From the NCBI GenBank assembly GCA_006386115.1, contig VFIW01000078.1, positions 76,290-140,289 of the forward strand: a stretch of 64,000 nt of DNA. Direction: 5' to 3'. This document shows positions 1 to 64,000 of the stretch, one piece after another (position 1 is the stretch's first letter; every line of letters begins with the position of its first letter). Both the position numbers and the translations under genes were made by a program. A model generated the notes under the pieces. The model saw nothing but the letters and a program-made list of their open reading frames with translations, was not told where the DNA came from and did no database searches. The DNA comes from Globisporangium splendens (taxonomy: Eukaryota > Oomycota > Peronosporomycetes > Pythiales > Pythiaceae).

Positions 1-536
1 TGTCGCGCCGCCCTGACTACGGGGACACAGTTCGGACGAGTCCTGAACCAATGTGTCTCGAGTCGACTCCTGATCTCATGCATATGAGCATCAGTCGAGT
101 GCAGACCAAGCTGAAGGACACGATCCAGTCTCTCTACGAAAAGGACGATGAGTGTCGCTTCTTGATCGCTCACTTTGACGGCACGTCAAAGGAGCCGCTG
201 CCTGCAAAACTCCAGGCAAAGCTTGCTCGGTTCAGCTACAACGATGGCCTGTTGTGGCATCAGTTGTCTGAGTACGACTACCCGCGAGTGTACGTACTGC
301 ACGACCAGGATCTCAAACTGATGATCCTGCACGAGCTCCACGATGCACCACCGAGTGGGCATCTCGGCCGTGAGAAGACCTTTTTACAAGTGTCTAACGT
401 GTTCTGGTGGCCACACCAATACAAATGGGTGGCGAACTACGTGCGCTCGTGCGAGGAGTGCCAGCGCGTGAAGCCAGCCGGTAAGAACCGAGCTCCGTTG
501 CATCCGCTGCCGATCCCGCAAGATTGCCGGGTGTAA
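1..536 (+). pseudogene. Ty3/gypsy pol fragment, RNase H tail to integrase zinc-binding domain
   Basis: Open reading from the window edge encodes the linker and the integrase N-terminal zinc-binding module: a GHLG histidine pair followed by a C-x2-C pair (CEEC) near the end. Reading stops at 536 because the pol sequence abuts an LTR at 532 (tgtaaccggg). The DDE catalytic core and any chromodomain are absent. It is the mirror copy of 21228-21713 in the right arm, where the upstream pol is still present. The fragment cannot supply integrase activity. Confidence 0.85.
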
Positions 537-1095
537 CCGGGCGTTCCCGAGCTACGCAGCACATTGCACAGAGTGAGGAAGCGTGTGTTGAACACCTTCC
601 ACAAGGACTCGTGACGGGGTTGAGAACGTGCGTTGTTCGCCTGCGTATGCAGAGCGATACGCACAGTTCTCTGTTGCCTGCTTCCTGCAGGGCAACGGCG
701 CGTTTCTATTGGTCTCCTGCACCAACAGGGACCGCACGAAAGACTCTTACTCTTCAGAGAGGTAAATCGTGACTGTTTATTAAAGTACGAATGCGGTTTG
801 TCCCCTGTGAGGCAAACCTTTAGACTTTTGTATACCTATACTAAATCTAAGTGAACTCGAACATGGTTGGCTCTCTGGGCTCAAACTAAGTGATTGGGCA
901 ATAATGTGTGATTATGGCCAATGGAAGGAGCCGCCCTCTGGGCTGGCTCTCACCGGCGTAAAGTACGCTCCAGCGGCAAAAGCTAAGTTCGGCGAACCTT
1001 CAGTTCGGCCGTAAAAGTATTGCGCGAACTGTGTTCGACAAAGGCAAATGCGAGTTGGGTTACGGCGGTGTAACCCAACGTGTGTACCCGTACCA
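532..1095 (+). repeat. LTR of Ty3/gypsy element (left-arm copy)
   Basis: Matches the 565-bp LTRs at 20668-21232 (inverted) and 25645-26209 (direct). It begins TGTAACCGGG directly after truncated pol. Its far end, which should read CCCCGTTACA, is degraded to cccgtacca in this copy, so the right edge is approximate. A putative polyadenylation-type AATAAA-like context (tttattaaagtacg) lies in its middle. Confidence 0.8.
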
Positions 1096-1800
1096 GTGTT
1101 GGATGAAAGTTGGACATGCAACCTAGGATACCTCAACAGCAAACGCGACACGATCGGTTTCGGGGGTCGAGTTACTTTTGTGCCCGGAAACAACACTTCC
1201 TGGTCCAGCATTTTCGTCGACCAGAAATATAGTGGGACGTTTCACCCAACTCGCAAAACTCGCTTCAGAGCAGTAGTTCTACATGTTTGCAAGGTTTATT
1301 GAAAAACCTCGAGTGGGATCGCACTTTTTCTGCAATCTGACTTGATATTCGGACTCGCCATATTTTTTGGCTTCTTGTACCCGAACATCACCCTGTTTCG
1401 AGTACTTTTCGTATGTGGCCGTTTTCTGCACCTGCCACACTTACTTTTTGCATGGTATACTTTATTCAAGCAAAGTGACCAATTTTCAGGTTCGTATCTG
1501 CTCTGGATGTCGAGTTTTGACGACATCTTGAAATGCTGCATTCTGATTGGCTAACGTGTAGCCCTAGCGGATCTTTTTTTGTATCGGATGTATAATAGCA
1601 AAGTGGTTGACTTGAAGTTTGTAGGGGTACTATTTCCTATTGTTTTCCGATACAAAGAGGCGCCCGTGAGCGCCAAATTCCGCTGTGGCGCCTGTGTGTG
1701 CAAGTCAGGAATGTTTTGTATCGGGAAGAGACGCCCGTGGGTGCGCTCGGAAAAGCTGCACCCTTAAGTATCGGAAAACATTCCTGAGCGGCGCCACCTT
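1096..1800 (-). repeat. Dispersed repeat family R (left-arm copy)
   Basis: About 0.7 kb with no convincing gene. It mirrors 19960-20667 and is also related, at visibly lower identity, to 55074-55770. The inner end contains GC-rich blocks and opposed copies of TTTTCCGATAC and GTATCGGAAAA, which could fold back on themselves. It also contains the motif TTGACTTGAAGTTTGTA, the complement of the TACAAA-nnn-CAAGTCA motif scattered over this window. Positions 1096-1255 differ strongly from the right-arm copy, unlike the rest of the arm. Probably a non-autonomous transposon remnant; the class is not recognised. Confidence 0.6.
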
Positions 1801-1817
1801 ACGGCCCTGGCTCGTCA

Positions 1818-2288
1818 TCATGCTCTCTCCGATGGCCAGTTCCGGCGCGCAGACGATGATGCTGAGTAGCGCGTGTTTCCACTTGCGTTCTGGAGGCTTT
1901 GTCCGCTCACTGCTTCGACATGGGGTGCTGCACGAATATTCCAGTCGCGAGTGGCGTGTGATGCACAGGTTGCTGATCGAGCAGTCCTTGAAGAAGGCGT
2001 GGTTTCGTCTTCGAAACTGCTTGCCTCTCTGGTCAACGATCCAGGCATTGTCTTGCCATTGTTTGAATTTGGAATATGCGTTGCGTATTGGTGGCTTTCA
2101 GAATGGTTCAATCATCTGGCGACTTCACTGATAGTGAAGAATATTTAGTGCCGTATCTGGCTCGTACATTGCGGCGTACGTGTAGAGCCACCAGAGACGT
2201 GATTCCGACAGTCAGTCTGCGCGAATACATCAATGAAGACTTGTACACAGCAAGACGCAATCGGTTTTACAATCAAGAGCCTCAATGA
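1818..2288 (+). other. Possible degraded gene, unknown
   Basis: Several overlapping short open frames occur here. The most protein-like ends at 2288 and reads through residues such as DSEEYLVPYLARTLRR. No frame stays open for the whole stretch and no domain is recognised. It may be the end of a gene whose upstream part is lost to frameshifts or to the neighbouring repeat. The right arm has the same sequence (19468-19938), so the decay predates the duplication. Confidence 0.25.
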
Positions 2289-2370
2289 TCAAGAATGCTA
2301 TTTGCGTTATTAGACTAACGCGACCATGAACGGCGTTGATGTACAATTGCACAATTCTGGCACAAATGAT

Positions 2371-2673
2371 CTATTCGTCGCAGAACAAGATACCCTTCCA
2401 ACGGAAGCAACTCTCAAACTTGGACGTGGTGTTGTTGAGACCGTGCACGCCGACGCACATGATGTGTGGTGGGCATGGGTCCACGACGTCTTTGAACTGG
2501 TCCTGGAACTCCTGGAGGCACGGAGCATCTTGTTCGCGGAGGTACACGACGTCGTTGAGCTGGATGTACTGCTCCACGTTCTTCTCGACGCTCGTGAGGC
2601 ACGCGCGCAGATCGGCAGCGGTGGTGGCGCCAGCGGCCAGAGCGAGGAGGGTAATCGCAATTTTGGAGAACAT
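2371..2673 (-). CDS. Small secreted cysteine-rich protein (100 aa)
   Basis: The 100-residue product starts with a clear signal peptide (hydrophobic ITLLALAAGATTAA, predicted cleavage after Ala20). Six cysteines follow in the mature part at about 25, 52, 67, 73, 89 and 98, consistent with three disulfides, plus an NNTT glycosylation sequon near residue 80. Upstream in-frame residues exist, but the Met placed directly before the signal peptide is the sensible start. Size and six-cysteine layout resemble apoplastic effectors or elicitin-like secreted proteins of oomycetes, though no family signature was recognised. A second copy lies at 19083-19385. Confidence 0.75.
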   Translation of the reverse strand: MFSKIAITLLALAAGATTAADLRACLTSVEKNVEQYIQLNDVVYLREQDAPCLQEFQDQFKDVVDPCPPHIMCVGVHGLNNTTSKFESCFRWKGILFCDE

Positions 2674-3484
2674 CGGTGCGCTTGGGTGCTTGAGTGTTGC
2701 TTGCGTGGCAAAAGAAGGACTGAGAGGACTGGAAGTGATGGCAGCTTCGAGTCTTTGGATGATTCTGGGACTCGTTGTACCAACAATAGTATTGATCCTC
2801 TTTGCTGTAGTCCACATTTGTCTGGACCTCTCGTTCACGGCTCAAGACCTCCAGATATCCACAATCAGTTTGCACGTCGATCCAGCCACTCGTGACACAT
2901 CATTGGTTCTTCTGAGCTTTACCCCCCAAGAGACACCAAATCAGCAGGAGTAGTACTCTGCGGTATCTGAGCTCTACCCCCCTCCCGGACACCAAATCAG
3001 CAGGATTCCATGGAAACGCGCTTCTGTGCATTTGACTGCCATGACATTTTCGACGCTGAATGCGTGCATTGCTGGCTCCAAAGATCGATTGTGGGTTTCC
3101 AGCTGAGTCGTGTCCAGAAAGCCTTTGTGTTGACCTAGACATTGCTGAGTGTTTTTGTGTGGCCAGGACTTTTGTCTGCCGTTCCAAAAGCGCCACACAA
3201 GTCCGAGTTGGAGCCACAGGCAAAGCGTCAACACGAGATGTACCAACAAGACGCAAGAGTGGTCACAAAAGAGAGGTGCCAGCACACACAGTGTGATTGA
3301 CTGACCAGAATGCCAGATGGTTGGTGATGTCTGTGCAGCAGCAGGGTGATGCACCGGTATCACAGTCTTGTTACCTTTCCTGTGTTGTGTGGAAACAGTG
3401 CAGCAGCTGGATTTCTGTCTGCGCGATTGGCCTCAAGTGCTTTGCCATCTCCCACTTGTCAATTTGACGCCATTCACACACACG
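2674..3484. other. Intergenic, with a short imperfect direct duplication
   Basis: This separates the divergently transcribed secreted-protein and thioredoxin-like genes. Positions 2915-3005 hold two imperfect copies of a roughly 47-bp segment sharing the core gacaccaaatcagcagga. Short open frames are present but none looks coding. The stretch probably holds the promoters of both genes. Confidence 0.5.
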
Positions 3485-3934
3485 ATGACTCCTTGGAGTG
3501 AGATTTTCGGTGCCGAACTGCTCGGAAAAGATGGCGTAACGAAGACAGAGGACGCGCTCCAGAACAAGAAGATTGTCGGCATCTACTTCAGCTCCAAGAG
3601 CTGTCTTCCATGCCGCGAGTTCACGCCGCTGCTTGCCACAGTCTACGAGGAAATGGTCGAAGAACACCCGGAGTTTGAGATTGTTTACGTGTCCTCCGAC
3701 AAGGACGACGACGAGTTCACCAACTACTTCCACGAGATGCCGTGGAAGGCGCTTCCATTCACCTGCCACGACAAGCGGCAAGAGCTCAAGGACGAGTACA
3801 CGACGCTCATACCATGGCTCGCGTTTCTCAATGGGAAAGGCGAGTTCCTGACTGAAGATGGACGCATGATTGTGTCGGACGCCCTCGGCGACATCAACCA
3901 GATTTGGGAAACGTTGGTGTCTCTCAACAAGTAA
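3485..3934 (+). CDS. Nucleoredoxin/tryparedoxin-like thioredoxin-fold protein
   Basis: The 149-residue product has the thioredoxin-like layout of nucleoredoxins and tryparedoxins: strand VGIYFSS, then the redox motif C40-L-P-C43, a helix, strand FEIVYVSSDKD, a second helix, and the cis-proline strand IPWLAFLN. Such proteins act as dithiol-disulfide oxidoreductases. The usual Trp before the CxxC is replaced by Ser-Lys-Ser, and the motif is CLPC rather than CPPC, so redox potential or substrate may differ. There is no signal peptide when starting at MTPWSE; in-frame codons exist upstream to 3368 but look like leader. The mirror copy at 17822-18271 differs by one Gly/Glu codon. Confidence 0.85.
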   Translation: MTPWSEIFGAELLGKDGVTKTEDALQNKKIVGIYFSSKSCLPCREFTPLLATVYEEMVEEHPEFEIVYVSSDKDDDEFTNYFHEMPWKALPFTCHDKRQELKDEYTTLIPWLAFLNGKGEFLTEDGRMIVSDALGDINQIWETLVSLNK

Positions 3935-3989
3935 AGACTGAAGACTTCGCAGTCGAACATCCGGGACGACATGAACGTCAGGTTCCGAT

Positions 3990-4440
3990 CGTGAGCATGG
4001 CAGCAATAATCGTAGTCTGGCTTGGCTTGGTTAAGGTGTGCGGTTGAATGTGACGTCATTTTGAGGTTGACGATGATGTCGTTTTGGGTGTTTTCAATGC
4101 AGACCTTCACGACTCTCCTTCGCAGATGGCTCACCTGCGAAAAGATGTTTCGGGCTTCAGCCGCGTCTGTCAACAAGCGAACTCGTTCGCCCTCCTTCAC
4201 CAACTCGACCAAAGCTGGAGAGAGCTGACAAGAAGGCTTGCTCGAATTTCATTCTGAATGTTTCTGTCCATCATGCTCTAATATCCCAATCCGGCTAATT
4301 ATTGGACTTGCATCGCAAGGTATGAAGGTGCGTCACTCCAGCATTCCGCATTCTCATCAGAAACAACTTGCTGCGAAATGCGCTGTTGTTGGAGCTGCCG
4401 AGTGCTCAGCGTGCCATTGTGTAAACTCATGGAAGCGCTT
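3990..4440 (-). other. Possible spliced gene, unknown product
   Basis: On the minus strand the stretch below about 4203 reads as plausible coding sequence (VELVKEGERVRLLTDAAEAR, then a basic segment) directly after an acceptor-like CTCTCTCCAG. A consensus donor-like CAG/GTGAGC lies inside it. A candidate first exon with ATG near 4430 lies upstream. No intact frame links the pieces and no domain is recognised, so this could be a small spliced gene convergent to the thioredoxin-like gene or chance. Mirror: 17316-17766. Confidence 0.25.
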
Positions 4441-4925
4441 GAAAGCGCGCGCGCGCGGCTGGTCCAGCGCGGCGTCGCTGTTGAAGCGTCGTGAATGGAC
4501 TGCGACGCACGCCCAACGACTCCCATCCCTCCTTTCCTCTGTTGCGAGCAACTTGCGGAGGCGATTCGCTCTCTGGTGTCGCCCCGCGTCCCTCGAGACG
4601 CAATGGCTCGCGCCTGCACACGACCCACCACAGCGCGCTGCCGTGTGAGGCAAAGGAAAAAGATCGCGCGTGGCTGAAGGGACTCGGCGACGCTTGGCGC
4701 GGAGATCTGTGGTCGGCAGAGCGTCACGCGCAAGATCGTCCCTTGTGCCTTATGCGAGGCGCCGCTCGAGTGGCACGAAGTGCTGGCGGGTCGGCTGTCT
4801 TCGCTCGCTGCTTTGGTCGCTGGCGCTCTTCACTTCCAGATTTTTCGCCAGCAGGAGAGAATATCGGCGCTGGCGGGAGGAGAAGATAGTTTTCGCAAAG
4901 AGCGCAGACGACTTGCTCGACCGCC
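4441..4925. other. GC-rich intergenic region
   Basis: CG-rich sequence, including a (CG)n run near 4448, leading up to the start of the EF-hand/tectonin gene. Long frames exist on both strands, but they look like consequences of high GC rather than genes. Confidence 0.4.
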
Positions 4926-7115
4926 ATGAAGAAAGACTACGGGTTGGTCAACCGCGAAGATGGACCGCTGGTCGGTGCTGCGGCGCGGCCACTGCGTGAC
5001 GAGAAGAAGAATTCGAAGCGCCATGCCGCGATTGGGGCGTCAGTGATCCTGCTCGCCGCCGCAGCACACCCGTTGTGAACGTGTCGAGCATGGAAGTGAG
5101 TGCGCCGTCGGCGTTCGTGATCCCGGAGGATGACGAGGACGCCGACTTGACGCCCACGTACATCCCTCCTTTCTCGGTGTTTGACTTGGACAGTGACGCC
5201 AAGATCAACGTCGAGGAGTACTTGACGCATTTGATCAAGCTCCATGACGCCGCCCTGAGCCGTGTGGAGGCGTCCAGTTTGTCGGATGTCGCCAAGGAGT
5301 TTATCTCGGACCACCTGCGCAGGAACTACGCGACCGAAGCGTGGTGTGTGGCTCGACTTGCGGCCAAGGTGCATCTGCTGAACTGCATGCCAAACCGAGT
5401 ACGAATTGGTCCTCTACCTAATTGATGGGATCTGCATGCAACAGGATAAAACCAGCACTGACGGAGTCTCCATGGACAGGTTCAAGCTCTTCTACTCCAT
5501 GATCAAGGAATTTTGCATGGTTGTGGATCCAAATATTCCGGCGGAATTCAATCTCGTGGATGTTCCACCGTCGCCAGTGGACCGCCGATCGACTGATGCG
5601 CCAAACGATCCCTCGATCCTAGTTACCGCATCTCCGCCAACCAAGATGCCTCCATCGGGTTTGTCTGAAGGTCAAGCGATCAAGTGCGACCTGAGCGAGC
5701 CAGAGGTGTACCGCTTCGCGGACGGACAGCGTCGTCACTATCCGGACCCAGAGATCGCAGCGTCGTGGGACCCGTTCTGGGATGTGCAAAAGATTGCGGA
5801 TTGTGCGTTGATCCCTTCCGATCCGGATATGCCCATGATGCTACCGTCGGTCGCGGATGGACAAGCAGTTCTGTGTGAGCCAAGCAGCTCAGTTATCAAC
5901 CGATACTGGAACGGAACAGTTCGATTGTACCCCAGCCCAGCGGTTGCCGAGTCGTGGGATCCCACCTGGAACGACCCCCTTGTCGTGGACTGCTCCTCGC
6001 TCTCGACTGGTCCTGACATGCCTTTGAACCTTCCTCCTCCGACAAATCTGCCCGAGCGTCAAGCCATCAAGTGCGACCCAAACCAACCCGAGGTGTACAG
6101 GTACAGAAGTGGTAAGCGTCGCTGGTACCCAAATCCATCGATTGCAACGTCCTGGGATCCGATCTGGTTCAACTTTGTCACTGTCGACAGCTCCAGCTTG
6201 CCTCGTGGGAAGGACATGGGCTACAAGCAACATTATATCGCTGAAGGTCAAGCCATTAAGTGCGACACTGGTCCATACAACTTCCGATACACGAACGGAA
6301 CGATCCGCTGGTACCCTGATCCGCCAATTGCTTCGTCGTGGGACCCGAACTGGTTCAACCCGATTTATGTGGACTGCTTTGCACTCCCTCGCGGCTTCGA
6401 CTTGACTCTTCGTGCTAGCAACAACAGCTGGACGCAACTCGATGGCTCTTTGGTGCAGCTCTCGTTCGACGGAAAGCAGCTCTGTGGTGTGAATGCGAAC
6501 GACGATATCTGGTGCGCGTCCGAGAACATTCGAGGCGAAGGGCCGACCAAGTGGCGTCGTCTGCCAGGGAAGCTCATCCAGATCACGGTCTACGGAGACG
6601 CGCTGTACGGAGTGAACCGCGAGAACAAGATCTACTTTGGGTCGGCAGTCACGAGCGACCCCAACTGGCGCGAGATCCCAGGCTGGCTCAAGCAGATCAC
6701 CACGGACAACAAACAGATCTGCGGCGTGAACGCGTTGGGCGGGGTCTTTTGCGCGGACTCGAACATTCGCGTCGACCCGAACTGGCGCAAGCTCCCCGGT
6801 CAGTTCACCCAAGTGGAGCTGGTGAACGGCCGGCTGTTTGCGCTGAGATCCGACTCCGCGATCTTCTCTGGTCGCGCATACGGAGACCCAGCGTGGGTGA
6901 AGTTGGACGGCCTCCTGCGCCAAATGTCGTACGACGGTGTGCGCTTCTGCGGAACCAACACCGGCGACGACGTGTGGTGTGCGAACAGCGGGCTCCTGGG
7001 CAACCCGAACTGGATGCTGACCCCCGGCAAGATGCGCTCGGCCGTCGTGCAGGCAGGCGACTTGTTCGCCTCGGACCAAAGCGGCAACATCTTCTACCGC
7101 CGAACCGCAGAGTGA
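4926..7115 (+). CDS. Membrane-anchored EF-hand / WDP-repeat / tectonin-propeller protein
   Basis: From ATG 4926 the product has a short basic cytoplasmic tail and one hydrophobic anchor (AAIGASVILLAAAA), as in type II membrane proteins. A canonical EF-hand loop follows (DLDSDAKINVEE, near 5190) with a weaker second one. Four tandem repeats of about 75 aa come next (GQAIKCD, Y-R-Y, RWYP-P-IA-SWDP-W, VDC, 5670-6400). The end is a tectonin-type beta-propeller (repeated W-x-LPG-L-QI, GVN), a fold seen in carbohydrate-binding lectins. The frame changes near 5069 and again near 5398. The second change is consistent with a 46-nt GT-AG intron (5399-5444, containing CTAAT); the first would need one extra C in a CCC run. 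Both arms share both changes. A calcium-responsive surface lectin is an inference. Confidence 0.7.
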
Positions 7116-7529
7116 TTCGGCTGCATCGGGCAGACCTGCCAGCTCCTTGCTGACGCTGCAGACCAAGCAAAGCAGGCGAACCGCAGAGCGCATTTCGCAA
7201 TCTGAAAAAAGAAAGCGTGAGAAAAAAAAGTCAAGATCCCACGATCCGAGAGAGCACACGCAGTACGTGTCCGCAAGAGCGAGAGAACGAAAAAGAAAAA
7301 GAACGTGAAGGAGGAAGAGGAAAAGTGAGCTGCAGCGCGCTGCGACTCGGTGGAGCGTGTCCGCATTGCAGCGCTCGTGAGTTGCATCTGCGCATGTCAT
7401 CAGCGCCATTCATAGTGTCTAAACAGCAATACATATTGTGCACATTCAAACTTGGCGGCTCCAGAATGCGCTTTCGCTGCTCATGTGCGCTTTCCATTCG
7501 AAATGGAGAGCAGCGGTGGTGTGAGTGCC
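7116..7529. other. Intergenic between convergent genes
   Basis: This holds the presumed 3' ends of the tectonin-type gene and the convergent 180-aa gene. There is an A-rich stretch near 7205-7230 and a purine-rich stretch at 7275-7325. No gene seen. Confidence 0.5.
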
Positions 7530-8072
7530 CTAAACCATAGCTACAGACTGGTCTTTGACTACAAATGTAAGTCGCCGGGTCTCAGCATTGTAGAACAAAC
7601 GCTTCACACTTCTTATCCATTCGCATGTCGTCGTATATCCTTTGGAACCGACCGGCTCCGACGCAAGTAATTGCATCAGGATTGTTTTTTCGGCGACATG
7701 TTCTTGCATTAAAAGATGCGGAGGGACGACAGCAACCACTGTCCCTTCCAAATAATCTTCGAAGAACTTGACGTAGGTTATGCGTTGGACAAAAGTATGG
7801 GTGCAGGCCAGGAAAGCAGGAGGCGCATCCAGGATTAGGACGCCCATAATCCATGCAGTAAGCGCTTCCTCTTCCGCAGGGACCATCTTGCGTAGCTCGT
7901 TGTCGGGTTTGATCTTCCACGGTCTCGTGGTGATCTTCGTGAGTCGTTGAGTCCACTCAGCATGACGTGCCGCACGTGCAGTGTCATTGTCCGTGACCGG
8001 CGCGGTGCCGGTCGAAGGACTGCCTGAGGAGGACACCGTCTCGCCCACCATGCCCTTTTTTAGTTCCGCCAC
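7530..8072 (-). CDS. Uncharacterised 180-aa protein, possibly retroelement-derived
   Basis: A continuous 180-residue frame with a Ser/Thr-rich N-terminus and a folded-looking remainder (WTQRLTKITTRPWKIKPD, then alternating hydrophobic strands ending RRLTFVVKDQSVAMV). No signal peptide, membrane segment or known catalytic motif is visible. The C-terminal strand pattern is faintly reminiscent of the N-terminal part of oomycete LINE first ORFs, but this is a weak impression. Upstream in frame the reading runs into a poly(A/T) stretch, so the ATG at 8072 is the best start. Mirror: 13684-14226. Confidence 0.5.
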   Translation of the reverse strand: MAELKKGMVGETVSSSGSPSTGTAPVTDNDTARAARHAEWTQRLTKITTRPWKIKPDNELRKMVPAEEEALTAWIMGVLILDAPPAFLACTHTFVQRITYVKFFEDYLEGTVVAVVPPHLLMQEHVAEKTILMQLLASEPVGSKGYTTTCEWIRSVKRLFYNAETRRLTFVVKDQSVAMV

Positions 8073-8671
8073 GCGCTGCGGCTCCCATACAGATGGCGCA
8101 GAGACTGTTCCACCACCGTCATTTTTTTTTCATTTCAAGATCAGGTATATTGTGTCACGATTATCTAAGAGTTTTCCCTAGACAACGAACTTGTTCCACT
8201 ACCGTCGGGGCTACTTTGGAGGGGGCTCCGTCATTGGTTAAATTCGACGAAAACAGCTGGTCTTGAATCTGGTTCTTGGCTTGAATCTTGTGTCTGTCTT
8301 GTGTCTTGGGTCTTGGGTCTTGGGTTTTGGTATTGCGTAATCTGCGGAGTAAGCAGCAAATTGCACAATGCAGCACACGCAAATGATCGCGATCGAAGCG
8401 CGTCTCCATCATCAGTGAAGGGGGAGAGACAATCGGACGGAGAGATGGAAACGACGAACACGCGCATGGATCGAGTGGGAGTACTATTATAGAAGTGACA
8501 TAATCTGCTTGGTTATACAAACTGATGATGACACTTGTGCGAATCCGAACGCGGTTCAACGCAGCTGTGTCCGCTTCGGTCGTATTGCACCCTAGTTCGA
8601 ATACAAACGTAACCCCAGCGGCCAGCTCTTCGATACCTCGACACGCTCCGCTCTCTCTCTCTCTCCTCCGT
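8073..8671. other. Intergenic with TCTTGGG microsatellite
   Basis: Contains a short run of TCTTGGG/TCTTGTG-type repeats at about 8270-8332, a T8 tract at 8127, and a (CT)n stretch at 8650-8668 just upstream of the oxidoreductase initiator. The only arm-to-arm 1-nt indel in this part lies near 8200. No gene supported. Confidence 0.5.
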
Positions 8672-8685
8672 CTCATTCTGCAATC
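8672..8685 (+). promoter_or_regulatory. Oomycete-type initiator of the quinone oxidoreductase gene
   Basis: CTCATTCTGCAATCT fits the oomycete core-promoter initiator consensus (GCTCATTYYNCAWTTT) about 62 nt before the ATG and follows a pyrimidine-rich stretch, as usual for these promoters. Confidence 0.6.
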
Positions 8686-8746
8686 TGACAAGTGCCACGC
8701 ACTCACACACAACAACAACCCAATCCTTCCACCCCAACCAGCCACC

Positions 8747-10112
8747 ATGCCGTCCTTCCGCAAGTACCAAGTCCACACGCTGTCGCCTGACTTCCGCACC
8801 GCCACGAAGATCGTGGTCGTCCCGGAGCTCCCGAAAGCGGCGGCCGGACACGTCGTCGTGAAGAACCACTACGTGGGCATCGTAGCAACCGACACAGCCC
8901 TCCCGAACGGCTACTTCGGCCACACGCCGCCGTTCGACTGCGGCATCGAAGCGGGTACGTTTGTGCGTCTATATATATATATATGTGTGTGTGTGTGTAT
9001 CTCGCGCAGTGTTTCTTTGCGGTCCGCCGGTGGCACGCATTGCATGAATTCCGCCTCCCTCCCTCCTCGCCTCTCACAGTTTTGCGTGCCACATACTTAC
9101 GTGCTGCTGTCAATTGTCGCTGCTGCTGATGCCTAGTTGGTGTCGTGACGGAAGTCGGAGCCGGTGTGGAGAGCCTCAAGGTTGGCGACGCCGTCGTCTA
9201 CAAAAGTACGTCTGCTCTTGCAGTAGTTTGCATGCGTGTGGTCAAGTCTACCCTTCGTACTGAGCTCTCTGCCGCCAAACGCGATTCAGCAGTGCATCAT
9301 CACTTGTCGTCGAGAGAGTACTAACACTGTTGTCCTCGCTTGCTTTCCCCACTATGTCTCTCACGGCTGTCACCACCATTGCTACAGAGATGCCTGGCGC
9401 GTTCGCCGAGTACGTGGAGGTGGACGCGGCGACCCCCTTCCAGCTCCCATCAGCCGACCCGACCGTGCTGCCGCTCTTCGGCTGCGGCGTGGCCGCGTCC
9501 TTGGCGCTCGAGCAGGGCGGCCAAATGAAACAAGGCGGACAGACCGTGCTCGTCACGGCCGCCGCCGGCACCACGGGCCAGTACGCCGTGCAGCTCGCCA
9601 AGATCGCGGGCAACCACGTCATCGCCACCACGAGCTCCGACGCCAAGGCTGACGTGCTCAAGAAACTCGGCGTCGACCGCGTGATCAACTACGCCACGGA
9701 AGACGTGTCGGCCGTGCTCAAGGCCGAGTACCCGAACGGCGTCGATCTCGTGTTCGACTCGGTGGGCGGCGATCTGTTCCATGCGGCCGTGGACAACATC
9801 GCCGTGCATGGCCGCATCATCGTCTTCGGCTTGGTGTCCCGCTACCAGGAAAAGTCCGCAGACACGGCACTCTCGGGTGACGTCGTACACAAGCTGCTCA
9901 TGAAGTCGGCCTCGATGCAGGGCTTCGTGTCCACGTTCTTCTACGACCACAAGCCGGCGCACATCAGGCGGCTCATGGGTCTCATGCAGGAGGGCAAGCT
10001 GGTCTCGAAGATCGACCCGACGGAGTTCCGTGGGCTCGAAGCGATCCCCGAGGCCATCGACTACATGTACAACAAGAAGAACGTGGGTAAGCTCGTGGTC
10101 AAGTTGGTCTAA
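8747..10112 (+). CDS. Zinc-free quinone oxidoreductase (MDR superfamily), three exons
   Basis: Exons 8747-8954, 9137-9205 and 9388-10112 join in frame through two introns with GTACGT donors and TAG/CAG acceptors, giving about 333 aa. The product is a medium-chain dehydrogenase/reductase of the zeta-crystallin/NADPH:quinone reductase type: an N-terminal GroES-like domain, then a Rossmann domain with the nucleotide motif AAAGTTGQ at about 150-157 and VFDSVGGDLF downstream. There is no structural or catalytic zinc-cysteine set, so it is expected to catalyse NADPH-dependent reduction of quinones or other alpha,beta-unsaturated carbonyls in the cytosol. The first intron contains a (TA)n(TG)n microsatellite. 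An initiator motif lies at 8672. Mirror: 11643-13008. Confidence 0.9.
8971..8999. repeat. (TA)n(TG)n microsatellite in intron 1
   Basis: Alternating purine-pyrimidine run of TA then TG dinucleotides just inside the first intron of the oxidoreductase gene. Mirrored at 12756-12784. Confidence 0.85.
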
Positions 10113-10511
10113 CGAACTGGCTGGATGTGTGGATGTGGACAGTTTAGTTTCTCTCGTAGCCAGAAGCAAAAGCAGGACAGAGAGACCGACGAGAGGCAAT
10201 AGTACACCAGAAGCTACATCTACATACTTCTGAATTCCAAATACCAATGCAATTCGCGTTGTTTCGTAGATTGAGTTCGTGTCTCTTCGATGTGGACCAT
10301 TTACACTATCCTTGGTTGGAAATGAGTATTTTTACTCTGGCACATTCGTCCGCATGTTGTAGTGTCCCTTTATTGTGAACCATCCGTGAACAACTTCAAC
10401 ATTATGGTTATGGTTATAAGGTGAGGTATATTTAGGTTCATCTAGTGACCTACAATATCCATTCTCCTACCTACTCTTCTTTACGAATTTCGTCTAGGAG
10501 TCGAAGTGGTT
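10113..10511. other. 3' flank of oxidoreductase gene
   Basis: AT-richer sequence with no gene. It includes a short direct repeat (attatggttatggttataagg) and lies between the oxidoreductase stop codon and the RNase H remnant. Confidence 0.5.
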
Positions 10512-10678
10512 CTACAACACAGAGGTCGCTGAACCACCCAGCATTGCTAAATAATCTTTGACCAGGATGGCACGTTCACGCGAACTGACTGAGGGCTGCT
10601 TCGTGTTGTGCTGTTCTCGGGGATCAACTGAGACGCGCATAAACCAATGCAAGACATCGTTGTCGAGTACCTGGGAGA
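10512..10678 (-). pseudogene. 3' end of retroelement RNase H ORF (inverted copy)
   Basis: Encodes only the C-terminal tail that follows the RNase H domain in the complete right-hand copy (SQVLDNDVLHWF onward). Homology to the other copy ends abruptly after ctgggaga at 10678, which is the left boundary of the palindrome. It is therefore a duplicated tail rather than an independent gene. Confidence 0.75.
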
Positions 10679-11243
10679 TTTTGTGCGTGTCCAAATGGAT
10701 TCACACACTGCAAGCATTATTTGGGTTGCAAGTATGGCGTACTCGAGGTACGACACCACCAACAACATCGCGGAATACTGTGGCCTCATTCATGGTCTGC
10801 GGGAAGCGCAACGAAGCAAACTCGAACCGTTGCATGTAGTGGGTGACAGTGCGCTCATATTATCTCAGCAACAACTACATCGACCTCCCCAGCAACAGCG
10901 ACTTGCACAACTGTATCGAACGAGCAGGCGTCTTGCAGACAGCATGGACATTCGTGGTTGGCATCATCACTATCGTGCATTTAACAAGATGGCTGACAAG
11001 GCTGCCAACATCGCCATGGATACCAGATCCTCTGCTCAGGTTCATTTTCCTTCCACCAGAACCAACATCAACGAACTCTCCCAGGTACTCGACAACGATG
11101 TCTTGCATTGGTTTATGCGCGTCTCAGTTGATCCCCGAGAACAGCACAACACGAAGCAGCCCTCAGTCAGTTCGCGTGAACGTGCCATCCTGGTCAAAGA
11201 TTATTTAGCAATGCTGGGTGGTTCAGCGACCTCTGTGTTGTAG
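10647..11243 (+). pseudogene. Retrotransposon RNase H domain fragment at the palindrome centre
   Basis: The frame contains recognisable type-I RNase H blocks: DTTNNIAEYCGLIHGLREA carries the catalytic Glu, VVGDSALIL the second Asp, and a C-terminal NKMADKAANIAMD the final Asp. The N-terminal strand with the first catalytic Asp is missing, because at 10678/10679 the sequence switches into the inverted left arm; the first ten or so codons are antisense of the tail. This type of RNase H is common at the C-terminus of oomycete retroelement polyproteins. The rest of the element is not present upstream. Confidence 0.75.
10679..11076. repeat. Palindrome spacer (398 bp, unique)
   Basis: The only non-duplicated part of the inverted repeat. 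It lies wholly within the RNase H frame. The arm edges are ctgggaga (ending 10678) and its complement tctcccag (starting 11077). Confidence 0.85.
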
Positions 11244-11642
11244 AACCACTTCGACTCCTAGACGAAATTCGTAAAGAAGAGTAGGTAGGAGAATGGATAT
11301 TGTAGGTCACTAGATGAACCTAAATATACCTCACCTTATAACCATAACCATAATGTTGAAGTTGTTCACGGATGGTTCACAATAAAGGGACACTACAACA
11401 TGCGGACGAATGTGCCAGAGTAAAAATACTCATTTCCAACCAAGGATAGTGTAAATGGTCCACATCGAAGAGACACGAACTCAATCTACGAAACAACGCG
11501 AATTGCATTGGTATTTGGAATTCAGAAGTATGTAGATGTAGCTTCTGGTGTACTATTGCCTCTCGTCGGTCTCTCTGTCCTGCTTTTGCTTCTGGCTACG
11601 AGAGAAACTAAACTGTCCACATCCACACATCCAGCCAGTTCG

Positions 11643-13008
11643 TTAGACCAACTTGACCACGAGCTTACCCACGTTCTTCTTGTTGTACATGTAGTCGATG
11701 GCCTCGGGGATCGCTTCGAGCCCACGGAACTCCGTCGGGTCGATCTTCGAGACCAGCTTGCCCTCCTGCATGAGACCCATGAGCCGCCTGATGTGCGCCG
11801 GCTTGTGGTCGTAGAAGAACGTGGACACGAAGCCCTGCATCGAGGCCGACTTCATGAGCAGCTTGTGTACGACGTCACCCGAGAGTGCCGTGTCTGCGGA
11901 CTTTTCCTGGTAGCGGGACACCAAGCCGAAGACGATGATGCGGCCATGCACGGCGATGTTGTCCACGGCCGCATGGAACAGATCGCCGCCCACCGAGTCG
12001 AACACGAGATCGACGCCGTTCGGGTACTCGGCCTTGAGCACGGCCGACACGTCTTCCGTGGCGTAGTTGATCACGCGGTCGACGCCGAGTTTCTTGAGCA
12101 CGTCAGCCTTGGCGTCGGAGCTCGTGGTGGCGATGACGTGGTTGCCCGCGATCTTGGCGAGCTGCACGGCGTACTGGCCCGTGGTGCCGGCGGCGGCCGT
12201 GACGAGCACGGTCTGTCCGCCTTGTTTCATTTGGCCGCCCTGCTCGAGCGCCAAGGACGCGGCCACGCCGCAGCCGAAGAGCGGCAGCACGGTCGGGTCG
12301 GCTGATGGGAGCTGGAAGGGGGTCGCCGCGTCCACCTCCACGTACTCGGCGAACGCGCCAGGCATCTCTGTAGCAATGGTGGTGACAGCCGTGAGAGACA
12401 TAGTGGGGAAAGCAAGCGAGGACAACAGTGTTAGTACTCTCTCGACGACAAGTGATGATGCACTGCTGAATCGCGTTTGGCGGCAGAGAGCTCAGTACGA
12501 AGGGTAGACTTGACCACACGCATGCAAACTACTGCAAGAGCAGACGTACTTTTGTAGACGACGGCGTCGCCAACCTTGAGGCTCTCCACACCGGCTCCGA
12601 CTTCCGTCACGACACCAACTAGGCATCAGCAGCAGCGACAATTGACAGCAGCACGTAAGTATGTGGCACGCAAAACTGTGAGAGGCGAGGAGGGAGGGAG
12701 GCGGAATTCATGCAATGCGTGCCACCGGCGGACCGCAAAGAAACACTGCGCGAGATACACACACACACACATATATATATATATAGACGCACAAACGTAC
12801 CCGCTTCGATGCCGCAGTCGAACGGCGGCGTGTGGCCGAAGTAGCCGTTCGGGAGGGCTGTGTCGGTTGCTACGATGCCCACGTAGTGGTTCTTCACGAC
12901 GACGTGTCCGGCCGCCGCTTTCGGGAGCTCCGGGACGACCACGATCTTCGTGGCGGTGCGGAAGTCAGGCGACAGCGTGTGGACTTGGTACTTGCGGAAG
13001 GACGGCAT
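11643..13008 (-). CDS. Zinc-free quinone oxidoreductase, right-arm copy
   Basis: Mirror of 8747-10112 with exons at 12801-13008, 12550-12618 and 11643-12367 on the minus strand. Splice sites, reading frame, AAAGTTGQ nucleotide motif and intron microsatellite are preserved, so this copy should be equally functional. The initiator lies at about 13070-13083. If the palindrome is real, the locus has two head-to-head copies transcribed towards each other. Confidence 0.9.
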
Positions 13009-13683
13009 GGTGGCTGGTTGGGGTGGAAGGATTGGGTTGTTGTTGTGTGTGAGTGCGTGGCACTTGTCAGATTGCAGAATGAGACGGAGGAGAGAGAGAG
13101 AGAGCGGAGCGTGTCGAGGTATCGAAGAGCTGGCCGCTGGGGTTACGTTTGTATTCGAACTAGGGTGCAATACGACCGAAGCGGACACAGCTGCGTTGAA
13201 CCGCGTTCGGATTCGCACAAGTGTCATCATCAGTTTGTATAACCAAGCAGATTATGTCACTTCTATAATAGTACTCCCACTCGATCCATGCGCGTGTTCG
13301 TCGTTTCCATCTCTCCGTCCGATTGTCTCTCCCCCTTCACTGATGATGGAGACGCGCTTCGATCGCGATCATTTGCGTGTGCTGCATTGTGCAATTTGCT
13401 GCTTACTCCGCAGATTACGCAATACCAAAACCCAAGACCCAAGACCCAAGACACAAGACAGACACAAGATTCAAGCCAAGAACCAGATTCAAGACCAGCT
13501 GTTTTCGTCGAATTTAACCAATGACGGAGCCCCCTCCAAAGCAGCCCCCGACGGTAGTGGAACAAGTTCGTTGTCTAGGGAAAACTCTTAGATAATCGTG
13601 ACACAATATACCTGATCTTGAAATGAAAAAAAAATGACGGTGGTGGAACAGTCTCTGCGCCATCTGTATGGGAGCCGCAGCGC

Positions 13684-14226
13684 GTGGCGGAACTAAAAAA
13701 GGGCATGGTGGGCGAGACGGTGTCCTCCTCAGGCAGTCCTTCGACCGGCACCGCGCCGGTCACGGACAATGACACTGCACGTGCGGCACGTCATGCTGAG
13801 TGGACTCAACGACTCACGAAGATCACCACGAGACCGTGGAAGATCAAACCCGACAACGAGCTACGCAAGATGGTCCCTGCGGAAGAGGAAGCGCTTACTG
13901 CATGGATTATGGGCGTCCTAATCCTGGATGCGCCTCCTGCTTTCCTGGCCTGCACCCATACTTTTGTCCAACGCATAACCTACGTCAAGTTCTTCGAAGA
14001 TTATTTGGAAGGGACAGTGGTTGCTGTCGTCCCTCCGCATCTTTTAATGCAAGAACATGTCGCCGAAAAAACAATCCTGATGCAATTACTTGCGTCGGAG
14101 CCGGTCGGTTCCAAAGGATATACGACGACATGCGAATGGATAAGAAGTGTGAAGCGTTTGTTCTACAATGCTGAGACCCGGCGACTTACATTTGTAGTCA
14201 AAGACCAGTCTGTAGCTATGGTTTAG
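13684..14226 (+). CDS. Uncharacterised 180-aa protein, right-arm copy
   Basis: Same 180-residue product as 7530-8072 with no difference noticed. It is read towards the tectonin-type gene at 14641-16830. Function unknown. Confidence 0.5.
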   Translation: MAELKKGMVGETVSSSGSPSTGTAPVTDNDTARAARHAEWTQRLTKITTRPWKIKPDNELRKMVPAEEEALTAWIMGVLILDAPPAFLACTHTFVQRITYVKFFEDYLEGTVVAVVPPHLLMQEHVAEKTILMQLLASEPVGSKGYTTTCEWIRSVKRLFYNAETRRLTFVVKDQSVAMV

Positions 14227-14640
14227 GGCACTCACACCACCGCTGCTCTCCATTTCGAATGGAAAGCGCACATGAGCAGCGAAAGCGCATTCTGGAGCCG
14301 CCAAGTTTGAATGTGCACAATATGTATTGCTGTTTAGACACTATGAATGGCGCTGATGACATGCGCAGATGCAACTCACGAGCGCTGCAATGCGGACACG
14401 CTCCACCGAGTCGCAGCGCGCTGCAGCTCACTTTTCCTCTTCCTCCTTCACGTTCTTTTTCTTTTTCGTTCTCTCGCTCTTGCGGACACGTACTGCGTGT
14501 GCTCTCTCGGATCGTGGGATCTTGACTTTTTTTTCTCACGCTTTCTTTTTTCAGATTGCGAAATGCGCTCTGCGGTTCGCCTGCTTTGCTTGGTCTGCAG
14601 CGTCAGCAAGGAGCTGGCAGGTCTGCCCGATGCAGCCGAA

Positions 14641-16830
14641 TCACTCTGCGGTTCGGCGGTAGAAGATGTTGCCGCTTTGGTCCGAGGCGAACAAGTCGCC
14701 TGCCTGCACGACGGCCGAGCGCATCTTGCCGGGGGTCAGCATCCAGTTCGGGTTGCCCAGGAGCCCGCTGTTCGCACACCACACGTCGTCGCCGGTGTTG
14801 GTTCCGCAGAAGCGCACACCGTCGTACGACATTTGGCGCAGGAGGCCGTCCAACTTCACCCACGCTGGGTCTCCGTATGCGCGACCAGAGAAGATCGCGG
14901 AGTCGGATCTCAGCGCAAACAGCCGGCCGTTCACCAGCTCCACTTGGGTGAACTGACCGGGGAGCTTGCGCCAGTTCGGGTCGACGCGAATGTTCGAGTC
15001 CGCGCAAAAGACCCCGCCCAACGCGTTCACGCCGCAGATCTGTTTGTTGTCCGTGGTGATCTGCTTGAGCCAGCCTGGGATCTCGCGCCAGTTGGGGTCG
15101 CTCGTGACTGCCGACCCAAAGTAGATCTTGTTCTCGCGGTTCACTCCGTACAGCGCGTCTCCGTAGACCGTGATCTGGATGAGCTTCCCTGGCAGACGAC
15201 GCCACTTGGTCGGCCCTTCGCCTCGAATGTTCTCGGACGCGCACCAGATATCGTCGTTCGCATTCACACCACAGAGCTGCTTTCCGTCGAACGAGAGCTG
15301 CACCAAAGAGCCATCGAGTTGCGTCCAGCTGTTGTTGCTAGCACGAAGAGTCAAGTCGAAGCCGCGAGGGAGTGCAAAGCAGTCCACATAAATCGGGTTG
15401 AACCAGTTCGGGTCCCACGACGAAGCAATTGGCGGATCAGGGTACCAGCGGATCGTTCCGTTCGTGTATCGGAAGTTGTATGGACCAGTGTCGCACTTAA
15501 TGGCTTGACCTTCAGCGATATAATGTTGCTTGTAGCCCATGTCCTTCCCACGAGGCAAGCTGGAGCTGTCGACAGTGACAAAGTTGAACCAGATCGGATC
15601 CCAGGACGTTGCAATCGATGGATTTGGGTACCAGCGACGCTTACCACTTCTGTACCTGTACACCTCGGGTTGGTTTGGGTCGCACTTGATGGCTTGACGC
15701 TCGGGCAGATTTGTCGGAGGAGGAAGGTTCAAAGGCATGTCAGGACCAGTCGAGAGCGAGGAGCAGTCCACGACAAGGGGGTCGTTCCAGGTGGGATCCC
15801 ACGACTCGGCAACCGCTGGGCTGGGGTACAATCGAACTGTTCCGTTCCAGTATCGGTTGATAACTGAGCTGCTTGGCTCACACAGAACTGCTTGTCCATC
15901 CGCGACCGACGGTAGCATCATGGGCATATCCGGATCGGAAGGGATCAACGCACAATCCGCAATCTTTTGCACATCCCAGAACGGGTCCCACGACGCTGCG
16001 ATCTCTGGGTCCGGGTAGTGACGACGCTGTCCGTCCGCGAAGCGGTACACCTCTGGCTCGCTCAGGTCGCACTTGATCGCTTGACCTTCAGACAAACCCG
16101 ATGGAGGCATCTTGGTTGGCGGAGATGCGGTAACTAGGATCGAGGGATCGTTTGGCGCATCAGTCGATCGGCGGTCCACTGGCGACGGTGGAACATCCAC
16201 GAGATTGAATTCCGCCGGAATATTTGGATCCACAACCATGCAAAATTCCTTGATCATGGAGTAGAAGAGCTTGAACCTGTCCATGGAGACTCCGTCAGTG
16301 CTGGTTTTATCCTGTTGCATGCAGATCCCATCAATTAGGTAGAGGACCAATTCGTACTCGGTTTGGCATGCAGTTCAGCAGATGCACCTTGGCCGCAAGT
16401 CGAGCCACACACCACGCTTCGGTCGCGTAGTTCCTGCGCAGGTGGTCCGAGATAAACTCCTTGGCGACATCCGACAAACTGGACGCCTCCACACGGCTCA
16501 GGGCGGCGTCATGGAGCTTGATCAAATGCGTCAAGTACTCCTCGACGTTGATCTTGGCGTCACTGTCCAAGTCAAACACCGAGAAAGGAGGGATGTACGT
16601 GGGCGTCAAGTCGGCGTCCTCGTCATCCTCCGGGATCACGAACGCCGACGGCGCACTCACTTCCATGCTCGACACGTTCACAACGGGTGTGCTGCGGCGG
16701 CGAGCAGGATCACTGACGCCCCAATCGCGGCATGGCGCTTCGAATTCTTCTTCTCGTCACGCAGTGGCCGCGCCGCAGCACCGACCAGCGGTCCATCTTC
16801 GCGGTTGACCAACCCGTAGTCTTTCTTCAT
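14641..16830 (-). CDS. Membrane-anchored EF-hand / WDP-repeat / tectonin protein, right-arm copy
   Basis: Mirror of 4926-7115 with the same domain order: N-terminal anchor, EF-hand, four SWDP-W repeats, tectonin propeller. Both frame changes, near 16358 and 16687, are also the same. That the frame changes are shared means they are either real (intron or ancestral frameshift) or a systematic base-calling problem; a random error would not be repeated. One Asp/Gly difference is seen only in an overlapping antisense frame near 16030. Confidence 0.7.
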
Positions 16831-17315
16831 GGCGGTCGAGCAAGTCGTCTGCGCTCTTTGCGAAAACTATCTTCTCCTCCCGCCAGCGCCGATATTCTCT
16901 CCTGCTGGCGAAAAATCTGGAAGTGAAGAGCGCCAGCGACCAAAGCAGCGAGCGAAGACAGCCGACCCGCCAGCACTTCGTGCCACTCGAGCGGCGCCTC
17001 GCATAAGGCACAAGGGACGATCTTGCGCGTGACGCTCTGCCGACCACAGATCTCCGCGCCAAGCGTCGCCGAGTCCCTTCAGCCACGCGCGATCTTTTTC
17101 CTTTGCCTCACACGGCAGCGCGCTGTGGTGGGTCGTGTGCAGGCGCGAGCCATTGCGTCTCGAGGGACGCGGGGCGACACCAGAGAGCGAATCGCCTCCG
17201 CAAGTTGCTCGCAACAGAGGAAAGGAGGGATGGGAGTCGTTGGGCGTGCGTCGCAGTCCATTCACGACGCTTCAACAGCGACGCCGCGCTGGACCAGCCG
17301 CGCGCGCGCGCTTTC

Positions 17316-17766
17316 AAGCGCTTCCATGAGTTTACACAATGGCACGCTGAGCACTCGGCAGCTCCAACAACAGCGCATTTCGCAGCAAGTTGTTTCTGAT
17401 GAGAATGCGGAATGCTGGAGTGACGCACCTTCATACCTTGCGATGCAAGTCCAATAATTAGCCGGATTGGGATATTAGAGCATGATGGACAGAAACATTC
17501 AGAATGAAATTCGAGCAAGCCTTCTTGTCAGCTCTCTCCAGCTTTGGTCGAGTTGGTGAAGGAGGGCGAACGAGTTCGCTTGTTGACAGACGCGGCTGAA
17601 GCCCGAAACATCTTTTCGCAGGTGAGCCATCTGCGAAGGAGAGTCGTGAAGGTCTGCATTGAAAACACCCAAAACGACATCATCGTCAACCTCAAAATGA
17701 CGTCACATTCAACCGCACACCTTAACCAAGCCAAGCCAGACTACGATTATTGCTGCCATGCTCACG
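17316..17766 (+). other. Possible spliced gene, right-arm copy
   Basis: Mirror of 3990-4440, with the same acceptor-like CTCTCTCCAG followed by protein-like VELVKEGERVRLL. Low support. Confidence 0.22.
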
Positions 17767-17821
17767 ATCGGAACCTGACGTTCATGTCGTCCCGGATGTT
17801 CGACTGCGAAGTCTTCAGTCT

Positions 17822-18271
17822 TTACTTGTTGAGAGACACCAACGTTTCCCAAATCTGGTTGATGTCGCCGAGGGCGTCCGACACAATCATGCGTCCATCT
17901 TCAGTCAGGAACTCGCCTTTCTCATTGAGAAACGCGAGCCATGGTATGAGCGTCGTGTACTCGTCCTTGAGCTCTTGCCGCTTGTCGTGGCAGGTGAATG
18001 GAAGCGCCTTCCACGGCATCTCGTGGAAGTAGTTGGTGAACTCGTCGTCGTCCTTGTCGGAGGACACGTAAACAATCTCAAACTCCGGGTGTTCTTCGAC
18101 CATTTCCTCGTAGACTGTGGCAAGCAGCGGCGTGAACTCGCGGCATGGAAGACAGCTCTTGGAGCTGAAGTAGATGCCGACAATCTTCTTGTTCTGGAGC
18201 GCGTCCTCTGTCTTCGTTACGCCATCTTTTCCGAGCAGTTCGGCACCGAAAATCTCACTCCAAGGAGTCAT
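17822..18271 (-). CDS. Nucleoredoxin/tryparedoxin-like protein, right-arm copy
   Basis: Mirror of 3485-3934, with the CLPC active site retained. It has Glu where the left copy has Gly in the segment after the cis-proline strand (FLNEKGE versus FLNGKGE). This is one of the few coding differences between arms and useful for telling them apart. Confidence 0.85.
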   Translation of the reverse strand: MTPWSEIFGAELLGKDGVTKTEDALQNKKIVGIYFSSKSCLPCREFTPLLATVYEEMVEEHPEFEIVYVSSDKDDDEFTNYFHEMPWKALPFTCHDKRQELKDEYTTLIPWLAFLNEKGEFLTEDGRMIVSDALGDINQIWETLVSLNK

Positions 18272-19082
18272 CGTGTGTGTGAATGGCGTCAAATTGACAA
18301 GTGGGAGATGGCAAAGCACTTGAGGCCAATCGCGCAGACAGAAATCCAGCTGCTGCACTGTTTCCACACAACACAGGAAAGGTAACAAGACTGTGATACC
18401 GGTGCATCACCCTGCTGCTGCACAGACATCACCAACCATCTGGCATTCTGGTCAGTCAATCACACTGTGTGTGCTGGCACCTCTCTTTTGTGACCACTCT
18501 TGCGTCTTGTTGGTACATCTCGTGTTGACGCTTTGCCTGTGGCTCCAACTCGGACTTGTGTGGCGCTTTTGGAACGGCAGACAAAAGTCCTGGCCACACA
18601 AAAACACTCAGCAATGTCTAGGTCAACACAAAGGCTTTCTGGACACGACTCAGCTGGAAACCCACAATCGATCTTTGGAGCCAGCAATGCACGCATTCAG
18701 CGTCGAAAATGTCATGGCAGTCAAATGCACAGAAGCGCGTTTCCATGGAATCCTGCTGATTTGGTGTCCGGGAGGGGGGTAGAGCTCAGATACCGCAGAG
18801 TACTACTCCTGCTGATTTGGTGTCTCTTGGGGGGTAAAGCTCAGAAGAACCAATGATGTGTCACGAGTGGCTGGATCGACGTGCAAACTGATTGTGGATA
18901 TCTGGAGGTCTTGAGCCGTGAACGAGAGGTCCAGACAAATGTGGACTACAGCAAAGAGGATCAATACTATTGTTGGTACAACGAGTCCCAGAATCATCCA
19001 AAGACTCGAAGCTGCCATCACTTCCAGTCCTCTCAGTCCTTCTTTTGCCACGCAAGCAACACTCAAGCACCCAAGCGCACCG

Positions 19083-19385
19083 ATGTTCTCCAAAATTGCG
19101 ATTACCCTCCTCGCTCTGGCCGCTGGCGCCACCACCGCTGCCGATCTGCGCGCGTGCCTCACGAGCGTCGAGAAGAACGTGGAGCAGTACATCCAGCTCA
19201 ACGACGTCGTGTACCTCCGCGAACAAGATGCTCCGTGCCTCCAGGAGTTCCAGGACCAGTTCAAAGACGTCGTGGACCCATGCCCACCACACATCATGTG
19301 CGTCGGCGTGCACGGTCTCAACAACACCACGTCCAAGTTTGAGAGTTGCTTCCGTTGGAAGGGTATCTTGTTCTGCGACGAATAG
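19083..19385 (+). CDS. Small secreted cysteine-rich protein, right-arm copy
   Basis: Mirror of 2371-2673: the same 100-aa product with signal peptide, six cysteines and NNTT sequon; no coding difference noticed. Confidence 0.75.
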   Translation: MFSKIAITLLALAAGATTAADLRACLTSVEKNVEQYIQLNDVVYLREQDAPCLQEFQDQFKDVVDPCPPHIMCVGVHGLNNTTSKFESCFRWKGILFCDE

Positions 19386-19467
19386 ATCATTTGTGCCAGA
19401 ATTGTGCAATTGTACATCAACGCCGTTCATGGTCGCGTTAGTCTAATAACGCAAATAGCATTCTTGA

Positions 19468-19938
19468 TCATTGAGGCTCTTGATTGTAAAACCGATTGCG
19501 TCTTGCTGTGTACAAGTCTTCATTGATGTATTCGCGCAGACTGACTGTCGGAATCACGTCTCTGGTGGCTCTACACGTACGCCGCAATGTACGAGCCAGA
19601 TACGGCACTAAATATTCTTCACTATCAGTGAAGTCGCCAGATGATTGAACCATTCTGAAAGCCACCAATACGCAACGCATATTCCAAATTCAAACAATGG
19701 CAAGACAATGCCTGGATCGTTGACCAGAGAGGCAAGCAGTTTCGAAGACGAAACCACGCCTTCTTCAAGGACTGCTCGATCAGCAACCTGTGCATCACAC
19801 GCCACTCGCGACTGGAATATTCGTGCAGCACCCCATGTCGAAGCAGTGAGCGGACAAAGCCTCCAGAACGCAAGTGGAAACACGCGCTACTCAGCATCAT
19901 CGTCTGCGCGCCGGAACTGGCCATCGGAGAGAGCATGA
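19468..19938 (-). other. Possible degraded gene, right-arm copy
   Basis: Mirror of 1818-2288 with the same discontinuous frames. No recognised domain. Confidence 0.22.
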
Positions 19939-19959
19939 TGACGAGCCAGGGCCGTAAGG

Positions 19960-20667
19960 TGGCGCCGCTCAGGAATGTTTTCCGATACTTAAGGGTGCAG
20001 CTTTTCCGAGCGCACCCACGGGCGTCTCTTCCCGATACAAAACATTCCTGACTTGCACACACAGGCGCCACAGCGGAATTTGGCGCTCACGGGCGCCTCT
20101 TTGTATCGGAAAACAATAGGAAATAGTACCCCTACAAACTTCAAGTCAACCACTTTGCTATTATACATCCGATACAAAAAAAGATCCGCTAGGGCTACAC
20201 GTTAGCCAATCAGAATGCAGCATTTCAAGATGTCGTCAAAACTCGACATCCAGAGCAGATACGAACCTGAAAATTGGTCACTTTGCTTGAATAAAGTATA
20301 CCATGCAAAAAGTAAGTGTGGCAGGTGCAGAAAACGGCCACATACGAAAAGTACTCGAAACAGGGTGATGTTCGGGTACAAGAAGCCAAAAAATATGGCG
20401 AGTCCGAATATCAAGTCAGATTGCAGAAAAAGTGCGATCCCACTCGAGGTTTTTCAATAAACCTTGCAAACATGTAGAACTACTGCTCTGAAGCGAGTTT
20501 TGCGAGTTGGGTGACGTCCACTATATATTCTGGTCGACGAAAATGCGGGACACAGGAGTGTATGTTTTCCGGGCACAAAAAGTACACTCGACCCCTCGAA
20601 ACCGATCGTTCGCGTTGCTGTTGACGGTATCCTATGTGTGCATCCAAACTTTCATCCAAACACATGG
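19960..20667 (+). repeat. Dispersed repeat family R (right-arm copy)
   Basis: Better preserved than the left-arm copy near the LTR edge. It begins gtggcgccgc, contains the opposed TTTTCCGATAC / GTATCGGAAAA blocks and the motif ctacaaacttcaagtcaacc, and stops at acacatgg where the LTR begins. The related copy at 55074-55770 continues past acacatgg without an LTR, so this repeat was the insertion target of the LTR-bearing sequence. Confidence 0.65.
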
Positions 20668-21232
20668 TGTAACGGGGTACACACGTTGGGTTACACCGCC
20701 GTAACCCAACTCGCATTTGCCTTTGTCGAACACAGTTCGCGCAATACTTTTACGGCCGAACTGAAGGTTCGCCGAACTTAGCTTTTGCCGCTGGAGCGTA
20801 CTTTACGCTGGTGAGAGCCAGCCCAGAGGGCGGCTCCTTCCATTGGCCATAATCACACATTATTGCCCAATCACTTAGTTTGAGCCCAGAGAGCCAACCA
20901 TGTTCGAGTTCACTTAGATTTAGTATAGGTATACAAAAGTCTAAAGGTTTGCCTCACAGGGGACAAACCGCATTCGTACTTTAATAAACAGTCACGATTT
21001 ACCTCTCTGAAGAGTAAGAGTCTTTCGTGCGGTCCCTGTTGGTGCAGGAGACCAATAGAAACGCGCCGTTGCCCTGCAGGAAGCAGGCAACAGAGAACTG
21101 TGCGTATCGCTCTGCATACGCAGGCGAACAACGCACGTTCTCAACCCCGTCACGAGTCCTTGTGGAAGGTGTTCAACACACGCTTCCTCACTCTGTGCAA
21201 TGTGCTGCGTAGCTCGGGAACGCCCGGTTACA
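20668..21232 (-). repeat. LTR, 565 bp (minus orientation)
   Basis: Ends TGTAAC and GTTACA. Identical in length and nearly identical in sequence to 25645-26209 but inverted relative to it. It abuts truncated pol at 21233. Confidence 0.88.
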
Positions 21233-21713
21233 CCCGGCAATCTTGCGGGATCGGCAGCGGATGCAACGGAGCTCGGTTCTTACCGGCTGGCTTCACGCGC
21301 TGGCACTCCTCGCACGAGCGCACGTAGTTCGCCACCCATTTGTATTGGTGTGGCCACCAGAACACGTTAGACACTTGTAAAAAGGTCTTCTCACGGCCGA
21401 GATGCCCACTCGGTGGTGCATCGTGGAGCTCGTGCAGGATCATCAGTTTGAGATCCTGGTCGTGCAGTACGTACACTCGCGGGTAGTCGTACTCAGACAA
21501 CTGATGCCACAACAGGCCATCGTTGTAGCTGAACCGAGCAAGCTTTGCCTGGAGTTTTGCAGGCAGCGGCTCCTTTGACGTGCCGTCAAAGTGAGCGATC
21601 AAGAAGCGACACTCATCGTCCTTTTCGTAGAGAGACTGGATCGTGTCCTTCAGCTTGGTCTGCACTCGACTGATGCTCATATGCATGAGATCAGGAGTCG
21701 ACTCGAGACACAT
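21228..21713 (-). pseudogene. Ty3/gypsy integrase zinc-binding fragment
   Basis: Continues the pol polyprotein after the breaks at 21840-21770. It encodes the H-H-C-C zinc-binding domain (GHLG, CEEC) and then runs into the LTR within the segment that normally precedes the DDE core. This is the right-arm twin of 1-536. Confidence 0.82.
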
Positions 21714-21839
21714 TGGTTCAGGACTCGTCCGAACTGTGTCCCCGTAGTCAGGGCGGCGCGACAGCGCGTCCGCAAGAACGTTCTCTCTCCCCGGTTTGTA
21801 CTCGACCCGAAAGTTGAATTCGGAGAAGAATGCAAGCCA

Positions 21840-24563
21840 TCACGCCATGCGCTGCGATAGGTGGGGAGAGTTGACCGCAGTCCGCAAGGATGCGTGATCC
21901 GCGTACACGACAAACGGCGTCGCACCCAAGAGGTGGACCCGGAACTTCAAGAGAGCATACTTGATCGAGAGCAGCTCCTTGTCGTGTACTGGATAGTTCT
22001 TTTCAGCTGCTTTGAGCAGTCTGCTTTGATACGAAATGACGCGGTCGCAACCGCTGTCATCCTTCTGCATCAGTGCGCTGCCGATAGCGAAGTCGCTCGC
22101 ATCGCAGACGACACTGAATGCCTTCGTATAGTCTGGCAATGCCAGGACAGGCGCAGTGATGAGTGATTGCTTCACATCCTCAAACGCAGCCATGGTCTCG
22201 GGCGTCCAGTCCCATTCAACATCCTTTTTCAAGAGATATGTTAGCGGACGGACTCTTGACGCATAGTCGTGGCTGTACTTGTGCAAATAATTTGCCAAGC
22301 CGAGCCACTTGCGCAAGTCCTTGACATGGCGCGGCACTGGCCACTCGCCGATCGCTTTGATCTTCTTAGGGTCCGCTCGGACTCCTGCTTTGCCAACATA
22401 GCAGCCCAGGATCGGGATCTCTGGGGCACCGAAGACACACTTCTTCAGGTTGCAGTACAGACTGTTGTCTTGTAAACATTGCAACACTGCAGCGAGGTGC
22501 TTCTTGTGCATCTCAACGGCACTGACGTTCCCTTCGGCACGACTGTGCACGAAGATGTCGTCGAAGTAGCTCGGCGCGTACGCTCGATGCGGCCGGAGAA
22601 GGTGGGTCACCAGGCGGTTGAATGTCGCCGGTGCATTGCGCAAGCCTTGCGGCATGACGAGCCACTCCCACAGCATCCCGCTGGGTGTGCTGACGGCCGT
22701 CAGAGGAATGTCTTCCTGCCGCATCAAGATCTGATAGAACCCATCCATCAGATCGAGCGCAGAGAACACCGTGGACCCTCCCATGAAGTCCAACAGGACA
22801 TCCTTCCGGGGGATCGGTGTTTGCGCTGGGATGGCGGCGGCGTTCAGCTTGTTGAAAGCATGAACAATGCGCCAGCCGCCTGTGGCTTTACGCACACAAA
22901 AGGTTGGCGAGCTGTGAGGAGACTTGCTCTCTCTCACATGACCTGCAAGGGCACGCTTCGCGAAGAATTCGTCGATTGTGTCAACTTGCTCCCTTGGCAG
23001 CGGCCATTGCCTGGTGACACAGTACTTTGTCCCAGGCTCGAGACCAATCTCGTGGCGCACACCTCTGTCCATCGGCAGGGTGTTTGGCATCTCGTTGGGA
23101 AACACCTCGCGGTATTTCCACAACACGTCAAAGTACGGACTGCTCTTCAGAGCGTCCCAGTCTTGAGCGTTGAACCGCTTTTGCTTGTCGGTCTCAAGCA
23201 CACTCCCATCCACCGTGGACGAGGTGTTCAGTTCGCTACGCGTAAACGCTGTAGGAACGACGATCTTCTCGGCTTCTCCGCGCTTCATGTGCGCGAGAAA
23301 GAGGTCGTAGCTCATCTCTTCGAGTGACAGGATCTCCTGCGCTCCTGAAGGCAGCTCATGGAGCGCCGCAAAGTCAGCAAAGCATGCTTTGTCTGTTGCG
23401 TCTGCTCCTCGAGCGCTCTTCGTCCCTGGCGCGCCACACTCTGTGGTCGCGCAAACGGAAGTGGCGACCGCAGCGGATGCGGGCAGAGCCTGGTGCGAGG
23501 GTGTCTCTTCCTCAGCACCGGCTGCAAGTGCTCCGCAGTGCTTGCGAGCTGGCAACTTCCATCGCCCTTTTCTGTTCACACGAGCACGCGACCACGCGGC
23601 TGTGGAACTGGACTTCACATTCGAGGATGTGGATGCGTGTGCACCTGCACCGCTGTCATCACACATCGGCGTGGACTCAATTCGTTTAGAGCCACTCTCG
23701 CCAGTGGGATCCACGTCTGGATCGACCGCTTTCTCTGGGCTACCTGCCTCAGCGCCTCTCGTTCTTGGAGCTGGGCGACATGCCACAGCGTTCTTCGTTC
23801 TTCTTGCTGGGCTCCCTGCCACAGCGCTCGCGGGTCTTGACGCTGGGTGATCAGCCTCAGCAGTCTTGGATCCCGATGCTGGGTGATCAGCCACAGCATT
23901 GTTCTTCGTCGTTTCCGCATCAATTGCGAGAAACAGCTCCCTCGCTCTTCGCTCGTCAGAGGAAGGAGCGGAGCTTCCGATTGTGCGCGCGCGCCAATCG
24001 ATCCATGGTTGGTGTTTCGCCAGCCACTGCTTGCCAAGGATGAGGTCGTACTTCGCACCCATCTCTAGCACCACAAACGTTTCTTTGCAGACAAAGTCGC
24101 AAAATTTGAACGAGAGCTCGACAAGAGCTCCGTCACTTCGTACAGTCGAGCCATTGGCCAGACGTACCAGCATGTTCTCGCACTTGCCCTCACGGGTAAG
24201 GCGATCCCATTGCGGCAGACTCTTCATCAGAGCTGCCTTCGACACAAAGTTTTGAGATGCGCCGCTGTCGACCAGCAGCGACATCTCCTTCTCGTAGCCC
24301 TTCACCAAGGAGCTAAACACCAACATCTCATTCTGAGGCTTGTTACCAAGACCTCGCGGGACTAAGCTGCCCATCTGCACGACTCTAGTCGGCGATGCCA
24401 TGCTAGAGCCACCCTCAGTAGTGCATCCCGCATCTGCTGAGGTGGTCAATTTCCCCTGCGCTGCACTGGCGCGCCTCCTCGTCGAGGAGCATTGCCGCGT
24501 GGCGCGTGTTGGTTCCTCGCCTGGTGACCAGGACGAGGTGCGGCATGCCTCGGAGCGGGACAC
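21840..24563 (-). pseudogene. Ty3/gypsy pol: protease, reverse transcriptase, RNase H
   Basis: A 907-codon frame. The retropepsin site LLVDSGAS is at about 96-103, followed by a low-complexity linker with repeated ADHPAS-like units (220-285). The RT has SALDLMDGFY (catalytic Asp about 604) and YFDD at about 666-669. The RNase H has DASDFAIG (Asp about 821), HDKELLSIKYA and YADHASL (Asp about 889). It ends QRMA at a TGA where related proteins continue with Arg-Trp, so the stop is a nonsense mutation. Some 50 nt further on, near 21790, a 1-nt frame change precedes LADALSRRP. Catalytic residues are intact but the polyprotein is broken before integrase. Confidence 0.88.
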
Positions 24564-25572
24564 TTCGACTGGAAGTGGCCGCAGTTGAAGCAGGTCGCAT
24601 CGACACTGCCCAGATCCATCGGCGTCGGCCCATAATGGCGCGACCCATGATGCGATCGGTGATTGCTCTGTCCGCTTGGACGAGCTGGGTTCCAGTCAGG
24701 TCGCGAGACTCTGAGTGACTGCTGCTCCACGAGCGCAATGCGGATAGCGTCCTCCATGGTGGACGGCAAGTGTCGGTACAATACCTGACGTGCCAGTCCG
24801 CCGTTGAGGCCGTTCAAAATGCTGGCACCTTCACTGACTCCGACAACGGGTCTATCGTGATGGCCGCGCAAATGCTCCGCATCTCCTGGGTGTAGCGTTC
24901 CAGTGAGAGCTTGCCTTGCTTCATTGCGAAGAAGCGGCCTTGCAACAGCACTTCGTTGTTCGGAGGCTGGTACATGCCCTTCATTTTCGTGCGGAATATA
25001 TCCCACGTCTCGAAAGCGTCTGCATCGCCAAGCAGCGCTGAGTAAGCCCATTCTGACGCGCGGCCGCGCAGATTAGAGATGGCAAACGACACCATCTGCT
25101 CATTGTTGTCGATGAGCTGTGCCTTCGCGCATCTCTCCACGGCTAGAAGCCAGTGGATGAGCTTGTCTCCATCGCTGCCGTCAAACTTCGGAGCGTCAAT
25201 TTTGACTGCTCGAGGACGTGCAGCAAGGGACGATGGGGTCGAGGCCCTCGTGGCACTCGGCAGTGACGTTGCGGCGTTCGCCACCACGCCCACAACTCGC
25301 TCGAGCGCGTCACGCGACTCGGTGGCGGACCGAAGCATCTCGGAGGTTAAGCTGGCAGCGGCTTCCATTTGAGCCTGCGCCGCTTGTTCTCCGTGACGCC
25401 TCTGGTCAGTCGCGAAGTTGCTGAAGAGCTCCAGCCGGCCGAGCTGTTGCTCAGGCGAGGCTGCGAGCAGATCAATGGCGGCTTGCTCACCAAGCGCCTC
25501 AGCATACTTCTGCAGCACACTCCGGTGTTCAGCCGTGAGGTGCGGGAATATCGATGGGTCCAAGGACTCCAT
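24446..25572 (-). pseudogene. Ty3/gypsy gag with shortened zinc knuckle, frameshifted
   Basis: The frame from 25572 to 24814 gives 252 aa of capsid-type sequence: a helical N-terminus, KIDAPKFDGSDGDKLIHWL, then a retrotransposon-gag core. Near 24830 the reading must change frame to continue into LNGGLARQVLYRHLP and the nucleocapsid region. The zinc knuckle reads CFNCGHFQSKC, that is C-x2-C-x1-H-x4-C, three residues shorter than the usual C-x2-C-x4-H-x4-C, so it probably cannot fold normally. Gag is therefore inactivated twice. Confidence 0.8.
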
Positions 25573-25624
25573 CTCGAAACCTCGAGGACGAGATTCGGGT
25601 AGTCAATTCTACTAGGTCTTAGAT

Positions 25625-25642
25625 TGACTGCAAGTGCAACCA
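25625..25642 (-). other. Putative tRNA primer-binding site
   Basis: On the minus strand TGGTTGCACTTGCAGTCA lies 2 nt after the LTR end. TGG complements the 3' CCA of a tRNA, as expected for minus-strand priming. The donor tRNA was not identified. It marks this as the true 5' side of the element. Confidence 0.5.
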
Positions 25643-25644
25643 AT

Positions 25645-26209
25645 TGTAACCGGGCGTTCCCGAGCTACGCAGCACATTGCACAGAGTGAGGAAGCGTGTG
25701 TTGAACACCTTCCACAAGGACTCGTGACGGGGTTGAGAACGTGCGTTGTTCGCCTGCGTATGCAGAGCGATACGCACAGTTCTCTGTTGCCTGCTTCCTG
25801 CAGGGCAACGGCGCGTTTCTATTGGTCTCCTGCACCAACAGGGACCGCACGAAAGACTCTTACTCTTCAGAGAGGTAAATCGTGACTGTTTATTAAAGTA
25901 CGAATGCGGTTTGTCCCCTGTGAGGCAAACCTTTAGACTTTTGTATACCTATACTAAATCTAAGTGAACTCGAACATGGTTGGCTCTCTGGGCTCAAACT
26001 AAGTGATTGGGCAATAATGTGTGATTATGGCCAATGGAAGGAGCCGCCCTCTGGGCTGGCTCTCACCGGCGTAAAGTACGCTCCAGCGGCAAAAGCTAAG
26101 TTCGGCGAACCTTCAGTTCGGCCGTAAAAGTATTGCGCGAACTGTGTTCGACAAAGGCAAATGCGAGTTGGGTTACGGCGGTGTAACCCAACGTGTGTAC
26201 CCCGTTACA
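25645..26209 (+). repeat. LTR, 565 bp (plus orientation)
   Basis: Begins TGTAACCGGG and ends CCCCGTTACA. It is on the gag side of the element next to the primer-binding site, and is inverted relative to the LTR at 20668-21232. Confidence 0.88.
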
Positions 26210-26401
26210 CCACCACCCACTTCGAATCAGACCCACCATCGTGGATGTGTAGGTTGACTGAAGGGGTGAGTGGATGGAGAGCGCGGGCGGGTTCGCCACG
26301 TGCGGGTCACACTCTGCCATTCTGACAACGTCGAGCTTCACTGCAACTGCGTGTGATCAGGCTCAGACAGTCAATTGGCACGGCGCAAGCGCACGTGAGC
26401 C

Positions 26402-27817
26402 ATGGCGACGAACAAGGCTGTGCGCGAGCGAATCCCTGCGCAGAAGGACGGTCCCGCCGCGGGACTCGTCTCGGTGCTGCTCCAGCGCAAGGAGGATTCA
26501 GCGGACGCAGTGCGTGCGCACGCGAGCGCTGCAGCTGCAGGCGCTGTTGGCGCCTCGGAGGACGAGACAACGGCCGTTGACCACGAGCCAAGTCCGCCCG
26601 ACGCCGAGGAAGGCGAGGTCACCACGTTCAATGGGACCGAAGAGGAGTGGCGCGCGTTCCGAGAGAACCGCGCACAAGCCACCCTCGTCGAGCTGCACGA
26701 GTTGGAGCGCAATCCCTCGGCTGCAAACGTCTCGGCGCACCGGACGGAAGAAGAAAGTGACGCTCTCAGAGCTGTCAATGCGCGCGAGCCAGTTGTGATC
26801 ACCAATCACGAGACTGGACTCGAACCGGATGCTGAGCGACCCCGCTCGCTTCAGGTGATGCCACCGCCAGAACAATGGCCGGCTGGCACCACGCGTGAGA
26901 ACCTGCTTGCGAAGGCAAGGGTTCAGTTTGAAGACTATGATCTCGCATTCCGTGTGGATCGTGAGAAGAGGTTGCGCGATGCGCATGGGGTACCGCATGT
27001 ACACCCAATTCCTGTCCTCCTCTTCGATGGAGAGACAGAAGCCGACTACGCGGCCGCGTTTATCACGAGCATCAGAAGGACCGGGCGTGATGGCACAGCC
27101 CGTGAGGTGAGTACTGACCCGCAAGGAGAGCGGAGTTAACGCATGCAGTTCGCCGCGCGCCGCATGTGGGATTACCGTGCGCGCCGGGGAGTGCAGCCAC
27201 CACCGCGTGTGGGGCCGCCAAGAGCTGCTAAAAAGCGCTCTAATGCAGATGCCGGTCGTTCGCCGCCACCTGCGCCTCAAAGGCAGCAACTAGGTCGGGA
27301 ACGTCTTCAAGCAGGCGTTCAGCAGGCTCCCACGAGCTCTGCGCAAGGCTATAGCCTCTCCACTTCACCAAGTAGAGGGTCTTGCCACACTGGCGCTTCG
27401 CGCTCAGCAAGCGTTCAACATGATAGTGTTGCTCGCCACGACTATCAGTCAGCGGCACCGGTGGCGCACGCATACGTGGCGCCTGCACTGTCTGTTGCGG
27501 CTTCGAGCTCGCACGACGTGCTGATCTCGATGGTGCACCAAGGTGCGAGGGCGACCGGCGCTCTTGAGCGCGAGCTGGACACTCTGCGCCAGCGCTACGA
27601 TCGGGACGTTTCGGCATTGAGCCAGAAATGCGAAGACTTGGAGGCAGATGTTCATCGCCTGAAGACTTCGGCTGCAGACGAGCATGCTCGGTCCAAGCAG
27701 TTCTACGCGCGCTATGCGCCGCGTGTGAAGGCTCTTTGGCAGCATCAGTCTGTCCTTGAGGACTGTGCTGGCGTCGATGACGACCAGCGCCTTGCTATTT
27801 TGGCCGGAACGATCTAA
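26402..27817 (+). CDS. Unknown two-exon protein with coiled-coil C-terminus
   Basis: Exon 26402-27106 (acidic, Ala/Glu-rich, then a compact segment with PIPVLLFDGETEADYAAAF) joins exon 27149-27817 across a 42-nt GTGAGT...TGCAG intron that contains the only in-frame stop. The joined product is about 458 aa. The last 80 residues form a heptad-like coiled coil (LERELDTLRQRYDRDVSALS). The middle, roughly 27240-27430, is antisense to a retrotransposon chromodomain, so it may be exonised transposon sequence. No domain is recognised; a retroelement gag-like origin is possible. Codon use is GC-rich, unlike the AT-rich island that follows. Confidence 0.55.
27276..27428 (-). pseudogene. Chromovirus chromodomain remnant (antisense)
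   Basis: The minus strand encodes a clear chromodomain: YHVERLLSAKRQ, then YLVKWRGYSLAQSSWEP, including the YLVKWRGY and SSWEP blocks. It is preceded by APPVPLTDSRG, typical of the integrase C-terminus of Ty3/gypsy chromoviruses. The rest of that pol is not present nearby. It is about the size of the piece missing from the element at 20668-26209, but belonging to that element is only an inference. Confidence 0.8.
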
Positions 27818-28052
27818 ATACCTTTGCGTTTGCTTGCATCCCAGCTGGCGCAAATTGAAGTTGATGTCTTTGGAGTCTGGTGCGCGAGTTGGAGTGGTAC
27901 ACATTAAATACAAAAAAAACACAAGCACAAACAGCGACGCGAGTAAAAAACAACTGGCGAAGATGATTGGTATGTAGACTTTTATCAAAAATCATATGAA
28001 GTTTCATTGCATGTATATATTCATAAAGAGCCATATCGTTTTGCTTTGAACA
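27818..28052. other. Transition into AT-rich island
   Basis: Base composition changes from GC-rich to clearly AT-rich at about 27900-27970 (A-rich tract near 27908). This is the left edge of the foreign-looking segment. No gene seen. Confidence 0.5.
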
Positions 28053-28817
28053 ATGGAAGAACATACTACCAGCTCCGAACTACCGCATGTTTCAGATGGT
28101 CATTCCTCGCAAACACCTGAAGTTCAAGTTACTCCACGATACCTAAGACAATTTTAGTATATTAAGACACAGGCTACTACGCTGCTCGATGAGTCAGAAC
28201 ATATACCATTGTTGTTTGTACCGTTAATAAGATTCTGGAATTACATATGGAAGTATAGATTGTCTCTTTTGCTTGTTGTGGTTACGATTCTTTTGATTTA
28301 CATCTTGGTCAAACCGGGTTGTCGTACCAAAAGTAAATTCACTAACAATAGCTCAAGTGGATTCTACTACGATACCGATGACTTGTCCTTCCACACTCCC
28401 CAAGATCGCGCCCTAGCACTCAAAGCCCTCCTTGATCAATTGAACGCCGATGGAAACACTTATACAAGTGATCAAATTTCGTCACTAGCATCTTCATTCA
28501 TTATTATGGTTTTAGAGCCTGAGGACGACGATGATCAGAAAGTGCTAAAGGCGCGAGAGTCTATCCTTGTTGATCCTACATATAAGGTAGTGTTTACTAG
28601 CGTCGAGAAGGCTCGACAAAATAACAACACGTTCGCCTCAAACCAAGAGCGAGTAATGCTTTATAACTTGCTCGTGAAGTACTTTGACTCTCTAATCAAG
28701 TACGTTGGTAATACTCAGAGCCCGCTTACTGTTTCTTTGGATAAACGGACTGATCTGTTGCTGATTCGTACGTTCAAAACCCTTCAATTGCCAGCCAGCA
28801 CGGAATATCTTCCTTAA
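28053..28817 (+). pseudogene. Type II membrane protein broken by one in-frame TAG
   Basis: The frame from ATG 28053 is open to 28817 except for a single TAG at 28155-28157 (codon 35). Downstream of it lie a basic stretch and one strong transmembrane helix (RLSLLLVVVTILLIYILV, codons about 69-86), then an exterior or lumenal domain of about 165 residues without recognised motif. Short N-terminal tail, one anchor and a large C-terminal domain is a common plan for virion or surface membrane proteins. If TAG is a real stop, translation could restart only downstream; no ATG precedes the helix in frame. It is intronless, with AT-rich codon use shared with the next two genes. Confidence 0.6.
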
Positions 28818-28937
28818 GCGTCGTTTAATGACCGTATTCGCTATTTTTTAACATTTTACAAAATGAAGCTAAAATTGACTATATGTGTTCATTAATATAC
28901 AACTCGATTGCTTCATCCCACATTCCAGTCCAAAAGC

Positions 28938-29928
28938 ATGTCTTCCCAAGCCGTTTTCAGTCGTCTCACCTCTATTCTCCCTATTCAGGATCAAGAGCTA
29001 TACGGAATGTATGAAGTTGCCATTCGCACCTTTTGGTCACATGATGAGGTTGATTTGACGAACGACGTTGTTCAATGGAATGAAATGCTTTCTGACGATG
29101 AGCGAACATTCTTAAGTCATGTACTTGGATTCTTTGTTGAAGCAGATCAATTGGTTAATATTAATCTTGGAGATCGCTTCTTGATTGATATTGAGAATAT
29201 TCCTGACCGTTATCGCATGTACTGTCGGTTGTTCTATAATGCTCAAATGATGATCGAAGACATTCATACATTGTCATATGAAACAATGTTGAATGAGTTT
29301 ATCTCAGACCCAGAGCTTAATCACCACTTTAAGAAATCGATTGCTAATATCCCATGTATCGCTAAAACAGCGGATTGGGCAGCAAAGTACATCAAGGATC
29401 AAAAGTGGATTTCCAATTCGGTTGATTGCCTTCGCGATCTTAGAAGGAATATTCTTTTCAGGATCATTCTGTTCTATCTTCTGGATGGAACAAAAGAATC
29501 TCGTGAGAGGGTTAGTTCAATACAATAAGTTCATTAGTCGTGATGAAAATCTTCATTACTCTTTTGCCCTTACTTTGTTTCGTAAGCTTAGCGATGATGA
29601 ATCAGTCGACTTTGATGTTGATGCCGATACAATTACAAACATGATCCAAGACGCTGTTGCGATTGAAACTGAGTTCATCAATCAAAGTATTCCGTGTGCA
29701 ATGATTGGAATGAATACCGACTTGATGACTCAATACATTAAGTTTGTCGCTGATCAGCTACTGGTTGACATCCAAATGGAACCAATGTACAAAGTATCTA
29801 ATCCATTTAGCTTCATGATTGCGCTCGGGGTTCCCGATAGGTCAAACTTCTTTGAATCCCGAGAAAGCATTTACTCTAAGGCTATCGACGCTGGTATCGG
29901 CTACGGTTCTGACGCAAGCGACTTCTAA
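28938..29928 (+). pseudogene. Class I ribonucleotide reductase small subunit (R2), frameshifted
   Basis: R2 carries the di-iron tyrosyl-radical cofactor for dNTP synthesis. The first part, read from ATG 28938, has the metal ligand Asp70 (FFVEAD), E107-x2-H110 (MIEDIH) and the radical Tyr114. From about 29410-29425 the conserved sequence continues in another frame with ILEGIFFSGSF (Glu ligand) and SRDENLHYSFA (Glu and His ligands), ending in the R2-type tail SDASDF. All ligands are present but split by a single frame change. The gene is intronless and AT-rich, unlike the GC-rich host genes. Large DNA viruses commonly carry R2, which supports a viral origin; a frameshift error in the sequence cannot be excluded. 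Confidence 0.85.
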
Positions 29929-29995
29929 TGTTTTTGCATTTGATTTTTTTTTTCATTTGCCATCGATAACATCATCAATATAGTAAAACGTAATA

Positions 29996-30985
29996 ATGAT
30001 TAACAAGAATTTGTTTGCTTTTACGTTCGTTGGACTTGTTCAAGTCGTAGTTCCTCATTCGTGGGTTGAATGCGTTAGTTATGATCCGATCTCATTCGAC
30101 TATTTAGCTCTTGGTCATTTTGATCGAGCGCGGTGGAATGGATATCCACGTGGTTTCCTGCAACAATACCCCGCCGGATTTGGAGTTGATACTGGATATA
30201 CTTGGGGTCGTCAAGATTGCGCTCGTGATCAATTCAAATCAAGCGATTACAATAACCAAATGCCAATGGCTACCTACAAACCAGGACAGACTATCTATAT
30301 CAGCCACCCTTCTAAGAGCCATGTTGCAGATACTTGCACAAATCCATTTATTCCATCAACTTCACTCAATGTAAAAATGAGCAGCCAGCCTAACGTGGAT
30401 GTGTTTGACGTTGACCTTAGTATGATAGGCGGAGAGCATGTGAATGGAGTAATTGATCATCTTGGGTTTCAAAGATGCTTTGATTTCTGTGGCAATAAAG
30501 ATAAATCTCATTGTCTCACCGCGTGGACTCTTCCAGCAACAACATCCGAAGGACGACACAGTTTTATGTGGACTTGGCAGTTCAATGTAGAAGAGTTCTA
30601 CGTCGATTGCTTTGATGCTTATATCAGTTTAGATGGGTCTGTAAGTCCATCCAGCAATAATTCTGGTTCTGCAAATCCATCTAGTGATTGTTCTGGATCT
30701 GATGGACCTGGGTCGAATGATACAATAGTATTTCCAAAGCCTACACCAATGCCTAAGACTCCTGAACCTACGGTGCCAGAGACTCCAAAGACTACAACCC
30801 CCGAGACTGCTACCCCGAATGCGCCTATGACGCCTAGTCCTATAACACCAGATGCTACATCTCAAGTGATTTCATCAAGTGGATCATCACTGATCAGTCC
30901 ATTAAAGTTTCTTCACTCTTACATCGTGAACGTGACTGGTGCATTCAATATTAGTGGTATCTTTAATGTTAGCATATACGAATAA
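29996..30985 (+). CDS. Secreted LPMO-like (histidine-brace) protein
   Basis: 329 aa with an N-terminal hydrophobic signal (LFAFTFVGLVQVVV) ending directly before His21 in HSWVEC, the position a mature lytic polysaccharide monooxygenase would use for its copper brace. A second His-rich block (YISHPSKSHVADTC, His104/His109) and a C-terminal WTWQFN...FYVDCFDA segment fit the general pattern of LPMO-like secreted proteins of oomycetes and algae. Pro at the -1 cleavage position is unusual, so exposure of His21 is not certain. The domain is followed by a Pro/Thr-rich linker (about 238-280) and a hydrophobic tail. Copper-dependent polysaccharide oxidation is an inference. Confidence 0.5.
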   Translation: MINKNLFAFTFVGLVQVVVPHSWVECVSYDPISFDYLALGHFDRARWNGYPRGFLQQYPAGFGVDTGYTWGRQDCARDQFKSSDYNNQMPMATYKPGQTIYISHPSKSHVADTCTNPFIPSTSLNVKMSSQPNVDVFDVDLSMIGGEHVNGVIDHLGFQRCFDFCGNKDKSHCLTAWTLPATTSEGRHSFMWTWQFNVEEFYVDCFDAYISLDGSVSPSSNNSGSANPSSDCSGSDGPGSNDTIVFPKPTPMPKTPEPTVPETPKTTTPETATPNAPMTPSPITPDATSQVISSSGSSLISPLKFLHSYIVNVTGAFNISGIFNVSIYE

Positions 30986-32542
30986 GGCGGATTTTATGCA
31001 CACACGGTACTACCATATTCTCTTGAATTTGATGTATTGGCAATAATATTGGAGGTGATCCACCTCTGGCAGTATTTTTGATATTGATCCATCTTTGGCA
31101 GGAAGTACCCCCCTTTGACATTCAACCTTCATATTGATCCTCCTTTGTCATTTACTCCTCGCTGTTGTTGAATGATGGGGGCCGCCGTCGAGAAGGGGGG
31201 GGAGTTGATCGTCCCATCATAACTTGATAAATGAATGGTCAGTCCCAGATTTGACATACAATCGACAAGTCATCGATCATAGTGCAATTGAACATACAAA
31301 TGTCAAGTCATTGTGTTTGGCCCATTTGAGCATACAAATAGCAAGTCATTGTTAAAATTTGTTGACAACAGCACGTCACACATATGTTTGGAAATAATTA
31401 CATAAGTAGTCAATCATATTTATGAAAAACCCATGTGTAGCACATTTCGAAGCATATATTCCTTTCCAGTCACTGAACAGAATCAAACCAGTGACCGGGT
31501 GCATACTGGCCCGAAACTTTCGCTGATACTAAACGGATCTGTGAATTCACTTTTGGGTCACACCTCAATCTGATGACTCAGGGTTCTTTTCCAGATGAAC
31601 TGTCGCATAAAATGGACGTATCTTTAGATTTGAAATGAACAGGCTCATGTTTTTCTTCTTCGAAGGGAGAATTTCCGCACTTCATCGTCTTTTGAGAAAT
31701 GGCTGGTTGAGCTGTCGCATAGAACGGACGTATCTTTAGATTTGAATCGCCGTTCACTAAACTAGCAGTTTGTATGTCCAAGCGCAACATGTTTTAAACA
31801 TATGATTTATAAACTGTATGGTTTTTTGCCGATATCTGTCAATGACAATGGCGCGTAATTCTACCACGGAACCTCTACAAACGTGTGTAAACCATCTTTA
31901 CTCTGTCATTCTCACGGCGCAAAACACAATTGTATTGCATTATTTAACCATGTCATCAAATAGCACCCCATTAACAGGTTCTATTTGTGCAATCCCAAAT
32001 TGAACGCGACAAAGTTCACTTTGACAGATTTATTTTGGATTCCGAAAGCAATCAAAGGACTTTCTTTGTTCAAACATCAGGAAGCAGCTCCTATTATATA
32101 TTGATAAATTTGGAAATGTTGGAATCAATACAACATCACCAGTGAACCGACATGAGATTGCTACCAATAATAGTTAGTGTCTGCATTTAAAATACGGAGT
32201 GATGCTGGCACTTCAACTCCAAATACTGATATTTTCATGAAAATGCTGGCAGTCTATCAATCAATCTGACAGTGATCCATTCTTCTATTACAACAACAAC
32301 ATCAATTAATTTATTAAATTACAATTGATCAACAACTGGGTTGAAACTGGTCGGCCTCCTAGTGCAACTGCGATTCGGTTATATTATATTATGGTGGCTC
32401 TAGGAGAGCAACTGCATCCAATGTGCTTGTCCTAAATTCTTCATGTAATATATCAGGGATTAACTCAATATCAGCAAGTCCGCTGACGGGGAAAATGTTA
32501 GTGCAGCTTGGCCTAACATAATTCCGTGGGGACTCATCATTA
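30986..32542. other. AT-rich non-coding stretch with short degenerate repeats
   Basis: No gene supported. Positions 31050-31155 contain three degenerate copies of ATTGATCC-(A/T)-CTTTGGCA. Positions 31250-31345 contain three copies of CATACAA-nnn-CAAGTCAT. A roughly 40-bp segment around gtcgcataaaatggacgtatctttagatttga recurs at 31606 and 31709. Probably decayed repeats. Confidence 0.5.
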
Positions 32543-33106
32543 TGAACCAGGGTACACGCGTTTGGTTACACCGCCGTACCCTTCTCGCCTTTGCCCTAGC
32601 TAAACACAGTTCGCGCAATGATTTTACGGTTGAATTAGTGGCTCGTCGAACTTAGCACTTGGAGCCGGAGCGTACTTTACTCCTGCGAGTGCCTGCACGG
32701 AGAGGAGGCTCTTCTCATTGGCCATAATCACAGGTTTTTGTCCAATCTGTTTGATTGACCTTAGAGAGCTGACCATATTAGAGTTCAAATAGATTCAGTA
32801 TTGACATACAACTGTCTAAAGGTTTGTCCCACAGGGGACAACCCGCAGTCGTACTTTAATAAACACTCACAATTTACTCCTCCAAACATTAGAAGCCGTT
32901 TTTGCTGTCCCTGATGACGAAGGAAATAAATAGAAACGCGCCATTGCACTGCAGGAAGCAGTCACCTAAGAAATGTACTTGTTGCACTGCTTACGCAGGC
33001 AATCAACGCACGTTCCCTCCCCGTCACGAGCACTTGCGGAAGGAGTTTAACAAATACTTCCTCATTCTGTGCAATGTGCTGTGTGTCTCGGGAACGCCCA
33101 GTTACA
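32543..33106 (-). repeat. Degenerate solo LTR of the same Ty3/gypsy family
   Basis: 564 bp aligning end to end with the 565-bp LTRs in minus orientation (starts tgaaccagggtac, ends cgcccagttaca) but with many substitutions, so it is an old copy. No internal element sequence flanks it. A 5-bp catta occurs directly before it and at 33105-33109 overlapping the end, possibly a target duplication. Confidence 0.8.
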
Positions 33107-33248
33107 TTATTAACTTGATCACGTTACACGATATCTAGCGCATCCTGGACTGAAGCGATGTGAGCATGCGTTCGAGGGCATGGCTTTCAGTTCGCTGATC
33201 TCCCGTCCTGGTGGAGTAACTTGGTCTCTCTTGTGGTTTTCCACACTA

Positions 33249-33830
33249 TTAAAATACTCGGCGTGGAATAACTTTACGCCTCACATTTACATCTCTCCTC
33301 AACTCCCGTGACGAATCTTCCTCTCTCTGATTTGGATGAAGGCGCGTACAGATTGACATGCACCAAGTCACGTATCTTGAATGCGATGTGGCTTTCCCTC
33401 CATTCACTCTCTCTCCATTCTTGGACAGCTTGGAAGTGCTTTGGGTTGTACAGAATTCCCACCTCTCCTGTTTTCGCGTGTGAAACGCTCCAAAAGGACA
33501 ATTGTTGGCTACGTCATAAACACCCCAGAGACTGTTCCAGAAGCTGTTGATAGGTTTCACTTCTGCTGCCGTTGTGAAATGTGTCTCTTGCAGCGCAATC
33601 TCATCATATTGCTTGTGTTTGTCTTCATTTGTCCATGAATCAAGCCACTTGAATCTGCCGGTTTTCTTGAATCCTCGTTCATTTTGGCTGGAAACTCGGA
33701 CTGTGTCACCATGCTGTCTATCGTTTTTTCTCTTCTTGTAGAAGCTGTTATGATGCTTCTGGGAGTGAGAGGTTAGACCTCTTGATTTGTCACATACAGA
33801 CCCTCCTACTCCGTTCATCTTGGAGATGAA
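33249..33830 (-). pseudogene. LINE (L1-like) endonuclease remnant
   Basis: Two minus-strand frames together show the start of an APE-type endonuclease: EIALQETHF (catalytic Glu in QETH), then in the other frame FWSVSHAKTGEVGILYNP and VHVNLYAPSSKSER (VNLYAP block). A frameshift between them and missing downstream domains make it a pseudogene. Further upstream on the same strand (33850-34300) are degenerate frames that could be its first ORF. Confidence 0.65.
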
Positions 33831-36309
33831 CTTTGTAATGGTTTGGTTCGATTTACTCCGCTCCTGCGTGCAGATTCACAAAGAAAATCACCAATGATAC
33901 TACTCCACAGAATCTTGGCCCACCATGCCAGCCGCTCGTAGATTGACGAGGATTTCATGGATATCACCAATCGCTCCAATTGCTCCTTGGTAGTTTGCTA
34001 CTTGATCGGCGAATCGCTAGTAGGATCCGATATCAGCTCGTGATAAACGAACGCGCACCAAGAAATTTACCAAACTGTCCGCTTGTGTGAAGAGCACAAA
34101 CTGAACAGGTGCTCGCCTTCGAACATTTGCTTCTTTAAGCCCGCCCAATCGTCTCTGGAATTCAGAAAAGTAATTCGTTGTGCTGCGGTTCCACATATTA
34201 AGACTTGATGTGATCTATCTCAAAACCACAGCAGAATGGATTTGCTGGTGGTAGTGGCGATGAGACTGCTGATGGAAATACGATCAGCTCTTCCTTGTAT
34301 GGTTGCCCCAGAATCCTTGGTTTGAGATCCCTGAATCGAACCCGGTGTGGTCGAAATTTGAAAAAGTGAAAAACCGAAAGTTGGGAGGCTTGGGGTAATT
34401 GTCGCGTGCAAGTGCTTCTTGGGACTCGAGACATAATCAATGAACTCGCATATTCCGCTCTGCCTTTGGGTACGTCTCAAATGGGTCGGGATTGGGGTTG
34501 GACGGATGGAATTTGCGTTCATTCATGTATAACTCTGTATACCCCATTTCAAGGAGCCGGATGGGATCACTCCCTGTGCACGCACGTTCCCAGTTGGCAT
34601 TCTCAGCTTGGCACGAGCTGTCTCGTACCTAGTGCGTGCGTGTACGGTGACCCCGTTACAGTATACGTATTGGTGCCTTTGGGAGAGGAAGGTCCAATTG
34701 TGTAATACATTTCATCTTGTATCAGTGTGCTGACAAAATTTGCGACTCCCCGGTGCGATTAAGCTGAAAAGCAGTCTGCATTTTGTCAAAGAGTAAAGAG
34801 GCGTCCCAAAAGAAAAGAAAAAGAGAGTGCCGGGGATGTCCGATCTGAAGCGTCTTGAGAGAAATACAGACGCACCTGGGAACTCCCCAAGAGAAAGAAC
34901 CGAACTGTCCCCGATTGGAGAGGATGAGAATATCCCTCCCAGTAAACGTCCGAAGACCGAAAGGCTCCTAGTTGACACTTCCGTCCCACCCACTTGGTGG
35001 TTGACCTTGGTCTCGGGCTAAACACCCCGATTGACAAACCGTCCCTCCAGGCACCCCGAGGTTCCCGAGAGTTTCCCAGAAATTCCCGAGGACTCCCGAG
35101 GCTCCATGAGGTTGGCGTGGCTCCTGGGTAGTGAAGGTGACACCACAGTTGAGAAGAACTATCACCCGAAAGGTCTTTGATCACAGACCGAAAAACAAAA
35201 AAAGATCACCGAGTACCTGACAGTGTATTGCGTGTGTCAGTGTGTTTCCTGATAGTCTGGAAAGCCTAGTGATTTCTCGAGTTCACTTAAGTATTGCTCA
35301 GACTCAAAAGAACTAAAGGGTACACAGTGTGAGATATTGACCAAAGGTTCCTGAGGAGGCCCCACCCCTTGGAAGCTCTCAGAGCCTATCCGAAACGACA
35401 AGAGCAGGTAACGCGCCACCAGGGAAAGTATCAGAGTTTGTGAAGAAATTCGCATCCGCTACGTCTCATTTGCATTAGGAAATGAGACTGCAGTTGTGAT
35501 GACAAGATTTGAAGAAGCCTACACCTCCCTTTGGGCATGTTTCTTTTTGAGAGACTCTCCTCTGTGTGGTTTATATTGGGAATATCATTCACACAGAGGG
35601 GTCTCTTAATCGGATGGCCCACTGGCCCTCTCTCACATTCATCACCCTTAGTGTATAACAGAAAATATAGCCAGAGTTGAAAATACCCAATAGCACACAG
35701 ATCCCCCCCCCCTCTGTGCGCTCCCTCCGCGCTTCCTCGCAAGACCACGTGGAAGCTAGTCACGGGATCCACACCCAGTGACATATTCAGACTGGGATTG
35801 GGTTTGAGACCCAACTTACTATGCGCACAGGATCCACGGCACTGTCGCACCAATGCTTACGCGTGTGGCCGTCCTACGCTGCCGGTTTGTCGAAGGGGTC
35901 GGCGTCACGTCCTTGTGAGAGACTGCGGTCGGAGTTGGAACATCTGGGGGCTTGCGGGTTTGCTGGCAAAGTGAAGACTGTATTTACAAATGTTAAAGAA
36001 TGGTCCTGGTAGTCTCTTAGCGTTTCCTAAGTAGTAACGAGCTTCACTGACAACGAAGACGCTGTGGCTTGACCAGGCTTGACAAGGTCGACGGAGATCG
36101 GCTGGGAAGCGGTTGAAGTTGGGCGGCTTACACATATCTCGTGGCTTGGCATGTCGTAGGTTCGAATCTTTCCCGAGGAGTTCCCGGGGTTCTTTCTGAG
36201 ATCCTCCAGTACCATCCGGGTACCTCGGGAGCACTTCAGGTTCTTGATGGAAGGTTATGGTCTCTCCCGAGTTCTTGATGCAGAGTGATGGTCGTCAAGG
36301 GATGGGTTG
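33831..36309. other. Decayed transposon territory, no intact gene
   Basis: Short broken frames on both strands, none convincingly coding. A 65-codon frame at 34827-35021 (LKRLERNTDAPGNSPRERTE) looks protein-like but is isolated. Positions 35040-35110 and 36160-36260 contain clustered TTCCCGAG/CTCGGGA motifs in opposite orientation. A C10 run lies at 35704. At 36100-36170 the sequence has a pol III B-box-like GGTTCGAATC, suggesting a SINE-like remnant. Confidence 0.4.
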
Positions 36310-36954
36310 TCAGCCTAACGCTTCCGCATCTTCCCATCCTTCGGAATGATGGTTAGCCACCCTCAACTGGAAACTTTCCTGATGCTCTCGGGCACCGACC
36401 TTCATTGAGCAACTTGAGTGTCGGAGCCAGTTCCCTGGCGCATACCATAGACAGAGGAGGGGCTCCCGTGACAAGGAGATTTTGAGATTGGGCGGACTTG
36501 AGGGTAGCTCAGACTTGGGAAAATCTTGCGCTTCGCCACACTTCTCACTTCTTGTCTTCCCTTCACGCTCGATGAAAACTCCAGGCTCAATCAAGTACTT
36601 CAACTGAACCGACACCAACTTGTCTTCGACTTCATCCTGGACATCATCTTCTTCATCCTCGTCTTCGGCTTCAAACGACGCAGCATCTGGATGACGCTTC
36701 ATGTGCTTCATCAGATTGCGCGGCTTCACCATTGTATCACAGCTTGAGCACGCGACTTGCTCCGTGTGCACCTTCGCCTTGTGATCCCTCAACGATTTGA
36801 CGGACTTGAAAAAGACGAGCCTCTCGCACTCCAGACAGAAGATCTTGTTCACGCCTCCATGATGGTTCTCAGCGTGCCGCAGCATACTCCAATGCTGGGC
36901 GAAGACTTGGCTGCAGAGTGGAGCGTACACACAGGGATGCAATGCTTGACTCAT
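36310..36954 (-). pseudogene. Crypton-type N-terminal zinc-finger region, truncated
   Basis: From a Met at 36954 the frame encodes three C2H2-like fingers (CVYAPLCSQVF...HH, FCLECERL...H, CSSCDTMVKPRNLMKHMKRH), then a strongly acidic stretch and an LKYLIEPG segment. The same order and similar residues (CFYAPICMKTY, FCPECEPL, CEHCGKEV) open the tyrosine-recombinase gene at 57780. Here the recombinase part is replaced by unrelated sequence. It is therefore a 5' remnant of a related Crypton. Confidence 0.6.
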
Positions 36955-37146
36955 GGTAAACTTTGGAATGACTTTGAGAATGCAGAGCAACAAAGTGCTC
37001 AATCGCAACGATCTTCTACGCCAGTCATTCTCACTCGCCACGTATGTCATAAAACGCATCTGGACGTACTTCCAATCATTTGCCTCATCTAACCAATTTC
37101 CTTCTCGCTCCTCACCAACGTATGAATACTCCACCAGTGAGATCAA

Positions 37147-37945
37147 CTGATCGTCCCATCATACAACCGGTGTTATCATTTCGTGCAGTTTTACTGTGTT
37201 CACGGCAAGCATTCCAGTGGAAACACTCAAGTCACATGGTTGTAAAGTACACACTCCACAATGAGTGCAATTTCAGTGAGTATCTGTAAAAGGGCGCTGT
37301 TCCAAACAGTCCCTTAAACACGGCACACACGCTTGTGCCAGAGGAAGCGTCTCCCGACTTGGAGGGAGGAAGGAAGACTTGAGGGCTTGATGGTAAAATT
37401 GCAACTGAATTAAAATGCTTATGGTTCCTGTCGCTACATGTAAATGAACCCCAAGGGCTCCTAGAGGTTTTATAACTAAAACCTAAACATACACAATAAA
37501 AACCTATGAATCTGATATATAAAACCTTGGGTACACTGAGGTTGAACCCACGAGATCTTCGAGAAGCTTGAACTTGGAGTCCCGTGGAAAATTCCCTGCA
37601 AAGTGATTGGCTACAGCCACTCACTTTAGGTGGCAGAGACACGTTGGTCTCATCACCAACGCAGTTTCCCAAGTAGGAACCATCACTCAGTACTTGATTA
37701 GTACATGGATGTCATCACTCTGTACTGATTAGTACATGTGAACAACATTCTACACTGATCAGCACAGGGAGCGCTCGTGACGTCATGGGATGACGTCACA
37801 TGTGCATGTGGGGACTGTCATACCGTAATCCCTTTGTTAATTGTCTCTCCACAATGCACACTGAAGGTGGTGTGTGGCACACTAAATCTGGGAACAGATC
37901 CACCTTCATGTAATGGCTAGGTATAGCCCATTACATCATCCCCTC
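37147..37945. other. Intergenic with nested inverted repeats before the telomeric cassettes
   Basis: No gene. 37680-37770 holds three degenerate tandem copies of a segment with TACTGATTAGTACATG. 37777-37799 is a perfect CRE-type palindrome. At 37860-37940 two stem-loops are possible: TGAAGGTGG with CCACCTTCA, and TGTAATGG-CTA with TAG-CCCATTACA. These end directly before the first TTTAGGG tract. Confidence 0.5.
37777..37799. promoter_or_regulatory. Double CRE palindrome
   Basis: GTGACGTCAT and its exact reverse complement separated by GGG, giving two TGACGTCA (bZIP/CREB-type) sites in a 10-bp-arm inverted repeat. Which gene it would serve is unclear. Confidence 0.45.
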
Positions 37946-37987
37946 CTAGGGTTTAGGGTTTAGGGGTTTAGGGGTTTAGGGTTTAGA
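37946..37987 (+). repeat. Interstitial telomeric tract 1
   Basis: About six TTTAGGG/TTTAGGGG units with the G-rich strand on plus, running into the constant cassette start TTTAGATGCTGTCC. Confidence 0.9.
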
Positions 37988-38009
37988 TGCTGTCCTGTTT
38001 TAAAACGAA

Positions 38010-38038
38010 CCCCACAAATTTCGTAGAAATTTGAGGGG
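38010..38038. other. Conserved hairpin next to telomeric repeat
   Basis: CAAATTTC-GTA-GAAATTTG flanked by CCCC and GGGG with one A-A mismatch. Repeated at the same distance from the TTTAGGG tract in every cassette (about 40695, 43452, 45604, 48186, 52873, 54650). In type B cassettes the mismatch becomes an A-T pair, lengthening the stem. Confidence 0.75.
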
Positions 38039-38944
38039 TTATGTTTTCAAATATGGACAGCAACATGCCGCTATCCACAAATCCGTCTGAGGTCTAGTTC
38101 TCGAGATATAACGAAAAATCTTCAACATTGTCTCATATCTCAAAATCTGACCCCACGATCTCTCTCAAAATATCACCATCGAATTCTACGCCTTTGAAAA
38201 CCCGATATCCGAAAGTTTTAGAAAAGTTAGGTATCTGGTGCTGAGCTATGGCCATCCATTCATTTCTGCTACCTACTGGATTAGGCTATATCGAAAGTAT
38301 TGACTTCTGCTATATCGAGTACTGAGTTAGGCAATGTGAAGAGTATTGATTTAAGCTATCAAAATGTAATGTTTTAGGACATCTTGATCTATTGATTTAT
38401 GACATATATTATGTACTGAAGTAAGCCATCTTGAGTAATGGTTTAGGACATAATACGAGTTGTTTCTAGGACACACAGTGTGCCCACCCAGGATCGAACA
38501 TGGATTGATTGAGGATGTTCCCAAAGCATTGAGTGATACAAAATATCGTGTTGGTCTTGGCTACACAGTGTATTATTTATTTCAACTACACATGTTTTTA
38601 TTGATATAGGTTATATGAACGATTTGGAATGATTCCTGCATTGGTTGTGCACCCCGAGGGTACAATGACGGTGACGACAAATCATTTGGTCCTCTTGCAT
38701 TGCGTGGACATTCTAATTGACTTGATAAATGACTATCCACATAACGCATCGATTAGAATTCTGTCTTCAAGTTGCATCTGATTGGCTGGTTTGTAAATCA
38801 GGCAGCGTGTGACACAGACAGAAGTTCAACCTGAGCAAAAATACGCAGTTGAAGTTGCATCTGAATGGCGACAGTGGACACGATGAAGCGTGTGACACAA
38901 ACAGAGGATATGACAATGCGAAAGTTTTCTTCTTCTTCTTTTAT

Positions 38945-38957
38945 TCATTTCCCAATT
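38945..38957 (+). promoter_or_regulatory. Oomycete initiator, cassette 1
   Basis: TCATTTCCCAATT matches the oomycete Inr (TCATTYYNCAWTT), preceded by a TTC-rich tract and followed 4 nt later by the ATG. Confidence 0.7.
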
Positions 38958-38961
38958 CGCG

Positions 38962-40511
38962 ATGGAAAGCAACAAGTACTCTCAAGTGGCGGAAGCCTTT
39001 ATACCCGACCGTGTCGACATCGACTACGTCGAGATAACCGGCCCGCCGTCATGCCTCGAGGTCATCTCTCGTGCCGAGTTCACTGTCGGGACGTTCAAGC
39101 GCGACCTGTCGAAGCGAAGCGGCCAATACCTTCTGCTGGCATACCAACCGGGGTATGTGTATGTGAAGGTTACTGAAGAACAACGAATGGACATCGTCTT
39201 TGATTTGAGCGTGCGCTTTGGTGTGATTCTCGATCCAAGTCCTGATCCGACGGTTCTTCTGAAGAGCGTGTCAAGAAGAGTTGTCTCGTCCCAGCTAGTG
39301 GATATGCTGGAAGGGATGGAAGTGGCCGAAGTGATCTGTGTGAACTACGGTATGAAGTCGCCGATCCGATTCTACTCGTGGCTTTCGTTGCTCCCACAAG
39401 AGTGCCGCGTGATTGTCGATGTCGGCGTTGAAGATTTGTCGAAGGATGTAGACCTCGTGATTGTGACTCGTTTTACGGGTGGTCCAATGGTCGATCACAT
39501 CTACCACAACTTTGAGCTGTTCAGTGTGGTTCAGTGTGGTGTGGTCCAGCATTTGGGACCTGTTTGATTGAAGCGAAGCGGAACGTGGCGACGAACATGT
39601 TGAAAGCGCGCGTGTACTCGAGTATTGTGCACTCTCTGAAGGCAAACGTGCAAGCAGCGTGGGTTCCGAAGCCTCGTACTGTGAAGGCGTTGCGGCGTTA
39701 CGAAGAGTATTACAAGCGTCTTCCTGTGGCTTATCTTCGTGATGGCGATCGTTGTTGCCTGATTCGCACTGAAATCCGACTCCGCATGCGCTCTTGGGAA
39801 ACGTTGTTGGAAGACTTCGGACGTTTTCGGCGTGAGGTGTACGCGAGGACTGAGTTTCGTCGTCTGAAGTTCGATGAGATTCTGTACTCGATGCCGCAGA
39901 TTCTGGATTGGGCGAAGTCGAAGAACATCTTCCAAGGCTCGGACTCAAGGGGGTGTACGCCTCAGCAAGTTCGTCTGTACCACGTCGTGAACAACTCGCA
40001 CGGTTACGCCGGCAAAGGGTCTCAGAGTGCCATCGACCAGTCTCGTGCTTTGATTGCTGACGCGTACGCGTACTACCAGCAGAAGCGCATTGCAGATGGT
40101 CGTGTGTTTGGCATTGCATCTGGTGTCGAAGAGAACGAAGCGATTGATCTCATCAGCGACTCCGAGGAAGAAGAGAAGATGGATGTGGATGCTGGTCACG
40201 TTCAGTTTGCCGACGAAGTTGAGGTGATCGACCTGATTGATCGTGAAGAGGCTGTCTACGACGATGATGAAGATCTAGTCTCCGAGGAAGAGAGCGACCG
40301 TCGCCAACGACAAACCTCAGTTTCTCTTCGTGATCTGATGTCGGATGTGGAGACCAATCTTCTCATTGTTCGCGAAGGCCGTACGAAATGGTACCAAGTG
40401 AAGAAGCTTAACGGCAATTTGTGGAAGCGTGGGACGTCTCGCGAGTATCTGATCCAGCGTGTAGTTGATGAACTAAAAGGAGATTGGCGTCAACACGTGA
40501 TGTCTAAGTAG
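38962..40511 (+). pseudogene. Telomere-cassette gene, copy 1 (frameshifted)
   Basis: Same product as the intact copy at 41647-43197 but missing one nucleotide near 39541 (ggtgtggtcc versus ggtgtcggtcc), which causes a stop at 39567. The remaining codons stay open in the other frame to 40511. Apart from that the two copies are nearly identical, with only a few substitutions (for example Cys for Tyr near codon 126). The break is thus recent or a sequencing error. Confidence 0.75.
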
Positions 40512-40612
40512 GTTCTGTAGTTGGACTATAGCATAGTGTGGACTTTGAAAGAGAACTGATTGAATAAAGCCGCGAATTTTGGGATTTTAAGTTGAGTGTT
40601 TATGGTTTATAG

Positions 40613-40671
40613 TAGGGTTTAGATGCTAGGATTTAGATGCTAGGATTTAGGGTTTAGGGTTTAGGGTTTAG
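40613..40671 (+). repeat. Interstitial telomeric tract 2
   Basis: Degenerate TTTAGATGCTAGGA units followed by pure TTTAGGG units between cassettes 1 and 2. Confidence 0.9.
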
Positions 40672-41629
40672 ATGCTGTCCTGTTTTAAAACGAACCCCAC
40701 AAATTTCGTAGAAATTTGAGGGGTTATGTTTTCAAATATGGACAGCAACATGCCGCTATCCACAAATCCGTCTGAGGTCTAGTTCTCGAGATATTACGAA
40801 AAATCTTCAACATTGTCTCATATCTCAAAATCTGACCCCACGATCTCTCTCAAAATATCACCATCGAATTCTACGCCTTTGAAAACCCCATATCCGAAAG
40901 TTTTAGAAAAGTTAGGTATCTGGTGCTGAGCTATGGCCATCCATTCATTTCTGCTACCTACTGGATTAGGCTATATCGAAAGTATTGACTTCTGCTATAT
41001 CGAGTACTGAGTTAGGCAATGTGAAGAGTATTGAATTAAGCTATCAAAATGTAATGTTTTAGGACATCTTGATCTCTTGATTTATGACATATATTATGTA
41101 CTGAAGTAAGCCATCTTGAGTAATGGTTTAGGACATAATACGAGTTGTTTCTAGGACACACAGTGTGCCCACCCAGGATCGAACATGGATTGATTGAGGA
41201 TGTTCCCAAAGCATTGAGTGATACAAAATATCGTGTTGGTCTTGGCTACACAGTGTATTATTTATTTCAACTGCACATGTTTTTATTGATATAGGTTATA
41301 TGAACGATTTGGAATGATTCCTGCATTGGTTGTGCACCCCGAGGGTACAATGACGGTGACGACAAATCATTTGGTCCTCTTGCATTGCGTGGACATTCTA
41401 ATTGACTTGATAAATGACTATCCACATAACGTATCGATTAGAATTCTGTCTTCAAGTTGCATCTGATTGGCTGGTTTGTAAATCATGCAGCGTGTGACAC
41501 AGACAGAAGTTCAACCTGAGCAAAAATACGCAGTTGAAGTTGCATCTGAATGGCGACAGTGGACATGATGAAGCGTGTGACACAAACAGAGGATATGACA
41601 ATGCGAAAGTTTTCTTCTTCTTCTTTTAT

Positions 41630-41642
41630 TCATTTCCCAATT
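41630..41642 (+). promoter_or_regulatory. Oomycete initiator, cassette 2
   Basis: TCATTTCCCAATT, 4 nt before the ATG, after a TTC-rich tract. Identical to cassettes 1, 6 and 7. Confidence 0.7.
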
Positions 41643-41646
41643 CGCG

Positions 41647-43197
41647 ATGGAAAGCAACAAGTACTCTCAAGTGGCGGAAGCCTTTATACCCGACCGTGTC
41701 GACATCGACTACGTCGAGATAACCGGCCCGCCGTCATGCCTCGAGGTCATCTCTCGTGCCGAGTTCACTGTCGGGACGTTCAAGCGCGACCTGTCGAAGC
41801 GAAGCGGCCAATACCTTCTGCTGGCATACCAACCGGGGTATGTGTATGTGAAGGTCACTGAAGAGCAACGAATGGACATCGTCTTTGATTTGAGCGTTCG
41901 CTTTGGTGTGATTCTCGATCCAAGTCCTGATCCGACGGTTCTTCTGAAGAGCGTGTCAAGAAGAGTTGTCTCGTCCCAGCTAGTGGATATGCTGGAAGGG
42001 ATGGAAGTGGCCGAAGTGATCTATGTGAACTACGGTATGAAGTCGCCGATCCGATTCTACTCGTGGCTTTCGTTGCTCCCACAAGAGTGCCGCGTGATTG
42101 TCGATGTCGGCGTTGAAGATTTGTCGAAGGATGTAGACCTCGTGATTCTGACTCGTTTTACGGGTGGTCCAATGGTCGATCACATCTACCACAACTTTGA
42201 GTTGTTCAGTGTGGTTCAGTGTGGTGTCGGTCCAGCATTTGGGACCTGTTTGATTGAAGCGAAGCGGAACGTGGCGACGAACATGTTGAAAGCGCGCGTG
42301 TACTCGAGTATTGTACACTCTCTGAAGGCAAACGTGCAAGCAGCGTGGGTTCCGAAGCCTCGTACTGTGAAGGCGTTGCGGCGTTACGAAGAGTATTACA
42401 AGCGTCTTCCTGTGGCTTATCTTCGTGATGGCGATCGTTGTTGCCTGATTCGCACTGAAATCCGACTCCGCATGCGCTCTTGGGAAACGTTGTTGGAAGA
42501 CTTCGGACGTTTTCGGCGTGAGGTGTACGCGAGGACTGAGTTTCGTCGTCTGAAGTTCGATGAGATTCTGTACTCGATGCCGCAGATTCTGGATTGGGCG
42601 AAGTCGAAGAACATCTTCCAAGGCACGGACTCAAGGGGGTGTACGCCTCAGCAAGTTCGTCTGTACCACGTCGTGAACAACTCGCACGGTTACGCCGGCA
42701 AAGGGTCTCAGAGTGCCATCGACCAGTCTCGTGCTTTGATTGCTGACGCGTACGCGTACTACCAGCAGAAGCGCATTGCAGATGGTCGTGTGTTTGGCAT
42801 TGCATCTGGTGTCGAAGAGAACGAAGCGATTGATCTCATCAGCGACTCCGAGGAAGAAGAGAAGATGGATGTGGATGCTGGTCACGTTCAGTTTGCCGAC
42901 GAAGTTGAGGTGATCGACCTGATTGATCGTGAAGAGGCTGTCTACGACGATGATGAAGATCTAGTCTCCGAGGAAGAGAGCGACCGTCGCCAACGACAAA
43001 CCTCAGTTTCTCTTCGTGATCTGATGTCGGATGTGGAGACCAATCTTCTCATTGTTCGCGAAGGCCGTACGAAATGGTACCAAGTGAAGAAGCTTAACGG
43101 CAATTTGTGGAAGCGTGGGACGTCTCGCGAGTATCTGATCCAGCGTGTAGTTGATGAACTAAAAGGAGATTGGCGTCAACACGTGATGTCTAAGTAG
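41647..43197 (+). CDS. Telomere-cassette protein, intact (516 aa), unknown with SIM-like motifs
   Basis: An uninterrupted 516-residue product not assignable to a family. The N-terminal 380 residues look like folded globular domains (DIDYVEITGPP, YQPGYVYVKVTEEQR, RFTGGPMVDHIYHNFELF, RRYEEYYKRLPVAYLRD, MPQILDWAKSKNIF). Residues 393-445 are acidic and contain two SUMO-interaction-type motifs next to acidic runs: EAIDLISDSEEEE (about 393-405) and EVIDLIDREE (about 421-430). A basic C-terminal segment follows (REGRTKWYQVKKL...). No signal peptide, membrane helix, or polymerase or nuclease signature was recognised. It is read from an initiator directly upstream. A nuclear, SUMO-binding, chromatin- or telomere-associated role is only inferred from motifs and location. 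Confidence 0.75.
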   Translation: MESNKYSQVAEAFIPDRVDIDYVEITGPPSCLEVISRAEFTVGTFKRDLSKRSGQYLLLAYQPGYVYVKVTEEQRMDIVFDLSVRFGVILDPSPDPTVLLKSVSRRVVSSQLVDMLEGMEVAEVIYVNYGMKSPIRFYSWLSLLPQECRVIVDVGVEDLSKDVDLVILTRFTGGPMVDHIYHNFELFSVVQCGVGPAFGTCLIEAKRNVATNMLKARVYSSIVHSLKANVQAAWVPKPRTVKALRRYEEYYKRLPVAYLRDGDRCCLIRTEIRLRMRSWETLLEDFGRFRREVYARTEFRRLKFDEILYSMPQILDWAKSKNIFQGTDSRGCTPQQVRLYHVVNNSHGYAGKGSQSAIDQSRALIADAYAYYQQKRIADGRVFGIASGVEENEAIDLISDSEEEEKMDVDAGHVQFADEVEVIDLIDREEAVYDDDEDLVSEEESDRRQRQTSVSLRDLMSDVETNLLIVREGRTKWYQVKKLNGNLWKRGTSREYLIQRVVDELKGDWRQHVMSK

Positions 43198-43298
43198 GTT
43201 CTGTAGTTGGACTATAGCATAGTGTGGACTTTGAAAGAGAACTGATTGAATAAAGCCGCGAACTTTTGGGATTTTAGTTGAGTGTTTATGGTTTATAG

Positions 43299-43431
43299 TA
43301 GGGTTTAGATGCTAGGATTTAGATGCTAGGATTTAGGGTTTAGGGTTTAGGGTTTAGATGCTGTCCTGTTTTAAAACGAACCCCACAAATTAGGGTTTAG
43401 GGGCCCTAGGGTTTAGGGTTTAGGGTTTAGA
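43299..43431 (+). repeat. Telomeric tract 3 with a 35-bp cassette stub
   Basis: A TTTAGGG run, then only about 35 bp of a type A start (atgctgtcctg...ccccacaaatt), which is cut in the middle of the hairpin by a second TTTAGGG run containing the inverted junction TTTAGGGGCCCTAGGG. Confidence 0.85.
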
Positions 43432-44140
43432 TGCTGTCCCGTTTGAAAACTAGCCACACAAATTTCGTAGAAATTTGTGGGGGTATGTTTTCAACGACGG
43501 GCAGCATCTCGGCGAAAACGAGAAATCTGCCGAAATTTTACTTTTTGAGATATAACGAAAAAACTGAAAAAATGTCGCATTGCACAAAAACAAGCCACAC
43601 AATCTTTCTCAAACTTTCACCATCGTTTTCTACGCCATTGAAAACCCCATATCCGAAAGTTTTAGAAACGAGAAGTTTTTGGTGCCGAGCTATCGCCATC
43701 CATTCAATTTTGAAATGTACTGGATTAAGCTATATAGAAAGTATTGACTTATGCTATATCGAGTACTGAGTTAGGCAATATTTGAAGTATTGACTTAAGC
43801 TATAAAATCTAATGATTTAGGACATATCAATCTATTGATTTATGACATTTATAATGTAATGAAGTAAGCCATTTTGTGCAATAGGTAGCCTATAACATGC
43901 ATTATTTGGACTCCCAAAAGGAAGAGTGACGACGACGACAAATCATTTGATCCTCGTGTATTGAGTGGACATTCTGATTGGCTGCTTTGTAAATCAGGCA
44001 GCGTGTGACACAAACAGAAGTTCAACGTGTACAAAAATACGCAGATGAAGTTGCATCTGAATGGCGACAGTGGACATGATGAAGCGTGTGACACATACAG
44101 AGCTTATGACAATGCGAAAGTTTTCTTCTTCTTCTACCAT

Positions 44141-44153
44141 TCATTTTCCAATT
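44141..44153 (+). promoter_or_regulatory. Oomycete initiator, cassette 4
   Basis: TCATTTTCCAATT fits the initiator consensus. A one-base variant of the type A version at the same distance from ATG. Confidence 0.65.
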
Positions 44154-44157
44154 CGCG

Positions 44158-44280
44158 ATGGAAAGCAACAAGTACTCTGAAGCGGCAGCGCATGTATATT
44201 CGAAATACTCAGCAGGTTCGTATGAGACTTGTGCAGATGTGGGATTGTGCTCCGCCTGCTTGAGCTACCAATATTCCTGA
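44158..44280 (+). CDS. 40-aa ORF sharing the cassette-gene start (type B)
   Basis: Begins MESNKYS like the 516-aa protein, then diverges (EAAAHVYSKYSAG...) and stops after 40 codons. The cysteine-containing end has no match seen. It may be a decayed stub of the cassette gene or the first exon of a different spliced product. An identical copy lies at 46310-46432. Confidence 0.35.
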   Translation: MESNKYSEAAAHVYSKYSAGSYETCADVGLCSACLSYQYS

Positions 44281-45546
44281 TGTGAGCAAGTCGAAGCATG
44301 ACATTGGTGACTGATGCATGGAAGGCAACAGCAACGAGTGTGATATGAGTGTTAGTAAACATGTAGAGTGCGAGATTGTATGAAAGTTTGTGTACCTGCG
44401 TAACTGTAACGATGCAACACGATGTGGTACCTCCTGACATGTATACATACACTGTACCACTTCAATGATCATCGTGTCTGCGCAGACTCAATACTCATCA
44501 ACATTTGTATACAATGTCGGACACACTTGTTTGTTGTTTGATGGAGCGCGCGAGCAACATATCATGTGTGTGAAGTAGATATGGTGACACCTCAAGTATG
44601 TATATGGATGTGATGTTGAGAGAAGAACCACGTAAAGTGAATTTGTATGACATTATGTGAGAATAAGACTACAAATGCAAAAATGTGAATTCTAGTGTCG
44701 TACATATCGTATGGTTTGTGATGATGATACTGATGAATGTGAGTAGATGTATATTGTGTGCGCGAAGAGGAACTCACGAAGCATACAACATAAGTAGCTG
44801 AGTTGTTTGTTTGTGACTGCTGCAGTGTCGAGTGAAGTGTGATCCGTGACATGGTGTGTTGAGTGTGTGAAGAGCTGGGCAGTGTGGGTGTAAGTGGATA
44901 TTCCAAAGTGGTGTGAAGTATCATACATTGTAGATGGTATTGTGATTGGTGATATTTGGAATGAGTGTGTGAGTGAATGACAAAAGGGTACTGAGACAAC
45001 AAGAAGGATGATAGGAGTGTTTGGAAACATGCCGAGTGCGAGATTGTATGAAAGTTTGTGTATCTGAGTAACTGTAATGATCACTGTGTCTGCGCAGACT
45101 CGATACTCATCAACATTTGTGTGGAATGTCGGACACATGGATAAAAGTGAGCAAATGTATATTGTGTGTGCTGACAGGAACCCACGAAGCATACAACATA
45201 AGTAGCTGAGTTGTTTGTTTGTGACTGCTGTAGTGTCGAGTGAAGTGTGATCCGTGACATGTTGTGTTGCGTGTGTAAAGAGCCGGGCAGTGTGATTGCG
45301 AGTAAATATCCGAAAGTGGCGTGGAGTATCGTCGAGTGTTGGTGGTGTTGTGATTGTTGAAGTTTGGTATGAACAGTTGAGTATGTGTGAGTATATGAGA
45401 AGTGGGAAATGAGACATCAACGAGGGTGATCGATCGAGTTTTGTCGAAGACATCATTGAGGGTGATAAAATATATGTTGATGAAGAGAGCATCGATGGTG
45501 ATAAAAAATATTTTGTCGAAGACAGCATCGAGGGTGAGAGAGTGAA
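44281..45546. repeat. Type B cassette body with internal tandem repeats
   Basis: TG-rich DNA in which a segment of about 420-430 bp (attgtatgaaagtttgtgta... to ...gggtactgagacaac) occurs in degenerate tandem copies. No frame is conserved between copies, so it is treated as non-coding. Confidence 0.65.
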
Positions 45547-45581
45547 TTAGGGTCTAGGGTTAGTTGAGGGTTTAGGGTTTA
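45547..45581 (+). repeat. Interstitial telomeric tract 4
   Basis: Degenerate TTTAGGG run between the two type B cassettes. Confidence 0.85.
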
Positions 45582-46292
45582 GATGCTGTCCCGTTTGAAA
45601 ACTAGCCACACAAATTTCGTAGAAATTTGTGGGGGTATGTTTTCAACGACGGGCAGCATCTCGGCGAAAACGAGAAATCTGCTGAAATTTTACTTTTTGA
45701 GATATAACGAAAAAACTGAAAAAATGTCGCATTGCACAAAAACAAGCCACACAATCTTTCTCAAAATCTCACCATCGTTTTCTACGCCATTGAAAACCCC
45801 ATATCCGAAAGTTTTAGAAACGAGAAGTTTTTGGTGCCGAGCTATCGCCATCCATTCAATTTTGAAATGTACTGGATTAAGCTATATCGAAAGTATTGAC
45901 TTATGCTATATCGAGTACTGAGTTAGGCAATATTTGAAGTATTGACTTAAGCTATAAAATCTAATGATTTAGGACATATCAATCTATTGATTTATGACAT
46001 TTATAATGTAATGAAGTAAGCCATTTTGTGCAATAGGTAGCCTATAACATGCATTATTTGGACTCCCAAAAGGAAGAGTGACGACGACGACAAATCATTT
46101 GATCCTCGTGTATTGAGTGGACATTCTGATTGGCTGCTTTGTAAATCAGGCAGCGTGTGACACAAACAGAAGTTCAACGTGTACAAAAATACGCACTTGA
46201 AGTTGCATCTGAATGGCGACAGTGGACATGATGAAGCGTGTGACACATACAGAGCTTATGACAATGCGAAAGTTTTCTTCTTCTTCTACCAT

Positions 46293-46305
46293 TCATTTTC
46301 CAATT
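46293..46305 (+). promoter_or_regulatory. Oomycete initiator, cassette 5
   Basis: TCATTTTCCAATT, identical to cassette 4. Confidence 0.65.
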
Positions 46306-46309
46306 CGCG

Positions 46310-46432
46310 ATGGAAAGCAACAAGTACTCTGAAGCGGCAGCGCATGTATATTCGAAATACTCAGCAGGTTCGTATGAGACTTGTGCAGATGTGGGATTGT
46401 GCTCCGCCTGCTTGAGCTACCAATATTCCTGA
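46310..46432 (+). CDS. 40-aa ORF sharing the cassette-gene start (copy 2)
   Basis: Identical to 44158-44280. Conservation of the short frame in both type B cassettes is uninformative because the cassettes are nearly identical throughout. Confidence 0.33.
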   Translation: MESNKYSEAAAHVYSKYSAGSYETCADVGLCSACLSYQYS

Positions 46433-48105
46433 TGTGAGCAAGTCGAAGCATGACATTGGTGACTGATGCATGGAAGGCAACAGCAACGAGTGTGATATGA
46501 GTGTTAGTAAACATGTAGAGTGCGAGATTGTATGAAAGTTTGTGTACCTGCGTAACTGTAACGATGCAACACGATGTGGTACCTCCTGACATGTATACAT
46601 ACACTGTACCACTTCAATGATCATCGTGTCTGCGCAGACTCAATACTCATCAACATTTGTATACAATGTCGGACACACTTGTTTGTTGTTTGATGGAGCG
46701 CGCGAGCAACATATCATGTGTGTGAAGTAGATATGGTGACACCTCAAGTATGTATATGGATGTGATGTTGAGAGAAGAACCACGTAAAGTGAATTTGTAT
46801 GACATTATGTGAGAATAAGACTACAAATGCAAAAATGTGAATTCTAGTGTCGTACATATCGTATGGTTTGTGATGATGATACTGATGAATGTGAGTAGAT
46901 GTATATTGTGTGCGCGAAGAGGAACTCACGAAGCATACAACATAAGTAGCTGAGTTGTTTGTTTGTGACTGCTGTAGTGTCGAGTGAAGTGTGATCCGTG
47001 ACATGGTGTGTTGAGTGTGTGAAGAGCTGGGCAGTGTGGGTGTAAGTGGATATTCCAAAGTGGTGTGAAGTATCATACATTGTAGATGGTATTGTGATTG
47101 GTGATATTTGGAATGAGTGTGTGAGTGAATGACAAAAGGGTACTGAGACAACAAGAAGGATGATAGGAGTGTTTGGAAACATGCCGAGTGCGAGATTGTA
47201 TGAAAGTTTGTGTATCTGAGTAACTGTAATGATCACTGTGTCTGCGCAGACTCGATACTCATCAACATTTGTGTGGAATGTCGGACACATGGATAAAAGT
47301 GAGCAAATGTATATTGTGTGTGCTGACAGGAACTCACGAAGCATACAACATAAGTAGCTGAGTTGTTTGTTTGTGACTGCTGTAGTGTCGAGTGAAGTGT
47401 GATCCGTGACATGGTGTGTTGAGTGTGTGAAGAGCTGGGCAGTGTGGGTGTAAGTGGATATTCCAAAGTGGTGTGAAGTATCATACATTGTAGATGGTAT
47501 TGTGATTGGTGATATTTGGAATGAGTGTGTGAGTGAATGACAAAAGGGTACTGAGACAACAAGAAGGATGATAGGAGTGTTTGGAAACATGCGAGTGCGA
47601 GATTGTATGAAAGTTTGTGTATCTGAGTAACTGTAATGATCACTGTGTCTGCGCAGACTCGATACTCATCAACATTTGTGTGGAATGTCGGACACATGGA
47701 TAAAAGTGAGCAAATGTATATTGTGTGTGCTGACAGGAACTCACGAAGCATACAACATAAGTAGCTGAGTTGTTTGTTTGTGACTGCTGTAGTGTCGAGT
47801 GAAGTGTGATCCGTGACATGTTGTGTTGCGTGTGTAAAGAGCCGGGCAGTGTGATTGCGAGTAAATATCCGAAAGTGGCGTGGAGTATCGTCGAGTGTTG
47901 GTGGTGTTGTGATTGTTGAAGTTTGGTATGAACAGTTGAGTATGTGTGAGTATATGAGAAGTGGGAAATGAGACATCAACGAGGGTGATCGATCGAGTTT
48001 TGTCGAATACATCATTGAGGGTGATAAAATATATGTTGATGAAGAGAGCATCGAGGGTGATAAAAAATATTTTGTCGAAGAGAGCATCGAGGGTGAGAGA
48101 GTGAA

Positions 48106-48162
48106 TTAGGGTTAGTTGATAATAGGGTTTAGGGGCCCTAGGGTTTAGGGTTTAGGGTTTAG
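48106..48162 (+). repeat. Interstitial telomeric tract 5 with inverted junction
   Basis: Contains TTTAGGGGCCCTAGGG, a G-strand/C-strand meeting point, before the constant cassette start. Confidence 0.88.
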
Positions 48163-49119
48163 ATGCTGTCCTGTTTAAAACGAACCCCACAAATTTCGTA
48201 GAAATTTGAGGGGTTATGTTTTCAAATATGGACAGCAACATGCGCTATCCACAAATCCGTCTGAGGTCTAGTTCTCGAGATATTACGAAAAATCTTCAAA
48301 CATTGTCTCATATCTCAAAATCTGACCCCACGATCTCTCTCAAAATATCACCATCGAATTCTACACCATTGAAAACCCCATATCCGAAAGTTTTAGAAAA
48401 GTTAGGTATCTGGTGCTGAGCTATGGCCATCCATTCATTTCTGCTACCTACTGGATTAGGCTATATCGAAAGTATTGACTTCTGCTATATCGAGTACTGA
48501 GTTAGGCAATGTGAAGAGTATTGAATTAAGCTATCAAAATGTAATGTTTTAGGACATCTTGATCTCTTGATTTATGACATATATTATGTACTGAAGTAAG
48601 CCATCTTGAGTAATGGTTTAGGACATAATACGAGTTGTTTCTAGGACACACAGTGTGCCCACCCAGGATCGAACATGGATTGATTGAGGATGTTCCCAAA
48701 GCATTGAGTGATACAAAATATCGTGTTGGTCTTGGCTACACAGTGTATTATTTATTTCAACTGCAGATGTTTTTATTGATATAGGTTATATGAACGATTT
48801 GGAATGATTCTTGCATTGGTTGTGCACCCCGAGGGTACAATGACGGTGACGACAAATCATTTGGTCCTCTTGCATTGCGTGGACATTCTAATTGACTTGA
48901 TAAATGACTATCCACATAACGCATCGATTAGAATTCTGTCTTCAAGTTGCATCTGATTGGCTGGTTTGTAAATCATGCAGCGTGTGACACAGACAGAAGT
49001 TCAACCTGAGCAAAAATACGCAGTTGAAGTTGCATCTGAATGGCGACAGTGGACACGATAAAGCGTGTGACACAAACAGAGGATATGACAATGCGAAAGT
49101 TTTCTTCTTCTTCTTTTAT

Positions 49120-49132
49120 TCATTTCCCAATT
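49120..49132 (+). promoter_or_regulatory. Oomycete initiator, cassette 6
   Basis: TCATTTCCCAATT, 4 nt before the ATG. Confidence 0.7.
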
Positions 49133-49136
49133 CGCG

Positions 49137-50705
49137 ATGGAAGCTCTTCGGTATTCTCAGGCTGCAAGGGGAGGGCCTGACACGTCCTACGACATCGACT
49201 ATGTCGAGATCACGGGACCGCCCAAATTTCTCGAGGAAATAACGAAGCTCGAGTTTACCGTCGGAGCATTCAAACACGCTATTTCCAAGACAAAGGATGA
49301 CTACCTGTTGGTCGCGTACCAGCCGGGATACGTTTATGCCAAGGTTACGGAGGAGCAGCGAACGAGTATCGTCCGTGGCCTTTCTTGGCACTTTCGAGTG
49401 ACGTTGGAGAAAAGCCTCGATCCCACAGTGCTGCTCAAGAGTGTGACTCGTCGGATCACGTCAGCCGGGCTCGTCATGCTCCTTGCCGATTACGCCGAGC
49501 TGAGCGAAATCGTCTACATCAACTACGGGATGAAGGCTGATTTTAATGACTACTCATGGCTGAGCAGCCTTCCACCGCAGTGCAAGGTGACGGTCGATGT
49601 CGGCGTCGATGATGTTTGTACCATTGGAGACCACGCGGTTCTTTGTCGCTTTACCGGTGGTCCGATGATCGACCACATCTATCGGAACTATGAGCTGTTC
49701 ACTGTACTTCAGTTCGGTGAAGGGTTGGCGTTTGGTACGTGTGTGATGAATGCCCGACGTAACAATCCGACTCAAATGGTGAAGGCTCGAGTGTATTCGA
49801 AGATTGTACACTCTCTGAAGGCGAATGTGCAAGCTGAATTTGGACCAAGCCCGCGCAAAATGAAGATCCTCCGTCGTTATGAGAACTACTACAAGCGCAT
49901 TCCGGTGGCATACCTTCGCGACATTTCTACGTGTGAAGATTTGCGTACTGAGATTCGCCTCCGGATGCGATCTTTCGATACCTTGATTGCTGATTTTGAG
50001 AAGTGGCGCACCCAAGTTTACTCACGATTGGAATTTCGACGAATGTCGCTGCCTGAGATCATGTATTCAATGCCGCAGATTCTCGACTGGGCAAAATCGA
50101 AGAACGTGTTCCAGGGCAATAACAATGTTGGTTGTTCGCGCCTGCAAGTCCAATTGTACCACATCCTGAATAATTCGCATGGATACGCAGGCATGGGTTC
50201 GGTGGCGAGCATTAACAAGTCGCGAGAATTGATTGCCCAAGCCTCCCAGTTTTACCAAGCCAAGCGAGCGAGTGATGGGTATGCTTTTGGATATGCACGA
50301 AACGACACTGTCGACGAGGTGATTGAAGTGATGAGCGATTCTGAAGAAGAGGAATCCAAGATGGACGTTGATGCGGGTTATGTTCAAATTGTTAACCCAG
50401 TGGAAGTGATCGATTTGATCAATGATGAAGTTTATGACGACAGTAGTGGTGATGACGAAGGCGAACTATCTGAAGATTCAAGTGAACGTCGTCAACGTTA
50501 TGCGCCGGTTCCCCCTGCCAGGCTTCGCGCTGATGTCGAGCGTCATTTGTTCATTGTGCAAGAAGGGCGTGCCCAGAAGTTCAACGTGCGCACCACTGGT
50601 GGAAGTATTTGGGCGCGTGCCGCGACGAGGGAGAGCCTGATCGATCGCGTTGTCGAAGACCTTGGAGAGAACTGGCGTGAGTATGTGATGATGGTAGGGT
50701 GGTAA
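49137..50705 (+). CDS. Telomere-cassette protein, diverged paralog (522 aa)
   Basis: Intact 522-residue paralog of 41647-43197, roughly 60% identical by eye over the globular part. DYVEITGPP, YQPGYVYAKVTEEQR, RFTGGPMIDHIYRNYELF, YYKRIPVAYLRD and MPQILDWAKSKNVF are all kept. The acidic region retains the second SIM-type motif (VEVIDLINDE) and a weaker first one (EVIEVMSDSEEEE). Conservation of the fold and frame despite this divergence indicates selection for a protein, although flanking DNA is nearly invariant. The last residues (MMVGW) differ. Function unknown. Confidence 0.75.
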   Translation: MEALRYSQAARGGPDTSYDIDYVEITGPPKFLEEITKLEFTVGAFKHAISKTKDDYLLVAYQPGYVYAKVTEEQRTSIVRGLSWHFRVTLEKSLDPTVLLKSVTRRITSAGLVMLLADYAELSEIVYINYGMKADFNDYSWLSSLPPQCKVTVDVGVDDVCTIGDHAVLCRFTGGPMIDHIYRNYELFTVLQFGEGLAFGTCVMNARRNNPTQMVKARVYSKIVHSLKANVQAEFGPSPRKMKILRRYENYYKRIPVAYLRDISTCEDLRTEIRLRMRSFDTLIADFEKWRTQVYSRLEFRRMSLPEIMYSMPQILDWAKSKNVFQGNNNVGCSRLQVQLYHILNNSHGYAGMGSVASINKSRELIAQASQFYQAKRASDGYAFGYARNDTVDEVIEVMSDSEEEESKMDVDAGYVQIVNPVEVIDLINDEVYDDSSGDDEGELSEDSSERRQRYAPVPPARLRADVERHLFIVQEGRAQKFNVRTTGGSIWARAATRESLIDRVVEDLGENWREYVMMVGW

Positions 50706-50775
50706 GAACTGATCTGTTACCAGTATCTTAGATGACTGAAGCGAATAAAATCACGAAATTTTGGGATTAATGAGT

Positions 50776-51194
50776 TTAATGCGATGACACTAATGGTTCT
50801 GTCTGGTGGTGAGATCGACTGTGTTGACGTGTGAATTGACTTGTAGACAGGCGCGTAGAGAGGTGTACAGACAAAAATGAGTCAGTCTACCGGTGTGTCA
50901 GACAGGGTTGCCATGTGAATAAAAGAGGCTTTGTCTGCTGATGAGACAGAGAAGATTATGCTTTGACGTTGTTTCCTAACCGCGAACGTGTGTATCCAAG
51001 GAATAATCCCATCCGTCTGACATTGTAACGACTGATACGTGCTAAGCAACCTCGGTGGTGATCTCTCCGGCAACTTAACTCAGTCTAGGCTTAGAGGAGC
51101 GCTTCCCTTGCGGGAGACGTATAGAGCACCAGTCTGACCTGTGGCTCCAACCCCAATGCAGAGCTTATACACGACAATTACCGCAAGGACAACG
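50776..51194. other. Intergenic, no clear gene
   Basis: 3' flank of cassette 6 and unrelated sequence. Around 51090-51150 a tRNA-like fragment (agaggagcgcttcccttgcgggag) is visible but incomplete. Confidence 0.4.
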
Positions 51195-51262
51195 TCAGTG
51201 TGCACCAAATGTGGTTTGAAAATCCTGCTTCATCACAGGTGCTCTACCGTTGAGCGACAAAT
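51195..51262 (-). pseudogene. Degenerate tRNA-like sequence
   Basis: The minus strand keeps a D-arm-like GCTCAACGGTAGAGC and an anticodon-arm-like CCTGTGATGAAGCAGG, but the T arm and acceptor stem do not pair properly. Probably a tRNA pseudogene next to the better-preserved tRNA at 51277. Confidence 0.4.
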
Positions 51263-51276
51263 CACATTCAGAATTA

Positions 51277-51349
51277 TGTGCCAGGCGGGATTTGAACCCG
51301 CGCCACCTGTGTAGAACACTGGCGCTCTAACCATATGAGCGACTGGCAC
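51277..51349 (-). tRNA. tRNA, probably Arg (UCU)
   Basis: A full 73-nt cloverleaf: acceptor GTGCCAG with CTGGCAC plus discriminator A, D stem GCTC/GAGC, anticodon stem CCAGT/ACAGG with one A-A mismatch around loop GTTCTAC, a 4-nt variable loop, and T stem GCGGG/CCCGC with loop TTCAAAT. Standard numbering puts TCT at 34-36 (Arg AGA). G at position 32 is unusual. No intron. Confidence 0.75.
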
Positions 51350-51387
51350 ATATGAAAATAGCGTCATGTAATATCATCTAGCATTTC

Positions 51388-51460
51388 ATTTTTATATCTA
51401 TATCTATATCTATATCTATATCTATATCTATATCTATATATATATCTATATCTATATCTA
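51388..51460. repeat. (TATATC)n microsatellite
   Basis: About twelve tandem hexamers TATATC with a short TA interruption, running directly into a TTTAGGG tract at 51461. Confidence 0.9.
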
Positions 51461-51488
51461 GGGTTTAGGGTTTAGGGTCCCTAAACAG
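51461..51488 (+). repeat. Telomeric tract 6 with head-to-head junction
   Basis: Three TTTAGGG units, then TCCCTAAA, that is TTTAGGGTCCCTAAA, followed by caggtcatcgaagtatagtg, which recurs after a similar junction at 55010. Confidence 0.9.
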
Positions 51489-51894
51489 GTCATCGAAGTA
51501 TAGTGAAGTCCAGATAAACCGGAGCACGCATCTCGGCTTCTCCATGTCGTGACCTTTTTGGCTCGGATTTCCTATTTCAATGCTCCGTGTCATGTCTGCG
51601 GTTCTTTTTTTCGCAAAAATGTCGTGACCTTTTTGGCTCGGAATTGCTAATAAACTGCTCCGAATACAAATGTCAAGTCATGTTGCTCACATACAAAAAA
51701 AAACAACAAGTCACTGGGTTTCGTGCGAGGGTTTACCGTACTGTCGAACAGAAAATAAAACACCAACAGCCAATCAAAACACTGCATTCACAAACCCTCG
51801 CCAATCCGAGTCGAGAGACCTGCACTACACTTGCAAAGAGTATACCATACAAAAAACAAGTGACTTTTGGACAGAAAAAGGACACGACACTATA
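51489..51894. other. Repeat-derived intergenic sequence
   Basis: Contains two copies of atgtcgtgacctttttggct (51543 and 51617) and scattered ATACAAA...CAAGTCA motifs. No gene. Confidence 0.45.
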
Positions 51895-52345
51895 CAAACT
51901 ACAAGTCACTGGGTTTAGCAGACACACTACACCACATACAAACTCCAAGTCACTGCACCACATACAAACTCCAAGTCACTGGGCTTAGCAGCACACCATA
52001 CAAACACCAAGTCACTGCACCACATACAAACTCCAAGTCACTGGGTTAGCAGCACACCATACAAACCAAGTCACTGCACCACATACAAACTCCAAGTCAC
52101 TGCACCACATACAAACTCCAAGTCACTGGGCTTAGCAGCACACCATACAAACTCCAAGTCACTGCACCACATACAAACTCCAAGTCACTGGGTTCAGCAG
52201 CACACCATACAAACTCCAAGTCACTGCACCACATACAAACTCCAAGTCACTGGGTTCAGCAGCACACCATACAAACACCAAGTCACTGCACCACATACAA
52301 ACTCCAAGTCACTGGGTTTAGCAGCACACCATACAAACATCAAGT
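51895..52345. repeat. Minisatellite of ATACAAACTCCAAGTCACTG units
   Basis: About 16 copies of the 20-bp core, arranged as alternating spacers (caccac / ggtttagcagcacac), giving a composite period near 62 bp. The core matches the wider TACAAA-nnn-CAAGTCA motif of this window. Confidence 0.88.
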
Positions 52346-52769
52346 CATCCTCACGAGCTGAAACTTTGGTCAACGGTGCAACAAAACACGGCGAATCCGA
52401 ATACAGTAGTGTGCGACAAAGAAAGTGCAGTGCACCTCCAAGAATGCATACTCTGCGTTCGTGCTGCCTACGACGTGGGTCACTATACCCACACTGGTAC
52501 AACGACATGGTCGTATGTAGTTTGATGTGGGGAATCCGAATATGAAGTCGTATGTCATAAAAAGCGCAGTCTAGGTGTTGGTTTTATTGCAATCCGACAA
52601 ATGTGTGTGTAAGTCGGCAGTTTTGAGTGTGTGGTTATGGTAGAAGGCGTGGCGAGTGCTTGTGTGTGTGAAGTGAGTGTTGTTGAAGGTGATCGTGTGT
52701 GCGTTGTGTGTGTGAAGTGAAGTACCAAGTTTAAAGATTTGACAGTCACACGTTTTCATTCCAGCATGG
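52346..52769. other. Degenerate repeat sequence
   Basis: Includes pieces related to repeat R (gcgaatccgaata, ggggaatccgaatatgaagtc) and a TGTG-rich segment (52600-52725). No gene. Confidence 0.4.
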
Positions 52770-52817
52770 TGCAGTGGTTTGCAGTTGAGTTTCCAAGCCT
52801 GAGGTCACTGGTTCGAA
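52770..52817 (+). pseudogene. tRNA-like sequence cut at its B box by telomeric repeat
   Basis: agcatggtgcagtggtt resembles a pol III A box, and ggtcactggttcga starts a T arm. The T loop is interrupted after TTCGA by AGGGTTTAGGG. A tRNA or tRNA-derived SINE whose 3' part was replaced by telomere repeat. Confidence 0.45.
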
Positions 52818-52853
52818 GGGTTTAGGGTTTAGGGTTTAGGGTTTAGGGTTTAG
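52818..52853 (+). repeat. Interstitial telomeric tract 7
   Basis: Five perfect TTTAGGG units, the purest tract in the window. Confidence 0.92.
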
Positions 52854-53811
52854 ATGCTGTCCTGTTTTAAAACGAACCCCACAAATTTCGTAGAAATTTG
52901 AGGGGTTATGTTTTCAAATATGGACAGCAACATGCCGCTATCCACAAATCCGTCTGAGGTCTAGTTCTCGAGATATAACGAAAAATCTTCAACATTGTCT
53001 CATATCTCAAAATCTGACCCCACGATCTCTCTCAAAATATCACCATCGAATTCTACGCCATTGAAAACCCCATATCCGAAAGTTTTAGAAAAGTTAGGTA
53101 TCTGGTGCTGAGCTATGGCCATCCATTCATTTCTGCTACCTACTGGATTAGGCTATATCGAAAGTATTGACTTCTGCTATATCGAGTACTGAGTTAGGCA
53201 ATGTGAAGAGTATTGAATTAAGCTATCAAAATGTAATGTTTTAGGACATCTTGATCTCTTGATTTATGACATATATTATGTACTGAAGTAAGCCATCTTG
53301 AGTAATGGTTTAGGACATAATACGAGTTGTTTCTAGGACACACAGTGTGCCCACCCAGGATCGAACATGGATTGATTGAGAATGTTCCCAAAGCATTGAG
53401 TGATACAAAATATCGTGTTGGTCTTGGCTACACAGTGTATTATTTATTTCAACTGCACATGTTTTTATTGATATAGGTTATATGAACGATTTGGAATGAT
53501 TCCTGCATTGGTTGTGCACCCCGAGGGTACAATGACGGTGACGACAAATCATTTGGTCCTCTTGCATTGCGTGGACATTCTAATTGACTTGATAAATGAC
53601 TATCCACATAACGCATCGATTAGAATTCTGTCTTCAAGTTGCATCTGATTGGCTGGTTTGTAAATCATGCAGCGTGTGACACAGACAGAAGTTCAACCTG
53701 AGCAAAAATACGCAGTTGAAGTTGCATCTGAATGGCGACAGTGGACACGATAAAGCGTGTGACACAAACAGAGGATATGACAATGCGAAAGTTTTCTTCT
53801 TCTTCTTTTCT

Positions 53812-53824
53812 TCATTTCCCAATT
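53812..53824 (+). promoter_or_regulatory. Oomycete initiator, cassette 7
   Basis: TCATTTCCCAATT, 4 nt before the ATG. Confidence 0.7.
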
Positions 53825-53828
53825 CGCG

Positions 53829-54620
53829 ATGGAAACAAACAAGTACTCTCAAGTGGCGGAAGCCTTTATACCCGACCGTGTCGACATCGACTACGTCGAG
53901 ATAACCGGCCCGCCGTCATGCCTCGAGGTCATCTCTCGTGCCGAGTTCACTGTCGGGACGTTCAAGCGCGACCTGTCGAAGCGAAGCGGCCAATACCTTC
54001 TGCTGGCATACCAACCGGGGTATGTGTATGTGAAGGTTACTGAAGAGCAACGAATGGACATCGTCTTTGATTTGAGCGTTCGCTTTGGTGTGATTCTCGA
54101 TCCAAGTCCTGATCCGACGGTTCTTCTGAAGAGCGTGTCAAGAAGAGTTGTCTCGTCCCAGCTAGTGGATATGCTGGAAGGGATGGAAGTGGCCGAAGTG
54201 ATTTACGTGAACTACGGTATGAAGTCGCCGATCCGATTCTACTCGTGGCTTTCGTTGCTCCCACAAGAGTGCCGCGTGATTGTCGATGTCGGCGTTGAAG
54301 ATTTGTCGAAGGATGTAGACCTCGTGATTGTGACTCGTTTTACGGGTGGTCCAATGGTCGATCACATCTACCACAACTTTGAGCTGTTCAGTGTGGTTCA
54401 GTGTGGTGTTGGTCCAGCATTTGGGACCTGTTTGATTGAAGCGAAGCGGAACGTGGCGACGAACATGTTGAAAGCGCGCGTGTACTCGAGTATTGTGCAC
54501 TCTCTGAAGGCAAACGTGCAAGCAGCGTGGGTTCCGAAGCCTCGTACTGTGAAGGCGTTGCGGCGTTACGAAGAGTATTACAAGCGTCTTCCTGTGGCTT
54601 ATCTAGGGTTTAGGGTTTAG
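53829..54620 (+). pseudogene. Telomere-cassette gene cut in half by telomeric repeat
   Basis: Nearly identical to the first 259 codons of the 516-aa protein (to LPVAYL). Then the reading enters agggtttaggg and stops at 54620. The acidic SIM region and C-terminus are lost. The junction, gcttatct/agggtttaggg, has only one or two bases of overlap with the telomere repeat, as expected for telomere addition to a broken end. Confidence 0.85.
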
Positions 54621-54627
54621 GGTTTAG
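54604..54627 (+). repeat. Interstitial telomeric tract 8
   Basis: Three TTTAGGG units between the broken gene and a type B start. Confidence 0.92.
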
Positions 54628-54997
54628 ATGCTGTCGCGTTTGAAAACTAGCCACACAAATTTCGTAGAAATTTGTGGGGGTATGTTTTCAACTACGCGCA
54701 GCATCTCGGCGAAAACGAGAAATCTGCCGAAATTGTAGTTTTTGAGATATTACGAAAAAACCGAAAAAATGTCGCATTGCGCAAAAACTAGCCACACAAT
54801 CTTTCTGAAACTTCAACCATCGTTTTCTACGCCATTGAAAACCCCATATCCGAAAGTTTTAGAAACGAGAAGTTTTTGGTGCCGAGCTGTCGCCATCCAT
54901 TCAAATTTGCAATGTACTGGATTAGGATATATCGAAAGTATTGACTTCTGCTATATCGAGTACTGAGTTAGGCAATGTGTAGAGTATTGATTTAAGC
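54604..54997 (+). repeat. Telomere-delimited cassette 8 (type B start only)
   Basis: About 370 bp of type B start (hairpin present), then cut at gatttaagct by the next telomeric tract. Confidence 0.82.
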
Positions 54998-55073
54998 TAG
55001 GGTTTAGGGACCCTAAACAGGTCATCGAAGTATAGTGAAGTCCAGATAGGGTTTAGGGTTTAGGGGCCCTAAA
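54998..55073 (+). repeat. Telomeric tracts 9 and 10 with two inverted junctions
   Basis: Contains TTTAGGGACCCTAAA, then 37 bp also found after tract 6 (caggtcatcgaag...), cut by another TTTAGGG run ending TTTAGGGGCCCTAAA before repeat R. Confidence 0.9.
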
Positions 55074-56040
55074 GTGGCGCCGCCAGGAATGATTTCCGAT
55101 ACATAAGGGTGAAGCTTTCGGGATCGCACCCGGTGGCTCCTCTTTCCCATACAAAACATTAGCAAGTAGCACCCGGCGGCGCCGGAGCGCAAAGCGGCGC
55201 CACTTTGTATCGGAAAACAATAGGAAATAGCACCCCTACAAACTTCAAGTCAACCACTCTGCTATTATAAATCACATACAAAAAATATCCGTTAGGGCTA
55301 CACGTAAGCCAATCAGAATGCAGCATTTCAATTTGTGGCCATAACTCGACATCCTTAGCAGATACGAACCTGAAAATCGGTTAGTATGCTTGAATAAAGT
55401 ATACTATGCAAAAAGTAAGTGTGGCATGTGCAGAAAACGGCCACCAACTAAATATACACGAAACTGGCTGATCTTTGGATACAAAGTGCCAAAAAATACG
55501 GCGAGTCCGAATATCAAGTCAGATTTCAGAAAAAAGTGCGATCCCACTCGAGGTTTTTCAATAAACCTTGCGCACATGTAGAACTGCGACGCTGAAGCGA
55601 GTTTTGCGAGTTGGGTGACGTCCGTCATATATTCTGGTAGACGAAAATGCGGGACACAGGAGTGTATGTTTTCCGGACAGAAAAAGTACACTGGACCTCT
55701 CGAAACCGATAGTTCGCGTTGTTGTTGATGGTATCATGGGTGTGCATACAAACTATCATACAAACACATGGTAGGATGTGAAAAAATCCGGGGAATCCGA
55801 ATCTGAAGTCGGAATGTGCAAAAAGTGAGATCCCACTCTCGTTATTTCGAAAAACCTCGTCCGAGTAGGGAAACAACTCTGCTGTCGCGAGTTTTTGCAT
55901 TCATTCGACAACCTTCATATATTCGGGTAGACAAAAATGTGGGCTATTCGGTGGTACCATTTGTGGACATAAAAAGTGCATTGTACATCTCGAAATGTAT
56001 ACATTGCCTTCAATACTGTTCATTTGTCCCTAAACAGGCT
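55074..56040 (+). repeat. Dispersed repeat family R (third, diverged copy)
   Basis: Starts gtggcgccgcc and follows the same order as 19960-20667 (gtatcggaaaacaatagg, acaaacttcaagtcaaccac, cttgaataaagtatac, cccactcgaggtttttcaataaacc). It passes acacatgg without an LTR (near 55770), showing the empty site, and continues into a second partial, degenerate copy (55780-56020). Confidence 0.7.
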
Positions 56041-57239
56041 CGTCATCATACAAATTTCAAGTCAAAGTGGTTAGGCTCTCCGACGTGAACCATGACGAGC
56101 TAATTTGGCTCGGGGTTTCTATATTAACGTAACCATGACGAGCCCAGCTTGTTTTGGGAAAAATGATGAGCAAATTTGACTGGGCTTTTCTATATTAACT
56201 TAACCATCGATATCTTCGGGGTTTCACTTGAAATCTTTCAATTAGGTCTAAATATATACATGGTTAGGGTGGACCACATTGATTTGTCTGTCAGTTTGTA
56301 TACTATACTCAATGTGAGTCAAAGACGAATGTGCTTGCAGCGCGGGCTGTAGTGAGCTAATTTGTATGAAACTTTGTATACCTGCCTACTTTTGTATCGC
56401 GAACACGACTGTGGGATTTCAGACCTGTCTATGCACAGTGTACCACTCTATTTGAGCTCAGGCAAAAGTGCTCGAAACCTCATGAAAACTTCCACTTGTA
56501 TGTATTTTTGTATGGTGAATGCGATGCAAGTATCACATTTGACGGGGGACGCACGGCTATGCGACAAATATTGATTTACACAGGTGAGAGTGTGATTGGC
56601 ACAATACAAAGCGAATATAAAGGCAAATTGTATGAGAGTTTGTATGACCACGTCACTTTATGTAGGCAACACGACAGTGGTACCTACTGACTCGTCTATG
56701 TACACGGCACCCTTGTAATCGACACTCTGCTCGCGTGACCTCAGTACTGACCCAAATTGTATGAAAGTTTGTATGACCACGTCACTTTATGTGGGCAACA
56801 CGACAGTGGTACCTGCTGACTCTTTTATGTACACTGTGGCACTGTTGTTGGCACACCAGGACATGCACTCGCATTGCACGCAATACAACGTGATATTGTC
56901 TGAAAACTTGGACTTTGTGTGAGTTTTGTATGGGGAATCGGAAACAAGTATCAGATTTGACGGGTACGTACGTGTATGCGCTGAATATCGTTGTTCAACG
57001 GGTTGAGTGGAAATGTAAAGATCCAAATTGGAGCTTCATACAGTAAAACTTTGCACACCAACTCACCCACATCTGGTGTCCTGAATAGCCGTACATATTG
57101 ATTGTTTATGAGCCCCATCCAGCATTCTCGGACGCTATAGAGCGTGTTTCAAATATTGGTGTTCGGATTTGAATTGGGATGCAGCTTGTGGGTACATTTC
57201 AGAGCTACGAAGAAGTGAAGGCGGGGACAAGAAAATTAA
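56041..57239. repeat. Degenerate repeat region related to type B body
   Basis: Direct repeats of ttgtatgaaagtttgtatgaccacgtcac (56620-56670 and 56755-56800) and of cgacagtggtacct. The phrase attgtatgaaagtttgt is shared with the type B cassette body. No gene supported. Confidence 0.5.
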
Positions 57240-57660
57240 AAAAAGAGTAAAGGAGAGGAGGTATGTATCCATAAAGAAAGTGCGAGGAGAATGTTGCGAA
57301 TAAATAGAGAAGAGGCACAGGGAGAGGTGAAGAAAAAGCGATGGTGTAATCAGAATGGGAAAAAAGAAAGAGAAGGGGGAAGCGAAGAGAGAGAGGGGGA
57401 GGGCAAAGAATGAGAGGAGAGAGAGAGGGGAGAGAATGAGAGGGAAGAGAGAAGAGAGAAAGGGCGAGGGAATTGAGAAAGAGGAGAGAGAGGGGGAGGG
57501 AATTGAGAGAGAAAGAGAGAAGAGAGAGAGAGGGGGAGGAGGAGGGAATTGAGAAAGAGAAGAGAGAGGGGGAGGGAAAAAGTGGGTATATTGGCATGAG
57601 AAAAATGGAGAAGCAAATGAGAAATGAGATATATGAGAGATGCAATGTCAGAGATAATGG
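57240..57660 (+). repeat. Polypurine tract (GAGAGGGGGAGGG-type)
   Basis: About 420 bp of nearly pure purines on the plus strand, built of GAGAGA/GGGGGAGGGAATTGAGA units. Such tracts can form triplex DNA. Open frames through it are low complexity and not believed. Confidence 0.85.
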
Positions 57661-57779
57661 ATGAGTGTTTCAACGCATGAAACAGCACTTGTGACAGCTC
57701 GCTGTCATCGCGCACGTTTGATCTTCAATGATGCGCGCACTTGGACATATCCTCACTCCCTGTCTTCAGAGGAAGGATC

Positions 57780-59636
57780 ATGAAAGTTTGCGTCCGATCA
57801 TGGAACTCACTTTTGGATTTCCTGTCCACCACCAAGCAAGCCGCCAAGCCAGCATCGCTACGTTCCAAGATGCCCGACGTACCGTGCTTCTACGCTCCGA
57901 TCTGCATGAAGACGTACTCGACGCGGCAGAAGATGAATCACCACCGAGCATCAGCCCACGCTGGTCTACCCGATCTCTTCTGCCCTGAGTGTGAGCCGCT
58001 GCGCACATTCAAGACGACCAAGTTGCTCCAGAGCCACCTGCGCAATCACGATGCGAGATCTTGCGAGCACTGCGGCAAGGAAGTATCTCGAACCAACTGG
58101 TCGCGCCATGCCAAGTCCTGTGCGCCTGGAGCTGAGGCAACGTCGCTCGAAGAAACGGGCCTCGGTGACGAAGACGAGGAGAAGAGCGAAGAAGTTGTTG
58201 TCGAGCTTGAGCCGTTGTTCCGCCCGCCACCGACTGGCATCCATCGCCACAAGAATCTCGCGCCATCTCATGCAGAGCTCATGAAACACTTTCCGGACTT
58301 TGTTGCGTGGGTCATGTCGGACACATCGCTTGGAAAGCACATGAGCATTCGTCGCCCTGAACCTTTCCTGTCGAAGTTTCGAACTGCGCTCGGGAAGCTC
58401 GCCGACTTCCACAACCTCGACAACGTCACCTTCATGAAGCGACTGAAGCGTCCAAGCTCGTGCCAGGTGATCTTCCACGTCCCTCGGCTGAACGTGTTCA
58501 CAATGATGGTTGGGCTGGACGTGAATAAAAAGCCGCTGAACAAGTCGACGGTGTACAACTACCTGCGCACTTTGGTGGTCTTCCTGAACTGGCGTGTCGA
58601 CGTTCTCCTGCAAGTCAGCCTCAAGGAAAGCCGCGACATGCTTCAGGGATTGTGCTTCAGTATCTCCAAGCGCCGAGTGACTGACCGCGACCCTAAAGCC
58701 AAGGCAGATCGCCTCCTTGAGCTACCAAGTTACTCCGACATTCTCGCGTTTGTCGACAACGACTTGAAGAACCACATGGACGAAGCGCGTGGTGACTTTG
58801 AAGAGAGTGGCGAGCCAACTTGGGAGACGTACATAGCGTTCCGGAACTACTTTCTGGTTGTGCTGTTGTTCAGTATCCCTCCGCAGCGTCTCCAAGTCTT
58901 CAACATGATCAAGCGCGAAGAGATCAAGATTGTGAACGGCTTCGTGGTGATGACTGTGAAGCGGCACAAGACGTACCACATTTATGGTCCCGTTGTGGTG
59001 GTGCTTCCACCTCGCTTCACGTCGGACTTTGAAGTTTACCTCCAACATCGTGATAACTTGGCTCGGAGTGGTTGCTCCAGCCTGTTCATTGATCGACGTG
59101 GTGAGCAAGAGCCGTATTTGACGAAGCGGTTCTAGAAGCTCGTGTACATGAAGTTCGGCAAAGTGGTGTCAATCCGCGATTGCAGATCCATCTACGTCAC
59201 GAAGGCGTCGAAGGAGCTGAACATGCAGCAACTGTACAGCCTCTCTCGCCAAATGTATCACAGTTTCCAGACCCAGCAAACGATCTACCGCGCGGATGAC
59301 TCGGTTCAGAGAGCGATGGAGAGCGTGCGAATCAGTGAGCGAGTGTCTGGGTTGCTGCCGGTGTCGACTATGGGAGAGGAAGGTCTGTCGGCTCAACACA
59401 TCCAGTTGCTGGAGAGAGAAAGCGTGATGGAGATCGACAGCGACGACGAACACATTCCGGTCGCAGAGCTGTTGGCGCGACACAACGGTGGAGTACGTGG
59501 CAGCGGAAGTTGCGCTATTGGAGTGAACGACCTGTCAGCAGAAGAAGAACTCGACTTGCTCTCTTTCCCATCCGACGCGGAGATGTTGGAGCTGCTCGAC
59601 ACGTGGGGAGTTTGGCTGGGGCGGCACGTCTGTTAA
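57780..59636 (+). pseudogene. Crypton-type tyrosine recombinase, in-frame TAG, C-terminus read from 28S rDNA
   Basis: From ATG 57780 the product has C2H2-like zinc fingers (CFYAPIC, FCPECEPL, CEHCGKEV) and an acidic linker, then a tyrosine-recombinase domain: core Arg in FSIPPQRLQVF, a Lys strand VMTVKRHKTYHIYG, the second Arg block SIRDCRSIYVT, and the nucleophile region YHSFQTQQTIYR. Such enzymes cut and rejoin DNA to move Cryptons. One TAG at 59133-59135 interrupts the frame between the Lys strand and the second Arg block; otherwise it is open to 59636. The last eleven codons and the TAA lie in 28S rRNA sequence from 59603. A related truncated copy is at 36310-36954. Confidence 0.75.
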
Positions 59637-59789
59637 ATGATAACACAGGTGTCCTAAGGTGAGCTCAATGAGAACAGAAATCTCATGTAGAACAAAAGGG
59701 TAAAAGCTCACTTGATTTTGATTTTCAGTGTGAATACAAACCGTGAAAGCGTGGCCTATCGATCCTTTAGTTCTTTAGAATTTTAAGCT

Positions 59790-59832
<43 letters not shown>

Positions 59833-59935
59833 AGCCAAGCGTCCATAGCGACGTTGCTTTTTGATTCTTCGATGTCGGCTCTTCCTATCATTGCGAAGTA
59901 GAACTCGCCAATTGTTGGATTGTTCACCCACTAAT

Positions 59936-59990
<55 letters not shown>

Positions 59991-60397
59991 ATGAGTTCGT
60001 TGTCTAAACAGTAATCCAACCCAGTACGAGAGGAACCGTTGGTTCAGATAATTGGTAACTGCAGTTAGCTGAAAAGCTAGTGCTGCCAAGCTACCATCTG
60101 TAGGATTATAGCTGAACGCCTCTAAGTTAGAATCCATGCTGGAATAGACGATAATCACCTTTCCTGATGTACCGCGAATAGCGATAGATGTCCTTTGGTC
60201 ATCCAACATCATAAAATTGCGACGCACTCACATTGCCTGACAAGTGTTGGTAGTGGAGAGTATGCTGAATTGTAATTTCAAATATTGGGAAAGATAAATC
60301 CTTTGTAGACGACTTAAATACAGAACGGGGTGTTGTAAGCATGAGAGTAGTCTTGTACTACGATCTGCTGAGATTTAGCCCTTGTTCTATTGATTTG
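59603..60397 (+). rRNA. 28S rRNA 3' end (partial, degenerate)
   Basis: Starts at gtggggagtttggctggggc, continues through ccacagggataactggcttg, the sarcin-ricin loop agtacgagaggaacc (60023-60037) and tgatgtaccgcgaatagcga to the end ...cccttgttctattgatttgt. The 5' part of 28S is absent, because the recombinase gene precedes it. Positions normally almost invariant differ here (gattcttcgatg where gatccttcgatg is usual; gaactcgccaattgttgg where gaattcgccaagtgttgg is usual), so this is probably a pseudogene copy. Confidence 0.92.
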
Positions 60398-60640
60398 TTC
60401 AGAAATGAACATTTCTCCCCCCTCCATTAACGTCTGCTCCCCCCACTTATACTGCACCGCTGCAAAGCGGGTGTGGTATCGCATGATCATCATAATACAA
60501 CGCGCCACTGCGGCGTGAAAGGCTCATTACTTTCGCAAAGGTGTGAGAGCGAGGGGCGGTTCGTCTTCTCTCGTTCTCAAACTTTCTGGTGTGTCTGTTG
60601 GCAGTGTGGGCCATCTGGTCTCTGTTGTTGCTGGGTGCAG
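60398..60640. other. rDNA spacer immediately after 28S
   Basis: Contains an imperfect stem-loop (caccgctgcaaagcgggtg, near 60455) that could act in 3' processing or termination. No gene. Confidence 0.4.
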
Positions 60641-61545
60641 ATTTGCACAAGTCCAAATTGCTGTATGAACAGTAGGTGTTTGATTGCTTCTCTTTTTGAG
60701 AAAAGCACCAAGTCCAAATCGCTGTATTAACAGGCTCGGGTTTTGGCTTGTTTTGCTTGCAAATTGAACAAGTCCAAATTGCTGTATGAACAGTAGGGAG
60801 TTTGGCTGCTTCTCTTTTCGAGAAATCTGCCAAGTCCAAATCGCTGTATTAACAGTATCGGTATCTGGCGTGTGCTTTTTGTGCGTGGGGAAACTCTCAA
60901 ATCATTTGCTGTTTTGACAGTATCGGATTTGGGTCGCTCTGCGTGTGTTGAAATCCACCAAGTACTTTGCTGTTGTAACAGGCTCGCTGTTTGGCTGTTT
61001 TTGCGTGCGAAAACGACCAAGTGTTTATTCTGTTCTAACAGGCTCGGGTTTTGGCTTGTTTTGGCTCGGAAAAACGACCAAGTCATTTGCTGTTCCAACA
61101 GCATCGACTATGAGGCTGTTCTGCGTGTGGGGAAATTGGCCAAGTTCTTTTGCTGTATTAGTTGGCTCGCTATTTGGCTGTTTTCGCTTGCGAATTTGGC
61201 CGTCCAATTTGCTACATTAACAGTACCGGGACTTTGTCGCTATTGTTATTGTGTGCAAATCGGCCAAGTCCAATTTGCTATATTAACAGTATCGCGTTTG
61301 GCTCGCTCCTCTTTTGAGAAATGTGCCAAGTACTTTTGCTGTTTTAACTGGCTCGGTTTCTGGGTTGTGTTTCTGTGTGTGCGGGAATCTGCCAAGTACT
61401 TTGCTGTATTAACAGTATCGGGATTTGGGCTGGATTTGGGTGCGAAAACGGCCAAGTCATTTCGCTGTATTAATTGGCTCGGATTTCTGGCTGTTTGGGC
61501 GTGCAAATTTGACAGTCATTTTGCTGATCTAACAGGCTCGGAAAA
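60641..61545 (+). repeat. rDNA intergenic spacer: about 60-bp tandem repeats
   Basis: About 15 degenerate units of 57-67 bp with the core CAAGT-nnnn-TTGCTGTATTAACAG followed by tatcgg or gctcgg. Early units use tccaaat, later ones acttt or catt at the variable position. Typical of enhancer or promoter-like spacer repeats in rDNA. Confidence 0.85.
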
Positions 61546-62117
61546 TGGGCCGTTTGCGCGGAAGCTTCCGCGTGAAAATGCGTGTTTCCGCCTTAGTTAC
61601 GGCTTTTGCGCGAATATGCGCAAGGCGTCTGTGTGTGCGCACATGCGGTGCGCGCGTGAATATGCGCGGTGGAGCTGAATATGCAGGACACTAGCGAAAA
61701 TGCGCGCTTGGAAGCATGCACTTTTTATGGATTGTGTGCTCTGTGCATGCGGCTCTTCCCGACACCTTCGCGCGAATATGCGTGAATATGCGCTTGCTGT
61801 GTGAATGCACGCGATCACTTTCGCATTTGCTTCATTATTAATATAAAGGTTCTATGAGAAGGTGTCCGCTGCATGGGCATGTGTGTGCGCGCGAATATGC
61901 TGCATGCGCGTGTACTGATGTGTGACGTGTGACGGCGATCTCTTTGTGTGCGTGTCTCTCATACAGCATACTGCGGGTGAATATGCTGTATGTGCGTGTA
62001 CAAATGTGTGACGTGTGACGGTCAGCTGTGTGTGTGTGTGTCGCCATGCGTCACCATGTGCGAGAAACTGTCACACGGAATATGCTGGACGTTGGTTTTT
62101 CAGCGCGCGCGCAGGAA
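61546..62117. repeat. rDNA spacer: GCGCGAATATGCG-type alternating repeats
   Basis: Many variants of GCGCGAATATGCG and TGAATATGC. A longer direct repeat of about 87 bp around gaatatgctg-atg-gcgtgtac...gtgtgacgtgtgacgg occurs at 61893 and 61978. No gene. Confidence 0.7.
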
Positions 62118-62157
62118 TATTTTTTGGCTCGGAATTGATACCCAAAAGAAAAAAAGT

Positions 62158-62230
62158 CGTCCGCAACGGGTATCGAACCCTCGACCGCTCGATTCAACAT
62201 CCAGCGTTCACCCACTAGCCTACGGGGAGG
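62158..62230 (-). pseudogene. tRNA-like sequence with pol III boxes
   Basis: The minus strand has an A-box-like TAGGCTAGTGGG, an anticodon-arm-like CTGGA/TCGAG around TGTTGAA (TTG at the anticodon position), a B box GGTTCGATACC and a T7 terminator-like run right after it (62149-62155). The acceptor stem pairs only partly (TCCCCGT with TTGCGGA) and the D arm is poor. A tRNA-Gln-like pseudogene or tRNA-derived element in the rDNA spacer. Confidence 0.45.
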
Positions 62231-64000
62231 TCGGTTTCTAAAGGTCACTCTGGATGATACTTACCTTTGATCACCCAATAAAACCCATAACCCACTTTTC
62301 ACTAAAGACCATCACTCTCACAACCAAAATACACTTGCGTTGAGTATACTTGACCGTTGCTATTACTTTCTGAGCCAAATATCAACATTTGTTTCTCGCT
62401 TCCTGAACGCAAAAATGAATGGTTCTGAGCGCTCTCGGGGTGTGGACCTATGTTTTCGACCATGCTCGACACGATGGTTAAGTCGTATACGGTATACCAC
62501 ACCTCGGTATACTCGATCCAGACATCACTGGCGAGGGTGCTTCCTGGCCACTCAACCCCCCCAGCCGACAGGTGGACTGATCTCGAGTTGCACAAACTTG
62601 TCTGGTAATACGGCACGTCTTTTCGCGTTGGTAGAGCATGCCAATTGTCAATGGTTGGCTCACAATAATTTTTTTGCGTTTCGAGCCATTGCTATATTAA
62701 GGACCCATTTTGCGTCATCTCGGTTTCCGGTCGCACTCTTTTCTTCGCCTAGGAGTCAATTTTGATCGCCCGTCGAGCTACCTTGTCGGAAACGTCTTCT
62801 CGTAGTAGCGTACATATGCCTAGAGCCACTAGATATCGCAAAAAGTTCAATATTGACCTAGAGACGCCAAAAAACGCAAACAAAAGGTCACCAAAGTCGT
62901 CCTCGCCAACACCTTCGCGGACCTGGCCACCCCCCTAGATGAAAAAGTAGCTCACCTGACAATCGATGACTAGTGGTGTTGGAGCACGGGGAACACGCTC
63001 GTCTATTTTAATTCGGGTAACAAGGGGGTTCTAGGGGGTCAAATCGGCTCCGGCACGCCTTTTTTTGCGGGTGCAGTGCTCCCCGCCAACCGTTTTTCGA
63101 ATGGCTTGGAGTCAATTTTGAGAGTTGAGTGGGCTGCCAAGTCAGATCGTCGCCGCCTCAACGCGTAGATATGATTAGAGTCCAGACATGCATGGTTTCG
63201 TGCAAAATTGCCAAAACGGCAGCAGTAAACACGGCTCTGGAAAAAAACTTTGAGTGAACTCCGCCTGCGACTTGACTCACCCAAACATCTTTTGGAAAAT
63301 GACGAAGAGGACAGAATGCCGGGAGCTCTCACCATTCAATTTTTCTAGGGGTGTTTTCATGCGGGAAAAACGGTGGTGAAGTCAGATGAGGTCTCGCTGC
63401 GACGCATCAGGGTCAAAACCCACAAAAACCCACGACTATTGACTTTCCGAGCCATTTGCTATATGAAGCTTCGGGACCCCCTCCCCTGTCGACACGTTTT
63501 GGTTCATTGCGGAGTCAATTTTGATCGCACATATTGGGACTTTGTTTGAATCGCATTCTCGTAGTCTCGTAGATGTGTCTAAAGCCCGGAATCGTCTCAA
63601 AAAGTCAAATATTGACTCAGAGGTGACCAAACGTGTCCGAAAAAGTGCATCTCACTTTTGCGAGTCGACACCTTCCGGGACTCATCCGACCGCCTAGATG
63701 AAAATCCAGACGACCTGACGATTGATGACTAGACGTGATGTGCCATGGGGAACACGCTCGTCAATCGTCAGAAGGGCTAGCATGTCATCTAGGGGGTCAA
63801 ATCGACATTTTCGCCTCATTTTTTCGACCTTTTCAAAAACTGCTGTTTTCACGTTTTGTGATCGTGTGAAGTCAATTTTGATCGCTGATCGGGGGACGAA
63901 AGCTGAGCATCATTCTCTCGGTATGTAGATACGTTTAGAGCCAAGTCACGCAGTAATCCGATTCGTACAGCCGATGTGGCGAAGAAAACCCTGCGAGAAA
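62231..64000. repeat. rDNA intergenic spacer: about 0.37-kb degenerate tandem units
   Basis: The phrase gtcaattttgatcgc or its variants occurs at about 62755, 63110, 63512 and 63872, followed by ttctcgtagt..cgta.atatg..tagagcc. Every second unit is closer (ggggaacacgctcgtc at 62989 and 63750; ctagggggtcaaatcg at 63032 and 63790), suggesting a two-unit higher-order period of about 760 bp. No gene; the window ends inside the array. Confidence 0.7.

What the first reader, a model, noticed from the sequence alone, without database searches (positions are those of the whole stretch)
37946..55073. Telomere-repeat-delimited gene cassettes encoding an unrecognised SIM-bearing protein
At least seven units start with the identical TTTAGATGCTGTCC right after a TTTAGGG tract. 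Complete units carry a hairpin, about 0.9 kb of conserved upstream DNA, an oomycete initiator and one gene for a protein of about 516-522 aa that I cannot place in any family. Copies are intact, diverged, frameshifted or truncated. All G-rich strands point the same way. This could be a subtelomeric gene family that spreads by telomeric recombination, or a mobile unit that targets telomeres. The constant left ends and variable right ends would fit an element inserted by target-primed reverse transcription on the minus strand, or ends healed by telomerase. The acidic EAIDLISDSEEEE and EVIDLIDREE motifs suggest SUMO binding.
Basis: partly seen in the sequence, partly recalled or inferred. Interest (0 to 1): 0.88.

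Follow-up and report, generated by a model that had tools for sequence, protein, structure and literature searches.

The report
Telomere-attached gene cassettes in an oomycete
Chromosome ends of the water mould Globisporangium splendens carry chains of cassettes with one fixed end and one ragged, telomere-capped end; some carry an orphan gene, and they look like units copied onto chromosome ends by reverse transcription, beside a telomeric retroelement that could supply the enzyme.

Summary
The window is from Globisporangium splendens. The left end TTTAGATGCTGTCC occurs 73 times in the genome (control 0) and points to the nearer contig end each time. Right ends are ragged and capped by TTTAGGG. 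The 516/522-aa genes are orphans (12 intact of 27 match rows). The two forms are deeply diverged (61.6% DNA identity, omega about 0.15), yet the 0.98 kb upstream is 99% identical; identity stops at the start codon.
New here: (1) the same arrays hold a Penelope-like reverse transcriptase, no endonuclease domain found, with hammerhead-like ends, its 3' end towards the centromere. (2) 15 of 52 distinct closed cassettes stop within 9-37 nt, none at 41-144; the Penelope element leaves such stubs too (13 and about 36 nt). (3) The terminal hairpin covaries, mostly through one diverged copy. (4) Three copies join non-telomeric DNA at TTTAGATG, one at a 6-nt match.
Best reading (0.55): non-autonomous, terminon-like retro-units, copied onto chromosome 3' ends from minus-strand RNA, capped by telomerase, later shuffled by recombination. 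The gene lies antisense to that RNA. Main rival: DNA-only telomere recombination (Y'-like). RNA evidence is missing; the protein's function, including SUMO binding, stays unknown.

The parts
37947..37981 (+). telomeric tract at the proximal edge of the array
37982..40612 (+). cassette 1, A-type, gene frameshifted
40618..40640 (+). two 9-nt head stubs (TTTAGATGC) within the telomeric tract; repeated at 43304-43326
40667..43298 (+). cassette 2, A-type, complete unit
40673..40747 (+). terminal hairpin (three stacked helices) of cassette 2; would be the 3'-terminal fold of a minus-strand RNA
   Evidence: on other heads of the family; placed here by alignment of the head
41647..43197 (+). 516-aa orphan gene, intact
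43353..43389 (+). 37-nt head stub followed by TTAGGG
43426..45566 (+). B-type unit: head, linker, promoter region and gene start, then an unrelated body without the gene
45578..48122 (+). second B-type unit
48158..51458 (+). cassette C, with the 522-aa gene and captured downstream DNA including a tRNA
49137..50705 (+). 522-aa paralogue, intact
51277..51349 (-). tRNA inside the captured DNA of cassette C (Rfam tRNA, 57.9 bits)
51459..52817 (+). telomeric tract, TTTAGGGTCCCTAAA junction and captured tandem-repeat DNA, before the next telomeric tract
52849..54603 (+). A-type cassette cut off inside the gene and capped by TAGGG (1755 nt)
54623..54997 (+). short E-type unit (375 nt), capped by TAGGG
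54998..55071 (+). distal telomeric tract with a second TTTAGGGACCCTAAA junction

Best explanation
The cassettes are non-autonomous telomere-attached retro-units of the terminon kind. Inferred cycle: an RNA is read from the minus strand, towards the centromere. Its 3' end carries the terminal hairpin, then GGACAGCAUCUAAA and about one CCCUAAA. That end pairs with the 3' G-rich overhang of a chromosome (or, rarely, with another 3' end that happens to read TTTAG). A reverse transcriptase without endonuclease, most simply the Penelope-like one resident in the same arrays, extends the chromosome and often stops within 40 nt. Telomerase then caps the ragged end. Repeated rounds build chains, and recombination between like units reshuffles and amplifies them. 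The 516/522-aa gene has 0.98 kb of upstream DNA inside the unit and lies on the strand opposite to the proposed template, so the unit would be ambisense. Shown: fixed left end, ragged capped right ends, stubs, covarying hairpin, co-resident reverse transcriptase with hammerhead-like ends, selection on the gene. Inferred: the RNA intermediate, which enzyme copies it, that the upstream DNA is a promoter, and what the protein does.
For: All 73 exact heads point to the nearer contig end (counted by hand). Of 76 left junctions in fetched DNA, 35 have two or more exact repeats directly before the head, 21 one, 16 a partial or imperfect repeat and 4 none. Ragged right ends: of 62 closed heads 17 stop at 40 nt or less, 0 at 41-144 and 45 at 145 or more (distinct: 15, 0 and 37 of 52); uniform truncation over 2637 nt gives p about 1e-15. 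A Penelope-like reverse transcriptase lies in the same arrays with its sense away from the nearer end on 7 of 7 contigs (length of C189 not seen, that of C146 inferred), 40% identical over 614 aa to a protein with RVT_1, with hammerhead-like motifs at 7 places in fetched DNA and 0 in the reversed control (fold). This element leaves stubs of 13 nt (L014) and about 36 nt (L012) itself. The hairpin covaries: 6 pairs change on both sides against 1.9 in shuffles, 0 of 500 shuffles reach it. In L032 the cassette joins a repeat at CAGTTTAGA, where the 5 other copies in hand read on without a cassette: a 6-nt match to the cassette's start. In L023 one TTTAGGG separates broken repeat DNA from the head; the window and L014 hold the uninterrupted form. 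A telomerase RNA-binding domain is encoded in the genome. Of 52 distinct caps 16 read ..C|TAGG and others share up to 4 nt with the unit, as reported for MoTeRs (passages of PMC7367193).
Against: No RNA evidence. Cassette heads share no sequence with the Penelope ends beyond TTTA, and no hammerhead was found in the cassettes of L009-L030 and the window (a loose core search of L031-L034 gave one match, outside the cassette). The gene is antisense to the supposed RNA. Tandem A units in the window share identical junctions including the 9-nt stubs, so part of the array grew by recombination. Five of the six two-sided hairpin changes rest on one head (L014), and a structure slid by 3 columns reaches the same 9 changed cells. 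A hairpin alone is weak evidence: 29% of random 63-nt window pieces have a stem of 7 bp or more, 14% of 8 or more. The join in L034 has no TTTAG match in its uninterrupted relative, and no uninterrupted copy was found for L018 or L025. One Penelope end of 24, C58:51389, does not point to the nearer contig end.
Confidence: 0.55

Rival explanations
1. DNA-only telomere recombination, like yeast Y' elements: an eroded end with TTTAGGG invades a tract between units and copies DNA (break-induced replication). Units always begin at a tract, erosion and telomerase make the ragged right ends, and early collapse of the copying makes the stubs.
For: Tract-separated tandem units in one orientation. Identical junctions in the tandem A units and three consecutive 1179-bp units on C170, identical at 1166-1178 of 1179 positions and matched by one on C117, need recombination or copying between ends. 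The same left context (..ggttcgaa + tract) precedes an A-type unit in the window and a C-type unit in L013. Mosaic units occur.
Against: Left ends exactly at TTTAGATG next to non-telomeric DNA in L018, L032 and L034 show an end belonging to the element, not to the tract. Stubs of 9-37 nt with none at 41-144 need very frequent early collapse. The neighbouring Penelope element, an RNA-copied kind, leaves similar stubs (two cases).
Confidence: 0.3
2. Telomerase itself, not the Penelope enzyme, copies the cassette RNA or reads beyond its own template, so stubs and cassettes are telomerase products.
For: Stubs sit seamlessly inside telomeric tracts; a telomerase domain is encoded (with one TGA in the matched frame). 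There is precedent for insertion of retrotranscribed telomerase RNA at breaks in rodents (PMC2246262, outline and section 15 read).
Against: No telomerase-RNA-like locus was seen: the exact CATCTAAACCCTAAA matches lie on contigs that carry arrays, so simple read-through of a single-copy telomerase RNA is not supported. A telomerase RNA with a shorter match would have been missed.
Confidence: 0.11
3. Assembly artefact: a hybrid MaSuRCA assembly stitched repeats and telomeric reads.
For: The same contig holds a 10.7-kb palindrome of 99.7% identity that looks like an unsplit long read. The assembly is a PacBio plus Illumina draft (PMC7163027, whole text).
Against: Independent contigs show many different junctions with one fixed left end. 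Intact genes under selection and a covarying hairpin are not made by misassembly.
Confidence: 0.04

Closest known systems
Terminons (Athena-type, endonuclease-deficient Penelope-like elements at bdelloid rotifer telomeres)
   Same: Units attached by their 3' side to G-rich telomeric repeats, 5'-truncated by telomeric repeats, in chains with captured host DNA; a terminal RNA fold next to C-rich repeats (passages of PMC6431247). The resident G. splendens reverse transcriptase unit fits this description.
   Different: The cassettes carry no reverse transcriptase and no hammerhead; their gene is on the opposite strand, whereas terminon genes are described as co-oriented (recalled; the primary paper is not held).
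MoTeR1/MoTeR2 of Magnaporthe oryzae
   Different: MoTeR2 shares 860 bp and 77 bp of terminal sequence with its autonomous partner; the cassettes share none with the Penelope unit. MoTeR1 has a putative restriction-like endonuclease.
Yeast Y' elements and telomere-linked helicase genes
   Same: Subtelomeric gene units in one orientation, separated by telomeric tracts (recalled; RecQ helicases at M. graminicola telomeres and Y' elements in passages of PMC4522978).
   Different: No helicase or any other known domain in the 516/522-aa protein; ragged right ends; some left ends off the tract.
Telomerase-RNA insertions at rodent double-strand breaks
   Same: Endonuclease-independent reverse transcription at a broken end with short matches and telomeric repeats (PMC2246262, section 15).
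   Different: There the template is the telomerase RNA and the insertions are internal, not chains at chromosome ends.

Membership tests
Terminon / endonuclease-deficient telomeric Penelope-like element (resident unit on C90, C98, C118, C146, C175, C189) | Penelope-type reverse transcriptase | tested here: met
   40% identity over 614 aa to P0004, which has RVT_1 at 2e-11; motifs LYTNIP, GTAMGTPAAP and YGRYLDD seen (motif names recalled). The protein itself has no Pfam match at E up to 1. No tree was built.
Terminon / endonuclease-deficient telomeric Penelope-like element (resident unit) | no GIY-YIG endonuclease | tested here: inconclusive
   No Pfam domain in the 1005-aa frame, but that search also missed the reverse transcriptase, and the rest of the unit was not profiled.
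Terminon / endonuclease-deficient telomeric Penelope-like element (resident unit) | hammerhead motif next to C-rich telomeric repeats at the RNA 3' end | tested here: met
   7 motif matches, 0 in reversed control; stems I and III in the predicted fold. Rfam gave no hammerhead match in L021, and the scan did not report the second family on L029, so this rests on motif and fold.
Terminon (the cassettes) | encodes a reverse transcriptase | tested here: not met
   no known domain in the only gene.
Terminon (the cassettes) | hammerhead at the 3' end | tested here: not met
   (L009-L030 and window); no Rfam hammerhead in 37800-55300.
Terminon (the cassettes) | attached by a fixed end to G-rich telomeric repeats, other end ragged and capped | tested here: met
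MoTeR2-like non-autonomous partner (the cassettes) | terminal sequences shared with the autonomous element | tested here: not met
   Heads and Penelope ends share only TTTA after the tract, by eye.
Y' element / telomere-linked helicase | encodes a helicase | tested here: not met
Y' element | spreads by telomere recombination | tested here: inconclusive
   Identical tandem junctions support it for part of the array; non-telomeric left ends speak against it as the sole cause.

The most novel reading that the evidence does not exclude
An ambisense telomeric retro-unit: the minus-strand RNA is the template that is copied onto chromosome ends, while the plus strand carries a conserved orphan protein gene with its own upstream region. 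The protein would be maintained by selection because it helps the unit persist at telomeres, and the stubs would be a fossil record of aborted telomere-primed copying.
Probability: 0.35. Interest if true: 0.82.

Novelty: new variant of a known kind. Interest (0 to 1): 0.62.

Why it matters
If right, Penelope-type telomeric retroelements of an oomycete coexist with telomerase and with parasitic cassettes that carry a host-like or selfish gene family, so chromosome ends become places where genes are copied and spread. The 9-37-nt stubs give a direct, sequence-only readout of how often telomere-primed copying aborts, which could be looked for in any long-read genome. The 516/522-aa family is a selected orphan with no relative found outside this species. 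I found no report of such units in oomycetes in the listings of eight searches of the open-access library; the two primary papers on telomeric Penelope elements are not held, so prior mention there cannot be excluded.

Tried and rejected
Telomerase RNA as source of the head (read-through beyond its template): the exact matches to the would-be template flank lie on array-bearing contigs, so not supported. Hammerhead in the cassette: none. Minus-strand frames in B-type bodies as genes: low-complexity, not pursued. Structure of the 516-aa protein: mean pLDDT 35, pTM 0.27 with 4 sequences, unusable, so no fold search was run. Weak PDB matches to PpsR (E 0.094 and worse) and one PHROG at 0.29 judged chance. 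Relatives in the viral collection: none confirmed. Rfam miRNA matches to the hairpin in L021 are below gathering scores and judged generic long-hairpin matches. Shared hairpins of Penelope ends and cassettes as evidence of kinship: chance rate too high. Hypothesis that L034 also joined at a TTTAG match: not supported by its relative on C72.

Dropped rows: L001-L008 overlap later loci and were left out of the counts. The 20 loci (L009-L028), later L029-L034 and the window are what the junction counts rest on; L034 was loaded after and is not in its 76. About 20 further array-bearing stretches asked for were not obtained as asked; some were fetched later in part. The end-calling script has four hand-set stub ends, because their telomeric tracts are imperfect. 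Two of the 20 distinct 110-nt heads listed (both from L019, with internal deletions) were left out of the hairpin alignment. The hairpin registers were chosen by eye from the folds, with the diverged L014 head in view.
Full report
WHERE IT IS. The window is contig C175:76290-140289 of a 53.3-Mb, 195-contig genome. Protein hits name it Globisporangium splendens, and the draft paper gives 53.3 Mb from a MaSuRCA hybrid assembly (PMC7163027, whole text). The contig is 221,182 bases long and ends in a TTTAGGG array. The array of the finding is about 90-107 kb inside that contig. A second array and a Penelope-like unit lie at the contig's end.

THE FIXED LEFT END. TTTAGATGCTGTCC occurs 73 times in the genome, 52 on + and 21 on -, with 0 for the reversed control. 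All 73 point to the nearer contig end; 64 of 73 are within 15 kb of it, and the nine others are seven in the window, C71:75096 and C88:34326 (hand count; lengths, that of C146 inferred, that of C130 not seen). In fetched DNA, 76 sites with TTTAGATGC had enough upstream sequence: 35 follow two or more exact TTTAGGG, 21 one, 16 a partial or imperfect repeat, 4 none. Two of the four none-cases lie in worn tracts (L014:5158, L019:2697). The other two (L018:4015, L032:1994 of the reversed locus) and a later one (L034:3186, a head variant) adjoin non-telomeric DNA. In C90 (reversed L021, position 623) and in C184 (L001), a unit runs straight into the next head through ATTAG; on C90 the upstream unit is B-type.

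THE RAGGED RIGHT END. Units were followed to the first telomeric run. Of 77 heads, 62 close within the fetched DNA and 15 do not. Lengths: 17 are 40 nt or less, 0 are 41-144, 45 are 145 or more; after removing repeats of the same junction, 15, 0 and 37 of 52. Uniform truncation over 2637 nt would put about 1.5% below 40 nt (p about 1e-15). That null is crude: healing may prefer ends close to an old telomeric tract. Of the 52 distinct caps, 16 read ..C|TAGG and 11 ..A|TAGGG; where a reference runs on beyond the cut, 0-4 nt are shared with the telomeric frame. In MoTeRs 17 of 23 truncations had such seeds, and five of the six others ended in C (passages of PMC7367193). The ragged ends are therefore best read as telomerase-capped.

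WHAT LIES WITHIN. Units share a head of about 460 bp (A against B about 80%), a variable linker, a block just before the start codon (A against B 92-94%), then a gene or another body. The A- and C-type genes differ at 38% of bases (dN 0.36, dS about 2.4, omega about 0.15; differences by codon position 158, 135 and 299 of 514 each), but the 0.98 kb upstream are identical at 971 of 981 aligned columns, with the break at ATGGAA. So two old paralogues have come to share one recent upstream module. dS is saturated, so omega is rough, but the excess at third positions shows that the protein has been kept. In the genome there are 27 match rows, 12 of them full length without stops, all on contigs with arrays or heads. 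The protein has no Pfam or NCBIfam match, no credible PHROG match and no usable fold. In 5.8 billion proteins only three clusters matched, the window's own and two of G. splendens, with about 8000 candidates scored in each of two searches. The acidic IDL motifs are partly conserved between paralogues. That they bind SUMO is recalled motif lore, untested; so is the oomycete initiator.

THE TERMINAL HAIRPIN. The first 88 nt of four heads fold far better than shuffles (z -4.4 to -9.2; three heads on both strands, one on the minus strand only). On 18 distinct heads 92.8% of cells pair, and 6 pairs change on both sides against 1.9 in shuffles (0 of 500 reach it); slid versions give 1 or 2 such pairs, although a slide of +3 reaches the same 9 changed cells. 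Five of the six pairs rest on one diverged head (L014); the sixth on four cells. The structure was drawn by eye from a few of these sequences, so the slid control leans in its favour. The test does not tell RNA from DNA, nor one strand from the other.

THE RESIDENT REVERSE TRANSCRIPTASE. Between cassettes on C90 and C98 lie units whose minus strand encodes a Penelope-type reverse transcriptase. It has 25 match rows on 7 contigs, with its sense away from the nearer contig end on all 7 (length of C189 not seen), including the end of the window's own contig. One of the seven, on C71, is a second family (47% identical) that sits directly behind a B-type end. The ends of the first family occur 24 times, one of which (C58:51389) does not point to the nearer end. 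The seven non-stub ends in L021, L022 and L030 carry a hammerhead-like motif (0 in the reversed control), with stems I and III in the predicted fold; Rfam did not report it in L021, and the scan did not report the second family. This agrees with published terminons, in which a hammerhead adjoins C-rich repeats at the RNA 3' end (passages of PMC6431247). The first family also leaves stubs inside telomeric tracts: 13 nt in L014 and about 36 nt in L012.

HOW IT PROBABLY WORKS. In L032 a cassette starts exactly where a dispersed repeat reads CAGTTTAGA; the five other copies of that repeat in hand run on without a cassette. The first six letters of the cassette match, which suggests pairing at a 3' end. 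In L023 broken repeat DNA ends in TTGG, then a single TTTAGGG, then the head, while the window and L014 hold the uninterrupted form. These joins fit a template that ends in ..GCATCTAAACCCTAAA and is copied from a free 3' end. RNA copied by an endonuclease-less reverse transcriptase is the simplest such template, because one is present and leaves the same kind of stub. DNA copied by break-induced replication remains possible, and identical tandem junctions, the C170 and C117 units of 1179 bp and mosaic units show that recombination or end-to-end copying acts too.

WHAT IS NOT SHOWN. No transcript was seen. Nothing shows that the Penelope enzyme copies the cassettes: their ends share no sequence with its own beyond TTTA. 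The gene is antisense to the supposed template, so its contribution is a guess. The interior place of the window array could be an assembly join, since the same contig carries a suspicious palindrome.

NOVELTY. Telomeric Penelope elements are described in bdelloid rotifers (passages of PMC6431247) and in the fungus M. graminicola, where Penelope elements in general are said to occur in plants and heterokonts too (passages of PMC4522978). Telomeric partners without reverse transcriptase are known in Magnaporthe, and telomeric retrotransposons in Fusarium (PMC12857005, abstract and outline only). The telomere-to-telomere oomycete paper has no hit for 'subtelomer' or 'Penelope' in its main text; it does speak of segmental duplications and LINE/SINE elements near telomeres (term search and passages). 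A gene-bearing cassette with the gene on the anti-template strand, a covarying non-hammerhead terminal hairpin and a stub record would be a new variant of that kind.

Noticed in passing
window 1-21763: A 10.7-kb inverted repeat (99.7% identical arms, about 390-bp spacer, 21 gap openings), most likely an unsplit long read or other assembly artefact; the genes there appear twice.
   Followed up: partly
window 51471 and 55003: TTTAGGG(T/A)CCCTAAACAGG: telomeric repeat meets its inverse, like a fusion point, followed both times by the same sequence.
   Followed up: no
window 43400-43411, 48132-48143 and 55063-55073; several loci: Recurring GGGGCCCTAGGG or GGGGCCCTAAA inside telomeric tracts, possibly a foldback product.
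   Followed up: no
window 21840-24401: Protease, reverse transcriptase and RNase H of an LTR-type retrotransposon (Pfam RVP_2, RVT_1, RT_RNaseH) next to the palindrome.
   Followed up: no
L033 (C170) 4711-8247 and L027 (C117) 5340-6518: Three consecutive 1179-bp cassettes, cut at the same point of the gene and capped with four repeats, with an identical one on another contig: recent spread of one truncated unit.
   Followed up: partly
L029 (C71) around 2500: Second Penelope-like family (47% identical protein) whose end also abuts a worn telomeric tract after a B-type unit and shows a hammerhead-like core by eye.
   Followed up: partly
G000:C111:238756-239070: Telomerase RNA-binding domain (PF12009, 55.8 bits, one TGA in the matched frame, perhaps an intron), so telomerase is very likely present.
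   Followed up: no
window 5436-7115: Tectonin-domain gene inside the palindrome.
   Followed up: no
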